Source: Phycisphaerae bacterium (GTDB taxonomy: Bacteria; Planctomycetota; Phycisphaerae; UBA1845). From it: a stretch of 64,000 nt of DNA. The stretch lies in contig JAGFJJ010000046.1 in assembly GCA_024102815.1 (NCBI GenBank), forward strand, positions 124,001 to 188,000, read 5' to 3'. Made by a program: the position numbers and the translations under genes. The notes under the pieces were generated by a model that did not search any database, was not told the DNA's origin, and was given only the letters and a program-made list of their open reading frames with translations. Positions 1-64,000 of this stretch are shown here, one piece after another (within the stretch, counting starts at the first letter, position 1; the number at the start of each line of letters is the position of its first letter).

Positions 1-669
1 CGGGTGTCGCGGCGTTTCGTTGTCGTATGCGAAACCGGGACCCTCGTGCCCGATCTGCCGCTGCGCTTCCGGATAAGTGAACCAATCCATGGGAGGCACT
101 TGCGACTGTAAGGGCTTCACTCGCGTCCGATAGATGGGGCGCATGGGATTGACGGAGAGCACATTCTTGATGTCGGTCAGGATCAACTCCTGGTGCTGCT
201 GCTCATGATGCAGCCCGATTTGCACCAGGTTTCCGATCTGAACGAATTCCGAGGATTCGGCGCGGGCCAAGAGCCGTTCCATTCCGTCGTTCACATGATG
301 GCGATAGGCGTAGACCTGCTGGACCGTCGGGCGGCTGAGGTGGCCTCGACAGGGGCGAGGAAACTGTTCGCCGAGGCTGTTGTAGTACGAATTGAAAATA
401 TATGCATACGTGTCATCCAAGGGTCGATACGCCGCGTCATGCACTTTGAGGATAAGTGTTTCGAAGAACCAGCTAGTGTGCCCGAGATGCCATTTGGTGG
501 GGCTCACGTCCGGCATGGTTTGGACAACGTAGTCCTCGATGGCGAGGGGTTCGCAGATCCGCTCGGTCGTTTCTCGAATGCTCTTGAAGCGCTGCAACAA
601 TGCGGATGGCTCCAACCTGCTGGCAGACGGGCTAATTACCGGAGATTCCAGCGTCGATGTGCTCTTCAT
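1..669 (-). CDS. egtB: Ergothioneine biosynthesis protein EgtB, N-terminal part (partial)
   Basis: This is the non-heme iron sulfoxide synthase of ergothioneine biosynthesis, which joins a thiol donor to hercynine using oxygen. The 223 visible codons, read from an ATG at 669, cover the N-terminal DinB-like domain. Metal ligands typical of the family are visible: a WHLGHTSWFFE block (H61/H64) and the HHEQQHQE block, giving H155-x3-H159-x-E161. The start follows a GGGGGA ribosome site. The C-terminal formylglycine-enzyme-like domain lies beyond position 1, so the gene is cut by the window edge. The related ovothiol synthase OvoA shares the DinB domain and cannot be excluded from this fragment, though overall EgtB fits best. 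The next gene on the same strand upstream is an ABC importer of the class that includes ergothioneine uptake systems. Confidence 0.9.
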   Translation of the reverse strand, partial: MKSTSTLESPVISPSASRLEPSALLQRFKSIRETTERICEPLAIEDYVVQTMPDVSPTKWHLGHTSWFFETLILKVHDAAYRPLDDTYAYIFNSYYNSLGEQFPRPCRGHLSRPTVQQVYAYRHHVNDGMERLLARAESSEFVQIGNLVQIGLHHEQQHQELILTDIKNVLSVNPMRPIYRTRVKPLQSQVPPMDWFTYPEAQRQIGHEGPGFAYDNETPRHP

Positions 670-869
670 CGTGTGTCCCCCAGAGACCGGGACTGCCGTA
701 GCGGTCGGCGACGGGCGATTTCGTTAGGACTGATGATTACAGCGCGTGATACCGCGCCAGGCAATTATAGATAGGTTGTCCCCGAGATTGGCCCGCATCA
801 ACAATGATAACGGATGATACCGCGCAAAGGAGCGGCGTGCAAACGATCATTACAAGTCGAAAACGCCCA

Positions 870-2417
870 TTAGTTGGCGGTACGAAGTCGTAATCCCTTC
901 GAAACAAATGCGCGCTCGGCAATCTCAAATAACCCCTGCGCCACGAGCGCGAGCACGGCCGCAGGCAAAGCGCCCTCGAGAATGAGCGCGTAGTTATTCA
1001 AGCGGATACCCGTGAGGATTGGTTGGCCGTAACCGCCGGCACCGATCAGCGCACCGAGCGTCGCAAAGCCGATATTGATCACGGCCGCCGTCTTGACACC
1101 CGCCAGAATGGTGCGCGCCGCTATCGGCAGTTCAATGCGCAGAAGTCGCGCCCTCCTGGTCAAGCCCAAGGCATCGGCGGATTCGCGCAGCGATGGCGAT
1201 ACGTCCTGGAGCCCAGCGTAGACATTGCGCACGAGCGGGAGCAGGCTGTACAGAAACAAGGCCACAATCGCCGGCGGTGATCCGACGCGTCCCAATGGCT
1301 TGATCAGGAGCACGAGCAGCGCGAGCGACGGAATTGTCTGGATGATCCCGACGGTTCCGAGGATGACCTGACCGCCCCGTGGCCGGCGCGCCGCCAGAAT
1401 GCCGAGGGGAATCCCGACGACGATCGCGGCTGCGAGGGAAACAAGGACCAATGTAAGGTGCTCCTTCGTGCGTTGCGCGATGCGCTGCCACGGCGTCTGC
1501 ACGCGAACAGACATCTCCAGCCCCAAGGAATCAGCCAGAAACTCGGCGGCAACCTTGCGGTCCGGCTCCCCATCAATGGTCACACGGGCGTTGAGCCGCC
1601 GCATGGTGCTCGCATCAATCCGGCCTTCGATCCGCCGAAGTGAGGCGATCACTTCCGGCGCGCGGAGTTCAAGGTCCTTGCGGTAGAGATACACGGCATC
1701 ATAAACGGGAAAATGGGCGAGGTTGTCCCCCAGTAGCACGACATCGAACTGCCGAATACGGGCGTCGGTGGAATACACGTCGATAACGTCAATGGAGCCC
1801 TCCGCCAAGGCGGAGTAGGCCAGATCGTGGTTCATGCCACGAACATCCCGCTGAGGGAGCCCGTAGTGATCGCGGAGGCTCGGCCACCCGTCCGCACGAT
1901 CCATGAATTCGTTGCTGAATCCGAAACGGAGATCGGGGTATCCCGCCAGATCGCTGATGTTACGAAGACCCAGGCTCTCAGCGATATCCCGTCGCGTACC
2001 GATTTCGTACGTGTTGTTAAATCCGATCGGGCGCGTGATGCCGATGCCGTAATCGTCCAGTGCGGAAACCAGTTGCGCGTCATTGTCAAGCTCGAGTCGC
2101 GACAGCGTTTCCTGACGAATTGTGCCCGTGTAGTCGGGGTAAATATCGATCTCCCCGAGTCGCAAAGCCTCCCAGAGAATGCGTGTTCCGCCGAGAGCCT
2201 TGCGATGCAACACGTCCGCACCGCCGTTGCGAACAAGCAGCGCGGCAATGTCGCCGAGGATGACGGACTCCGTAAACGTCTTCGAACCGATGCGGATAGT
2301 CGGCGCGGGCGAGACTGCTTCGTCGCGAGAATTCTGCGCACGGACCGGGATGGCGGCCAATATTCCGGCAAAGGTGGCGAAAAGAAACGGCGGGAACGCG
2401 GGCCGGACTTGCTTCAT
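870..2417 (-). CDS. OpuC/EgtU-type ABC importer, substrate-binding protein fused to permease
   Basis: This 515-aa protein takes up a quaternary-amine or betaine-like compound. A signal peptide (residues 1-27) is followed by an OpuAC/ProX-type binding domain (about 38-300, starting TIRIGSKTFTESVILGD and with the IYPDYTGTI block). A permease domain (about 310-515) then carries the EAA-type loop ADALGLTRRARLLRIELP. The order is binding protein then permease, whereas the better-known fusions (OpuA of lactic bacteria, EgtUC) place the binding domain at the C-terminus. Its ATG overlaps the stop of the ATPase gene by ATGA, so the two are co-translated. The substrate is not shown by sequence: glycine betaine/choline is the default guess, while the adjacent egtB makes ergothioneine or a related betaine plausible. 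Confidence 0.88.
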   Translation of the reverse strand: MKQVRPAFPPFLFATFAGILAAIPVRAQNSRDEAVSPAPTIRIGSKTFTESVILGDIAALLVRNGGADVLHRKALGGTRILWEALRLGEIDIYPDYTGTIRQETLSRLELDNDAQLVSALDDYGIGITRPIGFNNTYEIGTRRDIAESLGLRNISDLAGYPDLRFGFSNEFMDRADGWPSLRDHYGLPQRDVRGMNHDLAYSALAEGSIDVIDVYSTDARIRQFDVVLLGDNLAHFPVYDAVYLYRKDLELRAPEVIASLRRIEGRIDASTMRRLNARVTIDGEPDRKVAAEFLADSLGLEMSVRVQTPWQRIAQRTKEHLTLVLVSLAAAIVVGIPLGILAARRPRGGQVILGTVGIIQTIPSLALLVLLIKPLGRVGSPPAIVALFLYSLLPLVRNVYAGLQDVSPSLRESADALGLTRRARLLRIELPIAARTILAGVKTAAVINIGFATLGALIGAGGYGQPILTGIRLNNYALILEGALPAAVLALVAQGLFEIAERAFVSKGLRLRTAN

Positions 2418-3166
2418 GAAGCTGCCTTTCCCATGTTGGAAAGCGGGCTTCGCTGAGCGTTGATGAACGCCTCGACGAAGTCATCTTCGGGACAGTTGAC
2501 GAGATCTTCGAACACGCCCTGCTGCACGATCCGTCCCTCCCGCATCAGCACGATCTTATCGCCGAAGAAGCCCGCCTCACCCATGTCATGCGTAACGAGA
2601 ACAACCGTGCGGCGCAGGGCTCGAAAGATGTCCCGCAATTCTCGCTGAAGCTCGGCGCGAATCATGGGATCGAGCGCCCCCAGCGGTTCGTCCAGCAACA
2701 AAAAATCGGGGTCGAGCATCAACGCCCGCATCAGGCTCACTCTTTGTCGCTGGCCACCGGATAGCTCGGCCGGATAACGACTCAGGGCACTCGCCGGAAA
2801 ATGCGTCAATGCAACCAAATCCGCCATGCGTTCCGCGATTTGTTTCTGATTCCACCGAAGGTAACGCGCCATCAGCGAAATGTTCTTCCGCGCGGTAAGG
2901 TGCGGAAACAATCCGCCGTCCTGGATCACGTACCCCATTCGGCGCCGCATCTCAAGGACGTTCTGATGGGTCAATGGTGCTCCGTTGACGCGGACTTGCC
3001 CCGTGTCAGGCTCGATGAGCCCGTTGATCAGGCGGAGAATTGTGGACTTGCCGCACCCGCTGGGGCCGATGAGAACCGTCGTGCGTCCGTCCTCGGCCAG
3101 GAGATCGGTACGTTCCAACGCCCGCGTGGTACCGAATCGTTTTGAAGCGCCCACCAGTTCCAGCAT
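2414..3166 (-). CDS. ABC transporter ATP-binding protein (OpuCA/EgtV-like)
   Basis: This 250-aa ATPase energises the importer encoded next to it. It has a Walker A motif (GPSGCGKST), a Q-loop (YVIQDGGLFPHLT), the signature LSGGQRQRVS, a Walker B with the following DEPLGALD, and the switch histidine in LVTHD. It stops soon after the nucleotide-binding domain, so the C-terminal CBS domains found in many osmoprotectant ATPases are absent. That argues against simple ionic-strength gating of the OpuA kind. An open frame continues upstream to 3559, but the ATG at 3166 is preceded by GAGAAGG and begins the conserved MLELVGASKRF sequence, so it was chosen. The stop overlaps the next start by four bases (ATGA). 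Confidence 0.9.
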   Translation of the reverse strand: MLELVGASKRFGTTRALERTDLLAEDGRTTVLIGPSGCGKSTILRLINGLIEPDTGQVRVNGAPLTHQNVLEMRRRMGYVIQDGGLFPHLTARKNISLMARYLRWNQKQIAERMADLVALTHFPASALSRYPAELSGGQRQRVSLMRALMLDPDFLLLDEPLGALDPMIRAELQRELRDIFRALRRTVVLVTHDMGEAGFFGDKIVLMREGRIVQQGVFEDLVNCPEDDFVEAFINAQRSPLSNMGKAAS

Positions 3167-3441
3167 GCGAAGCCCTTCTCTGTTGCGCCGGCCACGCCGA
3201 GAAGTCGCATGCAGACCGACTGGGCTGTTTGGATTTCTTCTGATGTCGCGGCGATGGCCGCCAGTTCGTATCTGGCAATGCTCATGGTACGCGAGATCAA
3301 GCGTAGGCACCACATGATCGGACTTGCGCGGCACGCTCGAGCTGACCCGTATTTTAGAATCAACAAGGGAAAGTTGGGGCGTTTGTGCGGGCTGAGCATT
3401 CGGCCCGGCGACGTCCATGCGCCGACAAGGTGCCTCCGCTC

Positions 3442-3448
3442 GGAGGGG
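3442..3448 (+). promoter_or_regulatory. Strong ribosome binding site deciding the start of the PKD lipoprotein
   Basis: GGAGGGG lies 5 nt before the ATG at 3454. It favours that start over the in-frame start at 3385, which would put 23 extra residues in front of the signal peptide. The 287 bp between 3167 and 3453 separate divergent genes and must hold both promoters, but no clear promoter boxes were recognised. Confidence 0.6.
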
Positions 3449-3453
3449 ACAGA

Positions 3454-5649
3454 ATGGGCCTGTTATCGCAACGGGTTCGGAAATACACTTCGTGGCCATC
3501 ACGATTGCGGCGACCTGTTCTTGCCGCCCTGCTCTGCGCTGGATGTAGTGTCCCGACAACGCTGCCTGACTTGAATCGTCCTCCGGATTCGTTGAATCCG
3601 CCGCAGAATGAAGAACAAGTTATCGAACCTGCAGGTATCATCAACGAATGGCCGGTGGAATTGACGTTCCAAGCGTCCCGGGCGTTCTGCTGCGATCGCC
3701 TGGCGATCGAATTCGCCCCGATACCTGAGCCGACAACGCTTCCCATCGGCCTTGAATGCCGATGGGATTTCGGCGACGGACGCTCGGCAGAGGGATGTAG
3801 CGCTGCGCACGCGTATTCCTGGCCGGGCAACTACAGCGTCGCGCTCACTCTTAGGGCTCCGGATTACGACACGGTCGAGATTCGACAACGGCTGGAACTC
3901 TCCGGCGATTCCGAACCAATCACGACACCGGAGGCCGAAGCTCCGTCGACTATTGCGGTAAGCGCAGGACCTGACCAGTTCGTGACCGCGGGAGACACGG
4001 TACGACTCAGTGCCACGGTTACAACCGAGGACACTGCACCGATCCGGTACCGCTGGCAACAGACTTACGGTCCGGAGGTTACCCTCAGCTCCCCGACGAC
4101 CTCTAGTCTCTCTTTCGCGGCGCCATTTGCAGACGTACAGCATGCGTATGGATTCCGAATCACAGCCGTGCAGAATAACGAGGTTGCGGATGACGTGGTC
4201 TCCATCACGGTGTTTCCGAAGAGCGACAACCCGGCCGATCCAGCCGACCCGGTCGATCCCGCCGAAGTCGTTCGACCGATCATCGTTGATGCCGGACCGG
4301 ATCGTACGGTGACGCCGGGTACCACCGTACGGATAACGGCACAAGTTGCCACAGAGTCGTCCGCACCGATTCACTACGCATGGCGGCAGACGTCCGGCCC
4401 TTCCATTCTGCTTGACGGAGCCGACCGCAACTCGATTTCATTCGTTCCGCCTCCGGCCGGCAGTCGGCTTGTTTACGTATTCCGTGTAACGGCAACGCAG
4501 GGAGAGCAGTTTGATGACGATACGGTAAGCGTCGCAGTGAGTCCGGCCGAGTCGGGCCGAGGCGTGATGTTTGTCGAGCAGCCGCGTGGTGCGCAGCCGG
4601 CGGGAGAGGCGGAGGTAACCTGGATGTTCTGGCAGGGTGTACAGCCGAGCGAAGTCACGCTCCTGCTCGATTGCTGTGAGTGCCGTGACACGGAAATCCC
4701 CGCCGACGGCCCGAACAACCAAGGACTCTACAGCGCGACGATCGAGATTCCTGCCGGCCGAACGGTTTGGTACAGTGTCTTCTATTCGGTCAATGGTGTC
4801 CGATACCGAAGTCAGTCCAATTACATCAACCCGCCAAGCGGCAATCCGCCGGGACCGCCGGCTCCGGTGATCTGGTCGTTTGATCGCCAGTACGACCCGA
4901 ACATTCTCGAAGACGCGCTATCCTCGGGACAGATTACGCACGTGTTTCTTTTCGGCGGCGATTTCGTCGAGCAAGCATTCGATGATCCCGAAGTGCTCAA
5001 CGCAATTCGGATATGCCGGGAATATGGTGCCCAAGTGATCTGGTCGAGGCAGTTGTGGCATAACTTCCACGAATTTCAGGGCATGGACGAGGTCTTCGAT
5101 CCGGAGTTCTATATTGCCGCCATCGAGCAGGTGCAAGGGGAGGCGACGGCGTTGGGTGCCGACTACACCGCGCTGGATTGTGAGGCCTACAGCAATGTCC
5201 CGCTGGATGACTATCTTTCCAACCCGATTCCACCGGCAGATTACGAGCGGATGAGCCAAGCCATCACGCTCGCGGCAGCGGGAGCCCACGTTGATTTTGT
5301 CATACCGTCCGGTTCGCATGGCGCCGCTTATCATCCCAACAACCTTTATGGCCTGCTTGGGAGGACGCGAATTGCCTCGAGCACGTACTACGACGCTCCA
5401 CACAAGAACTGCCGGATAACCTATGAGTACGAGATCTTCGCCGCTTTCGTCCACTTGTCCACGGAACGTCCGGACAACGGCCTGTACCCCTACTTTCTGA
5501 TCCGGAATGTCCTGGACCGGCGATATCTTTGGAGTGCGTCCGACGGCGCGCCGACCAACGTCAATGGGCTCTTCCTCTATACGGGATACGAGTCGGATGC
5601 CCGGCAGGTGGCACACACGTTATCGACACTGACACCGGCTACGCCGTAG
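3454..5649 (+). CDS. Lipoprotein with PKD/Ig-like repeats and an unidentified C-terminal domain
   Basis: A 731-aa exported protein. It starts with a basic n-region and a lipobox (LLCAGC), so it is probably lipid-anchored. Around residue 104 is the PKD hallmark WDFGDG. Two tandem Ig/PKD-like repeats follow (about 167-255 and 275-365), both built as AGPD...VT.G..VR...A.V.TE..API.Y.W.QT.GP. A third beta-rich segment (about 370-465) has a CCEC cluster. The last about 260 residues (starting near PVIWSFDRQYD) alternate hydrophobic strands and helices and contain ALDCEAYSN, which suggests a TIM-barrel hydrolase-like fold. That is an inference, as I do not recognise the family. It is divergent from the ABC operon and probably works at the cell surface. 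Confidence 0.75.
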   Translation: MGLLSQRVRKYTSWPSRLRRPVLAALLCAGCSVPTTLPDLNRPPDSLNPPQNEEQVIEPAGIINEWPVELTFQASRAFCCDRLAIEFAPIPEPTTLPIGLECRWDFGDGRSAEGCSAAHAYSWPGNYSVALTLRAPDYDTVEIRQRLELSGDSEPITTPEAEAPSTIAVSAGPDQFVTAGDTVRLSATVTTEDTAPIRYRWQQTYGPEVTLSSPTTSSLSFAAPFADVQHAYGFRITAVQNNEVADDVVSITVFPKSDNPADPADPVDPAEVVRPIIVDAGPDRTVTPGTTVRITAQVATESSAPIHYAWRQTSGPSILLDGADRNSISFVPPPAGSRLVYVFRVTATQGEQFDDDTVSVAVSPAESGRGVMFVEQPRGAQPAGEAEVTWMFWQGVQPSEVTLLLDCCECRDTEIPADGPNNQGLYSATIEIPAGRTVWYSVFYSVNGVRYRSQSNYINPPSGNPPGPPAPVIWSFDRQYDPNILEDALSSGQITHVFLFGGDFVEQAFDDPEVLNAIRICREYGAQVIWSRQLWHNFHEFQGMDEVFDPEFYIAAIEQVQGEATALGADYTALDCEAYSNVPLDDYLSNPIPPADYERMSQAITLAAAGAHVDFVIPSGSHGAAYHPNNLYGLLGRTRIASSTYYDAPHKNCRITYEYEIFAAFVHLSTERPDNGLYPYFLIRNVLDRRYLWSASDGAPTNVNGLFLYTGYESDARQVAHTLSTLTPATP

Positions 5650-5811
5650 CGTCGGCTGACGGACGCCCGCCGTGGCGTTATGATCTGCCAGCGCCGCGAC
5701 GACGCAAGACACACGGCATACGAACAGGCGCGAGGGTTTCGCATCATCCTGTTTCGTGTAGAAATCAAAACTGGATGAATCTGCGAGAATGTAGATTCAG
5801 CGCGGAGCGAT

Positions 5812-6984
5812 ATGAGGCTCGGCATTTATCACGGACCGCTGTTCAAGGGGCAGAACGGCTACGAGACGTACGGCCCTTACGCGCGATACCTTGAGGAATT
5901 TTCGCGGCACTTCGAAGAACTGACCATCTTCGCCCCGGTTGCAACGAGCGAGACCGATTACCGCGGCTGTTTGATACACGCCCCCAATGTCCGTATCGTC
6001 GACCTTCCGGACTTCCGCACGCACATCCAAGCTACGTGGCATCTCCCGAAGCTCTACGGAATATTCCGGCGCGAAATTGGACGCGTCGATGCGATCAACT
6101 GCCGCAACACGGCTCCATACGGGTATCTGCTCTATTTTCTCGGTCGGCGACGACGAACGCCGTTCATGTACCACTTCACGTCTGACCCGTGGGAGGTGCT
6201 CCGCGTCGGCGAGCGGTATCGTGGGCTCTACGGACGATTCGCGCGAATGGCGTACCGATTTGACTTCGCCATTCAGACGCGCGTAATGCGACGCACCTGG
6301 TCAGTGATCAACGGGCGGGCGGTGTGCAAGAGGCTGAGCAAGATCACGGATCGCATGGAACCGATCGTCTCGAGCACTTTCAGCCAAGAACAGATTGTCG
6401 AGCGTACGGACTACCAGCTCCACCAGCCTCCGCGACTGCTGTACGTTGGATACCTGAAGCACATGAAGGGGCTGGGACACCTATTGGACGCAGTGAAAAT
6501 TCTCTATGGGCGCGGCAAGTTTGTCGAACTTCGATTGGTGGGTGCAGGTCCGGAGGAACGGTGGCTGCGCGACCGCGCATCGACACTCCAAATCGCAGAT
6601 CGGGTAAATTTCCGTGGCTATATCCCAATGGGTGGCTCCTTATACGCCGAATATGATGAAGCCGACCTTTTCGTTTTTCCGTCCTTATCGGAGGGCAGCC
6701 CGCGTGTTGTGTTGGAAGCCCTGGCCCGGGGTCTGCCGGTGATCTCCACCGGCGTGGGCAGCGTGCCCGACCTGATTCGAACGGGAGAAACAGGCTTGCT
6801 TGTTCCCTGCGCTGACGCGACGGCGATCGCCGATGCGATCAGTCGATACATCAGCGACGAAGCCCTGCGAGCGCGGTGCGGGCGGGCGGGTCAAGCCGTC
6901 GCTCGGGAACACACACTCGAGAAATTTATCGGTACGCTCGCGAGGCGATTGCAACAACTTTACCGCGATCGGAATACGCGATGA
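5812..6984 (+). CDS. Glycosyltransferase family 4 (GT-B)
   Basis: A 390-aa retaining-type glycosyltransferase that probably adds a sugar from a nucleotide sugar to a surface glycan or lipid. The C-terminal half shows the GT4 donor-binding block: LLYVGYLKHMKGLGHLLDA, LVGAGPEERWLRD, then FVFPSLSEGSPRVVLEALARG with the E-x7-E pair, and GLLVPCADATAIADAI. The N-terminal acceptor domain starts MRLGIYHGP and includes the GQNGYETYGPYARYLEEF region. The start has GGAG a few bases upstream. Its stop overlaps the next glycosyltransferase gene by ATGA, so the two are made together. The acceptor and sugar cannot be read from the sequence. Confidence 0.88.
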   Translation: MRLGIYHGPLFKGQNGYETYGPYARYLEEFSRHFEELTIFAPVATSETDYRGCLIHAPNVRIVDLPDFRTHIQATWHLPKLYGIFRREIGRVDAINCRNTAPYGYLLYFLGRRRRTPFMYHFTSDPWEVLRVGERYRGLYGRFARMAYRFDFAIQTRVMRRTWSVINGRAVCKRLSKITDRMEPIVSSTFSQEQIVERTDYQLHQPPRLLYVGYLKHMKGLGHLLDAVKILYGRGKFVELRLVGAGPEERWLRDRASTLQIADRVNFRGYIPMGGSLYAEYDEADLFVFPSLSEGSPRVVLEALARGLPVISTGVGSVPDLIRTGETGLLVPCADATAIADAISRYISDEALRARCGRAGQAVAREHTLEKFIGTLARRLQQLYRDRNTR

Positions 6985-8225
6985 AGGTATGGCTCATCAA
7001 CCCGTTTGACCCGTTACCTGGCGAGAAAGAGCAACTCGGGCGGTACGGCCATTTGGCATACGCCCTGCGAGATGCGGGCCATGAAGTCACGTGGTGGTCA
7101 AGCGACTTCTCGCATCGCTTTAAGCGGAACGTAGACGCCGCAGCGATTCGGTCAGCTGCGAATGCCCGTGGTATGGATATACGCCTTGTACCGACGCCCC
7201 GCTACTCCAAGAACATATCGCTTGCTCGCCTCAAGAGCCATGCGGCGTATGCGCGGGAATTTGCGCGCACCGCTGTGATGGAACCCAAGCCTGACATTAT
7301 TCTGGCAAGTTCTCCACCGCTCGGGTCCGCGGCCGAGGCGGCGAAGATTGGCAAGGACATGGGAATCTCGACGGTAATCGATATTCAGGATCAGTGGCCC
7401 GACAATTTCAGAAGACTGTTCCCGAAGCCACTGCGGTGGCTTGGCGGTCTCTTGCTGTCGCGCCAATATTCGATGGAGCGCCACGCGTATCGCCTTGCCA
7501 AGGGAATTGTCGGCGTGGCGGAAGGCTATGTTCGACGCGGGATCACGGTCGGCGGCCTCAAAGAACACCGGGGCGTCTTCCCGCTCGGCGTAACGCTCGA
7601 TGAAGTAGACGCGACTGTCGCAGCAGGTAGGAAAAAATACGGCGGCAAGTGGCAAAAAGGGAAAGATGAAATCTGGTTCCTCTATTCCGGCAGCCTCAGT
7701 CATGCATATGATTTCCTCACGATTGTCAGGGCTGCTATCCAATGCCAGGAGAAGTTCGGCACGCGTGCTCGTTTCTTCCTCTCGGGTCGGGGAGAGCTGT
7801 CGACGGAGGCGGAGCGAATCGTTCACGAAAACAATCTGTCAAATGTTACGCTGACCGGGTTTCTGGAGTTCGAAGAGTGGGTGTGCCTGCTCTCGCAAGC
7901 TGATGCCGGATTCAATGCTTCGTTTCCGCATGCCCTGATCTATTTCCCAAACAAGATTTTTTATTACATGGCTGCCGGCGCGGCGATTCTCAACACGATC
8001 CCCGGAGAATGCGCCGAACTTGTGGAGCGCGAAGGCTGCGGGCTCAACTATCGGGCCGGTGACGCTGAAGACTGTTTTCGCACGATCGCGCGACTAATGG
8101 ACGATCCCACTGAAGCGCATCGCATGGGGAAAGCGTCGCGCCGTCTGGCCGAAACGCGATACGATCGAGCGATCATCTCCGCCGCTTTCGTGCGCTTTCT
8201 GGAAGGTGTCGTGAACCGGGGATAG
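6981..8225 (+). CDS. Glycosyltransferase family 4, WbuB-like (GT-B)
   Basis: A 414-aa protein starting MKVWLINPFDPLPGEKEQLGRYGHLAYAL, resembling N-acetylfucosaminyl- or other WbuB-type glycosyltransferases of O-antigen and capsule clusters. The donor half is recognisable: WFLYSGSLSHAYDFLTIV, ARFFLSGRGELSTEAERI, LTGFLEFEEWVCLLSQADAGF, then a short ALIYFPNKIFYYMAAGAAILN segment in place of the usual E-x7-E loop. An open frame extends upstream to 6876, but the ATG at 6981 overlaps the preceding stop (ATGA) and begins the conserved domain, so it was chosen. With the previous gene it forms a two-step glycan assembly pair. No flippase, polymerase or sugar-nucleotide genes are in view. Confidence 0.87.
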   Translation: MKVWLINPFDPLPGEKEQLGRYGHLAYALRDAGHEVTWWSSDFSHRFKRNVDAAAIRSAANARGMDIRLVPTPRYSKNISLARLKSHAAYAREFARTAVMEPKPDIILASSPPLGSAAEAAKIGKDMGISTVIDIQDQWPDNFRRLFPKPLRWLGGLLLSRQYSMERHAYRLAKGIVGVAEGYVRRGITVGGLKEHRGVFPLGVTLDEVDATVAAGRKKYGGKWQKGKDEIWFLYSGSLSHAYDFLTIVRAAIQCQEKFGTRARFFLSGRGELSTEAERIVHENNLSNVTLTGFLEFEEWVCLLSQADAGFNASFPHALIYFPNKIFYYMAAGAAILNTIPGECAELVEREGCGLNYRAGDAEDCFRTIARLMDDPTEAHRMGKASRRLAETRYDRAIISAAFVRFLEGVVNRG

Positions 8226-8361
8226 GAGAAACCCCCAAGCGAGCCTTCGCGTCCGTTCGACTGGCCACCAATCGAATCTTACGCACGGGACGATACACAG
8301 TACACGCGGGTGATCCTCGGAGAATTTGCATGGGGATGCCGTCTGACGCGCGAGGTTCAGA

Positions 8362-11300
8362 TCATCCCCTCAAGAAATTCAACTGAAGCGCGGCAAAGTC
8401 ACGTAGGTCCGCGGCACCGTCCTCGTTCAGATCAAAGCACGCACAGCCGACATGAACAGGAGCGTTCGGGGCACCGAGGCAGGCAAGCATCTCCTCGAAG
8501 TCGACAAGGTCCACATTGCCGTTTCCGTCGCAGTCTCCGTTGAGGAATATTTGCAATTGGGCTGACGCGCTGATCTTTGATCCACATCGGTTCGTCACTT
8601 GAACGGCGTACTCGCCGGAGTTCATTGGCTGGGTCGAGAAGATCGACAAGGAAGCCGTCGTGGTACCGGAGATGATCGAGCCGTCGGGACCCGGGCCATC
8701 GGCCAGCAGCATACCGTTCTTCTGCCATTGGTATGCCAGATTGGACGCTCCCGCTGCAAAGACTTCGAGGCTAACCTCCTGTCCGGAGGTCGCGGTCACA
8801 TCGGCGGGCTGGCGATCGAATACGACCTCATCCAGGTAGCGGTACTCCCACGTGTCAAGCGGATTCTGCCCGGTGGAATTGTTGTAGGTATTGCCGACCA
8901 TGACCATTGCACGGCGGCGGGTATCGAACACCATGGCGGCGGGGACTTCGGCATCGAAGAGATTGGGATGGAATTCGGGAAGGATCTGCTGCCACTGATC
9001 TCCGCTGAAGGCGTAGGTATCGGTGTGGTAGGCACTGGGAGAGCCAATATTGCGGCAGCATCCGTAGGCCGTGGGCCGCGATCGTACGGTGTCGTAAGCC
9101 ATCACGGGCCAGTACCGCTGGAGCACGGCCGCCCCGCTGAATGCAGACCAAATATTGTTCGCATAGGCGTATGAGCCCTGCCACGAACCCACGAGACCGT
9201 ATTCTTGAGCAAGCGTATAGCCGCGCACAGGGTCGAATACGATCGGTGTGTCGTAGGGCGTTGGCCCGTTACCGGTATAAGTCTCCTGCCAGGTTGCAGC
9301 CCGCGAGTCAAACTCCCAGGTGCGGTTCGTCGGCGTCGGGCCGTAGACGTATTCGGCCAGGAGAATCATCTTGCCACGCGCTGAATCGTACGCAACGTCA
9401 CCCTGCTTGCCGTAATCGATGGTCGGTCCATTGGGAGAGGTCGTCAGCAGCGTCCAGTCTATACCGTCATATTCCCAAACGTCGGCGTTGAGCCCGGCCG
9501 TAGCCGACCAGCCACCGAAGAGCAAGACCGTGTTTCGAGTCGTGTCGAATACCATTTCATGTTGGCCACGTTTACCTGGGTTATGCGCCGGAAAGCGTTG
9601 TGTCCATTCCACTCCATCCCATTCCCAAGTGTCGTCGAGGTAGTCCCCCGGCCCGAAGCCACCGTACAGCACGCTTACTCCGCGATGCAGGTTGTAGGCC
9701 ATGTCGGTGGTGTAGGCCAGGCGACGCACCGGTCCGGAACTGGTCCGATGGACCCACCCCGGCGTGGGCAAGGTTAGCAAGGCGGGATTGGAATAGACCG
9801 ACTCGCAGCCATCCGTGACGCGGCAACGATAGACTCCCTCATCCTCAAAGTGTGCACCCGCGATGGTCAGATTTGAGGAGGTCGCGCCGGTGATCCGGCC
9901 GTCGGTTACAAGGTCGTTCCCGTTCCGCTGCCATTGGTAGTCCACGTAAGCGAAACCCTGAGCGGGGGCCGAGAATACGGCCGTATCGCAGGGCGCGAGC
10001 GACTGGCTTGCAGGTTGGCCATCAAAAGTAACGCCGACTTGAATATGGTGCGGATCGGAGACGATTGTCCCGCAATGGTTGCTTGCGACGACGCGATAGT
10101 CCCCGGTGTCGGACTTCTGGAGATTCGCAAGATAGAAATTGCCGCCCGCGCCCGTGCGTTGCCCCGGGACCGCCTGCCAGAACTCGCCGTCGAACCGCTG
10201 CAGCTCCAGTACAACGTCCGTTCCCGCCGGAGTGCTGGGCTGGATGAAGACGCTGACGTCGGGGCAGGTCCAGGCTGGCCACTGTACGCTCCGATCCCAG
10301 GAGACGGGCACCGGGACGCTGAGATACGCGTTGCGGCTGAACATGGCGCCGCACGGATTGCTTGCTCGTAAATTATATGATCCAGCGTCCCCGTATCCGA
10401 CGTTTGGCAGAAAGAGGATCGTGCCGGATGCGCCGGGAATGGGGCTCGATTCTCTGAACCATTGGTAATCGTAGGGCCCACCGATGGCGGTCACGGCAAA
10501 GGTTGCGCTGCTCCCGGGGCAACTGGTCACATCGTTCGGCGCCGTCGGATCCGCGAGGGCGGGTGACTCCTGAAGCCACTCCCACGTATCCGTGAAATTG
10601 GTAGACCGGCCGACTCCATCATTGTCGATGTAAGAATTGATCCCGCCGTAGAGCACAGCACGATCGCGGTACGTGTCGAAGCACATGCTTGCCGCCATCC
10701 GGCGGTCCTCATAACCCATTGTATCCACGTATATCCAGCGCGAGGCAGCGACGTCCCAGACATAGGTTGCCGGGTTGTAGCCGTAAATGTTGGTCGAATC
10801 TCTCCCGCCGTGTCGGATGATGCGTCCACGGTGAGGGTCGTACGCCAGCGCTGCGGAGATTCGGGTCGTGTAGGGATCGCCGGTGATCGGGATCTGCTGC
10901 CAGACGCCCTGGGCGGCAGTAGCACCCGGCGTGTACTCCCATGTTTGCTCCAAATATCCGTTGTATTGACCGGCATACAAGAAGGCCTTGTTGCGCCAAG
11001 TGTCGAAAACCATACTCTCCGGAGATACCGGACCCAAGTCAGGGCCCCGATCCCAGACGTCTCCGTCCCATTCCCACGTCTCCCACGTACCGTCGAAGGC
11101 GTGGGAAACAGCCAGCATGATCAGCCGGCCGCGATAGGGATCGAAGGCCATCGGGGCGTCAATTGTCGAAGGCGGCCAAGGTTCGACGTGTTCCCGCTGC
11201 TGCCAATTGGTGCCATCGTACTCCCAGAGCTCATCGATGGGATGTTGCGTGTTGCTGATCCAGCCACCGTAGATGACCAGCTTCTCCCGGAGCATATCAA

Positions 11301-11625
11301 ACGCGGCGCCGCCGACGTCCCGCCAGGGTGGCATGCCAAGAACATAATCCTCAGCCCATTGGGTACCGTCATACTGAAAGACCGGGAGTTTTCCGGTGTT
11401 CTGGGGAGAAACGGTTCCCCCCAATGCGACGGTGACGTGCCGACGACTATCGTAGACGAGCGTAAGTAAAGTCGGCGACCAGGTGTAACCCGTGGGTACG
11501 CCGAGGGGCTTGGGTGGCGGGTCGATATTCTGATTCACCCATTGAACACACTGGCCACGCGCCCCGATTGAAACGCACAAGCAGACCAAGATGGCTAGCG
11601 GACTTCGGATCCACGAACCTATCAT
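8362..11625 (-). CDS. Giant secreted Kelch-like/Ig-like protein with C-terminal dockerin-like module
   Basis: A 1087-aa exported protein. The ATG at 11625 has GAGGAG upstream and gives a signal peptide (MIGSWIRSPLAILVCLCVSIGARG). Modules in order: a Kelch-like beta-propeller region (about 30-350) with repeated YD..R...V..GG...DTWEWDG.W units; three Ig-like domains (about 355-615) with YQW and DAGSYNLRA-type motifs; a second Kelch-like region (about 620-930); a fourth Ig-like domain (about 937-1015); and a dockerin-like end (about 1028-1087) with two calcium-loop-like repeats, DCDGNGNVDLVDF and DLNEDGAADLRDF. This C-terminal module is very common on secreted planctomycete proteins. Role unknown; surface adhesion or carbohydrate binding is a guess. 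It is convergent with the glycosyltransferase pair. Confidence 0.85.
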   Translation of the reverse strand: MIGSWIRSPLAILVCLCVSIGARGQCVQWVNQNIDPPPKPLGVPTGYTWSPTLLTLVYDSRRHVTVALGGTVSPQNTGKLPVFQYDGTQWAEDYVLGMPPWRDVGGAAFDMLREKLVIYGGWISNTQHPIDELWEYDGTNWQQREHVEPWPPSTIDAPMAFDPYRGRLIMLAVSHAFDGTWETWEWDGDVWDRGPDLGPVSPESMVFDTWRNKAFLYAGQYNGYLEQTWEYTPGATAAQGVWQQIPITGDPYTTRISAALAYDPHRGRIIRHGGRDSTNIYGYNPATYVWDVAASRWIYVDTMGYEDRRMAASMCFDTYRDRAVLYGGINSYIDNDGVGRSTNFTDTWEWLQESPALADPTAPNDVTSCPGSSATFAVTAIGGPYDYQWFRESSPIPGASGTILFLPNVGYGDAGSYNLRASNPCGAMFSRNAYLSVPVPVSWDRSVQWPAWTCPDVSVFIQPSTPAGTDVVLELQRFDGEFWQAVPGQRTGAGGNFYLANLQKSDTGDYRVVASNHCGTIVSDPHHIQVGVTFDGQPASQSLAPCDTAVFSAPAQGFAYVDYQWQRNGNDLVTDGRITGATSSNLTIAGAHFEDEGVYRCRVTDGCESVYSNPALLTLPTPGWVHRTSSGPVRRLAYTTDMAYNLHRGVSVLYGGFGPGDYLDDTWEWDGVEWTQRFPAHNPGKRGQHEMVFDTTRNTVLLFGGWSATAGLNADVWEYDGIDWTLLTTSPNGPTIDYGKQGDVAYDSARGKMILLAEYVYGPTPTNRTWEFDSRAATWQETYTGNGPTPYDTPIVFDPVRGYTLAQEYGLVGSWQGSYAYANNIWSAFSGAAVLQRYWPVMAYDTVRSRPTAYGCCRNIGSPSAYHTDTYAFSGDQWQQILPEFHPNLFDAEVPAAMVFDTRRRAMVMVGNTYNNSTGQNPLDTWEYRYLDEVVFDRQPADVTATSGQEVSLEVFAAGASNLAYQWQKNGMLLADGPGPDGSIISGTTTASLSIFSTQPMNSGEYAVQVTNRCGSKISASAQLQIFLNGDCDGNGNVDLVDFEEMLACLGAPNAPVHVGCACFDLNEDGAADLRDFAALQLNFLRG

Positions 11626-12188
11626 CCCAAGCTCCTCGATCCGCACGAGCCGGACGCTCTTACGGGTTACGCACGCGTACGTTGGGCGCAACCGAAATAC
11701 GATCGCGATTTCAGGTAAAGACCCCAAGGTGTCGGGGCTGACCGTCCGGCCGCCGCCGCTAACGACGACGCCCGCAGCCGGGATTGCGGATTGGCCCGAT
11801 TCGCAACAGATGCTACTCCAATCCTGGGAGGCAAATCAAGTCTCGCTTTCCCCGGCCGAAACCGAACACGTACGCGCGAATAGCTCAGCGGTTCAAGGTG
11901 AACCTGTGCTTGCCTGCGCCTTGTAACCGAAGGCGGGGGTCCGAGGGATAATTACCGGAACTCAATCGTTTGTCGGCGGGTTACGGGGGGCGTCACACAA
12001 CCGTCCTTCTGCCCGTCGCAAGACAGTGCTACGCGAATCCGGACAATTCTATTGCAGCACGATGACCTGAAGCGGTATATTCGTGGCTCGGGCATTTTAC
12101 CAGAGTATGAATGCACTTCGGATTGCCGTCCACCGAAATTGGGCGGCATCAGGGCTCGGGCTCCGGGCCAAACGGACGGGGAAACTAC
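11626..12188. other. Divergent intergenic region, 563 bp
   Basis: This gap separates two divergently transcribed genes for large secreted proteins and should hold both promoters. The GAGGAG ribosome site of the minus-strand gene is just above 11625. No convincing conserved ORF, tRNA or clear promoter boxes were recognised. A tRNA-like stretch near 11874-11950 was examined and rejected. Confidence 0.5.
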
Positions 12189-15100
12189 ATGTGCGGGTTT
12201 GGAAAACGCAAGAACATGCCGGGCGTAATGTTGTCGTATGTTGCCTATCAGATGGCACTCCTTCTGCTCGTTGGCGCGGGCGCGGCGTCGGCTCGGGCCC
12301 AATGCCCAAACGATGGCGATGGGGACGGCTACGCAGCCGGCGGATGCACGCAGAATTGCGATGATTGTGCAGGAACCGCGGCGGACTGTGACGACACCAG
12401 GCCGACGGTGAACCCCGGCGCGGCGGAAATTTGCGGCGACGGGCTGGACAATGATTGTGACGGGGCCGCAGACGGCGCGGACAGTGATGTCGTGCTGATT
12501 CCGGACGAAACCGTGCCGGTTTTTGGCTTTGAGACACGAGGTGAGTGCGAGGGGACCGGGCAGCCGTGCGACCTTCGATTCCCCAACCAGCTTCCTCCCG
12601 GCTGCAACTGCATTCCTGGACCGGCGAACTTCAATCAGGTCATTCAAGCGTGCGTCGACAACGGTGTTGTAACGGGTCCCTGCGACGAGGGCGATCCTGA
12701 CGAACCCGGCTCCCAGGCTGTCGGAAGCACCTGCATGACCGGCGGCACCTGCCAACCCATCCCGGTCGCCATCGGCGAACCTTGCATTATTGGCCTGGGC
12801 GTATGCCGACGGCTCGGCACCGTCGTTTGCCAAGACGGCTCCGTAGTGTGTAATGCAACGGCGGGCACTCCGGAGGTTGCGGTGGAGGGGGGCGGTTCCG
12901 ATCCCGCAACTGATCCACGTTGCTTTGATGAATTGGATAACGACTGTGACGGGTTGGTCGACCACGAAGACCTTGAATGCCAGACAGCGGAACGATGCGA
13001 TGGGTTTGACAACAACAATGATGGGATGATCGATGAGGCATTCCCGCAGCTCGGGCAGCCGTGTACGGTAGGGCCGCAGGGAACGCCGTGCGAAAATACC
13101 GGCGTTTATGTTTGCAGCTCCTCAGGCGGCGTCGAGTGCAACCTGAATCCACTCCCCCCGTCCGAAAAGCCGGAGGCCTCCTGCGGGGACGGTATCGACA
13201 ACGACTGCGACGGATTTGTCGACTGCGATGACAGTAACTGCATTAGGCCGGAAATCTGTGACGGGATGGACAACGATTGCGACGGCAACGTGGATGAAGG
13301 CTTCGCCCAGCTTGGCCAGCCATGCTCCATTGGACAGGGTGCATGCCGCGGTGACGGCATGTTTGTCTGCAATCCTCAAGGAACTGCCGTCGTCTGCAAC
13401 GCGATGCCTTCAGCCTCTTCTCCCGAGCGGCGCACGGCCGGGAACAGCTGCTCCGACGGAATCGATAACGACTGCGACGGACTGATTGACGATGCGGAAA
13501 CTGAATGCCAGGCATCGGAGTTGACTGTCGAATGTTCGCTGATCTATGACGGCCCACCTGATCGTCGTAAGTCTGTCAACGAGCGCGGCCGGGGCGAGCC
13601 CGGTGCGGACTGTGGCGGATGGCATGTCATCGAGTGGGAAACAGCGGGCAGCGTCGGCGACGTCACTTGCTCGGCCGTGCTGAAAGGCCTTGATCCCGAC
13701 GGGAACATCCTTGGCGTTCTCGACGTGGCGATGGACGAGCGGGCTCACCTTGTCAGTCGTATCGATCCTGAAGATCTAAAGATCGTATCGCGCTCCAACC
13801 GCGCGCGGGGCCGGTGGCATGAGGTTTTCGCGCCAGTTCCGTTGCTGGAAGTCACGTGCCGGGATGAAGCCCGAACGGCAAAGGCGTATTGTTCCAATGT
13901 CGCCTATCTCGAGGTGATCCAGCCTGACGGATCCGTGGTAAGCTCGTCGGCGGGGGATGAAGCTGTTGTGGACGTGGCCATGCCGCGAATTAACCCTCGC
14001 TCGCTCAAGGTATTGGTAGACTGCGTGGATATCATTCCACAGCTTGTGGCTGATCCTGCAACGCAACTACCCGGCGGCCCTTTCAGCGGCCCGGTCAACG
14101 TCAACGGTAAGATGATGACCGTCAAGGATCTGATCGTTAACACTCCCATCCCGTCCTCAGAGTCGTCGGTCGAAAGCAAGGGGGCCAATCGACTTACGAT
14201 GACTATCGTCGGCGCCGGTTGCGGCGGACACGCCATCCAAGTGGACGGCGAACCTTCTGAGGACCTTATCCCCACGCGCCCGGGTCGACTTACCCCAGAG
14301 TGTCACTATGACGACGGGAAGGACCTCGGCGAATGGTCCGTCTTTGAGATCACCATCAACAGTCCCACGGAGGGGCAGATCATCGATAACGGCGGACTGC
14401 GACCCGACCAGATTCGCGTCACGGGCGAAGTCTGTGCTGGCGAGGAGATCGCCGAGGTCCTCATCAACGGCCAAGTTGCCGCACTGGCTCCACCCACAAT
14501 TCAGCAGGGAGTCGGGGAATGTGCTGGAAACAGCAAGACAGTGACGATCCCGATTGACGAGGACGTACCCGTAACAGACGTGGCCGCGGTCTTGTCCGGA
14601 GCGCAAAGCACGCGAGGATCATTTGATCCCGGTCCAAACATTCTCATCGCACAAGCCGCCGACATCATGGGCAACACCACGCACGATCTGGTTCCTTTCG
14701 TGGTCGGACCGGCGATTCCGACACCGGTGATCAGCGCCGGCCGCGGACTCCGCCCCGGGGGCGGACCGGTAGCGGGCCGCTCACCGCTCGCCAACGGCGT
14801 ACAGATTCCCAGAGCCTTCACGATGGTGCTGGACGATACGGTCACGCTGGACAACGGCAATCGCGCGCTTCGGGAGTTCTTTGATGAGACGATGCGGGAA
14901 TTCAGTCTCAATCTTGCAAACTGCCTGCTCCAGCCGCGCGAGTTCTGTTGCAGCACGAAGCTGCCTATGCCGTGGTGGACGTGTGATCCGAATGTGACAA
15001 TCTGCACGACACCAGAGCTTGCTCAAACGCCGGAGCAATTCGCCGAAACCTTTGATGTCCAAGTCGTTCCGCACGATGGCTTTGTGACCATCAGCACGCG

Positions 15101-16886
15101 AATTCCCGAGTTCCGCCTCAGTTCGCGGGCCGATGGAAAATGCTGCAGCCCGAGTTGCGGGTTCTTCTGCGTCTCCCGCACGAAGGTTGACTATGACGGC
15201 GTGATATCGATTCCGGACATCACCATCGAAATCGATATCAGTGAAGAGAACATCCTCATGCAGGATGGAACGTTCACGGTACGGTTTATTCCCGGAGACG
15301 ACGCCAACATCGGCATCAGCGGAAACATCGGCACGGCCATAAAGACCGGTTGCGGGCTGTTCAGCGTTGGAACTCTGCTGGATGTCATCTTTCCGCTTCG
15401 GCCGGTTCTCAACATTCTGACCAACAGCTTCGCGCGTATTCTAGGTTTCGTGATCCAACAGCAGGGCATTGATCTATGCCCCTTTGTCAAGGAGATTGCC
15501 GGCAAGGACGGCATGAATAACCAGTCGGACGATCTCGCTCTGGGGCGGGAAGACCTCAGCGAGAAATTCGGCTTTGCGCTCGAGCACACGGTGGATGACG
15601 CAGAAATTACGCCCAGCGGTATCGCCATCTCCATAGCGGCCATGATTGAACCAATCCTGGTGGACGGACAAACAGGAACAATCACCGGAACCCTGAGCAC
15701 CAACGCGCCGTTGGTCGTGCCCAACGTGCCGCCGACGAACAACCTGCGAAGCATTTCCATGGCCATTGCCGACGACTTCTGGAATCAGTTCCTCGCAGCA
15801 CTCGTTCAGTCCGGGAAGCTTCGAGCGCAGTTCACGCGTGTGCTGAAGCTCAGCGACTACCTGCCAGCGTGCGAGACGATCGCCAACGACGTCCTTCGGG
15901 CCCGGTGCGTCGGCCTGAGCGACTGCCGGGACGCGGCCGATTTCGACGCGTTTGATCGGTGCCAGGTCTGTCTCGATCAGTTCGATCCGTTGACGCTCGC
16001 CCGGACGACGTGCATCACCGCCGCCCGCCGGGCTCGGGATCGCAAGATCAACCGCGACACGGACATCGTTCTCCACGCCCGGGCGGAGAATCCTCCGGCA
16101 TTCTACCTGGATGACGATCCAAACACGCCGAACGTGGAAATCATCTTCCGGACCGGCGAGATGCGCGCGGCGCTCATCGCCAACCGGGATAGCAACGAAA
16201 ACGTCGGTGGTTTCAGTTTTGGCGAAGGCACGTGCGATCCCAATGCGGCCTGCGACCCTGAGAATCGATGCGACCAGGGAGATCTGGACAAGCTCGATCT
16301 GAGCACTGTGCCCGATTGTTCACTCGACTCGATTCCCTTCAATACTGACTGCCTGCTCTGGTCAACTTGCCTTGACCTAGACATCAAATTCTCCATCGGT
16401 GTGAGCAATGTTGAGGTCGACGGCAAGATGCGCCCCCAGTTGAGCTTTGACCTCATCGGGATCAGCGAGCCGCCGCCGGGCTCCGTGGCTGAAGACCAGG
16501 GTGAACAGTGCGGTGGTTCGTTCCAGATCCCGGACTTGGATTTCCTGAATACGGAAACTCTGATGAACGACGCACGCCGAGGTATTGAACGGAGCTTCTG
16601 CGAAAACACGCCTCCCTTCCAGGCGGAAGCGCTCGATTTCGGCGGGATTGTGCAGTTTCTGAATCCGAGCCTCCAGACGGTATCCAACTGTACGAACGAC
16701 GCGGAGTGCGATACGCACTTCGCCGACTACCTCGTGATTACGGGAGACTTGAAGAGCAACGGCCTTGGCGCCTTCATTGCCGACCAGGTTTGCCAGCAAA
16801 TCCAGATGAAGGTGACGGAAAATACCGGCGCTTGCAAGTCGGACAGTGGTGAGAGCAACATGTCCCGAGAGAAAGTCTGCCAGTAA
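12189..16886 (+). CDS. Giant secreted protein with MopE-like DNDCDG calcium/metal-binding repeats
   Basis: A 1565-aa exported protein. The start at 12189 (after GGACGGGGAAACTAC) gives a basic n-region and a hydrophobic core ending ...AASARAQC; an in-frame ATG at 12216 is a possible shorter start. The first about 450 residues are Cys-rich and hold six copies of a D-N-D-C-D-G unit (DNDCDGAADG, DNDCDGLVDH, DNNNDGMIDE, DNDCDGFVDC, DNDCDGNVDE, DNDCDGLIDD), the putative metal-binding motif of MopE-like proteins. It begins DGDGDGYAAGGCTQNCDDC. The remaining about 1100 residues are beta-rich with scattered Cys and match nothing I recognise. A rho-independent terminator follows. Probably an extracellular calcium-stabilised structural protein; the function is unproven. 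Confidence 0.8.
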   Translation: MCGFGKRKNMPGVMLSYVAYQMALLLLVGAGAASARAQCPNDGDGDGYAAGGCTQNCDDCAGTAADCDDTRPTVNPGAAEICGDGLDNDCDGAADGADSDVVLIPDETVPVFGFETRGECEGTGQPCDLRFPNQLPPGCNCIPGPANFNQVIQACVDNGVVTGPCDEGDPDEPGSQAVGSTCMTGGTCQPIPVAIGEPCIIGLGVCRRLGTVVCQDGSVVCNATAGTPEVAVEGGGSDPATDPRCFDELDNDCDGLVDHEDLECQTAERCDGFDNNNDGMIDEAFPQLGQPCTVGPQGTPCENTGVYVCSSSGGVECNLNPLPPSEKPEASCGDGIDNDCDGFVDCDDSNCIRPEICDGMDNDCDGNVDEGFAQLGQPCSIGQGACRGDGMFVCNPQGTAVVCNAMPSASSPERRTAGNSCSDGIDNDCDGLIDDAETECQASELTVECSLIYDGPPDRRKSVNERGRGEPGADCGGWHVIEWETAGSVGDVTCSAVLKGLDPDGNILGVLDVAMDERAHLVSRIDPEDLKIVSRSNRARGRWHEVFAPVPLLEVTCRDEARTAKAYCSNVAYLEVIQPDGSVVSSSAGDEAVVDVAMPRINPRSLKVLVDCVDIIPQLVADPATQLPGGPFSGPVNVNGKMMTVKDLIVNTPIPSSESSVESKGANRLTMTIVGAGCGGHAIQVDGEPSEDLIPTRPGRLTPECHYDDGKDLGEWSVFEITINSPTEGQIIDNGGLRPDQIRVTGEVCAGEEIAEVLINGQVAALAPPTIQQGVGECAGNSKTVTIPIDEDVPVTDVAAVLSGAQSTRGSFDPGPNILIAQAADIMGNTTHDLVPFVVGPAIPTPVISAGRGLRPGGGPVAGRSPLANGVQIPRAFTMVLDDTVTLDNGNRALREFFDETMREFSLNLANCLLQPREFCCSTKLPMPWWTCDPNVTICTTPELAQTPEQFAETFDVQVVPHDGFVTISTRIPEFRLSSRADGKCCSPSCGFFCVSRTKVDYDGVISIPDITIEIDISEENILMQDGTFTVRFIPGDDANIGISGNIGTAIKTGCGLFSVGTLLDVIFPLRPVLNILTNSFARILGFVIQQQGIDLCPFVKEIAGKDGMNNQSDDLALGREDLSEKFGFALEHTVDDAEITPSGIAISIAAMIEPILVDGQTGTITGTLSTNAPLVVPNVPPTNNLRSISMAIADDFWNQFLAALVQSGKLRAQFTRVLKLSDYLPACETIANDVLRARCVGLSDCRDAADFDAFDRCQVCLDQFDPLTLARTTCITAARRARDRKINRDTDIVLHARAENPPAFYLDDDPNTPNVEIIFRTGEMRAALIANRDSNENVGGFSFGEGTCDPNAACDPENRCDQGDLDKLDLSTVPDCSLDSIPFNTDCLLWSTCLDLDIKFSIGVSNVEVDGKMRPQLSFDLIGISEPPPGSVAEDQGEQCGGSFQIPDLDFLNTETLMNDARRGIERSFCENTPPFQAEALDFGGIVQFLNPSLQTVSNCTNDAECDTHFADYLVITGDLKSNGLGAFIADQVCQQIQMKVTENTGACKSDSGESNMSREKVCQ

Positions 16887-16914
16887 TTCGGGAAATGAAC
16901 ACGTGATCTCCCTG

Positions 16915-16957
16915 GCGCCCCGGCTGCCGTCTGAATCGGCACCGGGGCGCTCTTTTT
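16915..16957 (+). terminator. Rho-independent terminator after the DNDCDG-repeat gene
   Basis: A perfect 9-bp GC-rich stem (GCGCCCCGG pairing with CCGGGGCGC, 18-nt loop) is followed by TCTTTTT. It lies 29 nt past the stop codon at 16886. Confidence 0.85.
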
Positions 16958-17124
16958 CCGTAACAGTAGCACTCTCGGGCCGGTCTCAGGTTGGGATCCC
17001 CCTGTTCAATGGTCGACGGAAAGCCGCAGGCTTATTGTAGGGCAGGATGCCTTTCGTCGGCCTCAGGCCCAATTCGCTGCAGAATTGTGGCTGACAGATT
17101 CGCACACGCTGTTCTCGCGTGTGC

Positions 17125-20100
17125 TCACGACATTCGTTCTTCCGGTGGGACGAAGTCCGGGTCGGGCAATCCGAGCCTCCACTTCCATTGCTTGATTGCA
17201 CAGTAGCAAGTGGGGACGACCAGAATGGTAACCAATGCGACAGCCATGCCGCCGAAGACAGGAAGCGCCATCGGTGTCATGACATCACTGCCTCGGCCGG
17301 TCGCAAGGAGCACGGGTACGAGCGCGGCCAGCGTCGTGAACGTTGTCATGAGGCAAGGACGAATCCGTCGCAGGCCGGCATAAATCACCCGCTCTTCGAT
17401 CTCCGCATAGCGCCTGATCGGCGATTTTCCGAACACCTGATCCAGGTAGGTGCCGATGACGATGCCATCGTCAACGGCGATACCGAAGAGAGCGATGAAT
17501 CCGACCCAGACGGCGACCGTGAGGTACATGTTATCGCCGGGAAATGGTCGATCCATCATGCCGAGGACATAGAGCCCGTTCTGAAGCTGCGGCCAGTACT
17601 CAAGCAGGATAAATCCACCGGAAAACGCAACGGGAATCGCCAGGAAAATCACCAGTGTCAATGGCCACCGCTTGAATTGGAGATGGATGAGGAGGAAGTT
17701 GATGAGTAGCACCAGAGGAACGAGAACGGCGAGGCGGCTCTTGGCCCGGATATTCCGCTCGTAACTCCCCGCCCAGCGCATGTAGTAGCCCTCGGGCAGC
17801 TGCAACTCACCGCTGACGACTGCGTCGTCGATAATTCGTTGTCCGTTCTGTACCAAGGTCGTTTCATCGATTCCCTGATTGCTCATCGTCACGTAACTGA
17901 CGTACTTGGTTCCTTCGCGACGAACACTCATGGGCCCGGTTACGCGATGGACGTCAGCCACAAGCGTGATCGGGATCTGCGCCCCTGAAGGTGTAGGCAC
18001 GAGAATACGCTCCAGGTCGGGCACTTCGTCGCGCAGCTCGCGTTGGTAGCGGATGCGGACCGGATAGCGGTCGAGGCCTTCGTATGTTGTCGTCAGATTG
18101 CGCCCGCCAATAGCGACTTCAATGACCTGTTGAACGTCGGCGATATTCACGCCGTAGCGGGCAATGGCCTCCCGGTCAATGCGGAATTCAAGGTAGGGCT
18201 TGCCACTCGTGCGCACGGCGTTGATGGCCCGCGCATGGGCGAGCCGATTTCGGAGAAGCTGCTCGATACGGACGGCGAGCACCTCGCAACGCTCCACACT
18301 GTCGCCGTAGATCTTAAGGCCGATCTTGGCGCTGAGGCCCGTGCTGAGCATTTCGACGCGCGTCCGGATGGGCTGCAGTTCCACGGAGGGAAGAACGCCC
18401 GGAAAACTGCCCGCCTTCCTGACATCTTCCCAGATTTCTTCCATCGTTCGATTACGGCGCATGCCGGCGAATTCGGGGTCATCGATCGTAGGCCATTCGC
18501 TGCGTGGTTTCAGGAGAATCATGGTCTCGAGCATGCCGACGGGTGCGGGATCCAGGGGAGATTCCACGCGCCCCAACTTGCCGACGACCATATTCACCTC
18601 CGGAATCTGCATGAATTGCACGTCCTGTTTCTGCATGACATCCATGACCGTGTTGATGGAGCCGGCGGGGAGCACGCTGGGCATGTAGAGAAAATCGCCT
18701 TCATCGAGAGGCGGCATGAACTCCTGGCCGATGCCCTCCCGCTCCAGCAACGATTTCAATGGGCGGTACTCGCCGAACGGCTGGGTAAGTCCCGGCGCAA
18801 ACACTCCCGCGAGGGTCTCGCTGCTCCGTGCGACCACATCTGTATAGTGGATCGCCAGCAAAGCGAAGATGAACGCGCCGATGCGAAACGCCATGCTGAG
18901 CCAGCGCCTTCTTTCAACTTTCAAGAAACCCCCGCCGCGCCAGAGGCTACAGCCGATGCGCACCGTATCGATGACAAGCGGAAACACGGCGAAAGCGAAT
19001 ATGGCTGCACCGGCCAGGGTCAGCCACCATGCCGCTGTCCATTCCGTCGGCATCAGGCCGACGCGTTCCAGTGGTCTTGTCACAGCGCCCAGCGTCGCAC
19101 TCCATCCCACCCAAATGCTCAAGCCCCACAGTACGAACGTGACAGGGATAAGGAGGAACAGAATTTTGTGGTGCAGGACCCATCGTATGGTGGGCACATA
19201 GAGGCGATGGATGAATCGGCTGGTCGGATTGCGCTCGATGGGCCTGATCTGCTCACGAAGTGTAAGGAAAGTGATTAGTGCAATGGCCGCCGCGACGATG
19301 ATTGCGACGCGCGCCCCCGGCCAGGCGAAGTAATCGCTCACAGCAGCCGTAACGGTACCGAAAAATGGATGGATTGCATCGGACTGCCACCAGAGGACAA
19401 ACGCCAGAGCGCCGAAGGAAGCTGCCACGCCGAGCGCCGAAGAGCGAGGCAGGCGCCGGTTGCTTAGCATGATCGACGCAAGAGGCGGGACAACTGTCAG
19501 TGCCAGAAGAACGGCACCGACCATGCAGAAGGTCTTTGTCCAGGCCAGAGGCGTGAATAGCTTGGCCGATTGACCCTCCAGGAAAAAGACCGGGAGGAAG
19601 GAAATGACGGTCGTGCTGATAGCGGTGACAATGGCCGATCCAACTTCCGTGGCCGCTTCTCCTACGATCGCCCTGCGGCGGGAATGATCGATCATCTCGC
19701 GAAGAGTGCCTTGGGTATCGGCTTCGAAAGCCGTGTATTCATCCCGTCGGTCCGTGAGGTGCTGGCAGATGTTCTCCAGCATGACAATGCCCATATCGAC
19801 CATTGTCCCGATGGCGATGGCGATACCCGCAAGACTCATGATGTTGCTGGGAAGGCCGAGCGCCTGCATGCAGATGAAAGCAGAAAGAACAGCGAGCGGG
19901 AGCGTGACGGCAATGACCAGGCTGCTGCGGAAATGAAGCAGGAAAAGTACCACGGCAATCACCGTGATGAGCAGCTCCTGCGAAAGCGCTTCAGTCAGCG
20001 TGGCCATCGTTTCGTGAATCAAGTCGGTACGATCATAGAATGCGTTGATACGCACGCCGGGCGGAAGCCCTCGCTCCACGGCATCGATCTTGCCGTGCAC

Positions 20101-21204
20101 ACGCTCGATGACCGACAAGGGGTCCTCTCCGAAACGCATCGTGACAACCCCTCCCACTGCTTCCGCGCCCATCTTGTCCAGCGCTCCACGGCGGAAGTCG
20201 GGCCCGACGGTGACTGTGGCGACCTGGTGAACGTAGACGGGCGTGCCGTTCTCGGCATGAACGACGATATTCTCGAGGTCTCGAATGACTGCTCGTTCGC
20301 GCACTTTCCGCTCGGCCGTGTTTCGCTCTTTGCCGCCGAGAAACCCCACTCCGCGGACGAGAATCTCCATGCCGTTTTCTTCGATGACCTTGGCGCCGAC
20401 ATCGATGTTGGCGTTCTTAACGGCGGCCACGAGCTTGGACAGAGGGGCATTGAACGCGCGAAGTGCTTCGGGATTGACGTCGATCTGGTACTGGCGCACG
20501 AACCCACCGATGCTCGCAACTTCGCTGACTCCCTCGACGCTCTCGAGGGCCAATTTGACGTCAAAATCCTGGATGCTCCGGAGACGATCGAGGGAAAGCT
20601 CACTGAAATGCAACGGAGTACCGCTGATCGGGTCGATGAATGGTTCGGCGTCCTGCAGAGAGGGCTGCAATCCCGGATCGCTCTTGAGAAACGCTTCGCG
20701 GGAGGCGGCGGTGAGACGACCGTCGGAGGTAAATCGCAGACCCGGCCGGTCGGGTGAATACCACCCGTTTTCGACCGTGTACCAGAAGACCTGCCCCAAA
20801 GCCGTGGCGTCCGGCCCCAGCCGAGGCGAAACACCCTCGGGCAATTGCCCCTGCGCGACGTTAAGCCGCTCCAGAACCCGGCTTCTCGCCCAGTAGAATT
20901 CGACACTGTCGTTGAAAACAACGTAGACAATCGACCAGCCGAAACCACTGGTGGCGCGGATCTCCTTGACTTCGGGAACGCCCTGGAGCGCGACGGTAAG
21001 CGGATAAGTAACCTGCTCGTCGACGTCTTTGGGGCTGCGGCCCATCCATTCACTGAACACGATCACTTGGTTTTCAGCGATGTCGGGTATCGCGTCCTTG
21101 GGGTTCTCCTCAAAGGCCCGCCATCCGAAAATGGCCAGAGCTGCGGCCAATACCGCGGCCAGGAGCGGCGTCTTGAGAAATGTGCGTATAAGTCCATTGA
21201 CCAT
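17125..21204 (-). CDS. CusA/CzcA-type heavy-metal efflux RND permease
   Basis: The proton-driven inner-membrane pump of a tripartite metal exporter. It has the family start (MVNGLIRTFLKTPLLAAVLAA), the CusA hallmark GRSPKDVDEQVTYPL, the TM4 proton-relay block GTMVDMGIVMLENI, and a C-terminal IALFGIAVDDGIVIGTYLDQ block. At 1359 aa it is about 300 residues longer than E. coli CusA. Most of the excess lies between TM6 and TM7 and includes several extra hydrophobic segments (for example ALGVAASFGALAFVLWW, VAIIVAAAIALITFLTL, WWLTLAGAAIFAFAVF). There is also an addition in the first porter loop (WYSPDRPGLRF...). It lies 44 bp downstream of the adaptor gene in a four-gene operon. The metal is likely Cu(I)/Ag(I) given the partner's domains, but Zn/Co/Cd cannot be excluded. 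Confidence 0.9.
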   Translation of the reverse strand: MVNGLIRTFLKTPLLAAVLAAALAIFGWRAFEENPKDAIPDIAENQVIVFSEWMGRSPKDVDEQVTYPLTVALQGVPEVKEIRATSGFGWSIVYVVFNDSVEFYWARSRVLERLNVAQGQLPEGVSPRLGPDATALGQVFWYTVENGWYSPDRPGLRFTSDGRLTAASREAFLKSDPGLQPSLQDAEPFIDPISGTPLHFSELSLDRLRSIQDFDVKLALESVEGVSEVASIGGFVRQYQIDVNPEALRAFNAPLSKLVAAVKNANIDVGAKVIEENGMEILVRGVGFLGGKERNTAERKVRERAVIRDLENIVVHAENGTPVYVHQVATVTVGPDFRRGALDKMGAEAVGGVVTMRFGEDPLSVIERVHGKIDAVERGLPPGVRINAFYDRTDLIHETMATLTEALSQELLITVIAVVLFLLHFRSSLVIAVTLPLAVLSAFICMQALGLPSNIMSLAGIAIAIGTMVDMGIVMLENICQHLTDRRDEYTAFEADTQGTLREMIDHSRRRAIVGEAATEVGSAIVTAISTTVISFLPVFFLEGQSAKLFTPLAWTKTFCMVGAVLLALTVVPPLASIMLSNRRLPRSSALGVAASFGALAFVLWWQSDAIHPFFGTVTAAVSDYFAWPGARVAIIVAAAIALITFLTLREQIRPIERNPTSRFIHRLYVPTIRWVLHHKILFLLIPVTFVLWGLSIWVGWSATLGAVTRPLERVGLMPTEWTAAWWLTLAGAAIFAFAVFPLVIDTVRIGCSLWRGGGFLKVERRRWLSMAFRIGAFIFALLAIHYTDVVARSSETLAGVFAPGLTQPFGEYRPLKSLLEREGIGQEFMPPLDEGDFLYMPSVLPAGSINTVMDVMQKQDVQFMQIPEVNMVVGKLGRVESPLDPAPVGMLETMILLKPRSEWPTIDDPEFAGMRRNRTMEEIWEDVRKAGSFPGVLPSVELQPIRTRVEMLSTGLSAKIGLKIYGDSVERCEVLAVRIEQLLRNRLAHARAINAVRTSGKPYLEFRIDREAIARYGVNIADVQQVIEVAIGGRNLTTTYEGLDRYPVRIRYQRELRDEVPDLERILVPTPSGAQIPITLVADVHRVTGPMSVRREGTKYVSYVTMSNQGIDETTLVQNGQRIIDDAVVSGELQLPEGYYMRWAGSYERNIRAKSRLAVLVPLVLLINFLLIHLQFKRWPLTLVIFLAIPVAFSGGFILLEYWPQLQNGLYVLGMMDRPFPGDNMYLTVAVWVGFIALFGIAVDDGIVIGTYLDQVFGKSPIRRYAEIEERVIYAGLRRIRPCLMTTFTTLAALVPVLLATGRGSDVMTPMALPVFGGMAVALVTILVVPTCYCAIKQWKWRLGLPDPDFVPPEERMS

Positions 21205-21248
21205 GAATTCTCTCCGGGCAAGAGCGATCCCGCTGCGCGGCCTTTCAG

Positions 21249-23399
21249 TCAGCCGCCATGTGAGCGGCTCTGGCGGATCTTCTCAGCGACGGTTTTTGGA
21301 AGATTATCGATGTACTTCTCGGGCTCGGACGTGAACTTGTCGATGCAAGGTGGACAGCAAAAGTAGATTCGGACCCCGTGGAAATCCGTGTAGACTTTCG
21401 GGTCGATCTCACCCCCCATCACCGGACAAAGCGTTTGCTTTTCTGTATCCCGCGAATCGGCGTCGCGAATCTGTTTCTGGATCGACTCCGGCAGCTTGGG
21501 AATGTACTTCTCGGGTTCCGCTCGGAACTTCTCATCACAACCCCAACAGCAGAAGTAGATCTTGGCACCCTTGTAATCGATAAATACTGTCGGATCGATT
21601 TCGCCTCCCATGACCGGGCAGTGCGTCTGGACGATTGCGCTCTGTCCAGCAGAGGATTGACCGACGGGAGCGGATTCGCCACGCGCCTTCATGGGATCGG
21701 AATCGTCGACTGCAAATCCGCGGACCGTGAACAAACTCGGCTTACCAGCTAGCTGCATCTGGCTGTCGATGGCGAAATTTCCGCGGGTGACAACCGGCTC
21801 GCCGCTACGAAGACCGGAGAAAATCGGGTAATACCCCTCGCCGTCCTCTGCCTGCGCGAGCGGACCGAGGGTGACCTCGACGCCGCGGTACGTGGCGGGA
21901 GCCGTTTCGACGTAGACGAGCGCACGCTCGCCGGTCTGCATGACTGCATCGCGCGGGGCGCTGAGCACGGGGAATGGACTGGTGGGCTTCGAGTACTGGG
22001 GCAGCTCGCCGACAGGAACCATCGTCATCTGGCAAAGCGGACAAGGGCCGGGTTCGTCCGCCGTTTCCCATGGATGCATCGGGCAGGCATACGCGCCCCT
22101 CGGCGCCGGAATGGTCCCTTCTCCATCGGGGCCCAATGCCGCTTCGATCTCCGCCGTGACCCACATCCCGGGCTTGAGACGCAAATCCGGATTGTCGACA
22201 TGAATGCGCACGTCCACCGTTCTGGTCTTGGGATCGACGGAAGGATCGACGAAGAAGATTTCTCCCGTGAACGTCTCGCCGGGCAGTGAGCGCGTGGTCA
22301 CACGCACTTGCTGAAACGGCTTGACCCAGGGCAGGTCTGGTTCGTAAAGGTCGACGAGCAGCCAGAGATTGCGCAGATCCGCAATGGTATAGAGCGGATC
22401 GCCCGTCTTGACGTACATGCCCTCCATGGCCTGTTTGGCGAGAACGGTCCCGCCCAGGGGAGCGTAGATGACCAGATGCATCAAGGGTTGCCCCGATCGC
22501 TCAATGGCTGCGATCTGATCGTCCGTGATGCCGAGCAATTCGAGTTTCCGCCGAGCGGCATCGAGGAGCTGGTCTCCGTTGCGGCGCGTCAGCGTACCGG
22601 AAGCACCTGCTTGGGGCCGGGTGGCGCGCAGGGCCTGGAGGTACTCCTCCTGCGAGGAGAGCAACTCCGGGCTGTAAATCTCAACGAGATGATCCCCTTT
22701 GGTCACGTGCATGCCGGTGAAGTCGGCGAAGAGCCTGTCGATCCGTCCGCCAACCCAGGCACTGACCATTTTGTATCTTGTCTCGTCATATGCGATCCGG
22801 CCCACGGTGCGAATGCGCCTGAATAGGAGTCTCTCTCGAACGGGTTCGGTTTCGACCTCGGCAAGTCGGCGGGCGCGGTCGCTCAGCTTGATCTCGAACG
22901 AGCCTGTACCGTTGCCGCCGGTGTCGATGCGCTCGCGCTTCATGCCGCAGACTGGGCAGCGGCTGTTCGGATCGGAACTACCCTGATCGCCGCATTCCGG
23001 CATTGTGCATCGGTACCATGCCTGGTCGGGGCTAGTTTCCTCCGCGTTTTCACTGTGTTCATGACCCCCGGTTTGCATGAGGCTCGACGATGACGCGGGT
23101 TGGAGGCCGATTTCCTCGTTCCCCTCGTATTGGGGAACGAGCTCCATGCCACAGATGGGACACTTGCCCGCGTGGGACTCTCGTACTTGCGGATGCATCG
23201 AACATGTCCAGTACTCGACTTCCCGCTCTTCGAGGGACTTTGTCGTCGACGTTGTTCCTTGAGATGGCAGCCGCTCGGCTGCGCCGGACAGTCGCCAGGT
23301 CGCCCAAACGGCGAAGAGTCCGCAGGCGAAGAGAACAAGGGACCATCGCATGAGAATGGAGCGGAGCTCCTGTGTTGTTGGAGTTGCTCTTTCGGTCAT
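21249..23399 (-). CDS. CusB-type RND adaptor with three heavy-metal-binding motifs and two YHS domains
   Basis: A 716-aa membrane-fusion protein linking pump and outer-membrane channel. After an N-terminal anchor (about 18-35) come a metal-binding domain (63-90, CSMHP...CPICGMELVP), a degenerate second one (128-158, CTMPE...CPVCGM), the hairpin/lipoyl/barrel core (about 170-430), a third inserted metal-binding domain (about 435-462, CPMHP...CPLCQM), and the membrane-proximal domain. The C-terminus has two tandem YHS domains (about 590-640 and 655-705), each with CPVMGGEIDP and a YFCC-x2-C motif. Ordinary CusB is about 400 aa and lacks the YHS tail. Three bases separate its start from the stop of the outer-membrane factor gene; GGAG lies upstream. 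The extra domains suggest periplasmic metal capture and delivery to the pump. Confidence 0.9.
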   Translation of the reverse strand: MTERATPTTQELRSILMRWSLVLFACGLFAVWATWRLSGAAERLPSQGTTSTTKSLEEREVEYWTCSMHPQVRESHAGKCPICGMELVPQYEGNEEIGLQPASSSSLMQTGGHEHSENAEETSPDQAWYRCTMPECGDQGSSDPNSRCPVCGMKRERIDTGGNGTGSFEIKLSDRARRLAEVETEPVRERLLFRRIRTVGRIAYDETRYKMVSAWVGGRIDRLFADFTGMHVTKGDHLVEIYSPELLSSQEEYLQALRATRPQAGASGTLTRRNGDQLLDAARRKLELLGITDDQIAAIERSGQPLMHLVIYAPLGGTVLAKQAMEGMYVKTGDPLYTIADLRNLWLLVDLYEPDLPWVKPFQQVRVTTRSLPGETFTGEIFFVDPSVDPKTRTVDVRIHVDNPDLRLKPGMWVTAEIEAALGPDGEGTIPAPRGAYACPMHPWETADEPGPCPLCQMTMVPVGELPQYSKPTSPFPVLSAPRDAVMQTGERALVYVETAPATYRGVEVTLGPLAQAEDGEGYYPIFSGLRSGEPVVTRGNFAIDSQMQLAGKPSLFTVRGFAVDDSDPMKARGESAPVGQSSAGQSAIVQTHCPVMGGEIDPTVFIDYKGAKIYFCCWGCDEKFRAEPEKYIPKLPESIQKQIRDADSRDTEKQTLCPVMGGEIDPKVYTDFHGVRIYFCCPPCIDKFTSEPEKYIDNLPKTVAEKIRQSRSHGG

Positions 23400-23402
23400 C
23401 GG

Positions 23403-24887
23403 CTATTCTCCGGTCGACGCGTCCGCGTCGCTGTCAGGTATCAGTTGCACGCCTGCCTCGCGCTGCAGCTCTGCAAAGGCCGTCTCGAGGTTGGCTGTCT
23501 CTCGGTGCCGCATCAGTTCGAACTCGAGCCAGCGTCGCCATGCGTCGATCAGCGTAACGAAGTCAGCATTGCCCGACTGATAGCCAATGAGCGTAACCTC
23601 GTAGGCCTGACGCGCTTCAGGGATCAGTTCGGCATTCAGAACCTCGAGCGAGTGACGAGAGGCCTGGATGCGCGACCAGGCGTCAAACACGCGAAACGCG
23701 GTTTTGTTCCGGGCGTCGGCCAACTCGCTCTCCGAGGAAGCCAGCCGTTCACGGGCTTCATGTATCGCTCCCTGAACTCGGCCGGACCAGATTGGGAGAT
23801 TGACTTGAAACGTCAGGGCCCAGTTGTCGTCGCCAACCTCGCTCTTGCGGTTGATCGGGGGGCGTTGACCGGTCGTGATATTGAGCGGCGGAATATACGC
23901 GTCCCTGCCTTCTAGATAGTTCCATTCAAAACCCAGGGAGATATCAGGCCAGTATCCCAATCGGGCGAGTTCCAATTGCTCCTGGTTCTGATCAATGCGC
24001 CGTTGAAGCATCGCCAGCGAGGGATTGTGATCGGTGGCCAGCGCCATCACGCGATCCACATCGCCGGCGATGTCGCGAGCCGGAGTAGCTGTAGTCTGGC
24101 GTACATCGCTCTGTGCTGGCTGAGCCCGCAGTTGATTCAGTGAAGCCGCGGCGGCATTCCTCTGTTTGCCAAGACGAAACTCGTCGTCGCGAAGCTTGCC
24201 GAGTTCCGTATCGACGCGAAGCAGGTCCTGTTGCGGAACCCCGCCAACTTTGTACCGCGTCTCGACGACACTCCGCAGATCCTCGATCAGTTGCCGGTTC
24301 TCGCGAGTAATCTCGAGGAAGCGATCGATGCGATAAACCTGCCAGAAGGCAGTCTCGACATCCGCGACAAGTTGCTGGCGGCGCATGTTGAGTTGCTCGA
24401 GCGCGACGCGAGCTTCCGCGGCGGCGACATTACCCGCTCGCTCAAGCCTGGCCAGGAGGGGGATGGTCTGGTTAACACCCAGTGTGAAGTACATATCCCC
24501 TGCGGCCGTCTGGATTGGCTCTGGCCGGACAGCCGCGCGAATCGTGGGGTCTGGAAGCGAAGTGACCTGCGGAATCCTTCGAAGCTTCGCCTGGGTATCG
24601 GATATGGCCGCCTGGATACCCGGGTTGTTCCTCAAAGCCTGTTGGACATATTGGTCAATTGGTCGAGCCGGTTCCGCCGAGAAGACTTCCTTGGATTCGC
24701 CGAGCTCTGGGGGCGATTGCTGATGGGCAGGTCGCATTTCCCCCCACGCCGCCCGGGGTCGTTGCCAATCGTGGAGAGCGCGAGTCACTTCGCTTTGCGT
24801 CTTGTTGAATGTGGCGCATCCGGTGACGAGGACGCCGGCCGGGAGAAAAATGCGCACGAGACAAGCGCGATGGACAAACCTATTCAT
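23403..24887 (-). CDS. Outer-membrane efflux lipoprotein (TolC/CusC family)
   Basis: The outer-membrane channel of the metal efflux complex, 494 aa. The signal sequence ends in a lipobox (LVTGC), so the mature protein is lipidated as CusC is. Two repeated coiled-coil halves typical of the outer-membrane-factor family are visible: the first near ALRNNPGIQAAISDTQAKL and the second near ALATDHNPSLAMLQRRIDQNQEQLELARLGYWPDISLG. The start at 24887 follows AGGAGAGGTG. The gene is second in the minus-strand operon and translationally close (3 bp) to the adaptor. Confidence 0.9.
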   Translation of the reverse strand: MNRFVHRACLVRIFLPAGVLVTGCATFNKTQSEVTRALHDWQRPRAAWGEMRPAHQQSPPELGESKEVFSAEPARPIDQYVQQALRNNPGIQAAISDTQAKLRRIPQVTSLPDPTIRAAVRPEPIQTAAGDMYFTLGVNQTIPLLARLERAGNVAAAEARVALEQLNMRRQQLVADVETAFWQVYRIDRFLEITRENRQLIEDLRSVVETRYKVGGVPQQDLLRVDTELGKLRDDEFRLGKQRNAAAASLNQLRAQPAQSDVRQTTATPARDIAGDVDRVMALATDHNPSLAMLQRRIDQNQEQLELARLGYWPDISLGFEWNYLEGRDAYIPPLNITTGQRPPINRKSEVGDDNWALTFQVNLPIWSGRVQGAIHEARERLASSESELADARNKTAFRVFDAWSRIQASRHSLEVLNAELIPEARQAYEVTLIGYQSGNADFVTLIDAWRRWLEFELMRHRETANLETAFAELQREAGVQLIPDSDADASTGE

Positions 24888-25011
24888 GGAATCACCTCTC
24901 CTGCTCGGGAGAATTGCCCGCCAAGTCCAAGTGGCCCTCAGCTCGGGGTGGTCGCGGTCCTGATCCAGGTATGCGCGCAGCGAAACACTCCTGCGCGATG
25001 AGCAGGAAAGA

Positions 25012-25398
25012 TCAGATGATCAAGATGATGCCGGAGAGCGGCGCGAGTGCCGGCGGAGGCCCGTGGGCAAGATGCCCGCTGAACTGACGCGTCAGTCTCG
25101 GGCCAAGCTCACTTTCAGTCGCGACCGCAAGATAACCTGTGTGGACCAGACGATATGCAAAAGGCACCGTCGGAATCGGCGGCGCGAAATGGATGTCCGT
25201 GCAGGCACAATGGCGCGGCGAATCGGGCGCCTTCTGCTCAGGCTCACGCTCGGCGGGCTTCTGGCACCCACACCGACATTTCCCGGCGGCACAACAGCAG
25301 CACCGTTCGGCTGAGGGCTCGGCCGCTGCCCGAGCGGAGGCGCCGGGAGACGGAAGCGGCGAAAGTACAATCGCCAGAATGAGCATAAACCGATTCAT
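25012..25398 (-). CDS. Small Cys-rich exported protein heading the metal-efflux operon
   Basis: A 128-aa protein of no family I recognise. The ATG at 25398 gives a signal peptide (MNRFMLILAIVLSPLPSPGASARA). The mature protein begins with a dense cysteine cluster (CCCCAAGKCRCGCQKP) and has another pair in RHCACTDIHF, giving at least nine cysteines, followed by a Pro-rich C-terminus. It is 124 bp upstream of the CusC-type gene and on the same strand, so it is probably the first gene of the operon. The cysteine clusters beside a Cus-type pump suggest a periplasmic metal-binding protein, by analogy in role only with CusF, which it does not resemble. The open frame extends to 25710, but the sequence upstream of 25398 does not look coding. 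Confidence 0.6.
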   Translation of the reverse strand: MNRFMLILAIVLSPLPSPGASARAAAEPSAERCCCCAAGKCRCGCQKPAEREPEQKAPDSPRHCACTDIHFAPPIPTVPFAYRLVHTGYLAVATESELGPRLTRQFSGHLAHGPPPALAPLSGIILII

Positions 25399-25704
25399 CA
25401 CAAATGGTTGTACACTGCGCCGCCCCGGAAAGCAAACTCCGCAGTACCGGCCCCTCGATTCCGACCTCGATGCGGTTTTCCGCCGAAGCCGTTTCTTCGT
25501 ATTGGGGCTCCCGGAATATATCCTTCGGCCCCCTTTCGGACCGGACCCCTGAATTAGGCAGGGATCCTGACGTTGGGGTCGACCTCGCGTTGCGCCGAAT
25601 TCACTTTCAATCCAGAAAAGATTCACGATCCTGTGCGATCCACTGCAACAGGCCATGTGGGAAATCCACTCACACTTTGTTTTTGCGATGCAGGAGCGAT
25701 CAAC
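25399..25704. other. Divergent promoter region, 306 bp
   Basis: This gap separates the minus-strand metal-efflux operon from the plus-strand rhodanese gene. Both promoters must lie here. No metal-regulator gene is adjacent and no clear operator palindrome or promoter boxes were recognised. GGAG lies 8-12 nt ahead of the ATG at 25705. Confidence 0.4.
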
Positions 25705-26052
25705 ATGCAACCTATTGATATCGATAAACTAATGGAACTTCGAAAGCAGAAGACCGACTTGGCGGTTATCAACGTGCTGCCCAGCGAACGATTCCGCCGA
25801 CGCCATATTCCCAATTCTCAGAAGATTCCACTGGGCGCGTCGGATTTTGCTGAACAGGTGGAGAAAGCTGCCGGCGGGCGCGACAGGCCTGTGGTCGTAT
25901 ATTGCGCTAGCGAGGATTGCGATGCGTCGCCGAAGGCCGCCGCCAACCTCGAGAGCGCCGGCTTCACGGACGTGTACGACTTCACCGGCGGGATGGAGGC
26001 GTGGCAGGAAGCCGGCAGGCCCGTTCAGGCCGGGTGGAGCCCCGAAGACTGA
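25705..26052 (+). CDS. Rhodanese-like sulfurtransferase, single domain
   Basis: A 115-aa cytoplasmic protein covering one complete rhodanese domain. It has RHIPNSQKIPL near residue 34 (the usual GHIPGA-type motif), VVVYCASEDCDAS with the likely catalytic cysteine C67, and the closing GFTDVYDFTGGMEAWQEAG. Such proteins carry sulfane sulfur or reduce thiol-linked species. The ATG at 25705 follows GGAG and begins the domain, so the longer open frame from 25573 was not used. It is divergent from the Cys-rich/metal efflux operon; a link to metal or thiol stress is inference from position only. Confidence 0.88.
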   Translation: MQPIDIDKLMELRKQKTDLAVINVLPSERFRRRHIPNSQKIPLGASDFAEQVEKAAGGRDRPVVVYCASEDCDASPKAAANLESAGFTDVYDFTGGMEAWQEAGRPVQAGWSPED

Positions 26053-26261
26053 CCTGCCCCATCCGAACCCTTGCACGGTTGTCGGTGGGCGGGCATGGGC
26101 CGCTCGTGTCTGGGAGCCAACGATTGGTGTGGGTCTCATTCCAGCAGTTCAATCGACTGAGGGTCGGCCTCCGCCTGCCCACGGCAACAAGAGCGCGGTT
26201 GTTGCGGGCGCTCCGGCTCGCCCCGCGTTGACGCACTCCGGAGCGAACGGAGCCCCGCGGG

Positions 26262-27089
26262 ATGATCGCCGCAATTTCATTGCTGGTCGCACTGAGCATA
26301 TCCATCCTCATCAATCGAATTGCAACGGCGGCGCTGACGCATACCGGACTTTCGCGAGAGTCCGCTCGCTTTCAAGCCCGTTCGGCTTTTTCCGGCGTGG
26401 GTTTCACGACGAACGAAGCAGAGAACGTGGTCAACCATCCCGTTCGCCGAAAGATACTCATGTTCTTGATGCTCTTGGGAAACGCGGGAATTATCACCGT
26501 TATTTCCTCGATGATCTTGACCTTCGTTGATCCCCGTAATAGCGAGTCGAGCCTTCTGCTGCGCGCCGCCGTCATCGTGGCTGGAATTGCTGTTCTCTGG
26601 ACCGCGTCCTACAGCAAGTGGCTTGATCAGCACCTCTCGCGCATCATCCGCTGGGCGCTGGCTCGCTGGACTGATCTCGACGTGCGCGACTACGCCAGCC
26701 TGCTGCATCTCGGGGGAGACTACTCGGTCATGGAACTTCTGGTGCAGCCGAACGACTGGATGTCCGGACGAACACTGGCCGAACTCGGCCTGCGCGAGGA
26801 GGGTGTACTCGTTCTGGGAATCCAGCCTCGAAGCGATGCTTATGTTGGGGCGCCGACCCGCAACACGCGGATTCATCCGGGTGATACGATGCTGCTCTAC
26901 GGGCGCGATCGCACGCTGGCGTCATTGGACCGTCGGAAGAAGGAAATCGGCGGACAGCTTGCCCATGTGGATGCCGTTGCCGAGCAGCGTCGAATTGAAG
27001 AGGAAACGGATCGCACACTGGAAAAGCGTGAGCGGTCCTTGGGTGATGTCGGGGAAAGCGGCGGATCAGCCGTTGCAGGCGATCAATGA
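26262..27089 (+). CDS. Membrane protein with a pore-like segment and TrkA C-terminal (RCK_C) domain
   Basis: A 275-aa protein. The first about 120 residues hold three or four hydrophobic segments ([53 protein letters not shown]). Between the first two is [20 protein letters not shown], whose SGVGFTT resembles a TrkH-type selectivity-filter loop. Residues about 155-230 form an RCK_C/TrkA-C domain ([32 protein letters not shown]...[11 protein letters not shown]). A charged, disordered tail follows. I recognise this as a family annotated as TrkA C-terminal domain proteins; a role in ligand-gated cation transport is inferred. The start has GGAG upstream. Its 3' end overlaps the convergent RND permease gene by 7 bp. 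Confidence 0.75.
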
Positions 27090-30000
27090 GCGTGCCCGCC
27101 TTCGGCGGGTGCGGCTGGATCGACATTGCCAGCCTTCTGCATAAGTGAATCCGAGTGAATGAGACTGTAAACCGCAGGAACGAGGACAAGCGTAACCAGC
27201 GTTGAGAAGAGCAAGCCACCCACGACGGCACGAGCCAACGGAGCTTGTGCGTCGGCGCCCTCGCCTATGCCCAGTGCCAGGGGCAGGAGCCCGAGGATAG
27301 TCGTCGTCGTTGTCATCAGTATGGGGCGCAAACGTCGGCGGCCGGCAACGCTCACGGCCGCTCGGGTATCCATGCCCTCACGCCGAAGCCTACCAGCCTG
27401 ATCAACCAGTAAAATCGCGTTGTTTACAACAATTCCGCCCAGCATAATGCACCCGATATACGACTGGATATTCAGCGTGGTGTCCGTCAGGAAGAGTGTC
27501 ACGAGAACGCCGATGACGGCCATGGGAACCGACATCATTACGACGATCGGGTCTCTCAAGGACTCATACTGGCAGGCCAGCACCATGTAAACCAGAACCA
27601 CGGCCATGGCGAGCGTAAGAAGTAACTCCTGAAATGCCTCCTGCTGTTCTTCATAGTTTCCGGCGAGTCGGAATTCATATCCGGCCGGTCGAGGAATGGC
27701 CGCCAGCATAGCCTGTATGTCACTTGCAACGCTTCCGAGATCGCGATCGGCAATGTTGGCCGTTACGGTCGCCAGACGTTGCTGGTCCTTACGATCAATC
27801 TGGATCGGACCGCGGCTGGCTGTCGTGGAGACAACGTTGCGAAGAGCCACCTGTTCGCCGGAAGAGGTGCTCAAGGTCAGATCGAGCACCTCATCGATCG
27901 ACTTCTTCTCGGCATCTTGGAGTTGCACGAGGATGCGGTGAGAGTCCCCCGCGCTGCGGAATTCGCCTGCTTCCGTCCCTGCTACCGCCGTCTCCAGGGC
28001 CTCGGCAACATCACGGACGCTCAGCCCGAGATCGGCAGCTTTCTCGCGATTGACGGAAAGCTCCTCCTGGGGAATGCCTGCCTTGCGACTGATGTCGATG
28101 TCGGTCACGCCCGGGACGTCACGAATGCGCTCGGCGGCGCGCTCCGCCAATGCATCGAGCACGCCCAGTTCATAACCCCGAATCTCCACGATGATTCCTT
28201 CCGATCCGCCCAGAATACGATCGAGAAGAAACTGCCCCTGCGGAGCACGTACGCGGATCTCCATTCCGGGAATGTTGCCCAGAAGTCGCCCCCGCAGATC
28301 ATCGGCCACGGCGATATTCGATCGGGTCCGCTGCGCGACAGGAAGCAAGGAAATCCGCAGGTCAGCCTCGGCGTTTTCCTGTGCCTCCGCGACGATCGCC
28401 ACGGCTTCGGGCACCGCCTCGGTAACGATTTCTTCCATGCGCCTCGTCTGCCGATCGACAAGCTCCAGCTTGGTACCGACTTCCATCTCACCGCTGACGC
28501 GTACTTCTCCTTCGTCGCTGGGCGGTAGAAACTCGGTTCCGATGAGCGGAATGAGCAGAAGGCTGGCACCCAGCAGGACTGCGGCCGTTACGCAAGTGAG
28601 TATGCGCGCCGACAGCACGGACCGCAGGAGGTTGGCGTACGCGTCATTCAGCGCATCGAAGGCTCGCTCGCTCATGTCCGACAGCCGTCCGATCCATGCC
28701 CAGCGGCCGGCATGCCTGCGATGAAGCTCCTCGGGAGACTCGACCAGCCTCGAAGCGAGCATGGGAATCAGGGTTAGCGAAACCAGCAGCGAGCACGCCA
28801 GGGAGAAGACAATGACGAATGCCAATTCCTGGAAGAGGATCCCCGTGACGCCACGGACAAAGACCAGGGGGAGAAAAATGACCAGCGTCGTGATGGTGCT
28901 GGCGATCACTGCCGACGCCACTTCACCGGTTCCCCGAACGGCCGCCTCATATTTCCCTTCGTGCTCTTGATCGCGTCGGCGGAATATGTTCTCCAGGACG
29001 ACGATCGAGTTATCCACCATCATCCCGACGCCCAGCGCCAGGCCGCCCAGGGTCATCAGGTTCAGCGTAAAGCCGCCGAAGAACAGCACGGCGAACGTCG
29101 CGATGACCGAAATGGGAATAGCCAGGGAGATGACGATCGTGCTGCGAATGTTTCGAAGAAAGAGCAGAAGCACGACGATGGCCAATCCGCCACCGTAGAA
29201 GACGGAACGGGCTACGTTGGCGATAGATCGCTCGATGAAATTCCCCTGATTGATCACCGGCACGACCTTGATGTGCGGATAGGCGGCGTTGATTTCCCTG
29301 ATTTCTTCCAGGATCCGTCGCGAAACCTCCACGGTGTTGGCCGTCGCCTCCTTGCGGATGGCGACGCGAATGCCCCGAACGCCGTTGATACGCTCGATCT
29401 CTGTCAGCCTTTCGTACGTGTCCAACACCCGGGCGATCTGGCCGATGGTCACCGGCGCCCCCTGGCGCATGGCCACGACCGTACCCCGTATCTCGCTCAT
29501 GTCCTCAAACTCCGCCGGTGCGCGTAGGGTCACTTCGTAGCGCCCCTGTTCGATACGTCCGGCGGGAAGGTCCAGGTTGGCGTCTCGCACTGCGGAGAGA
29601 ACGAGATTCAGGGGGATGTTGAGAGCATTGATTTTGGTTTCGTCTATCTCGATGCGAATCTCGCGATTGAATCCTCCCCACAGGTCCACCTGGGCTACGC
29701 CGGGAATGCGGCCGAATCGATAGCGGACCTGGTCCTCGACAAGTTCCGTGAGCTCGACGGGGTCCATGTCGCTCGAAACACCGAGCAGGACCACGGGAAA
29801 GCTGGCGACGTCAAACTTGCGTATGCGGGGACGCTCGATCTCCTCCGGCAGTTCGTTTAGCTCGTCCTCGAGCGTGGATCGGACATCGATTGCCGCCTCG
29901 TCGATCTCGGTGCCCCATGCGAACGTAACTCGGACGGAGCTCCGCCCTTCTTCCAACGTACTCGAAATCTCCTTGACGCCGGTAACGGTGGCGACGATCT

Positions 30001-30205
30001 CCTCGATGATTTGCGTGACCTGCTGCTCGATGACCTCCGGGCTAGCCCCACGGTACTCGGTTCGAATGGTCAGCGTGGGGAGCTCGACGGAGGGCAGAAG
30101 ATCGATGCGCAAACGGTGCAGTGCGAAGGCGCCGATCACGATCACGATCAACGTGATCATGGTTGTCGTAATGGGTCGGTTTACGCAGGCGCGCGGGAGA
30201 TTCAT
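27083..30205 (-). CDS. RND multidrug efflux permease (AcrB/HAE-like)
   Basis: A 1040-aa proton antiporter of the hydrophobe/amphiphile efflux class, of standard family length. Visible features are the N-terminal TM1 ([20 protein letters not shown]), the porter-domain start [20 protein letters not shown], the TM4 motif [15 protein letters not shown] carrying the proton-relay aspartate followed by Asn in place of the second Asp, and the C-terminal [19 protein letters not shown] and [18 protein letters not shown] blocks. It starts inside the stop of the adaptor gene (ATGA overlap) and so is its pump partner. No outer-membrane factor gene is adjacent; it must borrow one. Substrates cannot be predicted. 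Confidence 0.9.
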
Positions 30206-31386
30206 TCGAATTCTGGTTCCGCGGTTTCAGCTACCGTAATCGCGGCGCCATCTTCCAGAAGATGCTGCCCGAGAACCACGACGTAGCCGGTCAGCTGCGG
30301 ACGAATGATCTGGACGCGATCACCCCGTACAATCCCGGTTTCGACGGGATGCTCCGAAACAAGGCCCTTATCCACGTCCGCCGCAAATACCACCTCCCGA
30401 CCACCTCGCTGCACAAGTGCGGCAGCCGGAACAATCGTCTCCGCATGCGCCTCGCGCAGTACCACGCGCACGCGAACGAACATGCCGGGACGAAGCAAGT
30501 GACGCGGGTTTTCCACGCGGAGCTCGATGAGCGCCTGTCGTGATGACTCACGGAAGACCGGGGCGATTCGGATGACTTCCGCTTCGAATTCTTCACCCGG
30601 GCGGGCGTCCGTTGTCAGTGTCGCCTCCTGTCCGACTTTCAGCTGAGCGTAGTCCCCTTCCGTAACAGAAACGACCGCCTTAAGCGGGTCGAGCCCCACG
30701 ATTGCCAAAATGGGATCGCCGGGCTGCAATGTGTCGCCTGCGTCTTCGTAGCGCATCCCCACGGTTCCACGATCGGGGCCGCCTTGCCAGGCAGCGCGCA
30801 CGCTCGTGTATCCGAGTTGGATGTTGGCGATTTCGAGAGCCGCAGCCGCCTGTCGCACCCGTGCCTCGGCCAAGGCCACTGCGGCCTTACGCGATGCTAG
30901 TTGGGTCGTGACCTCGCTGAACTCGACCTCCGAAGCCACGCCGCGCTCGCGCAAGGCATCAAGCCGATTGAAATCGTAGGTTACCCGGTCGAGTTCTGCT
31001 TGAGCCTGGAGCAGCTCAGCTTTGCGCACGGCGAGTTCAGCGTTCGCCTGCGCCGCGGCCTGTACGAACTCCTCGTCGTCCAGCTCGGCAACGACCTCGC
31101 CCCGTGGAACATCATCCCCCAGATCCACGTTGATCTTCCGAATCAGGCCGCCAACTTTGGCGGCGACGTCGAACCGCGTCGATGCTTCGAGCGTACCGCT
31201 GAGGACTCGTATATCCTGCATCAGCCCACTTCCCACCGGAGCGATTTCAACGGCGATTGGAGCCCGAGACGCCCCTTCTTTGGCAGAATCGGGCGCTGAA
31301 TGCCGAACCAGTGCCCGCCAGGCTACCAGGGCCCCGGAAACAACCACGAGAATTCCAACAAGTGCCGCCCCGCCGTGAGATCTCAT
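30202..31386 (-). CDS. RND efflux adaptor (membrane fusion protein)
   Basis: A 394-aa periplasmic adaptor. An N-terminal anchor ([17 protein letters not shown]) precedes the lipoyl half ([21 protein letters not shown]...[18 protein letters not shown]), a helical hairpin (about 115-190, [23 protein letters not shown]), the second lipoyl half (GYTSVRAAW) and the beta-barrel ([28 protein letters not shown]). It ends in EFE and overlaps the permease start by four bases. Paired with the following permease as a two-gene operon. An intergenic region above 31386 separates it from the divergent acyltransferase gene. Confidence 0.9.
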
Positions 31387-31591
31387 GCCCCGATTATTAC
31401 AAGTTCCCTTCCGGTGGCCACTTGCTATCCGAAGGCCGGCAGATTTGAAGAGACAGCTTAATTTCTCGCTGTTACGGTCGCCTGACTGTTGCAGATCGAG
31501 ACGAATACCTATTCTATTGGTTGCCTGGGAAGAACGGACCGAGACGCTGGCGCAACGACTGGTCGTTCCTTCCCCGCTAATGCCCGGGCGC

Positions 31592-31595
31592 GGAG
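31592..31595 (+). promoter_or_regulatory. Ribosome binding site supporting a GTG start for the acyltransferase
   Basis: GGAG lies 10 nt before the GTG at 31606. It supports that start over the upstream in-frame ATG at 31489, whose 39 extra residues look non-coding. Confidence 0.45.
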
Positions 31596-31605
31596 AATTC
31601 GCGGC

Positions 31606-33411
31606 GTGTCTCCCAAGGGTGACGCTTCGTTTATCGACAGGGCGTTGGATCCGGTCCCGCGACCACTTCGGGGGCTAGTCCGGCTTGCGCTTGGCATTAA
31701 CCGCTTGGAGGATGCCTATCGTCGAACTCGCTTTCGTTTGCAAACAAACGAGGACTTGTTTGAGCAATCGTTGGACAGTTTGGGCGTGACGCTCGGCGTT
31801 TCCAATGACGAAATGGCGCTGATTCCTCCGGAGGGACCGCTACTCATCGCGGCGAACCACCCCCATGGAATGCTCGACGGCTTGCTCCTCGCAGCAGCGG
31901 TCAGCCGGGTGCGCACAGATGTGAAAATCCTCGCAAACACGATGCTGGGGATGATACCCGAGCTTCGTGAACATCTGATTACGGTTGATCCGTACGGCGG
32001 GCCGGAAGCTCATGTCTCAAATATCGGCGCCATGCGCGCGGCGGCGGAATGGCTGCGGCAGCGCGGCGCCCTGATCGTATTTCCTGCCGGGGATGTGGCG
32101 CACCTGCGGCTGTCCTCCCGTTCCGTGGACGAATCGGAATGGAGCCCGACCGTAGCCCGTCTCATCCGTCGTTTCGAGGCAACGGTTGTCCCTGCTTTCA
32201 TCGATGGAAGAAATAGCTCTGCCTTTCAGTTCCTTGGATTGCTGCACCCGCGCGTTCGTACCGCGTTGATGGTTCGCGAGCTCTTGAACAAGCGGGGCTC
32301 CACAATCTGGTTGCGCCTCGGGACCCCCATTCCAGTCCAGACATCGAAACGTCGGGAGTCTGCGGCGTCGTTGACGGGATATATGCGGTTTCGGACCTTT
32401 CTGCTTGGTCGAACGCACTCTGCTGCTCCACCGGTTCCTCCGAATCGAACGCTGGCTCCTGTGGCGGCGCCGGAGCCGATCGAGAATGTTCGACGAGAAA
32501 TCGGTGAGCAAGGTGAGTTCGAGCTGGTCAGAGCGGGCCCGCTTCGCGTTTATTGCTGCCCGGCGGCGCGGATCCCGCGCGCGTTGCGGGAAATCGGCCG
32601 TCTGCGGGAATGCACATTCCGGGCCGTGGGAGAAGGCAGCGGCCTGAGCATCGATCTCGATCGATTCGATTCATACTACCAGCACCTGCTGCTCTGGGAT
32701 GATGAGCGAGGGCAGGTGGCCGGTGCATATCGGTTGGGACTGACGGACGAAATTGTCGCGCAATTCGGCATCTCCGGTTTGTACACGAATACGCTATTCC
32801 GCTACGGCAAGCGACTCCTGAGGCAACTTGGTCCCGCCGTCGAGTTGGGACGCTCGTTTGTGACGCCCGAGTATCAGCGCTCGTACGCCGCTTTGCTGCT
32901 GCTGTGGAAGGGAATCGCGGCGTTCGTGCGACTCAATCCCCGTTATCGCGTGCTGCTCGGTGCGGTCAGCATCAGCGCCGAATACGACTCGATGACAAAG
33001 CGACTGTTGATGGCCTTCCTCCGCGCAAACCACCGTGACCGTAATCTCTCGGGGCTGGTCATCCCCCGCCGGCCGCCGCGTTTTCCTCGTTTGCGTCCGG
33101 CCGAGACCCGGCTCCTGAAGGTAATGGCTAGAACCATCGATGACGCAGAATCGCTGGTTCGTGAAATCGAACAGAACCGACGTGGCGTCCCCGTGCTCGT
33201 ACGGCAATATTTACAGCTCAACGCCAAGCTGCTCGGCTTCAACATCGATCGCGAGTTCGGAGACGTACTCGACGGACTCTTTTACGTCGACCTGACGCGG
33301 GTCGACAAACGAGTTCTTGCCCGCTACATGGGGCTGGAAGCAGCGGAGGCGTTTCTTTCCGCACATGCTTTACCTGTCGCCCAGTCTCTTGGCACATACG
33401 AGCCGGTTTGA
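31606..33411 (+). CDS. Bifunctional acyltransferase, PlsC-like plus GNAT-like (OlsF-type ornithine lipid synthase candidate)
   Basis: About 601 aa. The N-terminal half is a PlsC-like acyltransferase with the H-x4-D motif in ANHPHGMLDG (near residue 84) and later blocks resembling FPAGDVAHLR and VVPAFIDGRNSSAF. The C-terminal half (about 300-600) is an OlsB-like N-acyltransferase with ELGRSFVTPEYQRSYAALLLLWKGIAAF and LLGAVSIS. This two-domain layout is that of OlsF, which makes phosphorus-free ornithine lipids (N-acylation of ornithine, then O-acylation). Hemolysin-annotated acyltransferases share it, so the amino acid used is not certain. The GTG start at 31606 is chosen for its upstream GGAG; the ATG at 31489 is the alternative. 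Confidence 0.78.
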   Translation: MSPKGDASFIDRALDPVPRPLRGLVRLALGINRLEDAYRRTRFRLQTNEDLFEQSLDSLGVTLGVSNDEMALIPPEGPLLIAANHPHGMLDGLLLAAAVSRVRTDVKILANTMLGMIPELREHLITVDPYGGPEAHVSNIGAMRAAAEWLRQRGALIVFPAGDVAHLRLSSRSVDESEWSPTVARLIRRFEATVVPAFIDGRNSSAFQFLGLLHPRVRTALMVRELLNKRGSTIWLRLGTPIPVQTSKRRESAASLTGYMRFRTFLLGRTHSAAPPVPPNRTLAPVAAPEPIENVRREIGEQGEFELVRAGPLRVYCCPAARIPRALREIGRLRECTFRAVGEGSGLSIDLDRFDSYYQHLLLWDDERGQVAGAYRLGLTDEIVAQFGISGLYTNTLFRYGKRLLRQLGPAVELGRSFVTPEYQRSYAALLLLWKGIAAFVRLNPRYRVLLGAVSISAEYDSMTKRLLMAFLRANHRDRNLSGLVIPRRPPRFPRLRPAETRLLKVMARTIDDAESLVREIEQNRRGVPVLVRQYLQLNAKLLGFNIDREFGDVLDGLFYVDLTRVDKRVLARYMGLEAAEAFLSAHALPVAQSLGTYEPV

Positions 33412-33847
33412 AGTGTTCGCCGAGTCGCCAAACGGAGTGAAAGCGTGAAGCGTGGCTAAGCATGGAGGCCAGAATCGGCTTTGTGCCGATATGGCGTCGT
33501 CAAGAATCGGTATGCCCACCGCAAGGGTCAACAGGGAAGCGGTCAGTCAGAATTGCGATGTCGGCCCAAACCCCCGATATTCGAAGACTCCCGTACTCGG
33601 GAATCTCAATGGCCGATTCGCGTTGCGGTTCCGCAATGGTCATGAGATAGTACCGTTCCCCGATAAGATCTTAGCCACGATGAAGGCGCTCCAGGTACCG
33701 CAATCCGGGTCCATTGGCATCTCATTTGCATTGCTTCGGCGCAAGAAGCTGGAGCGCGGGGTATCCGCGTGTTGTTCAGGAGCGCAGAGAGTCGCCTTCT
33801 GACGGGCGGGCAGCGGGCGTCTCGTCGTCTTTGTGAGCTGGTGGTTT
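33412..33847. other. Intergenic region, 436 bp, with one weak open frame
   Basis: Between the acyltransferase and the next adaptor gene. A plus-strand frame at 33452-33802 (116 codons) contains PVLGNLNGRFALRFRNGHEIVPFP, which looks more protein-like than its surroundings, but there is no ribosome site of note and I recognise no family. It may be a gene remnant or chance. No RNA gene or terminator was recognised. Confidence 0.35.
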
Positions 33848-34966
33848 ATGGGCAATAGCGACGAATCCCGATCCGCGTTTTCGATCGTCTCGAGGGTCGC
33901 GATCGGCATCCTCTTCGCTATCATTGTCGTGGCACTGCTGCTTTGGCTGGCTGGGACGTTTCAACCGAAGATCGACACGCACACCAATGTGACATCAGCC
34001 GGGGAGGATCGGGCGACTTTGCCTCCCGGTGCGGATTTGGTTGCGGCAAGAACAATCAGTGTCCAGCGCGAGGAACCCTCTGTCGGGACCATTCGGGCCG
34101 TTCATGAGACGACCCTTTCTTCAAAGCTCCTGGCCAAGGTCGTCGAAGTGAGCGTCAAGGCGGGGCAGCGGGTTTCCCGGGGCGACATTCTTGTCCGTCT
34201 CGATGACGCCGATCTTCGCGCCCGTCTCGAACAGGCCCTGGCATCGGCCGGTGCCGCCCGCGCCGCACGTGATCAAGCCAAGATCGAATTCGACCGCGTT
34301 TCGGAGCTGCGCGAGCGAGGTGCGGCGGCGAAAATCGAGTGGGATCGGGTCGACACGGACTTGAAGACCGCAGAAGCCAACTTGGCGCGTGCGGAGCAAG
34401 CCGTCGCGGAGGCGCGCGAGATTCTGAGCTATGCAACGATTGCCGCGCCGATAACGGGCGTTGTAATCGACAAGAAAGTGGAGGCGGGTGATACCGTCTC
34501 GCCGGGACAGCCCCTTGTGACGCTGTTCGACCCAGAACATATGCAGCTCGTGGCCAGCGTTCGGGAATCGTTGACGCGACGACTATCCGTCGGACAGACA
34601 GTCAATGTCGAGATCGATGCCCTCGACCTGCGGTGTCAAGGTCGAATCAGCGAGATCGTGCCCGAGGCCGAGTCGACCAGTCGCACATTCTCGGTGAAGG
34701 TCACCGGTCCCTGTCCGCCGGGCATCTATTCCGGAATGTTCGGCCGCCTGTTGATTCCGCTGGGTGAAGAAGAGGTTCTGGTGATTCCCCAAGCCGCCGT
34801 GCGACGGGTCGGCCAACTCACCACCGTGGATGTAGCTGATAACGGTGCAAAGGAGCGCCGTGCGGTTCAGCTTGGTCGGACGTTTGACCAAGACGTCGAA
34901 GTGCTCTCGGGGCTGCGACCCGGGGAGCAGGTGATTCTGCCTGACGCCGACGGGAGCGCGTCCTAG
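33848..34966 (+). CDS. RND efflux adaptor (membrane fusion protein)
   Basis: A 372-aa periplasmic adaptor with an N-terminal anchor (VAIGILFAIIVVALLLWLAG). The lipoyl halves are VHETTLSSKLLAKVVEVSVKAGQRVSRGDILVRLDD and ATIAAPITGVVIDKKVEAGDTVSPGQPLVTL, flanking a short Ala/Glu/Arg-rich hairpin (about 130-190). Barrel and membrane-proximal domains follow, with the typical VEVLSGLRPGEQVILP ending. The in-frame GTG at 33833 would add five residues; the ATG at 33848 is preferred. Two bases separate its stop from the RND permease start, so the two genes are an operon. No outer-membrane factor is nearby. Confidence 0.9.
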   Translation: MGNSDESRSAFSIVSRVAIGILFAIIVVALLLWLAGTFQPKIDTHTNVTSAGEDRATLPPGADLVAARTISVQREEPSVGTIRAVHETTLSSKLLAKVVEVSVKAGQRVSRGDILVRLDDADLRARLEQALASAGAARAARDQAKIEFDRVSELRERGAAAKIEWDRVDTDLKTAEANLARAEQAVAEAREILSYATIAAPITGVVIDKKVEAGDTVSPGQPLVTLFDPEHMQLVASVRESLTRRLSVGQTVNVEIDALDLRCQGRISEIVPEAESTSRTFSVKVTGPCPPGIYSGMFGRLLIPLGEEEVLVIPQAAVRRVGQLTTVDVADNGAKERRAVQLGRTFDQDVEVLSGLRPGEQVILPDADGSAS

Positions 34967-34968
34967 AC

Positions 34969-37900
34969 ATGGCGGCTTCGGGAGCGACACCTTCGAGCGA
35001 ACGGCACCATGACTTCACCAACGCCGTCGTATCCGCCTTCCTAAATTCCAACCTTTCGCTGATCCTGATTCTCCTGGCCGCCGCCGTCGGATTGACTTCG
35101 CTGTACGTCACACCTCGGGAGGAAGATCCGCAGATCGTCGTTCCGCTGGCAGACGTGTTTGTCAGCTTTCCGGGGCACTCGGCGCGGGAAGTGGAGCAGC
35201 TTGTCGCCACCCCCCTGGAGAAACTCCTCTTCGAGATCGACGGCGTCGAATACGTCTACTCCATGTCGCGGGATGAGCGGGCTGTCATCACCGTTCGCTT
35301 CTACGTCGGAGAAGATCGCGAACGAAGCCTGGTGAAACTCTACAAACGGATGGACGAGAATATCGACATCGTTCCCCCGGGTGTTGCGGGCTGGGTGATC
35401 AAACCGGTCGAAATCGACGACGTGCCCATCGTCACCCTCACCCTGACGAGTGCCACTTCGAGCGATTTCGTCTTGCGCCGAGTCGCCGAGGAGATGGCCC
35501 GGCGACTGGCCGAGGTACCGGATCTCTCTCGAGCCTACGTGATTGGCGGGCGAGGTCGCGTTGTTTACGCTTATCTGGATCTGGACCGGATGCAGGCTTA
35601 CGGACTTGCGCCGCTGGAAATTCGTTCGGCCCTCCAGAGCACCAACGTCTTTGCGGTTTCCGGCGAATTCACCCGGAACGATGAAGTGTTCCAGGTGGCG
35701 GGCGGGATGCCCGTAACGTCATCGCGGGAATTGCCTGAACTCGTAGTCGGCGTACACGACGATCGGCCGGTCTTTCTCAAGGACGTGGCCGATGTCGTCG
35801 ACGGCCCCGACGAGGTCGAAGCTTATGTCCGTCACGCGTGGGGACCGGCGGCAGGTTTCGAGATGCACGCCGGTTCGGCAGGCACGCCGCTCTCGGAATC
35901 GGTGGGAATTTCAGTGGCTGAAGTCCCCCACGCCGCTGTGACCGTCGCTGTGGCCAAGAAGCGGGGCACAAACGCGGTCAACGTGGCCAATGCGGTTCTC
36001 ACTGCGGCGCGTGAGCTCCAACAGCAGATGGTTCCCGACGACATCGACGTCATCGTGACGCGCAACTACGGCCGAACTGCGAACGAGAAGGTCAACGAGC
36101 TCGTCGAAGCGCTTGCTGTGGCGATCGTGATCGTCATTGCGCTGCTCACACTCGGCATGGGCTGGCGGGAAGCGCTGATCGTCGCGCTGGCGGTGCCCGT
36201 GGTCTTCGGGCTTACTCTGACCGTCAATCTACTGCTGGGTTATACGATCAACCGCGTGACGCTGTTTGCATTGATTCTCTCCCTGGGCTTACTGGTCGAC
36301 GACCCCATCGTCGACGTGGAGAACATCTCCCGGCATTTCGTCCTGCGTGGCCGGGCAACGCGCGAGATCGTTCTCGAGGCCGTCGCCGAGATTCGCCCTC
36401 CACTGATCACGGCCACGCTCGCCGTGATCGTCTCCTTCCTGCCGATGTTCTTCATCACAGGCATGATGGGGCCGTATATGCGTCCAATGGCCCTGAACGT
36501 ACCGGTGGCCATGCTTATGTCGATGGTCGTGGCGTTCACCATTACGCCCTGGCTCGCGTTTCACTTCCTGAAGCGCGGCAGACCTGAAGGGCCCGGCGAA
36601 GGCGAATCGGAGTCTGATCCGCACGACATCGGAAAAATCAGGAATACGGCGCTGTACCGCTTCTTCTATCCGCTCATGGCGCCATTGCTTCGCTCGCGAG
36701 CTGCCTCGTGGGGTTTCCTGGGCGTCATCGCCCTTCTGACGGCACTCGCAGCCATGCTGGCTGCGACACGGCATGTGCCGCTGAAGATGCTCCCGTTCGA
36801 CAACAAGAACGAGTTGCTTCTCGTGCTGGACTTCGACGAGGGGACCACCCTGGAGCGGAGCGATGCCGCGGTTAGGTCGTTTGAGTCCTTTCTGGCAAGT
36901 GTGCCGGAGGTCGCCGACTTTGTCTCCTACGTCGGCGTTGCTTCGCCCATGGATTTCAATGGAATGGTTCGCCATTACTACTTGCGAAAGGGCCCCAACG
37001 TTGCGGAGATCCGTATCAACCTTGTCGGCAAGAAGAACCGGCGTGACCAGAGCCATGGGATTGCCCTGCGAATACGCGATCCGCTTACTGATATCGCCAG
37101 CGCACATGGTGCAAGTCTCAAGATCGTCGAGACGCCTCCGGGACCTCCCGTGATTGCGAGCGTTGTCGCAGAAGTGTATGGCCGGCCGGATCACACCTAT
37201 GAGCAGATCATCAGCGCCGCTCACACGGTGCGGACGCGTCTGGCGAAGGAACCCGGGGTCGTTGACGTAGACGATTCCGTTGAAGCGGACTGGACGAGGC
37301 TGACCTTCGTGCCCGACCAGGAAAAAGCCGCCATCAACGGCGTCAGCGTAGAGGACATTGTTGAGTCGCTTCGGCTCTGCCTGGAGGGCGCAGAGGCCGG
37401 GATCGTGCACGACCCGTGGGAACGCCAGCCGCTGATGATCGAACTGCGCCTGCCGCGTTCCTTGCGGTCCAGTCGCTGGGACTTGGGCCAGATTCGCGTG
37501 AAAGGGCGAGGAGGGAATCTCGTCGCGCTGGCCGAACTCGGGCGTTGGGAAGAGTCGCGTGTCGCCAAGACGATTTACCACAAGAATCTTCAGCGCGTTG
37601 TCTACGTGTTCGCGGAGACGGCGGGACGGCCCCCGGCCGATGTCGTCGTCGATGTGCTGGCCGACCAAACGAGAGAGCCGCCACAAAATACCGGGACAGC
37701 TGACGCCGGCGGGGTCGAACAAGCGCAGCCGCTTTCCGTCGACAGGCGTACGTTCTTTGATTCCGGAGGAGGGATCGCCTGGTGGATTCCTGGGGGATTC
37801 CGCGCTGACTTCTCGGGCGAGGGCGAATGGAAGATCACGCTCGATGTCTTCCGCGATCTGGGCCTGGCTTTCGGCGCGGCCCTTGTCGGCATCTACGTTC

Positions 37901-38388
37901 TGCTCGTGGCGCAGACAGGCTCATTCATGATTCCGGTCGTGGTCATGCTGGCCATCCCGCTGAGCATCCTCGGTATCATGCCCGGATTCTGGCTGCTCAA
38001 TGCGCTTGCCGGCGGGCAGATCGGTGCGTACGCCGATCCCGTGTTTTTCACAGCCACAGGTATGATCGGCATGATCGCCCTCGCCGGCATCGTCACCCGC
38101 GACGCGATCATCCTCGTCGACTTCATTCATCTTTCGATGGCCCGCGGGCGGACGCTCTTCGACGCGATCATGGAAAGTCGGGTCGTGCGTTTGCGCCCCA
38201 TTCTGCTCACCGCCGGCACGGCCATGCTTTCGGCTGCCCCGATCACGATCGATCCCATTTTCTCGGGTCTGGCCTGGTCGCTCATCTTCGGCCTGTTCGC
38301 GTCCACGGTCTTCACGCTGTTCGTGATTCCAGTGGCCTATTGGTTGCTGCATGCTTCCCCCGACGACCGGGCAAATGCGAGCAGATAG
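34969..38388 (+). CDS. RND efflux permease, AcrB superfamily
   Basis: A 1139-aa RND pump subunit, about 100 residues longer than AcrB. It starts with a cytoplasmic N-terminus and TM1 ([19 protein letters not shown]), then the [36 protein letters not shown] block characteristic of a subfamily distinct from the 27083-30205 pump. TM4 carries [19 protein letters not shown] with the Asp-Asp proton relay. The extra length is mainly a loop after TM6 ([17 protein letters not shown]) and a long second porter loop. C-terminal TM10 has [17 protein letters not shown] with Arg-Asp in place of the common Asn-Asn. It pairs with the adaptor 2 bp upstream. Substrate unknown. Confidence 0.88.
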   Translation: [1139 protein letters not shown]

Positions 38389-38738
38389 ACCAACTGAGCC
38401 GCGTCAGGTCTGACGCTTCCTCACGCCGCCGAGAGGAATGGCAAGGATCGCGCAGGACAATCCCGTCAAGGGAGCGTCGCTCTCCTCTCGACGATTACGC
38501 ACCATTCACCCAGATTTCATCGCGATCTCAGGCGGCCTGCGTAATTAAGAATCGACCACGATGGTTGATGGTGTCATACTCAAGGGACGAACACCTTTTG
38601 AATCCGTGGCCCGTGGTCCGATGTGGTCGGGCGCGACTGGTACTTAAAAGGCTGCGCAGACTGAGTTTTTCGGATTCGCGAGGCAAGAGATAGCCCACTT
38701 GATACGTTGGCAACCTTGCGCTTCGCATAGATCACTCC
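38389..38738. other. Intergenic region, 350 bp
   Basis: Between the RND permease and the S2P-type protease gene, both on the plus strand. It probably carries the protease promoter. I see no conserved ORF, RNA gene, repeat or clear terminator in it. Confidence 0.4.
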
Positions 38739-39908
38739 ATGTTTGGAAAGAGCGTCAAGCTATTCACGCTATTCGGGTTCCCGGTGCGGGCGGACATTAG
38801 CTGGCTGCTGGTCGTGCTCCTGCTGAGCTGGTCGCTGGCCCAGGGTCTGTTTCCGACGACGCACCCCGGACTGTCCCAAGCCCAGTACTGGACCATGGGT
38901 GTTGTCGCCACGGTCGGCCTGTTTGTCTCGATTGTTCTACACGAGTTCGGTCACTCCCTGGTCGCGCGCCGTCACGGCATGCCCATGAAGGGAATTACGC
39001 TCTTTATATTCGGTGGCGTAGCGGAAATGCAGGATGAACCTCCCAGCCCAAGAGCCGAGTTCCAAGTGGCCGTCGCCGGACCGATCGTCAGCGTCATTAT
39101 CGGCGCACTGTGCATAGGCATTGCCTCGTCCGGCAGCCTCTTCCATTGGCCGCGGGCCGTGACCGGTGTGCTGGGATACGTCGGATTCATGAACGTTATC
39201 CTCGTTGTGTTTAATCTTGTTCCGGCGTTTCCATTGGATGGCGGGCGCGTGCTGCGTTCCGCCCTCTGGCAATGGAAGAAGAATCTGCGAAGAGCGACGC
39301 GCATCACATCCAACATTGGAATGATCTTCGGTCTCACGCTGGTGGTCCTGGGCTTGTTAAGCATTGTGACCGGCAACTTCATCGGCGGCTTGTGGTGGGT
39401 CCTAATCGGGCTGTTCCTTCGGGGCGCCGCGCAATTGTCCTACCGGCAACTGCTGGTTCGGCGCGCACTGGAAGGGGAAGCGGTTCGCCAGTTCATGTCG
39501 ACGGAGCCGATTACCGTTTCCCCCACCACAAGCCTGAAGGATGTTGTGGAGAACTATATCTATCGTTACCACCACCGCATGTTCCCCGTGACGCAGAACG
39601 GTAAGCTCGTGGGGTGCATATCATCGCGCGAGGTTCGCGATATTCCACAACAGCAGTGGGACCAGAAGGCCGTGCAGGAGCTGGTACGCCCTTGCAGCGA
39701 GGATAACACGATGTCACCGGACCTGGATGCCGTGAAGGCACTGGGAAGAATGCGGCGCGACGGCAATTCGAGGTTCATGGTGGTAGACGATGGACGACTT
39801 GTCGGGATTCTTTCGCTCAAAGATCTGCTCAAGTTCCTTTCACTGAAGATGGAGCTCGAAGAGGATGTGCCGCCGCGCCTCGCCGGATTGGGGTCGCAAC
39901 CAGAGTAA
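38739..39908 (+). CDS. Site-2-protease-type intramembrane metalloprotease with CBS pair (Rip/SpoIVFB-like)
   Basis: A 389-aa membrane zinc protease that would cleave substrates inside the lipid bilayer. The zinc motif is HEFGH (H68-E69-H72) in a transmembrane segment. The third ligand region is FNLVPAFPLDGGRVLRS, with D167. About six hydrophobic segments occupy residues 1-230. Residues about 245-375 form a tandem CBS pair (FMSTEPITVSPTTSLKDVV; RFMVVDDGRLVGILSLKDLL), a nucleotide-sensing module common in group III S2Ps. The gene begins at an ATG without a strong ribosome site. It lies just upstream of the encapsulin pair. The substrate is unknown; anti-sigma factors or transporters are typical. 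Confidence 0.88.
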   Translation: MFGKSVKLFTLFGFPVRADISWLLVVLLLSWSLAQGLFPTTHPGLSQAQYWTMGVVATVGLFVSIVLHEFGHSLVARRHGMPMKGITLFIFGGVAEMQDEPPSPRAEFQVAVAGPIVSVIIGALCIGIASSGSLFHWPRAVTGVLGYVGFMNVILVVFNLVPAFPLDGGRVLRSALWQWKKNLRRATRITSNIGMIFGLTLVVLGLLSIVTGNFIGGLWWVLIGLFLRGAAQLSYRQLLVRRALEGEAVRQFMSTEPITVSPTTSLKDVVENYIYRYHHRMFPVTQNGKLVGCISSREVRDIPQQQWDQKAVQELVRPCSEDNTMSPDLDAVKALGRMRRDGNSRFMVVDDGRLVGILSLKDLLKFLSLKMELEEDVPPRLAGLGSQPE

Positions 39909-39974
39909 GTACGTTGTGATCGGCAAGGAGCCGCTGCGAAATACCGCTTAGGGCGTTGAGAAGAAAGGCATGAC

Positions 39975-40343
39975 ATGGCTTCGCAATATCATGAACCAGT
40001 TGATGAATTGTCGCCCGACGCTCGAGACCTCCACCGGGCACTGTCCAGCCTGATGGAAGAGATCGAGGCCATCGACTGGTACAACCAGCGGGCGGATGTC
40101 TGCGAGGATGACCACCTGAGGGAAATCCTGTTACACAATCGAGATGAGGAGATGGAACACGCTGCAATGGCGCTGGAGTGGCTTCGCCGGCGCATGCCGG
40201 AGATTGATGAAAAGCTCAGGACTTACTTGTTCACTTCGCAACCGATCACCGAACTGGAAGACAACGCCGAGGACAACGGGGCGACTGCAGGCAAAGGCCT
40301 GCATACCGTCGGAGACCTCGGCCTGCGTAGACTCAGCGGATAG
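39975..40343 (+). CDS. Encapsulated ferritin-like protein (EncFtn)
   Basis: A 122-aa two-helix ferritin-like protein that oxidises Fe(II) inside an encapsulin shell. Known ferroxidase residues of the family are all present with a 3-residue offset: E29 (SLMEEIEAIDWY), W35, Y36, E59 and H62 (DEEMEHA). After the helices comes a flexible linker and a C-terminal cargo tag, HTVGDLGLRRLSG, resembling the LTVGSL-type loading peptides. The ATG at 39975 follows AGAAAGG by 6 nt. The shell gene begins about 11 bp after its stop, so this is a classic cargo-shell pair. Iron storage and detoxification is the expected role. Confidence 0.92.
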   Translation: MASQYHEPVDELSPDARDLHRALSSLMEEIEAIDWYNQRADVCEDDHLREILLHNRDEEMEHAAMALEWLRRRMPEIDEKLRTYLFTSQPITELEDNAEDNGATAGKGLHTVGDLGLRRLSG

Positions 40344-40354
40344 GGAAGCACAAA

Positions 40355-41173
40355 TTGAGCAACATGATGACAGATTGGCACCGACGAACGCTTGCCCCTT
40401 TGACACCCGAGGCATGGAATGAGGTTGATTCCACGGCGCGACGTATACTCACGAGCCAGCTTTCCGCTCGGCGGCTGGTAGACTTCGATGGACCACATCA
40501 GCCGTTGATGGGCGCAGCCAATTCCGGTCGCCTGGAGATTTCGAAGACAGAAGGACCGGGTGGGGTCCCCTGGGGGCTGCGCAAGGTGGAGCCGCTGGTC
40601 GAACTCCGTATTCCCTTCGTCGTGAATCAGATGGAGCTCGATAACATTACGCGTGGTTGCCGCAACCCCGATCTGAGTGCCCTGGAGAAGGCTGCCGGAA
40701 AACTGGTCCGTTTTGAAGAAACGGCCATTTATCACGGCTTCGAAGCCGGCGGCATCCAGGGAATCACTCCGAGCTCTTCGCACGATGCGGTGCCCTTGCC
40801 TTCCGACGCCGGAGCATTGACGCAGAGCGTGGCCGAAGGCGTGAGGACATTGAGGGTATCCGGGATAGGTGGCCCATACGCGCTCGTCTTGGGCGGTGAA
40901 CCCTTTTTTGCCCTGATGCAAGCGGGCACAACCGGGTATCCACCTATTCGCATCATCCGGAATACGCTTGGCGGTGAAGTGCTCTGGAGCCCGGCGCTGC
41001 AAGGCGGCGTTCTTCTTTCCACGCGAGGCGGCGACTTTGAGCTCGTCGTCGGTGAGGACATTTCGATCGGATACGCCATGCACGACCGCGACAAAGTCGA
41101 GCTTTATCTTGCCGAATCATTCACCTTTCGTGTTCATGAACCCGCCGCCGCGCTCGCTCTGCAATCGGCATGA
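40355..41173 (+). CDS. Family 1 encapsulin shell protein
   Basis: A 272-aa HK97-fold shell protein (linocin M18/bacteriocin family) that self-assembles into a protein nanocompartment. Hallmarks are the N-terminal helix region HRRTLAPLTPEAWNEVD and ARRILTSQLSARRLVDFDGP (which normally contacts cargo peptides), the VPWGLRKVEPLVELRIPFVV E-loop region, ALEKAAGKLVRFEETAIYHG, and VGEDISIGYAMHDRDKVELYLAESFTFRV at the C-terminus. A TTG at 40355 is 6 nt after AGGGAAG and is taken as the start. ATGs at 40364 or 40367 would fit the usual short N-terminus just as well. It is co-transcribed with the EncFtn cargo gene. Confidence 0.92.
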   Translation: MSNMMTDWHRRTLAPLTPEAWNEVDSTARRILTSQLSARRLVDFDGPHQPLMGAANSGRLEISKTEGPGGVPWGLRKVEPLVELRIPFVVNQMELDNITRGCRNPDLSALEKAAGKLVRFEETAIYHGFEAGGIQGITPSSSHDAVPLPSDAGALTQSVAEGVRTLRVSGIGGPYALVLGGEPFFALMQAGTTGYPPIRIIRNTLGGEVLWSPALQGGVLLSTRGGDFELVVGEDISIGYAMHDRDKVELYLAESFTFRVHEPAAALALQSA

Positions 41174-41248
41174 CGGACTCTGATGTTGCTGTTCCTTGGG
41201 TTCATGCTGTGCTTGTGATCCGCGGCGCCGGGACAGGAGTCCCTATCA

Positions 41249-42031
41249 GTGCCGGAATTGCCTGACGTCGCTGTCTTCGGTCAGTACATTAACGCGACAG
41301 CGCTGCATCGCAACATCGTGCGCGCAACGGCCAGTGATGCTCGCGTCGTCATGGGCGACTCCCTCAAGGCCCTTCAGCGAAAGCTGAAAGCGGACGCGCT
41401 GGATTCCACGGCGCGACATGGCAAGTATCTTGGGGTTCGGCTCGCAAGTGGTCGTTGCCTCGTCCTGCATTTCGGGATGACCGGCAACATTAAATACCTC
41501 AAAGTCAACGGAGATCCGCCCAAGTACAGCAAGCTGGTTCTCCAATTCGAGGACCACTACCAACTGGCCTATATCAACAAGCGCCGACTTGGCCGAATAC
41601 AACTGGTAGAAGACTGGGACGCGTTTCTCGGGGGAGCCTCTCTCGGCCCAGACGCACTCCAGATAAAGAAGAGTGACTTCATCCAGTTACTCACGGTGGG
41701 GAAGGGATCGGTCAAGACTCGCCTGATGAATCAGAATGTACTGGCTGGACTGGGAAATGTCTATACCGATGAGACCTTATTCCAGTCCGGGATACACCCA
41801 GCCACGCATGTCAGTCGGATCACCCGCGCAAGAGCCTCGGACATCTGGCGTACCATGCGACACGTCTTGCGGACTGCGATTGATCGGAAGGCAGATCCCA
41901 ATTCCCTGCCCGATTCCTGGTTGACACCACAACGCGGCGAAAACCAGTGTCCGTGCTGCAAGGGAAAGTTACGTCGCACGAAAGTCAGCGGCCGAACGTC
42001 GGTATTCTGCCCGCACTGCCAGCACAAATAG
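41249..42031 (+). CDS. Formamidopyrimidine-DNA glycosylase family protein (Fpg/Nei)
   Basis: A 260-aa base-excision repair enzyme that removes oxidised purines or pyrimidines and nicks the DNA. The mature N-terminus PELPD supplies catalytic Pro1 and Glu2; the usual second glutamate of PELPE is Asp here. The beta-loop lysine is in the ARHGKYLGV segment. The helix-two-turn-helix is in TRLMNQNVLAGLGNVYTDETLF, and the C-terminal zinc finger is C-x2-C...C-x2-C (CPCCKGK...FCPHCQHK). Translation starts at GTG 41249 after AGGAG, 75 bp beyond the encapsulin stop. It fits an oxidative-damage theme with the neighbouring iron-storage genes, but a shared operon is not proven. Confidence 0.88.
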   Translation: MPELPDVAVFGQYINATALHRNIVRATASDARVVMGDSLKALQRKLKADALDSTARHGKYLGVRLASGRCLVLHFGMTGNIKYLKVNGDPPKYSKLVLQFEDHYQLAYINKRRLGRIQLVEDWDAFLGGASLGPDALQIKKSDFIQLLTVGKGSVKTRLMNQNVLAGLGNVYTDETLFQSGIHPATHVSRITRARASDIWRTMRHVLRTAIDRKADPNSLPDSWLTPQRGENQCPCCKGKLRRTKVSGRTSVFCPHCQHK

Positions 42032-42128
42032 GCTGGGACCGGGCGCTATTTTGTAAGTGCCCCGAAGGCCAACAACCTCTCGCAAGTGCATGGACCTGAA
42101 GGCCCGCGCCATTGCCGCGGACAAGGCG

Positions 42129-42869
42129 TCACTGATTGTCGACGTAACCGATGAAATCCCGAGCGTTGTTGACCGCATGCCCCCTCTCGTCATTATTGAA
42201 ATAGACATAGACGTCACGCCCCCGCTTCAGCCAGGTCCGCACGCGCTTGGCTGAGGCGACAAGCCTCTGATACGGATAACTACCGGCGAATTTACGGCGG
42301 TTCCTCGGTCCGTGAAATCGCAGGTATGTCCAGTTCGTAGTAAACTCGAGGGGGTTGTCTGGAAGCATGTCATGAATACAAAGGGCAACGCGATGGCGCT
42401 CAAGCACTCTGTAGACATCACGGGTAAACCAGGACGCATCGCGGAACTCGATGGACCAGCGCACTCTGCGCGGAATTGCTTCGAGGAAGCCGGCCAATCG
42501 CTTGCGATCCAGATGCCATTGCGGGGGAAGCTGAACCAGGATGGGGCCGAGATGGCGTCCGAGCCGTTCGGCGCGCGATACGAATCGCTCCACATACTCA
42601 TCAGGATCTTTCAGATGTTTCAGGTGTGTACCGTAGCGGCTGAATTTGAGCGCCATGCAAAACCCTTGCGGTAACTTGCCCCGCCACGCGTCGAACGTGC
42701 TCGGACGGGGCAAGTTGTAAAACGTGTTGTTAATCTCGACCGTACCGAACGTTTCCGCATAGATATCGAGCCAGCGTGACTTTGGTGCTTCCTCGGGATA
42801 GAGACGCCCCTTCCAGTGGTCATACTGGTAGCCCGAGGTTCCGACGCGTAGTGTTCCGGTAGAAGGCAT
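42129..42869 (-). CDS. DUF72 family protein (YecE-like)
   Basis: A 246-aa TIM-barrel protein of the DUF72 family, whose biochemical function is not established. Family features are LRVGTSGYQYDHWKGRLYPE at the N-terminus, FGTVEINNTFYNLPRPSTFDAW, FVSRAERLGRHLGPILVQLPPQW, WSIEFRDASWF, and the closing VYVYFNNDERGHAVNNARDF. The frame is open up to 43220, but the ATG at 42869 with GGGAG upstream begins the domain. The gene is convergent with the Fpg-type gene (97 bp between stops). Confidence 0.88.
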   Translation of the reverse strand: MPSTGTLRVGTSGYQYDHWKGRLYPEEAPKSRWLDIYAETFGTVEINNTFYNLPRPSTFDAWRGKLPQGFCMALKFSRYGTHLKHLKDPDEYVERFVSRAERLGRHLGPILVQLPPQWHLDRKRLAGFLEAIPRRVRWSIEFRDASWFTRDVYRVLERHRVALCIHDMLPDNPLEFTTNWTYLRFHGPRNRRKFAGSYPYQRLVASAKRVRTWLKRGRDVYVYFNNDERGHAVNNARDFIGYVDNQ

Positions 42870-43213
42870 TGAATCGATGATCTCCCAGCGCCAACGCAAT
42901 AGCCCACGCGCCTGAACGTAACTTGGATTCTCTGCTTCGCTTCTGTTAGTCGGGCTCAGCGGTGCCCTGGAGAGGGCGGCTGAAAGGCGCAAGGCTCGAC
43001 TCGCGGTCCGGCCAGCGTGCGTCAATTCCGTAGACATTCTGAATCTCAAAGTGGAATCATGGTCGCGAGACGACCGGCTTCGAAGAGGCAAGTACGCTGG
43101 CATGAGTGATGCGGCGAACGGGCGCGTAATGCGACCTGAATTCCTTGTAAATATCGCGACGAAGGCATGCCGTCGCCCTGACGGCGCCGGGTTCAGTCTG
43201 GTAGAATCCCGGC
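42870..43213. other. Divergent intergenic region, 344 bp
   Basis: Between the DUF72 gene and PEP carboxylase, which face away from each other. It should contain both promoters. No ORF, RNA gene or repeat could be supported, and promoter boxes were not recognised. Confidence 0.4.
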
Positions 43214-45889
43214 ATGACAACTGAACTGACTCGAGACGTTGCGTTGCTGGAGAATGTGCTGGAGCGCGTGCTGGTACGCTTGGGGCCGAGCGGACACCTG
43301 CGACTTTACAAGGAGCTTCGCCAGGCCTCCGGGGAGGGAGAGACGGATGGATTTCGAGCGGCGCGGGAACAAGTCGCTCGGCTTTCGCTTGAAGAAATCC
43401 GAGAGCTGATCAAAGCGTTGACCCTTCGATTTCATTTACGCAACCAGGCCGAGAAGGTCGCCATCATCCGGGCCAATCGTCGTCGTCAAGCCACCGCAAC
43501 GACAGAAAGGCCACGACGCGAATCCATCGCAGAAGCGATCTGCACGCTGAAAGGCCGGGGCCATTCGCGCGAAGAGCTTCAGAGAATCATCCAGCGTCTG
43601 GACATTCAGCCGACGCTCACGGCACATCCAACGGAGGCGCGCCGTCGAACGTTGCTTCGCAAGCAACGGGCTATTGCCGAAGCGGTTATCGCTCTCGATC
43701 AGTTGAACGACGACGAGGAGGAGCGCAGATCGCTGATGAAATCTCTGGAAGAATTGATACTTTTGCTGTACGGCACGGATGAGGTGCGAATTGAGCGGCT
43801 GACGGTCTTGGAGGAGATCGAGGGATCGCTACATTTCCTGACGACTTCAATCTGGCATGCCGTACCGGCTATCATGCGCGATGTTGAGGAGGCCATCGGT
43901 AGGTACTTCGGGACCGCTCCTGTGGTTCCCCCGATTCTCCGATATCGCACGTGGATCGGCGGAGACCGCGACGGCAATCCGCGAGTAACGCCGGAGGTCA
44001 CACAAGCCAGTCTGCTGGCACATCGGCGTGCCGTCATCCGGCTCTACGACGATAAGCTGTCCGAACTCTCGCGCGTGCTCAGCCTATCAGATCGGCGGCT
44101 CTGTGTTCCGGAAGAACTGACATCGGATGTTCAACCCACACATCTTGCCAGGCTCGTGCCGGAAGAGTCGATGGCGCGGCTGCAGCACGAGCCATTTCGG
44201 CTCAAGTTGCTTCAAATGCGCGCCCGGCTGGCGGCAGGCATCGACAATCCAGAGGCGTATTCCACGCGGGAGTTCGTGGCGGATCTCTCCTTGCTGACGG
44301 ACACTCTTCATCGAATGAAACTGGACGATATTGTGCAGTGGACCGGGATCGGAGAACTGCGAACGCAAGCCGATGTCTTTGGGTTTCATCTGGCTGCCCT
44401 CGACATTCGGCAGCACAGTGCCGTCCATGGCGACGTTGTCGGCGAGCTTCTGCAGAAAGCGGGCAGGGAACAGCGTTATGCGGAGCTCGACGAGGCGGCG
44501 AAGGAGGAATTGCTCACTCGGATAATGAGTGAAGAGGCCATCGAGACGTCTCCAGGTGTGGAGGACGTTTCCCCTGTAAGTCGGGATCTGCTTGCCGTTC
44601 TTCGCATCGTCGAGCAGGCGCGACGGCATGAACCACGGGCCGTGGCAAGTTACGTCATCAGCATGACCAATGGCGTGAGCGATGTGCTGGAAGTTCTCTG
44701 GTTGATGCGAGTTGCCGGTTGCAGCGGGCTGGACATCGTGCCGCTGTTCGAAACAGTCGATGACCTGTCGCGGGCCCACGAGGTCATGCGGCAGATGCTG
44801 TCGAACGCCGCGTACCGCAAGCACCTTGAATCACGCAATCGGTTCCAGGAGATCATGCTTGGCTATTCCGACAGCAACAAGGATGGGGGCTACTTGATGT
44901 CCGGCTGGCTTCTGCATACGGCACAGTCGAAGCTAGCGCAAGTATGCCGATCGGCTGGCGTGGATTTCCGTTTCTTCCACGGAAGGGGCGGCACCGTCGG
45001 GCGCGGTGGAGGTCGGTCGAATCGCGCGATCCTGGCGACACCGAGCGACAGCCGGGGCGGGCGCATCCGCATGACGGAGCAGGGCGAAGTGATTTCGTTT
45101 CGGTACGGCCTGCCCGGCATAACACACCGCCATCTCGAGCAGCTCGTCAACGCAATGATCCTGGCGGAATCGGAAGCGACCGTCGCGGCGGAAGCGCGTT
45201 CTGCCACGGAGCTTGCTCTCATGTGGAGGCTCGGCGAGCGGTCCATGGCGGCGTATCGAGAATTGATTGATGACCCTTCGTTCTGGACGTGGTATACAAA
45301 GGCGTCGCCGATCGCGCACATCAGCGCCCTGCCAATCGCATCTCGCCCCGTGGCGCGATCCGGTGGCGCAGTACATTTTCAGAATCTGCGAGCAATCCCC
45401 TGGGTGTTTGCGTGGACACAGATGCGCCTCAACGTGCCAGGCTGGTATGGCATTGGCACCGCGTTGACCGAGGTACTCCAAGAATCAACAGAAACGCTGG
45501 GAATGATGCAAGCCTGGTACAAAAATTGGGAGTACTTCCGAACAATGATCGACAATGCCCAGCAGGAAATGGCCCGCGCCCGACTTGTCATCGCCGCCTG
45601 CTACGACGAGATGGCCTCCTCGTCTCGGATGAGGCAACTAACCGACGAGTTTCAGCGCGCCCGAGACGCCATACTCCGTATCACTGGCCAGAAAGAACTC
45701 CTGGATAATCGTCTCGTGATCAAGCAGTCAATCGACGAGCGGAATGGCGACACGGACTTGTTGAACCTGCTGCAAATCGAACTTCTGCGTCGATACCGCT
45801 GCGGCGATGAAGAAGAGCGATTAGCGCTTCAACCCGTGATCTTCGGCAGCATCAACGGAATCGCATCGGCGATGCAGAGCACCGGCTGA
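43214..45889 (+). CDS. ppc: Phosphoenolpyruvate carboxylase
   Basis: An 891-aa anaplerotic enzyme that carboxylates phosphoenolpyruvate with bicarbonate to oxaloacetate. It is full-length for the bacterial type. The catalytic histidine motif LTAHPTEARRRT is present with H138, the same number as in E. coli. The glycine-rich loop FHGRGGTVGRGGG is near 589-600. Other family blocks are RYRTWIGGDRDGNPRVT, MLGYSDSNKDGGYL and IPWVFAWTQMRLNVPGWYG. The C-terminus, usually MRNTG, is MQSTG here, keeping the final Gly. The start at 43214 begins MTTELTRDVALLENVLERVL. A hairpin lies 34 nt after the stop. Confidence 0.96.
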   Translation: MTTELTRDVALLENVLERVLVRLGPSGHLRLYKELRQASGEGETDGFRAAREQVARLSLEEIRELIKALTLRFHLRNQAEKVAIIRANRRRQATATTERPRRESIAEAICTLKGRGHSREELQRIIQRLDIQPTLTAHPTEARRRTLLRKQRAIAEAVIALDQLNDDEEERRSLMKSLEELILLLYGTDEVRIERLTVLEEIEGSLHFLTTSIWHAVPAIMRDVEEAIGRYFGTAPVVPPILRYRTWIGGDRDGNPRVTPEVTQASLLAHRRAVIRLYDDKLSELSRVLSLSDRRLCVPEELTSDVQPTHLARLVPEESMARLQHEPFRLKLLQMRARLAAGIDNPEAYSTREFVADLSLLTDTLHRMKLDDIVQWTGIGELRTQADVFGFHLAALDIRQHSAVHGDVVGELLQKAGREQRYAELDEAAKEELLTRIMSEEAIETSPGVEDVSPVSRDLLAVLRIVEQARRHEPRAVASYVISMTNGVSDVLEVLWLMRVAGCSGLDIVPLFETVDDLSRAHEVMRQMLSNAAYRKHLESRNRFQEIMLGYSDSNKDGGYLMSGWLLHTAQSKLAQVCRSAGVDFRFFHGRGGTVGRGGGRSNRAILATPSDSRGGRIRMTEQGEVISFRYGLPGITHRHLEQLVNAMILAESEATVAAEARSATELALMWRLGERSMAAYRELIDDPSFWTWYTKASPIAHISALPIASRPVARSGGAVHFQNLRAIPWVFAWTQMRLNVPGWYGIGTALTEVLQESTETLGMMQAWYKNWEYFRTMIDNAQQEMARARLVIAACYDEMASSSRMRQLTDEFQRARDAILRITGQKELLDNRLVIKQSIDERNGDTDLLNLLQIELLRRYRCGDEEERLALQPVIFGSINGIASAMQSTG

Positions 45890-46201
45890 GGCGCTCCCTT
45901 GTTTCGTCTGCGCGGGTCGCGCGGCGGAAGCCGTCCCGGCTTCCGCCGGCCCCGGCCGTCCTCCATGCCGCGCCATTTTCACATCTCGCGCATCACCAAT
46001 GCATTCGTAGCGCGCGACCCACGATAAATGCGTGGTCATGAGTGCCGACGGAGAAGCCCCGTTGTAACAATGGCTCAGCGGCTCGCGTGCATTTCGTGAT
46101 TTCATCCCGCGTTCAGGTGAAGTTCAGGAGGAAGGACTCAGCTATCGTCGAAGTTGATTTGCCGACATCGGCACGCCCACGATTGTTGAGGAGATTGCCC
46201 G
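45890..46201. other. Intergenic region, 312 bp
   Basis: Between ppc and the CBS-domain gene. It holds a strong hairpin at 45923-45947 (see separate entry) and a GAGGAG ribosome site for the gene at 46202. No other gene or repeat is supported. Confidence 0.4.
45923..45947 (+). terminator. Hairpin after ppc, possible terminator without a U-tract
   Basis: A perfect 10-bp stem (GGCGGAAGCC pairing with GGCTTCCGCC, 5-nt loop) begins 34 nt after the ppc stop. No run of T follows, so intrinsic termination is uncertain; it could instead stabilise the mRNA end. Confidence 0.45.
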
Positions 46202-46639
46202 ATGAAAGTCAAGGACGTCATGACTGCAACCGTAAGAGTCATCGATTCTGCCGAACCCACACAGAAAGCTGCCGAGCATATGGCCGCGATGAACGTGGGA
46301 GCCCTTCCCGTAGTTCAGGAGCACAAGCTGGTGGGCATGATCACAGACCGCGATGTCGTCGTTCGGGTCGTCGGGCAGGGACTTGACGCCCGAACCACGA
46401 GAGTGGGCGAGGTCATGACATCCGGCGCCTTGACGCTCCAGGAGAATGACGATGTTGCCGATGCGGCCCGGACCATGAAGGACCGCCAGGTGCGTCGCGT
46501 TCCCGTGGTCGACAACGAGCAGCGTGTTGTCGGCATCGTCACACTGGGTGATCTGGCCGTGAAGACCGGTTCCGAGGGACAAACGCTTGCCGGAGAGGCG
46601 TTGCAAGGCGTTTCAACACCGGCGGAACCCAATCTCTGA
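46202..46639 (+). CDS. CBS-domain pair protein
   Basis: A 145-aa soluble protein consisting of two CBS motifs (Bateman module): MKVKDVMTATVRVIDSAEPTQKAAEHM...GMITDRDVVVRVV and VGEVMTSGALTLQENDDVADAARTM...GIVTLGDLAVKT. Such stand-alone modules bind adenosine nucleotides and act as stress or energy sensors; no catalytic domain is present. GAGGAG precedes the ATG. It is followed 22 bp later by a small protein of unknown function on the same strand. Confidence 0.9.
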   Translation: MKVKDVMTATVRVIDSAEPTQKAAEHMAAMNVGALPVVQEHKLVGMITDRDVVVRVVGQGLDARTTRVGEVMTSGALTLQENDDVADAARTMKDRQVRRVPVVDNEQRVVGIVTLGDLAVKTGSEGQTLAGEALQGVSTPAEPNL

Positions 46640-46661
46640 AGAGTAAAATAGGAAGCCGCGA

Positions 46662-47063
46662 ATGTCAACGATCCATGTTTATTGGCGGGCACCCGGATTC
46701 AACGTTGAGGAGCAACGGAAGACGTCAGAGCGCGTTGTTCATACGGGAGTACTGACTGACGAGGTCGAGCCCGCGAGGGTTGAGGCGCCGGCTCTGGTGG
46801 AGGAGCTTTCTGCACGGGTCTATCAGCCGAGCGATCTCCCACCGGGTACGGTGCTGTATATCGAGGATCATCCCGGGCCGCTCCCACCACTGGCGCAACG
46901 GGCGATTCAGGCCGGCTTTCGAATCGAGCACGCAAGGCGGGACCCGGGATTGATGGACAACCCGGAGCAACCCTTGCCTCGCCAGGAGCCTGAGGAGACC
47001 GGTGAGAAACCAGCCAGTCGAATCGTGCCTCCCATTCCACCCGAGGGCCCCACCAAGATCTGA
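46662..47063 (+). CDS. Conserved-looking hypothetical protein with Pro-rich tail
   Basis: I do not recognise this 133-aa protein. It begins MSTIHVYWRAPGFNVEEQRKTSERV and has a compact-looking first part up to about residue 92 (PPGTVLYIEDHPGPLPPLAQRAIQAG). A charged, Pro/Glu-rich and probably disordered tail ends in PPIPPEGPTKI. There is no signal peptide, membrane segment or Cys. It lies 22 bp downstream of the CBS-pair gene and is probably co-transcribed with it. The frame is well isolated from competing ORFs and its codon usage matches its neighbours, so I consider it a real gene. Confidence 0.6.
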   Translation: MSTIHVYWRAPGFNVEEQRKTSERVVHTGVLTDEVEPARVEAPALVEELSARVYQPSDLPPGTVLYIEDHPGPLPPLAQRAIQAGFRIEHARRDPGLMDNPEQPLPRQEPEETGEKPASRIVPPIPPEGPTKI

Positions 47064-47084
47064 CTCGTATCGCTGCGGAAGATG

Positions 47085-47453
47085 CTAATCCTGATCTTCT
47101 TCGAGCCACGCCCGAGCCTTTTCGATTTCCGCATGCTCGAAGTATCGGATGTCGGCCGTCGTGAATGGTCGGCAGAACGCGGCCATGCCTTTCTGCCATT
47201 TGGCTTCGCCCACGATAGCCAGTCGATCGATGTCACGAAAATGCCGGGCGTCAAACTTGATATCTTCCCAAAGGGCGCCGAGTTCCCAACCGTGGAAATC
47301 GTGCATTTGGAAGAGGAGCCGGATCTTGCCAAACTGTTGAATCCGTCGCTCGAGCTCGGGCACGAACCTTTCGTAATCTTCACGACTCAGCTTTCCCGTC
47401 ACTGGGACCTCGAGAATTCGACCCTCGGCGCGTTCATGGATTTCCACGGCCAT
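47085..47453 (-). CDS. SpoIIAA-like/STAS-type protein (DUF3478 family)
   Basis: A 122-aa protein of the SpoIIAA-like family. It begins MAVEIHERAEGRILEVPVTGKLSREDYERFVPELE and has the conserved central WELGALWEDIKFDARHFRDIDRLAIVGE and AFCRPFTTADIRYFEHAEIEKARAWL at the end. The fold is a STAS-like beta-alpha sandwich. Membrane or lipid association has been proposed for this family, but the function is not settled. It is convergent with the unknown gene (21 bp between stops) and lies downstream of trkA on the same strand. Confidence 0.85.
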   Translation of the reverse strand: MAVEIHERAEGRILEVPVTGKLSREDYERFVPELERRIQQFGKIRLLFQMHDFHGWELGALWEDIKFDARHFRDIDRLAIVGEAKWQKGMAAFCRPFTTADIRYFEHAEIEKARAWLEEDQD

Positions 47454-47582
47454 CTCTTACATCCTATGTCCAGGAATAAGTTCCGTCCCTGTCCGCAGAG
47501 ACCTCAACTGTCACCAGATCTTGTGCGCTTCTATGAACCTGGAGTAACTGCCGCCTGAACGACGCGTAAGCCGCCGGAGACG

Positions 47583-48296
47583 CTAGTCGCCAGGCTCCTC
47601 CGTATCTGCGTGACCACCCCGCTCGGCGAATTCGCCGGAGTTCTTGGCATGCTGTGGTCGCCAGCGATTCCTCAGTTCATCGACATGCCGGCTATGCGTC
47701 AGAATGATCACGCGGTCGCCCTTCTGGATGTGGCTTTCGGCATCGGCGAGATGAAATTCGTCGTCTCGGTAAAAGCAAATGGCCCGGGCATCCTTGGGCA
47801 GGTCCAGCTCGCCGATCGTGCCCTTGTCCTCTTTGCCGGCTTGGAATTCAAAAAAGCGTGCTTCACCGCGGATCATCGTGGAAAGTTCGAGGACGTCCCG
47901 GCCGCGCGTGAGGTCGACGAGGTAGCGGCTGATGGTCTGATTGGGGACGATGGTATCCTTGAGACCGAGCTGTCGGCAGACGCCCTCGTAGGAGGGATCT
48001 TCGATCCGAGTCACTACGCGTTCGTAACCCAGCGACTGCCCAATGACGCTGGCGACGATGTTCACTAGGTCGTTACTGGTAAGGCAGAACAGCACATCGG
48101 TCTGCGATGGGCCGGCCTCCTTGAGGATTTTCGGCTTGCTGCCATCGCCGTGAAGGAAGCCACAGGACATGTCGTCGGTAAGACTCTCGATGCGCTCACG
48201 GTTTTCCTCGATGATGATCACCTCACCACCACGGTCCAGCACGGCGCGCGCAGTCATGGAGCCCATGTCGCCGGCTCCAATGATAACGATTCTCAT
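47583..48296 (-). CDS. trkA: TrkA potassium uptake regulatory subunit (RCK domain)
   Basis: A 237-aa cytoplasmic gating ring protein of the Trk/Ktr potassium uptake system. The Rossmann NAD-binding motif is IIGAGDMGSMTARAVLDRG, with the acidic strand end EVIIIEEN and the GDGSKPKILKEAG block. Residues about 140-215 form the TrkA-C ligand domain (ARFFEFQAG...GTIGELDLPKDARAICFYRDDEF...KGDRVIILTHS). It has one N/C set, so it is the short KtrA-like form, unlike the duplicated E. coli TrkA. Its ATG at 48296 overlaps the TrkH stop by ATGA. The frame is open to 48323 but the overlap and motif fix the start. Confidence 0.92.
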   Translation of the reverse strand: MRIVIIGAGDMGSMTARAVLDRGGEVIIIEENRERIESLTDDMSCGFLHGDGSKPKILKEAGPSQTDVLFCLTSNDLVNIVASVIGQSLGYERVVTRIEDPSYEGVCRQLGLKDTIVPNQTISRYLVDLTRGRDVLELSTMIRGEARFFEFQAGKEDKGTIGELDLPKDARAICFYRDDEFHLADAESHIQKGDRVIILTHSRHVDELRNRWRPQHAKNSGEFAERGGHADTEEPGD

Positions 48297-49768
48297 GATA
48301 TATCGGCTCGCTTTCCGATCCACGTACGCGGGTAGAAGAGGACGAGCAGGGCGATCATCTCAAGTCGCCTCATCAGCATGTCAACGCACAGGACCATCTT
48401 GGGAAACTCGGGCAGGACAGGGCCGGTGACGCCGGTCGATAAGCCCACCGTACAAGTGGCTGATACAACATCAAAGAGCGAATTCAAGGGATCATAGTTG
48501 TAGAGCAGCAAGACAAACCACGAAAGCAGGATGGTGACGACAAAGAGGGCAATGACCAGGAGTCCGTCGAGTGCGGTCCGATCACTCAGTTTTCGGCCGC
48601 CCAGACGTCGCGTGAGAACTGCGTGTGGCGGCGTAGTAGTGCGCACAAGTAGGCGCTGAAACAACCGCAGCACAATGAAGAACCGGATGAGCTTGATGCC
48701 TCCGGCCGTGGAGCCCAAGTCGCCTCCAATAAACATGGCGACCATTACCAGTGCCTTGGCAGCGGCGGGTAAGGCGGCGATATCCGTGGTCGTGAATCCC
48801 GTCGTGGTCTGCGCGGTGACCCCGAGAGCCACGCCGTGGCCAATAGCCTGAGTCCAGGACATGACACCGACGTAACGCAGCGTCCCAATGAGCGCAAGGG
48901 CGATGATTAACGTCATGAGTGGAAGCCCGACGGTCGTGAGGCCGCGCCTGGTCGGACGTTCGTTCGTACCCCAAAACCGGCGATAATACCACGAAATGGA
49001 GCCGGCCCCGAGGAAAGCACTCAGAAGGATCGCGGCCGGGGCCATCCATCCCGAAAGCCCGGCGAGACTTGCGTCGTCCACGGCGAAGCCCCCGGTAGAT
49101 ACGGAACTGAGTGTGTAGGTAATTGCAGCCAGCGGACGCAGTCCCAACAGAAATAGCGTAAGCAGGGACGCACCGGTCAGGATAAGGTAGACCACGCTGA
49201 CTCGGCGGGCGTGCGCCCGAACGTCGACCGGAAACTCCGTGGAGGCGTTTTCTGTGGACGCGAGCCGACGAATGGCGGGCGCGGGGCGCACGAGGAGCGC
49301 CACCGAGACCACGACAATGCCCAGACCGCCGTACCATTGCAGCCAGGACCGGGCGAATAGGAAGCTGACCGGTTTGTTGGCAACGCTCTCCGTCATGGAA
49401 AGGCCCGTCGTCGTGACGGCGGAAATGGACTCAAAGACCGCATCGCCGAAGTGCAGCCCGTCGTAGGCGAAAGGAAGGCTCATCGTCAGTGCCGCTGCGA
49501 GAAGCGTAGCCGACGTAATCACTAATGCTTCGTTCGGTTGGATGCCGGGGCTTGGGCGCAACCGCCCAAGGCTAATGCCAATTACCGCCGGAATCCCCAC
49601 GGCAACAAGATAGACGAGGCCCGCCTCCAATCCATTGGCCAAGAGGGAAACGAGCGCCGGCATCGTATTTAGCAATGCGACGACAACCAGAAGATCTCCC
49701 AGGTACTTCCCGACCGTCGACCAACGAACAGCAAAGCTCAGTTCCAGGCTGTCTCCCCGGTTTTGCAT
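48293..49768 (-). CDS. trkH: TrkH/KtrB potassium channel-like transporter subunit
   Basis: A 491-aa membrane protein that forms the potassium-conducting pore. Four pore-loop filter segments are visible, one per repeat: AVTTTGLSM, SSVSTGGFAV, AQTTTGFTTTD and TCTVGLSTG. Each carries the conserved glycine. Between repeats are paired hydrophobic helices, for a total of about ten. The middle-region GGDLGSTAGGIKLIRF is the conserved TrkH block. It is the first gene of a two-gene operon with trkA. It is divergent from the DUF421 gene, with 197 bp between them. Confidence 0.93.
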   Translation of the reverse strand: MQNRGDSLELSFAVRWSTVGKYLGDLLVVVALLNTMPALVSLLANGLEAGLVYLVAVGIPAVIGISLGRLRPSPGIQPNEALVITSATLLAAALTMSLPFAYDGLHFGDAVFESISAVTTTGLSMTESVANKPVSFLFARSWLQWYGGLGIVVVSVALLVRPAPAIRRLASTENASTEFPVDVRAHARRVSVVYLILTGASLLTLFLLGLRPLAAITYTLSSVSTGGFAVDDASLAGLSGWMAPAAILLSAFLGAGSISWYYRRFWGTNERPTRRGLTTVGLPLMTLIIALALIGTLRYVGVMSWTQAIGHGVALGVTAQTTTGFTTTDIAALPAAAKALVMVAMFIGGDLGSTAGGIKLIRFFIVLRLFQRLLVRTTTPPHAVLTRRLGGRKLSDRTALDGLLVIALFVVTILLSWFVLLLYNYDPLNSLFDVVSATCTVGLSTGVTGPVLPEFPKMVLCVDMLMRRLEMIALLVLFYPRTWIGKRADIS

Positions 49769-49965
49769 GCGAAGTTCATTCCGTGCCGTGGAATCGGCCC
49801 CAACGAAGTAGGCTAGAGCGTACGGTAAAGGGAAACCCGATGCACGCCCTCAGATTACAGCAAATTCATCCTCCTCGAGCGTGAAGCGACGTACGATTCG
49901 GATGTCACGAAACCGCATTCTTTGGCGGCCTCGGTCGGGATGGCGCACAACCTGGAGAATTACTG

Positions 49966-50529
49966 ATGACGGCTACGGCAATTCTGGCGGAAGGCCCAAG
50001 CTCATTCGTTCAGTTTCAGCTTCTTGAGCCGGCACTGCGGGCAGTGCTGATCTATCTTGGCGGATTCGTGCTGATTCGCTTCGGGAAGAATCGCTTGCTT
50101 GGCAGGTCGACTCCGTTCGACATTGTCCTGGGAATCGTGCTCGGATCGCTTCTCAGTCGTGCGATCAACGGGACTGCAGAAGTGACCGTGACGATTGTCG
50201 CGGCGGCTTCACTCGTGGGCTTTCACACGCTCGTATCCTGGCTGTCACGACGGTCGCGTGGAATCGAACGGATCGTCAAGGGAAGACAGTTGGTCCTCGT
50301 TCAAAGTGGAAAAATCGACCGGGCGAACGCCCGGCAGGCGGACATCTCGGCGGAAGACCTGGGAGAGGCACTGCGCCTGCGCGGCGGGGTGGATTGCTAT
50401 GCTGAGGTCGAACGCGCTTCGTTGGAGCGGAACGGAGAAATCAGCGTAATCCGTGCGCAACATCCTCCCCGAGTCATCGAGATCGATGTGGCTGATGGAG
50501 TACAGAAGGTGCGAATCGCATGGGAATAA
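49966..50529 (+). CDS. DUF421 membrane protein (YetF-like)
   Basis: A 187-aa inner-membrane protein of the DUF421/YetF family. Three hydrophobic segments lie in the first about 100 residues (ALRAVLIYLGGFVLIRFG; TPFDIVLGIVLGSLLSRAI; VTVTIVAAASLVGFHTLVSWLS). They are followed by the family soluble domain (RIVKGRQLVLVQSGKIDRANARQADISAEDLGEALR; EVERASLERNGEISVI). The biochemical role is unknown. The ATG follows GGAGAATTACTG. It sits in the same neighbourhood as the potassium and CBS genes but on the opposite strand from trkH. Confidence 0.88.
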   Translation: MTATAILAEGPSSFVQFQLLEPALRAVLIYLGGFVLIRFGKNRLLGRSTPFDIVLGIVLGSLLSRAINGTAEVTVTIVAAASLVGFHTLVSWLSRRSRGIERIVKGRQLVLVQSGKIDRANARQADISAEDLGEALRLRGGVDCYAEVERASLERNGEISVIRAQHPPRVIEIDVADGVQKVRIAWE

Positions 50530-50705
50530 TGCATGGAAACGCCGCATTACAGAGGTCTTATGCCTGATTTACAGAACATTCAGGACCGGCCTCTCTATTT
50601 ACAAGCCAGCCGCGGGCAGATATTGCGGTCCATACGTGAACAGGTAACGAATTACGGTGCGCGGGATGGGTCTGCGATGACCAGCATGCCAATCCCTGGC
50701 AGAGC

Positions 50706-51368
50706 ATGCAAATGCCGGCAGTCTTTTCTCCCCGTGCCAATCTCTTGATGCGAGCGGCGATCGTCGCGCTGCTGATCGCCCCGATGGCGGCAGCAACCGG
50801 GCTGTATGCCTGGTATCATTCACCGTATGGCACGGGCATCGGCCAGGCAGTCCCACAGGACATTCCGTTCAGCCACGCCCATCACGTGGGCGGCCTAGGG
50901 CTAGACTGCCGCTACTGCCATAAGACGGCGGAGTCGAGTGCGTTCGCGGGGATGCCCGCGACGGATACCTGCATGCACTGTCACTGGCAGCTTTGGACCG
51001 AGGCTCCCATGCTGGAGCCGCTGCGCGAGAGCTGGCGAACAGGCTCCCGCTTGGAATGGACCCGTGTTCATCGGCTACCAGACTTTGTTTTTTTCGACCA
51101 TTCCATTCACGTGAACAAGGGAGTCGGGTGCTCGACCTGTCATGGTCGGGTCGATCAGATGCCGCTGATGCGCAAGGCAGAAACGCTGCACATGAAATGG
51201 TGCCTCGATTGTCATCGTGATCCAGCGCCGCGGATTCGACCCGCCGATGAAATCTACAGTGTCGATTACGCGTTTCCGTCCGATGCACGTGCGCAGGGGA
51301 AGCGGCTGATGAAATACTACGGAATCGATACGACCGGTCTGACCAACTGCACGGCATGCCATCGCTGA
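50706..51368 (+). CDS. actA: Alternative complex III subunit A, pentaheme cytochrome c
   Basis: A 220-aa periplasmic cytochrome that hands electrons from alternative complex III (quinol:electron acceptor oxidoreductase) to downstream carriers. A single anchor helix (about 15-32) precedes five C-x2-CH heme sites at C68 (CRYCH), C89 (CMHCH), C142 (CSTCH), C166 (CLDCH) and C215 (CTACH), matching the five hemes of the purified complex subunit. It heads an uninterrupted operon running to at least 62181; the gap to actB is 11 bp. Two in-frame ATGs (50706 and 50712) are nearly equivalent starts. Confidence 0.93.
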   Translation: MQMPAVFSPRANLLMRAAIVALLIAPMAAATGLYAWYHSPYGTGIGQAVPQDIPFSHAHHVGGLGLDCRYCHKTAESSAFAGMPATDTCMHCHWQLWTEAPMLEPLRESWRTGSRLEWTRVHRLPDFVFFDHSIHVNKGVGCSTCHGRVDQMPLMRKAETLHMKWCLDCHRDPAPRIRPADEIYSVDYAFPSDARAQGKRLMKYYGIDTTGLTNCTACHR

Positions 51369-51379
51369 GGACGACGTAG

Positions 51380-54300
51380 ATGAAAATACACCCTCTTGCT
51401 TACAATCGCGAGACCGGCCGGGACTACTGGCGCAGCTTGGACGAACTTGCGGACAACGCCGAGTTTCGGCACTGGATCGAACAGGAGTTTCCGGGGGGGC
51501 TGGATCAGCTCAATACTCCGTCACGTCGCCATTTCCTCAAGATCATGGCCGCGTCCTTCGCCCTGGCAGGTTGGTCGGGATGTGAGCGTGCTCCTGAAGA
51601 CGAACTGGTCCCGTACGTGCGCGAGCCGCGCGGGATGACGCCCGGTCGCCCCTTGACCTTCGCAACGGCACTGACGCGATCGGGTTACGCATGTGGCGTG
51701 CACGTAACCAGTTACGAAGGGCGGCCCACGAAGATAGAGGGTAATCCCCGGCATCCCGCGAGTCTGGGCGCGACGGATGTCTTCGCGCAAGCCGAGATTC
51801 TCTCTTTTTGGGATCCTGACCGCTCCCGTGCCGTGGTCGGGCCCAACGGAATTGCGTCCTGGTCCGGCTTTCTGCGGGAGCTTCAGGCCCGGCTCGTGCA
51901 GCATGGTGCGCATGCCGGCCACGGTATGCGGTTACTGACGGGAAACATCACTTCGCCGACAAGGTTAGCGCTTATCGAATCGCTGCTCAAGAGGTTTCCC
52001 GAGATGCGCTGGCATGTGCATGATCCGCTGGCAGACCACAATGAATCTTCAGCGATCAGACAGGTGCTGGGGCGCCCGGCGAGGTTGATTCATGATCTTT
52101 CCTCGGCCGAGCGAATCTTGTCGGTCGATTGCAATTTCCTTTTCGATCTGCCCGGAAGTGTTCGCTATGCCCGTGACTTTGCCAGCAAACGGAAGATCGA
52201 CACCGAACAGGCCGCATCACAAGAAATGAATCGCCTGTACGTGGCGGAGGTCACGCCGACGACTACAGGCGCCAAGGCAGATCATCGCCTGCGAACCCAT
52301 CCATCGTTGCTAGCGCCGTTTGTTGAAGCGCTCGCCGTCGAACTCGGCGTCGAGGAAGGCAACCGGAATCAAGCAGACCGGCTAGATGCGAAAACACGGA
52401 CTTCTGTGCAGGCAACCGCGCGAGACCTCGCCACTTTTCCAAAACGGAGTGTTGTTCTCATCGGCCGGGGCCAGCCGCCTCGATCACACGCGCTCGGCCT
52501 CGCAATCAATGAGAAGCTTGATGCGTTCGGCAAGACGGTACGGCTCATCCCTCCGCTCTGCGCCGCGGGAAACGATGCTCCCGAATCTTTGAATGAACTC
52601 GCCCAGGACATGGCCGCTGGGGACGTCGAAACCTTGCTGATGATTGACGTCAATCCGGCCTATAGCGCTCCACAGAACCTGGCATTTCCCGAACACCTGA
52701 AGAAGGTGGAATTCGCCGTTCATATGGGGTTGCACGCGAACGAGACGGCGGAACATTGTCGTTGGCACATTCCGCTTGCGCACGAACTCGAATCCTGGGA
52801 CGACGCCCGGGCATTCGACGGTACGGTTACAATTCTCCAGCCGCTGATCGCCCCTCTCTACAGGGGCCGCACGGCCAATGAACTGCTGGCCAATCTCGTG
52901 GGAGAGACATTGTTCGATGCGAAAGATCTCGTACGGCAGCGGTGGCGCCGGGAAGTACCCGAAGGGGACTTTGAGGACTGGTGGCACGACGCGCTGAAAG
53001 ATGGCGTTATTCCCGACTCGGCATCTCTCCCGCTTGATGCGCGGATCGATGTCGGACGGGGAATTGCACAACCCGAGTCGCTGGATTCGCATCCGAGCGA
53101 TACGACGGACGGCGGACTAGAGCTTGTTCTACTGCCAGGTTCTCGCATGTGGGACGGCCGATACGCGAACAATGCCTGGTTGCAGGAACTCCCCGATCCC
53201 GTGACAGGAGTAACTTGGGACAACGCCGCACTGATCAGCCCCTCGACGGCCGGGCGATTCGCACTGAAGACTGGCGACGTAGTCGCCATTCGATGCGCAG
53301 AAGTCGAGGTCGAAGCTCCTGTGTTCGTGCTTCCCGGCCAGGCGGATGATGTCCTCAGCTTGGCACTCGGGTATGGGCGCAGTGCCGGTGGACCAGTCGC
53401 GCAGGGAGTCGGCGTCAACGCGTACCCCCTTCGCACGGCGGAGACGACGTGGCACAGAAAAGGCGTCTCCATCCAGAAGACGGGGCGTACGCAAGTACTG
53501 GCCCAAACGCAGAATCATCATGTGATGGAGGGGCGCGACCTCTTGCGCCGAGGATTGCTCTCTGAGTTCCGGTCCGACCCATGGCAGCTGGCACACGAGG
53601 GCGGCCGTAAGCCAGCTCCCCTCGTGTCGCTGTATCCCCCACACTCTTATCCCGGCCAACAATGGGGCATGTCCATCGACCTGACGAGTTGTATCGGATG
53701 CGGAGCCTGCACCATCGCGTGCCAGGCGGAGAACAACATCGCGGTTGTCGGACGTGAACAGGTGCATCTGGGGCGAGAGATGCACTGGATTCGCGTCGAT
53801 CGCTACTTCGCAGGACAGCCCGAAGACCCTGCCATCCTCCACCAGCCGGTGCCGTGCATGCATTGCGAAGACGCCCCCTGCGAGCTCGTATGCCCGGTGG
53901 GGGCCACTCAGCATAGTCACGACGGCCTCAACGAGATGATCTACAACCGCTGCATCGGGACGCGATACTGTTCGAATAACTGTCCATACAAAGTCCGACG
54001 ATTCAACTTTTACCGCTACACGGAATACGACAGTGAGACGAGAAAACTTCAGCGCAACCCGGAGGTAACCGTACGCGCTAGAGGCGTGATGGAGAAGTGC
54101 ACCTATTGCGTGCAACGGATTCGCAACGCCGAGATTGACGCCCGAAAAGAGAATCGTCAGATCAGCGACGGTGGCATTGTTACGGCTTGCCAACAGGCAT
54201 GTCCAACGCAAGCAATCGTGTTCGGCGACATCAACGACAAAGCAACGGCCGTTTCGCAGGCAAAGCAGCAGGGACACTCCTACGCAATGCTGCGTGAGCT

Positions 54301-54412
54301 CAATGTTCGGCCGCGCACGACATATCTCGCCGAGATCCGCAATCCCAATCCCGCGCTAGCTTCCTCCGGCGACGCCCGTGCGGAGCGCAGCGGTACGGCT
54401 GGGAATTCATAG
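51380..54412 (+). CDS. actB: Alternative complex III subunit B, iron-sulfur protein with degenerate molybdopterin-type domain
   Basis: A 1010-aa protein exported by Tat: an N-terminal stretch of about 45 residues precedes SRRHFLKIMAASFALAG. Residues about 60-740 resemble the molybdopterin oxidoreductase fold but serve as a scaffold in this family, without cofactor. From about residue 760 a ferredoxin-like domain has four cysteine clusters: CIGCGACTIAC, CMHCEDAPCELVC, CIGTRYCSNNC and CTYC...CQQACPTQA. These hold the complex's 4Fe-4S and 3Fe-4S centres. The subunit passes electrons between the quinol-oxidising membrane subunit and ActA. It lies between actA and the actCD fusion; stop and next start are 20 bp apart. 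Confidence 0.94.
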   Translation: MKIHPLAYNRETGRDYWRSLDELADNAEFRHWIEQEFPGGLDQLNTPSRRHFLKIMAASFALAGWSGCERAPEDELVPYVREPRGMTPGRPLTFATALTRSGYACGVHVTSYEGRPTKIEGNPRHPASLGATDVFAQAEILSFWDPDRSRAVVGPNGIASWSGFLRELQARLVQHGAHAGHGMRLLTGNITSPTRLALIESLLKRFPEMRWHVHDPLADHNESSAIRQVLGRPARLIHDLSSAERILSVDCNFLFDLPGSVRYARDFASKRKIDTEQAASQEMNRLYVAEVTPTTTGAKADHRLRTHPSLLAPFVEALAVELGVEEGNRNQADRLDAKTRTSVQATARDLATFPKRSVVLIGRGQPPRSHALGLAINEKLDAFGKTVRLIPPLCAAGNDAPESLNELAQDMAAGDVETLLMIDVNPAYSAPQNLAFPEHLKKVEFAVHMGLHANETAEHCRWHIPLAHELESWDDARAFDGTVTILQPLIAPLYRGRTANELLANLVGETLFDAKDLVRQRWRREVPEGDFEDWWHDALKDGVIPDSASLPLDARIDVGRGIAQPESLDSHPSDTTDGGLELVLLPGSRMWDGRYANNAWLQELPDPVTGVTWDNAALISPSTAGRFALKTGDVVAIRCAEVEVEAPVFVLPGQADDVLSLALGYGRSAGGPVAQGVGVNAYPLRTAETTWHRKGVSIQKTGRTQVLAQTQNHHVMEGRDLLRRGLLSEFRSDPWQLAHEGGRKPAPLVSLYPPHSYPGQQWGMSIDLTSCIGCGACTIACQAENNIAVVGREQVHLGREMHWIRVDRYFAGQPEDPAILHQPVPCMHCEDAPCELVCPVGATQHSHDGLNEMIYNRCIGTRYCSNNCPYKVRRFNFYRYTEYDSETRKLQRNPEVTVRARGVMEKCTYCVQRIRNAEIDARKENRQISDGGIVTACQQACPTQAIVFGDINDKATAVSQAKQQGHSYAMLRELNVRPRTTYLAEIRNPNPALASSGDARAERSGTAGNS

Positions 54413-54431
54413 GCGAGGACGCGGGGCGAAC

Positions 54432-56417
54432 ATGGGAGCCAGTCCAGCAAATGTCGGCACGACGCAAGTCATCGATCCCAAGTACGGCTTGGGGTCAGTA
54501 ACCGACCACGTCGTTGACATCCCCCTACAACCGCAATTCGCCAAGTGGTGGTTAGCGGCGACAGGGATTGCCCTGTCCGTGACATTGATGGGGCTCGTCT
54601 CCGCACTGTGGCTCCTGTACTGGGGACCGGGCGTATGGGGAATCAACATCCCCGTGGCCTGGGGATTTGCGATCCTCAATTTTGTCTGGTGGATCGGCAT
54701 CGGACATGCCGGGACATTGATCTCGGCCATTCTTCTGCTCTTCCGTCAGAGATGGCGCACGAGCATTAATCGCTTTGCTGAGGCGATGACCTTGTTCGCC
54801 GTTATGAACGCCGGCCTGTTTCCCCTCATGCACTTGGGACGATTCTGGAAGTTCTACTACCTGGTACCGTATCCCGACACCATGGGCTTATGGCCCCAAT
54901 GGCGCAGCCCGCTGGTGTGGGATGTCATCGCGGTTCTGACCTACGCGACCGTATCTCTCATCTTCTGGTATGTCGGGTTGATTCCGGATCTGGCGACTCT
55001 GCGCGATACCGCGAAGCGCAAATGGACACGTCGCATTGCAGGCATTTTTGCGCTCGGGTGGCGTGGTGCAGCCAGACACTGGCAGAATCATCAGGTCGCC
55101 TATCTCCTGCTCGCCGGACTCGCCACGCCCCTGGTGATTTCGGTGCACAGTATCGTGTCTCTCGACTTTGCCACCGCCTTCGTGCCGGGCTGGCATACGA
55201 CGATCTTCCCGCCCTATTTCGTCGCGGGTGCTATCTTCTCCGGCTTCTCGATGGTTTTGACGCTCATTATTCCGGCCAGGCCACTCTTCGGGCTGAAGGG
55301 GTTGATCACAACGCGGCATCTGGACGTAATGGCCAAAGTCATGCTCACGTCGGGGCTGATCGTCGGCTATGGATACATCATCGATAACTTCACGTGCTTC
55401 TTCAGCGCTGATCGGTTCGAAATGTACATGGCGCGCGATCGCATGCTCGGCGCCTACGCCCCCGTCTATTGGGCGACATTGACCTGCAACGTGCTCATCC
55501 CTCAACTACTCTGGATTCGCTGGGTCCGTACCCGCGCCATTCCACTGTTCTTGGTTTCGCTGGCAATCAACGTCGGAATGTGGACTGAACGCTACATGAT
55601 TGTCATTCAGCCACTGCATCGCGACTTCATGCCCAGCGCCTGGGGTTGGTTCTCCGCAACTTTCTGGGACTGGTCGCTGTTCATCGGAACACTTGGTCTC
55701 TTCTGCCTGGCCATGCTGCTATTCGTTCGTATTATTCCCATGCTGTCCATGTCAGAACTTCGAGAGCTTTTGCATGGCGTGAAGGGAGCGCGGCCCGACT
55801 CAGAGACGCCAGTGTCGCAGACATTCTCGGCTACATCTTCCCGCAAGAGCGACTCTCTGGATGTCGCGCGACTTTATGGGATCTGCGGCGTCTTCCGGGA
55901 GCCGGAGTCGTTGTTAAAGGCGGTCAAGAGCGCGCGCGCCAAAGGGTATCGTCGTCTGGATACATTCACGCCTTTCCCCGTGGACGACCTTCCTGACGCG
56001 CTGGGATTAAGGCGCAGTCCAGTAGCCTTGCTTGTTTTAGTGGGCGGCCTCTTCGGTGCCATTGGCACTTTCGCGACGGAGGCATACGCAGCCGTATTCG
56101 ATTACCCCTGGAATATCGGCGGACGGCCATACTTCAGTTGGCCGTCCTTCATACCACTGACCTTTGAATTGGGCGTGCTGGGTGGCGCCTTGTTCGGGTT
56201 CGTTGGCATGATTCTGCTCAACGGACTACCCAAACTCTATGATCCCATATTCAACGCAAGAGGATTTGAGCGTGCCTCGCGAGACCGCTTCTTCCTGCTA
56301 GTCCAACAGGACGACCCGCAATTCGATCGCGACCGTGTGGAGCAGGATTTGTCCGCATGGAGTGCGCTCGACATCTTGCCCGTCCCTAAGGACTTCCAAG
56401 GCGAGGATACCGCGTGA
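54432..56417 (+). CDS. actC: Fused alternative complex III subunits C and D
   Basis: A 661-aa membrane protein. Residues 1 to about 450 are ActC, an NrfD-like subunit with about ten transmembrane helices that oxidises quinol (RFWKFYYLVPYPDTMGLWPQW; VLIPQLLWIRW; SLAINVGMWTERYMIVIQPLHRD). After a linker (about 452-475, ARPDSETPVSQTF) the sequence becomes ActD (DUF3341): LYGICGVFREPESLLKAV, GYRRLDTFTPFPVDDL, then two helices and ILLNGLPKLYDPIFN. In most operons actC and actD are separate genes; here they are one continuous frame. The ATG at 54432 with an upstream GAGGACGCGGGG site was chosen over 54378. The stop overlaps actE (GTGA). Confidence 0.92.
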   Translation: MGASPANVGTTQVIDPKYGLGSVTDHVVDIPLQPQFAKWWLAATGIALSVTLMGLVSALWLLYWGPGVWGINIPVAWGFAILNFVWWIGIGHAGTLISAILLLFRQRWRTSINRFAEAMTLFAVMNAGLFPLMHLGRFWKFYYLVPYPDTMGLWPQWRSPLVWDVIAVLTYATVSLIFWYVGLIPDLATLRDTAKRKWTRRIAGIFALGWRGAARHWQNHQVAYLLLAGLATPLVISVHSIVSLDFATAFVPGWHTTIFPPYFVAGAIFSGFSMVLTLIIPARPLFGLKGLITTRHLDVMAKVMLTSGLIVGYGYIIDNFTCFFSADRFEMYMARDRMLGAYAPVYWATLTCNVLIPQLLWIRWVRTRAIPLFLVSLAINVGMWTERYMIVIQPLHRDFMPSAWGWFSATFWDWSLFIGTLGLFCLAMLLFVRIIPMLSMSELRELLHGVKGARPDSETPVSQTFSATSSRKSDSLDVARLYGICGVFREPESLLKAVKSARAKGYRRLDTFTPFPVDDLPDALGLRRSPVALLVLVGGLFGAIGTFATEAYAAVFDYPWNIGGRPYFSWPSFIPLTFELGVLGGALFGFVGMILLNGLPKLYDPIFNARGFERASRDRFFLLVQQDDPQFDRDRVEQDLSAWSALDILPVPKDFQGEDTA

Positions 56418-57025
56418 GTTGCCAAGGCACAATCATAGTCGGTTCCCTTGCGGTGATGCTGGTCAGTGCTGGCTGCGATTACCAGGTTAATATGGCCAAG
56501 CAACCGCGGACAAGGACGCTTCAAGCATGCCCGGTGTTTCCGGACGGCGCATCGGCTCGACCACTCGTCGAAGGCGTCGTGAACACAGAAGGAGAGATGT
56601 TTTCGTTTTCCGTAACTTCGCCCCCGCCACCGCAGCCACCCCTTACCATGGCACTCTTGCAACGCGGACAGCAGGTCTTCAATGTGTCCTGCAAACCATG
56701 TCATGGCGCGGCGGGATACGGCGATGGCATGGTTGTCCAACGCGGCTACCCCCGCCCCCCTTCATACCATACGGCGCGGCTGCGCGACAAACCTGATGAC
56801 TACATCTTTCAAGTGATCACCGACGGGCTCGGGAAAATGCCTCCATATCTAGACCAGGTACCCTCTGCCCCCGATCGATGGGCTGTCGTCGCCTACGTTC
56901 GAGCGCTTCAACTCAGCCAACACGCCCCGGTCGGCATCGTTTCACCGTCAATTCACTTCGACGCACGGCGAGAAGAAGATGTGGCACCTATTGCGCCCCA
57001 AGCGTCAACGGAGGGCGCCCATTGA
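56414..57025 (+). CDS. actE: Alternative complex III subunit E, monoheme cytochrome c lipoprotein
   Basis: A 203-aa periplasmic cytochrome. Translation starts at GTG inside the actCD stop (GTGA). The signal peptide ends in a lipobox (LVSAGC), so the protein is probably lipid-anchored. The single heme site is CKPCH (C93-H97) followed by GAAGYGDGMVVQRGYPRPPSY, a layout shared by ActE proteins. The probable axial methionine is in GLGKMPPY. Its last codons overlap the TTG start of actF. Confidence 0.92.
   Translation: MSCQGTIIVGSLAVMLVSAGCDYQVNMAKQPRTRTLQACPVFPDGASARPLVEGVVNTEGEMFSFSVTSPPPPQPPLTMALLQRGQQVFNVSCKPCHGAAGYGDGMVVQRGYPRPPSYHTARLRDKPDDYIFQVITDGLGKMPPYLDQVPSAPDRWAVVAYVRALQLSQHAPVGIVSPSIHFDARREEDVAPIAPQASTEGAH
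57010..57015 (+). promoter_or_regulatory. Ribosome binding site supporting the TTG start of actF
   Basis: GGAGGG lies 6 nt before the TTG at 57022. With the TTGA stop/start overlap it settles the start of actF within the long open frame that begins at 56878. Confidence 0.7.
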
Positions 57026-58161
57026 ATAACGCAAACGATCACAACTACGCATCGGCCTTGACGCAACGGCTGATGTTCACTGGCATTGCTGGAATGGCGC
57101 TGGCCATCGGGATCGGCCTCGCTCGGCCGAGTGCATTCTATTTTGGATACTTATGCGGCTTCCTGCTCTGGATAGGTGTCCCGCTGGGCGGTGCCGGCCT
57201 CCTGATGATACATCACCTAACCGGCGGTCGGTGGGGTTGGAGCATACGCCAGATGTTGGAAGCCGCGACGGCGTCGCTTCCCCTGATTGTTCTTGCCTTT
57301 ATTCCAATCGCACTTGGCGTACGATTGCTGTATCCTTGGGTCGCACATGGCTTTCCGAACAAGCCGGACTTCGCATTTCGCGCCTGGTACCTGCAGGAAG
57401 GATTTTTCTTTGGGCGTGCGATCGTCTTCATCAGTCTCTGGGTCGTTGGAGGAGTCGTTCTACTATTTCTGACCAGGAGGGCGGCCCAATGTCGTGCTGG
57501 CGGGAGCGGTGCCCTCCAGGCGCTCTCGGCCTTGGGACTTATCCTCTATTTTCTTACCGTTAGCTTTGCCAGCATTGATTGGATACTGACTCTCGAACCG
57601 GCCTTCTATTCGAGCGTTTTTGGCTTGTATGTCATTCTGGGCCAGGCCTTGACGGCCCTGGCCGTGTTTATCGTCCTCGCCCTCACCCTGCCGTGTCCCC
57701 ATGGCGCCGAGCCCCTACCTCCTGCACAGCTTAATGACTTAGGTACGCTCCTTCTGACTTTTGTGGTACTGCATACGTACATGGCCTACTCCCAGTTTTT
57801 CATCATCTGGAACGGCAATCTTCCCGACCACGGCGCCTGGTACGCTCCACGAATGACGGGCTTCTGGGCGTTGGTATCAATCGCCCTGATCGTCCTGCAC
57901 TTTCTGCTGCCATTATTCGCCTTGCTATTTCGGACAGTGAAAAAAAACCCCCGGAGACTGCTGATGATTGCGTGTGTTGTGCTCTTCGCACGCACACTTG
58001 ACTCTGCCTGGATGGTGCTCCCGTCGGCCCACGGATCCTGGCTGGCGATTGTTGAGGCCGTCCTGGCAATGATCGGCGTCGGCGGTATATGGCTATCCGT
58101 CGTGGTGTGGCTTTGGAGCCGTTCGCCCGCTATGGCCACCGCGCGGGAGGTGGCGGAATGA
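57022..58161 (+). CDS. actF: Alternative complex III subunit F (NrfD-like membrane subunit)
   Basis: A 379-aa membrane protein with about ten helices, the second and smaller NrfD-type quinol subunit. Family features include FGYLCGFLLWIGVPLGGAGLLMIHHLTGGRWG near the N-terminus, the conserved FRAWYLQEGFFFGRAIVF, SFASIDWILTLEPAFYSSVFGLY, and TYMAYSQFFIIWNGNLPD. The start is TTG 57022 within a TTGA overlap with actE. The ribosome site is GGAGGG. The stop overlaps the next gene by ATGA. Confidence 0.9.
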   Translation: MNNANDHNYASALTQRLMFTGIAGMALAIGIGLARPSAFYFGYLCGFLLWIGVPLGGAGLLMIHHLTGGRWGWSIRQMLEAATASLPLIVLAFIPIALGVRLLYPWVAHGFPNKPDFAFRAWYLQEGFFFGRAIVFISLWVVGGVVLLFLTRRAAQCRAGGSGALQALSALGLILYFLTVSFASIDWILTLEPAFYSSVFGLYVILGQALTALAVFIVLALTLPCPHGAEPLPPAQLNDLGTLLLTFVVLHTYMAYSQFFIIWNGNLPDHGAWYAPRMTGFWALVSIALIVLHFLLPLFALLFRTVKKNPRRLLMIACVVLFARTLDSAWMVLPSAHGSWLAIVEAVLAMIGVGGIWLSVVVWLWSRSPAMATAREVAE

Positions 58162-58589
58162 CCACCCCGGGGAACGAGCAAGGTACGGTTGCGAAGCATG
58201 CACCAAACACTCCCAATACCCCCGCCATCTGGCTGGCTATTGCGGGCTTTTTCATCGTGCTCGGCCTCGTGAGCGCCGGTGTGCTGCGTGTCCTCGGCAG
58301 ATTCCAGTCCGCCCATCCGGAGGTCCCCCAGCCGATCGTCGTACCGGCGACAGACCGGCCGATATCGCCCTGGGATGACCCTCCGGGCGATTTAGCCCGT
58401 AACTTACGGTTGCAGCAAACCCGGTTGAATAGTTACCGTTGGATCGACAAGAAGCACGGGATCGTGCAAATTCCAATCGACCAGGCCATGCAACTGGCTG
58501 CGAAACGCGGATGGGAGCGCGTTATAACCGAACTCTACGATACTGGCTTCGCTGAAAACAGCGACGGCGGAAGAACTGGATCACGATAA
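58158..58589 (+). CDS. Small anchored protein between the act and cox genes
   Basis: A 143-aa protein with one N-terminal helix (AIWLAIAGFFIVLGLVSAGVL). Its soluble tail has a block LNSYRWIDKKHGIVQIPIDQAMQLAAKRGW, which recurs in small proteins of act/cox operons and is the only recognisable family mark. It may be an assembly or linking subunit joining alternative complex III to the oxidase; that is inference from position. Its start overlaps actF by ATGA and its stop overlaps coxB by TAATG. Confidence 0.75.
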   Translation: MTTPGNEQGTVAKHAPNTPNTPAIWLAIAGFFIVLGLVSAGVLRVLGRFQSAHPEVPQPIVVPATDRPISPWDDPPGDLARNLRLQQTRLNSYRWIDKKHGIVQIPIDQAMQLAAKRGWERVITELYDTGFAENSDGGRTGSR

Positions 58590-59635
58590 TGCGCATCGCA
58601 GGAGTCACAGGCTTTCTTGCTGAAGTGAACACCGATCTTCTGAGCTGGTTTGACTGGATGCTGCCCGAGCGCGCAGCCGAAGGGGCTCGAGAAGTGGATG
58701 CCGTCTTCCTCAGCCTGATCGCTATGGCGCTGTTCTTTGTACTCCTTGTCGGCCTCCTGATTCTCCGGTTCTCCATCAAGTACCGTGCTGGTTCCAGGGC
58801 AGACCGCAGCGGACGCGTCCAAAAAACCTGGCGGTGGGAAGTCACGTGGACGATCATTCCAGGCCTGATCGGGCTGGCCATATTTATCTGGTCCGGGTGG
58901 GTGTTCTTCGACGTGACGCAGCCTCCCCGCAACGCTCGTACGATCTACGTTGTGGGCAAGCAGTGGATGTGGAAGATCCAGCATCCCGACGGACCGGAGG
59001 AGATCAACGAATTGCACCTGGCCCGCGGGCAGCCGGTCAAGCTTCTTCTCCGGTCCCAGGACGTCATACACAGCTTCTATATACCTGCATTTCGCGTGAA
59101 GCAGGACGCCCTTCCAGGACGCTACACGTCGATGTGGTTCACGCCGAATAAGACCGGCGCCTTCCATCTTTTCTGCGCTGAATATTGCGGGACAGAGCAC
59201 TCGCAAATGCGCGGAACTGTATATGTAATGGAGCCTGAGGCTTTTCAACTGTGGCGCAGCAGCGCGTCGCCGAAAGACAAGGCACCCAATATGCCCGGAA
59301 CTCCAGGTGCGCCGCTTGCGATCACCGGACAAGGAACCTTCTTTGATTTCGGCTGCAACGCATGCCATACGCCGTCCGCCCGCGTGATCGCCCCACAACT
59401 GGACGGTCTCTTCGGTCAGCAGATCCGCTTGCGCGATGGCTCGCTTATTACTGCCGACGAACAGTACATTCGCGAGTCCATTCTCGATCCGAACGCAAAG
59501 ATCGCGGCGGGCTACGCCTACCCGTCGCTCATGCCGACCTACAAGGGACAGATCTCCGAAAGCGAGATGCGCGATCTGATCCAATTCATCCAGGACCTCC
59601 GCGATGGCTGGCCGGGAAAAGGAGAAACACCATGA
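58589..59635 (+). CDS. coxB: Cytochrome c oxidase subunit II fused to cytochrome c (caa3 type)
   Basis: A 348-aa subunit that receives electrons and passes them to subunit I. Two N-terminal helices (around 37-61 and 86-108) are followed by the cupredoxin domain with the dinuclear CuA site [12 protein letters not shown] (C196, C200, H204, M207; the other histidine is in DVIHSFYIP). A C-terminal cytochrome c domain carries CNACH (C256-H260) with the axial Met in the PSLMPTYKG segment. The fused heme domain defines caa3-type oxidases. It starts at TAATG and overlaps coxA by ATGA. Confidence 0.94.
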
Positions 59636-61266
59636 CGGCCGCTGCGGCAGACCCAATGCAGAGCTTCATTCGTTCCAGATGGGGATGGCGCGATTGGCTC
59701 CTGACCACTGACCACAAGCGCATTGCGCTACTCTACTTGCTCTCGATTACGGGTTTCTTCTTTATTGGTGGTGCGGCCGCATCCCTCGTACGTCTCGAAC
59801 TCCTGACGCCCAAGGCTGATCTCCTCGGCGAAGAGATCTACAATCGCTCCTTCACGCTGCATGGCATCATCATGGTCTGGTTCTTTCTCATTCCGTCCAT
59901 TCCCGCGGTCTTCGGCAATTTCCTCGTTCCGCTCATGATCGGGGCACGCGATCTCGCATTTCCGCGTCTCAACCTGGCGAGTTGGTATATCTTCATCGCG
60001 GGCGGATTGATCGTCCTCTCGGCCATTATCTGGGGCGGCGTTGACACAGGGTGGACCTTCTACACCCCCTACAGCACGACGTACGCGAACAGCGCGGTCG
60101 TGCTCGTTATCGCCGGGATTGTCGTGGCAGGCTTTAGCTCCATTCTCACCGGGCTGAACTTCATCGTCACAATCCATACGATGCGCGCTCCCGGTATGGG
60201 CTGGATGCGGCTTCCTCTCTTTGTGTGGTCGACCTACGCGACAAGCATCATCCTCGTGCTCGCCACGCCGGTACTGGCGATTGTCACGATACTGGTCGCG
60301 ATTGAGCGCATTTGGACCGTTGGAATATTCAACCCCGATCTTGGCGGCGACCCTCTCCTCTTCCAGCATCTCTTCTGGTTTTACTCTCATCCCGCCGTCT
60401 ACATTATGGTGTTGCCGAGTATGGGTGTCGTCAGCGAGATCATTCCATGCTTCGCGCGCAAGCCCATTTTTGGCTACCACTTTATTGCCTTTTCTTCGAT
60501 CGCCATCGCCGTTCTCGGGTTCCTCGTGTGGGGACACCATATGTTCGTGAGCGGACAGAGCATTTACGCTTCTCTCATATTCTCAATATTGTCCTTCCTC
60601 GTGGCCATACCGTCCGCGATCAAGGTCTTTAATTGGACGGCGACGCTCCACAAGGGAACGATCCACTTTCGTACGCCGATGCTCTATGCTCTGGGATTTG
60701 TGGGTCTGTTCGTTCTGGGTGGACTGACTGGACTGCTTCTCGCCGCCACGGCCGTAGACATCCACGTACACGACACCTATTTTATCGTCGCGCATTTTCA
60801 CTATATCATGGTCGGCGGCGCCGTGATGGGCTATCTGGCGGCAGTACATTTCTGGTGGCCCAAGCTTAGCGGTCGACGCTACCACGAAGGACTGGGCATC
60901 TTCAGCGCCATTCTACTCTTCGTTGGCTTTAACCTCACGTTCTTTCCGCAGTTTATTCTCGGCTACGAGGGAATGCCGCGGCGCACAGCCTCATACGCTG
61001 AGGAGTTCCAGTTATTGAATGTGCTCTCGACCGCCGGGGCCTCGATTCTCGGCGTTGGTTATGTACTTCCTCTGATCTATCTCCTATGGACGCTGCGCAA
61101 GGCACCCGACGCAGGGCCAAACCCCTGGGGAGCTACTGGCCTTGAATGGTCGGTCTCGTCTCCGCCTCCCCAGGAAAACTTCGCTGAGACGCCCGTCATT
61201 ACGGGCCCGCCCTACGCATATGACACAATGAGTGATCCCATGAATCAGGAGTATGTGCATGGCTGA
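59632..61266 (+). CDS. coxA: Cytochrome c oxidase subunit I, A2-type heme-copper oxidase
   Basis: The 544-aa catalytic subunit that reduces oxygen to water and pumps protons. Heme and CuB ligands are in [25 protein letters not shown] (H253, with the cross-linked Y257), WGHHMF and [11 protein letters not shown]. The D-channel glutamate of the HPEVY motif is Ala here, preceded by Tyr-Ser (Y251-S252). The YSHPxVY signature marks A2-type oxidases such as those of Rhodothermus and Thermus caa3. The ATG at 59632 has GGAG upstream and overlaps coxB (ATGA), so the upstream extension to 59362 was discarded. Confidence 0.95.
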
Positions 61267-61906
61267 ACGGGGCGTAGCGCGACAATTTGACGATTCCGGC
61301 CAGAAGCACGCCGCGGCTACGCTCGGTATGTGGATCTTCCTCGCCGGCGAGATCCTCTTCTTCGGAGGCATGTTCATCGGCTATACGGTATACCGCATAC
61401 GGTATCCGAACGCCTTTCATGTGGGAAGTGAACATCTCTACTTGTGGATTGCGGTGGCCAATACGGCGATTCTGTTGACCAGCAGCCTGTTTGTTGCTCT
61501 TGCACACCACGCCGCTGGCACGGATGATTCGCACAAATCACAGCGGCTTCTCTCGTGGACCATCGCGTTGGGGCTAGCCTTTCTGGTCCTGAAGGGTTTG
61601 GAGTACTACCTCGATTATCAAGAGAGAATCGTTCCCGTTCTTGCCTTTGACGAAAGCGCGATTGAGGGCGCCGAGGCTTCGAATGTACAGCTCTTCCTCA
61701 TTTTCTACTTCATCATGACTGGGATTCACGCGGTTCACGTAACCGTGGGCGTGGCCGTCTGGACCGTTCTCGTGCTCATGATACGGAGGGCACGCTCGGT
61801 AGTCGGTTACCGGAATATCGTCGAAATGGCTGGGCTCTACTGGCATTTCGTCGATGTTGTCTGGCTGTTCCTGTTGCCGCTACTCTATCTGTTGGGTGCA
61901 AGTTGA
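61259..61906 (+). CDS. coxC: Cytochrome c oxidase subunit III
   Basis: A 215-aa integral membrane subunit with about five helices. Recognisable blocks are [51 protein letters not shown] and [26 protein letters not shown]. An ATG at 61259, 7 nt after AGGAG, is preferred; the ATG at 61253 is too close to that ribosome site. It overlaps coxA by 8 bp and the next gene by TGATG. Confidence 0.93.
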
Positions 61907-62181
61907 TGCAAACGGGTCCGACACCAGCTAAGTACATTCGCACGGCTGTAGCACTCTTGGCTCTGCTGATTGTGACGGTCGCCATCTCGTACGCGCCGCT
62001 CGGAGTGCTCGGCTTGGTCATTGCGCTGGGAATCGCCGTAGCGAAATCAAGCCTCGTTGGCGCCTACTTCATGCATGTGCGGTACGGCCCGCCGATCGTT
62101 CGCGTCTTCGCCATTGCCGGATTGATCTGGCTGAGCCTTCTGTTCTGGCTCACACTGAATGACTATCTCACCCGCGCGTGA
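61906..62181 (+). CDS. coxD: Cytochrome c oxidase subunit IV-like small membrane protein
   Basis: A 91-aa three-helix protein (TAVALLALLIVTVAISY; LGLVIALGIAVAKSSLVGAYFMHVRYG; VFAIAGLIWLSLLFWLTLNDYL). The AKSSLVGAYFMHV block is typical of prokaryotic subunit IV. It starts at ATG 61906 within the coxC stop (TGATG); the in-frame TTG at 61903 is the alternative. It is the last gene of the respiratory operon. Confidence 0.88.
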   Translation: MQTGPTPAKYIRTAVALLALLIVTVAISYAPLGVLGLVIALGIAVAKSSLVGAYFMHVRYGPPIVRVFAIAGLIWLSLLFWLTLNDYLTRA

Positions 62182-62360
62182 ACGATGAAGGAGCGGAATT
62201 TCCGAAGGAATGGTAGCGTAACTGCGTTGTCACAGCCGGCCGCGCATGCTTGAGCACATCCCACCTACACCCAACGAGCGAGTTCTGACGAGGAATTCAG
62301 GCTTTGTTCACCCGGGCAGTAAACGGCCTTGCTACTCTCAATAAATAAGGAGCGAGGACT

Positions 62361-62735
62361 ATGCAAAGCGACATAGGATCATGCCGGTGGGCTATCCCCG
62401 AAGGCTACATTCCAGCATGGAGCAATGGGCCGAAGCCGGAACTGGAGAGCCACGGCACTGCCTGTATTCTCAACGCTTCCGAGAAGGATGCACGAGTTCA
62501 CATCACCATTTTCTACGCGGACCGCGACCCTGTGGCCGGCTATGAAATCATCGTACCGGCCAGGCGAACAAGGCATGTGCGTTTTAACGAGCTTTGCCAG
62601 CCGGAAGAGATTCCTCGAGGCACGGACTTCGCGTCCGTAATCGAATCGGACGTGCCGATCGTTGTGCAGCATACGCGGCTGGATTCGCGACAACCGGACA
62701 CAGCGCTCTTGAGCACCATGGCGTTTCCATCGTGA
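62361..62735 (+). CDS. Anabaena sensory rhodopsin transducer family protein (ASRT-like)
   Basis: A 124-aa soluble protein that matches the whole length of the ASRT family (PF07100). The near-invariant blocks are CRWAIPEGYIPAWSNGPKPE, HGTACILNASEKDARVHITI, VPARRTRHVRFNEL and TDFASVIESDVPIVVQHTRL. In Anabaena the homologue binds a cytoplasmic face of sensory rhodopsin as a tetramer. Many bacteria carry family members without any rhodopsin, and no rhodopsin gene is in this window, so a small-molecule or regulatory role is possible. AAGGAGCG precedes the ATG by 8 nt. It lies 179 bp after the oxidase operon and 28 bp before the TPP enzyme on the same strand. Confidence 0.92.
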   Translation: MQSDIGSCRWAIPEGYIPAWSNGPKPELESHGTACILNASEKDARVHITIFYADRDPVAGYEIIVPARRTRHVRFNELCQPEEIPRGTDFASVIESDVPIVVQHTRLDSRQPDTALLSTMAFPS

Positions 62736-62763
62736 GGTTGAAGGCATCGTAAGGGGAACATGA

Positions 62764-64000
62764 ATGGCGAAGACGGTGAGCGATTACCTGATAGACAGAC
62801 TATACGAGTGGGGCATCCATCGCATTTATGGATACCCCGGCGATGGCATCAACGGCATCATGGGCGCGCTGTTGCGTGCCGGAGAAAAAATGCAATTCAT
62901 ACAGACCCGCCATGAAGAGATGGCCGCATTCATGGCATGCGCCCATGCCAAGTTTACCGGGGATATTGGCGTATGTATGGCAACTTCCGGGCCGGGGGCA
63001 ATCCACTTGCTCAACGGACTCTACGATGCCCGCATGGATCATCAGCCGGTTCTGGCGATTGTCGGGCAGCAGGCGTCGACGGCACTCGGCAGCGAGTATC
63101 AACAGGAAGTCGACCTCGGCACGCTGTACAAGGACGTGGCCTCGAGTTTCGTCCACACGGTTTCCTCCCCCGTGCAGATGCGGCACATTGTCGATCGCGC
63201 AGTCCGCATCAGCACCGCGGACAGCACCGTGACGTGCATTATCATTCCGAACGATATACAGGAAGAACCCGCGGTCGAGGCCCCTCCGCGAAAGCACGGT
63301 GTGGTCTTCTCTGGTTCGGGCTATTCGAAGCCGCGTATCATTCCCAAAGACAGCGACTTGAAGCGGGCTGCGGATGTTCTGAATGCCGGAAAAAAGGTAG
63401 CGATGCTCATTGGTGCCGGAGCCATCAGCGCGGCCGACGAAGTGATGGAGACCGCCGAAATCCTCGGTGCAGGAATAGCGAAAGCCCTCCTCGGAAAGGC
63501 GGCCCTGCCGGACGAGTTGCCATACGTCACCGGAGCGATAGGTCTGCTGGGGACCAAACCCAGCTGGGTCCTCATGAACGAGTGTGATTCGCTACTCGTC
63601 GTCGGTTCCAATTTTCCTTATTCCGAGTTTTTGCCGAAAGCCGGGTCCGCGCGGGGTGTACAGATCGACATCAAGGCGCGCAACCTGTCTGCCCGTTACC
63701 CGATGGAGGTCAATCTGCACGGCGAGGCAAAGGAGACGCTCCAGGCACTTATCCCTCTACTGCATCGCAAGGAGGATCGATCGTGGCAGGAGCAGGTCCG
63801 CAACGGTGTCGAGGAGTGGTGGAAGGTCCTCGAAGCGCGGGCAAAGAACGAAGCGGATCCGATTAATCCGCAGCTCCTTTTTTGGGAGCTCTCGCCAAAG
63901 CTGCCTGATAACTGCATTATCACATGCGATTCCGGAACGGCCGCCAATTGGTTCGCTCGCGACCTTAAGGTTCGTAGCGGCATGCTCGCGTCGCTCTCCG
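62764..64000 (+). CDS. Thiamine-pyrophosphate enzyme, pyruvate oxidase/acetolactate synthase family (partial)
   Basis: 412 codons are visible; the gene runs off the window. The N-terminal TPP-binding PYR domain has MAKTVSDYLIDRLYEWGIHR, YGYPGDGINGIMGAL, and TRHEEMAAFMACAHAKFTG with the catalytic glutamate. Then MATSGPGAIHLLNGLYDA and PVLAIVGQQASTALGSEYQQEVD follow. The central domain (about 200-340) begins the FAD/nucleotide-binding region, with LIGAGA and DSLLVVGSNFPYSEFLP. The third (PP) domain starts near NCIITCDSGTAANWFARD. The closest known role is a PoxB-like or generic pyruvate-converting enzyme, but the substrate is not fixed by what is visible. AGGGGAA precedes the ATG. It is likely co-transcribed with the ASRT-like gene. 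Confidence 0.85.
   Translation, partial: MAKTVSDYLIDRLYEWGIHRIYGYPGDGINGIMGALLRAGEKMQFIQTRHEEMAAFMACAHAKFTGDIGVCMATSGPGAIHLLNGLYDARMDHQPVLAIVGQQASTALGSEYQQEVDLGTLYKDVASSFVHTVSSPVQMRHIVDRAVRISTADSTVTCIIIPNDIQEEPAVEAPPRKHGVVFSGSGYSKPRIIPKDSDLKRAADVLNAGKKVAMLIGAGAISAADEVMETAEILGAGIAKALLGKAALPDELPYVTGAIGLLGTKPSWVLMNECDSLLVVGSNFPYSEFLPKAGSARGVQIDIKARNLSARYPMEVNLHGEAKETLQALIPLLHRKEDRSWQEQVRNGVEEWWKVLEARAKNEADPINPQLLFWELSPKLPDNCIITCDSGTAANWFARDLKVRSGMLASLS

What the first reader, a model, noticed from the sequence alone, without database searches (positions are those of the whole stretch)
38739..41173. Encapsulin iron nanocompartment beside a CBS-gated intramembrane protease
EncFtn keeps all known ferroxidase residues and a C-terminal loading tag, and the shell gene follows at once, giving a complete iron-storage compartment. 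The S2P-CBS protease directly upstream on the same strand raises the question of whether proteolytic signalling controls it.
Basis: partly seen in the sequence, partly recalled or inferred. Interest (0 to 1): 0.5.

Follow-up and report, generated by a model that had tools for sequence, protein, structure and literature searches.

The report
Ordinary encapsulin iron compartment, chance neighbour
This stretch of bacterial DNA carries a standard two-gene iron-storage capsule, and the membrane protease gene next to it sits beside such capsules nowhere else we looked, so the idea that the protease controls the capsule is probably wrong.

Summary
An S2P-CBS protease gene (38739-39908), an EncFtn gene (39975-40343) and a Family 1 encapsulin shell gene (40367-41173; longest frame from 40355) lie in that order on the + strand. 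EncFtn passes curated cut-offs, keeps every metal-binding residue of the Rhodospirillum rubrum structure and ends in a loading-tag-like tail. This pair is an ordinary encapsulated-ferritin system.

The implied protease link is not supported. The EncFtn-shell pair is shared with 8 of 9 same-class genomes with a strong EncFtn match. No M50 protease lies in 91 related EncFtn loci, 29 of them shell-bearing with room for an upstream gene. The only same-family relative with the compartment has no protease-domain match. The 24 nearest S2P-CBS loci hold no EncFtn or shell; in one (L243) S2P is followed after 24 nt by an Fpg gene, which in the window lies just beyond the shell. The simplest reading is a two-gene cassette placed in a shuffled stress and metal-handling region.

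One result leans the other way: across 396 class genomes, S2P-CBS and ferritin-type encapsulins co-occur more than expected (7 of 11 against 21 of 385), but these 7 genomes fall in four families.

The parts
38739..39908 (+). S2P (M50) intramembrane protease with two C-terminal CBS domains; HEFGH at residues 68-72, NLVPAFPLDGG at 159-169. Neighbour, not shown to belong to the compartment
   Evidence: Pfam; motifs; nearest solved relatives MJ0392 S2P 3b4r E 7.5e-26 and SpoIVFB 8vjl
39975..40343 (+). EncFtn, encapsulated ferritin-like ferroxidase, 122 aa
   Evidence: PF22277, TIGR04535 above cut-offs; PDB 7oe2 E 9.5e-36; ligands conserved
40317..40334 (+). Probable encapsulin loading tag LGLRRL (residues 115-120) in the EncFtn tail
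   Evidence: Position and resemblance to LGIGSL/LNIGSM tails of shell-linked homologues; consensus from PMC11202242 passages. The V/I position is Leu
40367..41173 (+). Family 1 encapsulin shell protein, 268 aa (longest frame from TTG 40355, 272 aa)
   Evidence: PF04454, NF041155 above cut-offs; closest solved shell Haliangium ochraceum 7odw E 2e-67
41249..42031 (+). Fpg/MutM-type DNA glycosylase, 75 nt downstream of the shell; neighbour
   Evidence: Fapy_DNA_glyco and H2TH above cut-offs; a similar gene (41% identity) directly follows S2P in L243

Best explanation
An ordinary encapsulated-ferritin system. EncFtn, presumably a decamer as in its solved relatives, oxidises Fe2+ at two-fold ferroxidase sites; its C-terminal tag docks it inside the Family 1 shell, which holds the oxidised iron. 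EncFtn and shell genes are almost certainly co-transcribed (gap about 23 nt). The S2P-CBS protease upstream and the Fpg downstream are neighbours in a variable stress and metal-handling region; the protease is not part of the compartment and probably does not control it. Shown here: gene identities, residues, tail, conserved two-gene order, absence of the protease from related loci. Inferred: assembly, iron loading, co-transcription, lack of regulation.
For: Family models and PDB relatives. Tail length separates shell-linked EncFtn (108-141 aa, 32 of 32 rows, L109 and L185 being one locus) from EncFtn with no shell downstream (89-100 aa, 51 of 51 with room), counted over 83 of 92 rows, lengths from the start of the match; the window's is 122. 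Two-gene order in 8 of 9 same-class genomes other than the window's with EncFtn at E < 1e-20 (exception G516). No M50 match in 91 EncFtn loci, 29 of 31 shell-bearing ones having at least 1300 bases upstream; the profile recovered the 33 fetched S2P loci L139-L171 as control (31 sequences, most of them the training set). No EncFtn, shell or second-type system in 24 S2P-CBS loci. L243: S2P then Fpg after 24 nt with nothing between. G682, the only other of 51 family genomes with a shell, matches the window S2P only in the CBS part (residues 202-371).
Against: S2P-CBS (E < 1e-80) occurs in 7 of 11 class genomes with a shell-linked ferritin-like gene against 21 of 385 others (Fisher p 1.1e-6, own genome left out). 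The 7 come from four families (f113 three, f111 two, f105, f119), so kinship may explain it. The S2P-EncFtn gap is only 66 nt on one strand, with no recognised promoter between, so read-through from S2P in this genome is possible. The tag departs from consensus at one position.
Confidence: 0.88

Rival explanations
1. A lineage-specific stress operon: S2P, EncFtn, shell and Fpg are transcribed together here (gaps 66, about 23 and 75 nt) and respond to the same oxidative or metal stress, without the protease acting on the compartment.
For: Same strand and short gaps; no terminator-like site in the gaps on the + strand; S2P followed by Fpg and a P-type ATPase in L243; the wider window holds RND efflux, CBS, Trk and SpoIIAA-like genes.
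Against: The four-gene order was seen in no other genome: no Fpg in 91 EncFtn loci, and Fpg beside S2P in 1 of 24 S2P loci, with two further partial or distant Fpg matches (L233, L235).
Confidence: 0.35
2. Regulated intramembrane proteolysis by this S2P-CBS controls the compartment, for example by releasing a regulator in response to nucleotides sensed by the CBS domains.
For: Adjacency; catalytic motifs intact; genome-level co-occurrence. A site-2 protease can act on iron genes: E. coli RseP cleaves FecR (PMC8144685, title and start of abstract in the listing).
Against: Order not conserved; the same-family compartment genome G682 has no protease-domain match to this S2P; no anti-sigma or membrane regulator was found beside the genes among the neighbours scanned.
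Confidence: 0.06
3. The EncFtn works without the shell, like the short tagless EncFtn proteins.
For: The nearest homologues by identity (60-69%) are mostly tagless and have no shell nearby; the tag departs from consensus.
Against: Length 122 aa with a tail falls in the shell-linked group; shell gene adjacent; TIGR04535 above cut-off.
Confidence: 0.04

Closest known systems
Haliangium ochraceum EncFtn-encapsulin (7oe2, 7odw)
   Same: Both proteins have their best PDB match here (E 9.5e-36 and 2e-67)
   Different: Flanking genes not compared; tag differs in detail
Rhodospirillum rubrum EncFtn (5da5)
   Same: Aligned without gaps, all metal ligands kept
   Different: Tail beyond residue 105 not aligned in 5da5
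Short EncFtn-like proteins such as Nitrosomonas europaea NE0167 (3k6c)
   Same: Same ferritin-like fold family (E 1.2e-31)
   Different: Those lack tail and tag (PMC11202242 passages); no shell gene downstream in 51 of 51 testable loci
S2P-CBS intramembrane proteases: MJ0392 (3b4r), B. subtilis SpoIVFB (8vjl)
   Same: M50 core and CBS module
   Different: Substrate unknown; not linked by synteny to any other EncFtn locus examined

Membership tests
EncFtn (encapsulated ferritin, FLP-TP class) | Curated EncFtn models above cut-off | tested here: met
   PF22277 140.1/27; TIGR04535 149.7/125
EncFtn (encapsulated ferritin, FLP-TP class) | Ferroxidase ligands Glu32, Glu62, His65, Tyr39 and entry site Glu31, Glu34 | tested here: met
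   E29, E59, H62, Y36, E28, E31
EncFtn (encapsulated ferritin, FLP-TP class) | C-terminal loading tag L(F)-x-V(I)-x-x-L(I) | tested here: inconclusive
   LGLRRL at the right place, Leu at the V/I position
EncFtn (encapsulated ferritin, FLP-TP class) | Decamer with ferroxidase activity | not testable with these tools
   Needs protein
Family 1 encapsulin | Curated shell models above cut-off | tested here: met
   PF04454 256.3/24.3; NF041155 265.7/100
Family 1 encapsulin | Cargo gene beside the shell gene | tested here: met
   EncFtn directly upstream
Family 1 encapsulin | Assembly into an icosahedral shell | not testable with these tools
   Needs protein; no structure was predicted
S2P-CBS intramembrane protease | HExxH and the DG motif, M50 model, CBS pair | tested here: met
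   0 of 91 EncFtn loci with an M50 match; 0 of 24 S2P loci with EncFtn or shell

The most novel reading that the evidence does not exclude
In this class S2P-CBS proteases and ferritin-type encapsulins belong to one dispersed stress programme: they co-occur across genomes without being neighbours, and in the window genome the two became one transcription unit, so proteolytic or CBS-sensed energy signalling and iron storage are linked.
Probability: 0.07. Interest if true: 0.45.

Novelty: new member of a known kind. Interest (0 to 1): 0.15.

Why it matters
It adds an EncFtn compartment in a Planctomycetota-type genome and removes a tempting but unsupported regulatory link. The contrast between tailed, shell-linked EncFtn and short, shell-less EncFtn across 83 rows is a clean illustration of a known split.

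Tried and rejected
Protease link by conserved order: rejected. A single S2P tblastn match in L077 covers only CBS residues 233-368 and lies about 6.9 kb away on the other strand; not counted as an M50 protease. Other conserved neighbours of the pair: the flanks of 15 loci were listed (output cut in the middle); those visible carry unlike genes (names read by eye, not searched), so no recurrent partner was claimed.

Recent transfer by composition: G+C over 38001-42000 is 0.58, within the window's range 0.557-0.618, so no support. Direct repeats flanking a cassette: only short chance-like repeats, none framing the pair. Promoters: none found by the sigma-70 scan, 1.2 expected by chance, so uninformative. 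Shared history: the shell tree leaves the window unresolved beside G413, G682, G665 and the Glassbacteria row; the S2P tree places the window weakly (80/71 and 84/85) and has long branches (G665, G503); neither tree decides. A tag regular expression caught 15 of 32 shell-linked tails and 0 of 51 others; it is too strict, so length was used instead. Co-occurrence was first computed with EncFtn hits alone (4 of 9 without own genome, p 0.002), then with shell-linked hits including the second ferritin-like type (7 of 11); the second grouping was chosen after seeing the loci. Genome G287, which has S2P-CBS and a second-type shell (L020), was left out of the count because the search missed it.

Full report
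What is there. On the + strand: HlyD-like (33833-34966) and RND transporter (34969-38388), then after 350 nt S2P-CBS (38739-39908), after 66 nt EncFtn (39975-40343), after 23 nt the shell (ATG 40367-41173; the longest frame starts at TTG 40355), after 75 nt Fpg (41249-42031). Pfam and NCBIfam identify S2P-CBS, EncFtn, shell, Fpg and RND; the HlyD label is by eye. The window lies at G000 C46:124001-188000 of a 5.09 Mb assembly of 79 contigs.

Organism. The assembly is unnamed. Its family includes G682. G682 and the genome of L109 give the same S2P match at the same coordinates (C213:23339-23860, E 3.5e-5), and contig lengths agree (14258). L109 is titled a Planctomycetota bacterium. So the window very probably belongs to Planctomycetota.

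The compartment. EncFtn aligns best to solved H. ochraceum EncFtn and without gaps to R. rubrum EncFtn. Every ligand named in the passages I read of PMC5012862 is kept. Its 22-residue end, NGATAGKGLHTVGDLGLRRLSG, carries LGLRRL where shell-linked homologues carry LGIGSL, LNIGSM and similar. PMC11202242 (passages) describes tailed EncFtn with a targeting peptide and short forms without. My sample shows the same split: of 92 rows, 9 were dropped for lack of downstream sequence; of the other 83, the 32 with a shell measure 108-141 aa and the 51 without measure 89-100 aa, counted from the start of the match (L109 and L185 are one locus counted twice there). The window measures 122. The genome also holds two ordinary ferritin-family matches (PF00210, C69 and C7), so the compartment is not its only possible iron store.

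Is the protease part of it? In the class search (397 genomes), 10 including the window's have an EncFtn match at E < 1e-20; of the other 9, 8 have the shell directly downstream and one (G516) does not. None of the 8 has S2P upstream. Over 91 distinct loci with an EncFtn tblastn match (79 of the 80 loci, L109 being left out as the same as L185, plus the 12), 31 have a shell next to it and 29 of these have at least 1300 bases upstream; a profile built from 31 S2P sequences found no M50 protease in any of the 91. As a check it recovered the 33 loci L139-L171, most of them its training set, but not the RseP-type loci L134-L135 nor L136, so it sees this S2P group and not all M50 proteins. The shell occurs in 2 of 51 family genomes, the window's and G682; G682 matches the window S2P only over CBS residues.

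From the other side. S2P-CBS at E < 1e-80 occurs in 29 of 397 class genomes including the window's. I looked at 24 of the 28 others. None of the 24 stretches holds EncFtn, shell, or the second ferritin-like/shell type found in L122-L124; some stretches are short because contigs end. Four genomes with EncFtn and shell (G426, G455, G503, G665) carry S2P-CBS on a different contig. In L243 (G493) S2P is followed after 24 nt by Fpg (41% identity to the window's) and then a P-type ATPase. In the window the EncFtn-shell pair lies between these two kinds of gene. This is what insertion of a two-gene cassette into an S2P-Fpg arrangement would look like, though one such locus cannot tell insertion in the window lineage from loss elsewhere or from independent shuffling. 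Around other S2P-CBS loci recur PRC-barrel, CBS, baeRF, lactate dehydrogenase, pyridine nucleotide-disulphide reductase and polymerase-beta-type genes, a loosely shuffled set that I read as stress-related (inference).

Result against my reading. Of 396 class genomes without the window's, 11 have a ferritin-like gene found with a shell verified beside it; 7 of these 11 carry S2P-CBS against 21 of the other 385 (p 1.1e-6). The 7 fall in four families, relatives are not independent, the grouping was chosen after the loci were seen, and the shell model itself was not searched over the class. With EncFtn-type hits alone it is 4 of 9 (p 0.002), three of them in one family.

Literature. No paper in the held library contains both 'encapsulin' and 'site-2 protease', and none of the 8 papers listed contains 'intramembrane protease'. 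In PMC8346489 (passages only) the words protease and peptidase do not occur in the main text.

Verdict. A genuine, ordinary EncFtn-encapsulin pair; the protease beside it is most likely an accidental neighbour in a variable region.

Noticed in passing
L122 465-1704, L123, L124 1441-2616: A second ferritin-like/encapsulin type in the same class: about 120-126 aa rubrerythrin-like cargo with a tag-like end beside a shell only about 24% identical to the window's.
   Followed up: partly
L243 459-3583: S2P-CBS, Fpg and a P-type ATPase with a His-rich start in one tight same-strand run.
   Followed up: partly
L033 10001-10315: EncFtn 66% identical to the window's, 100 aa, no tag and no shell within 10 kb, in a record titled Rhodopirellula sp..
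   Followed up: no
window 50706-61906: Cytochrome c, Fe-S protein, NrfD/ActD and COX1/COX3 genes, consistent with an alternative complex III plus oxidase cluster.
   Followed up: no
window 12111-16886: 1591 aa open frame whose only Pfam match is the MopE-type putative metal-binding motif.
   Followed up: no
window 8362-11727 (-): 1121 aa protein with Ig and Kelch-type repeats and a C-terminal dockerin.
   Followed up: no
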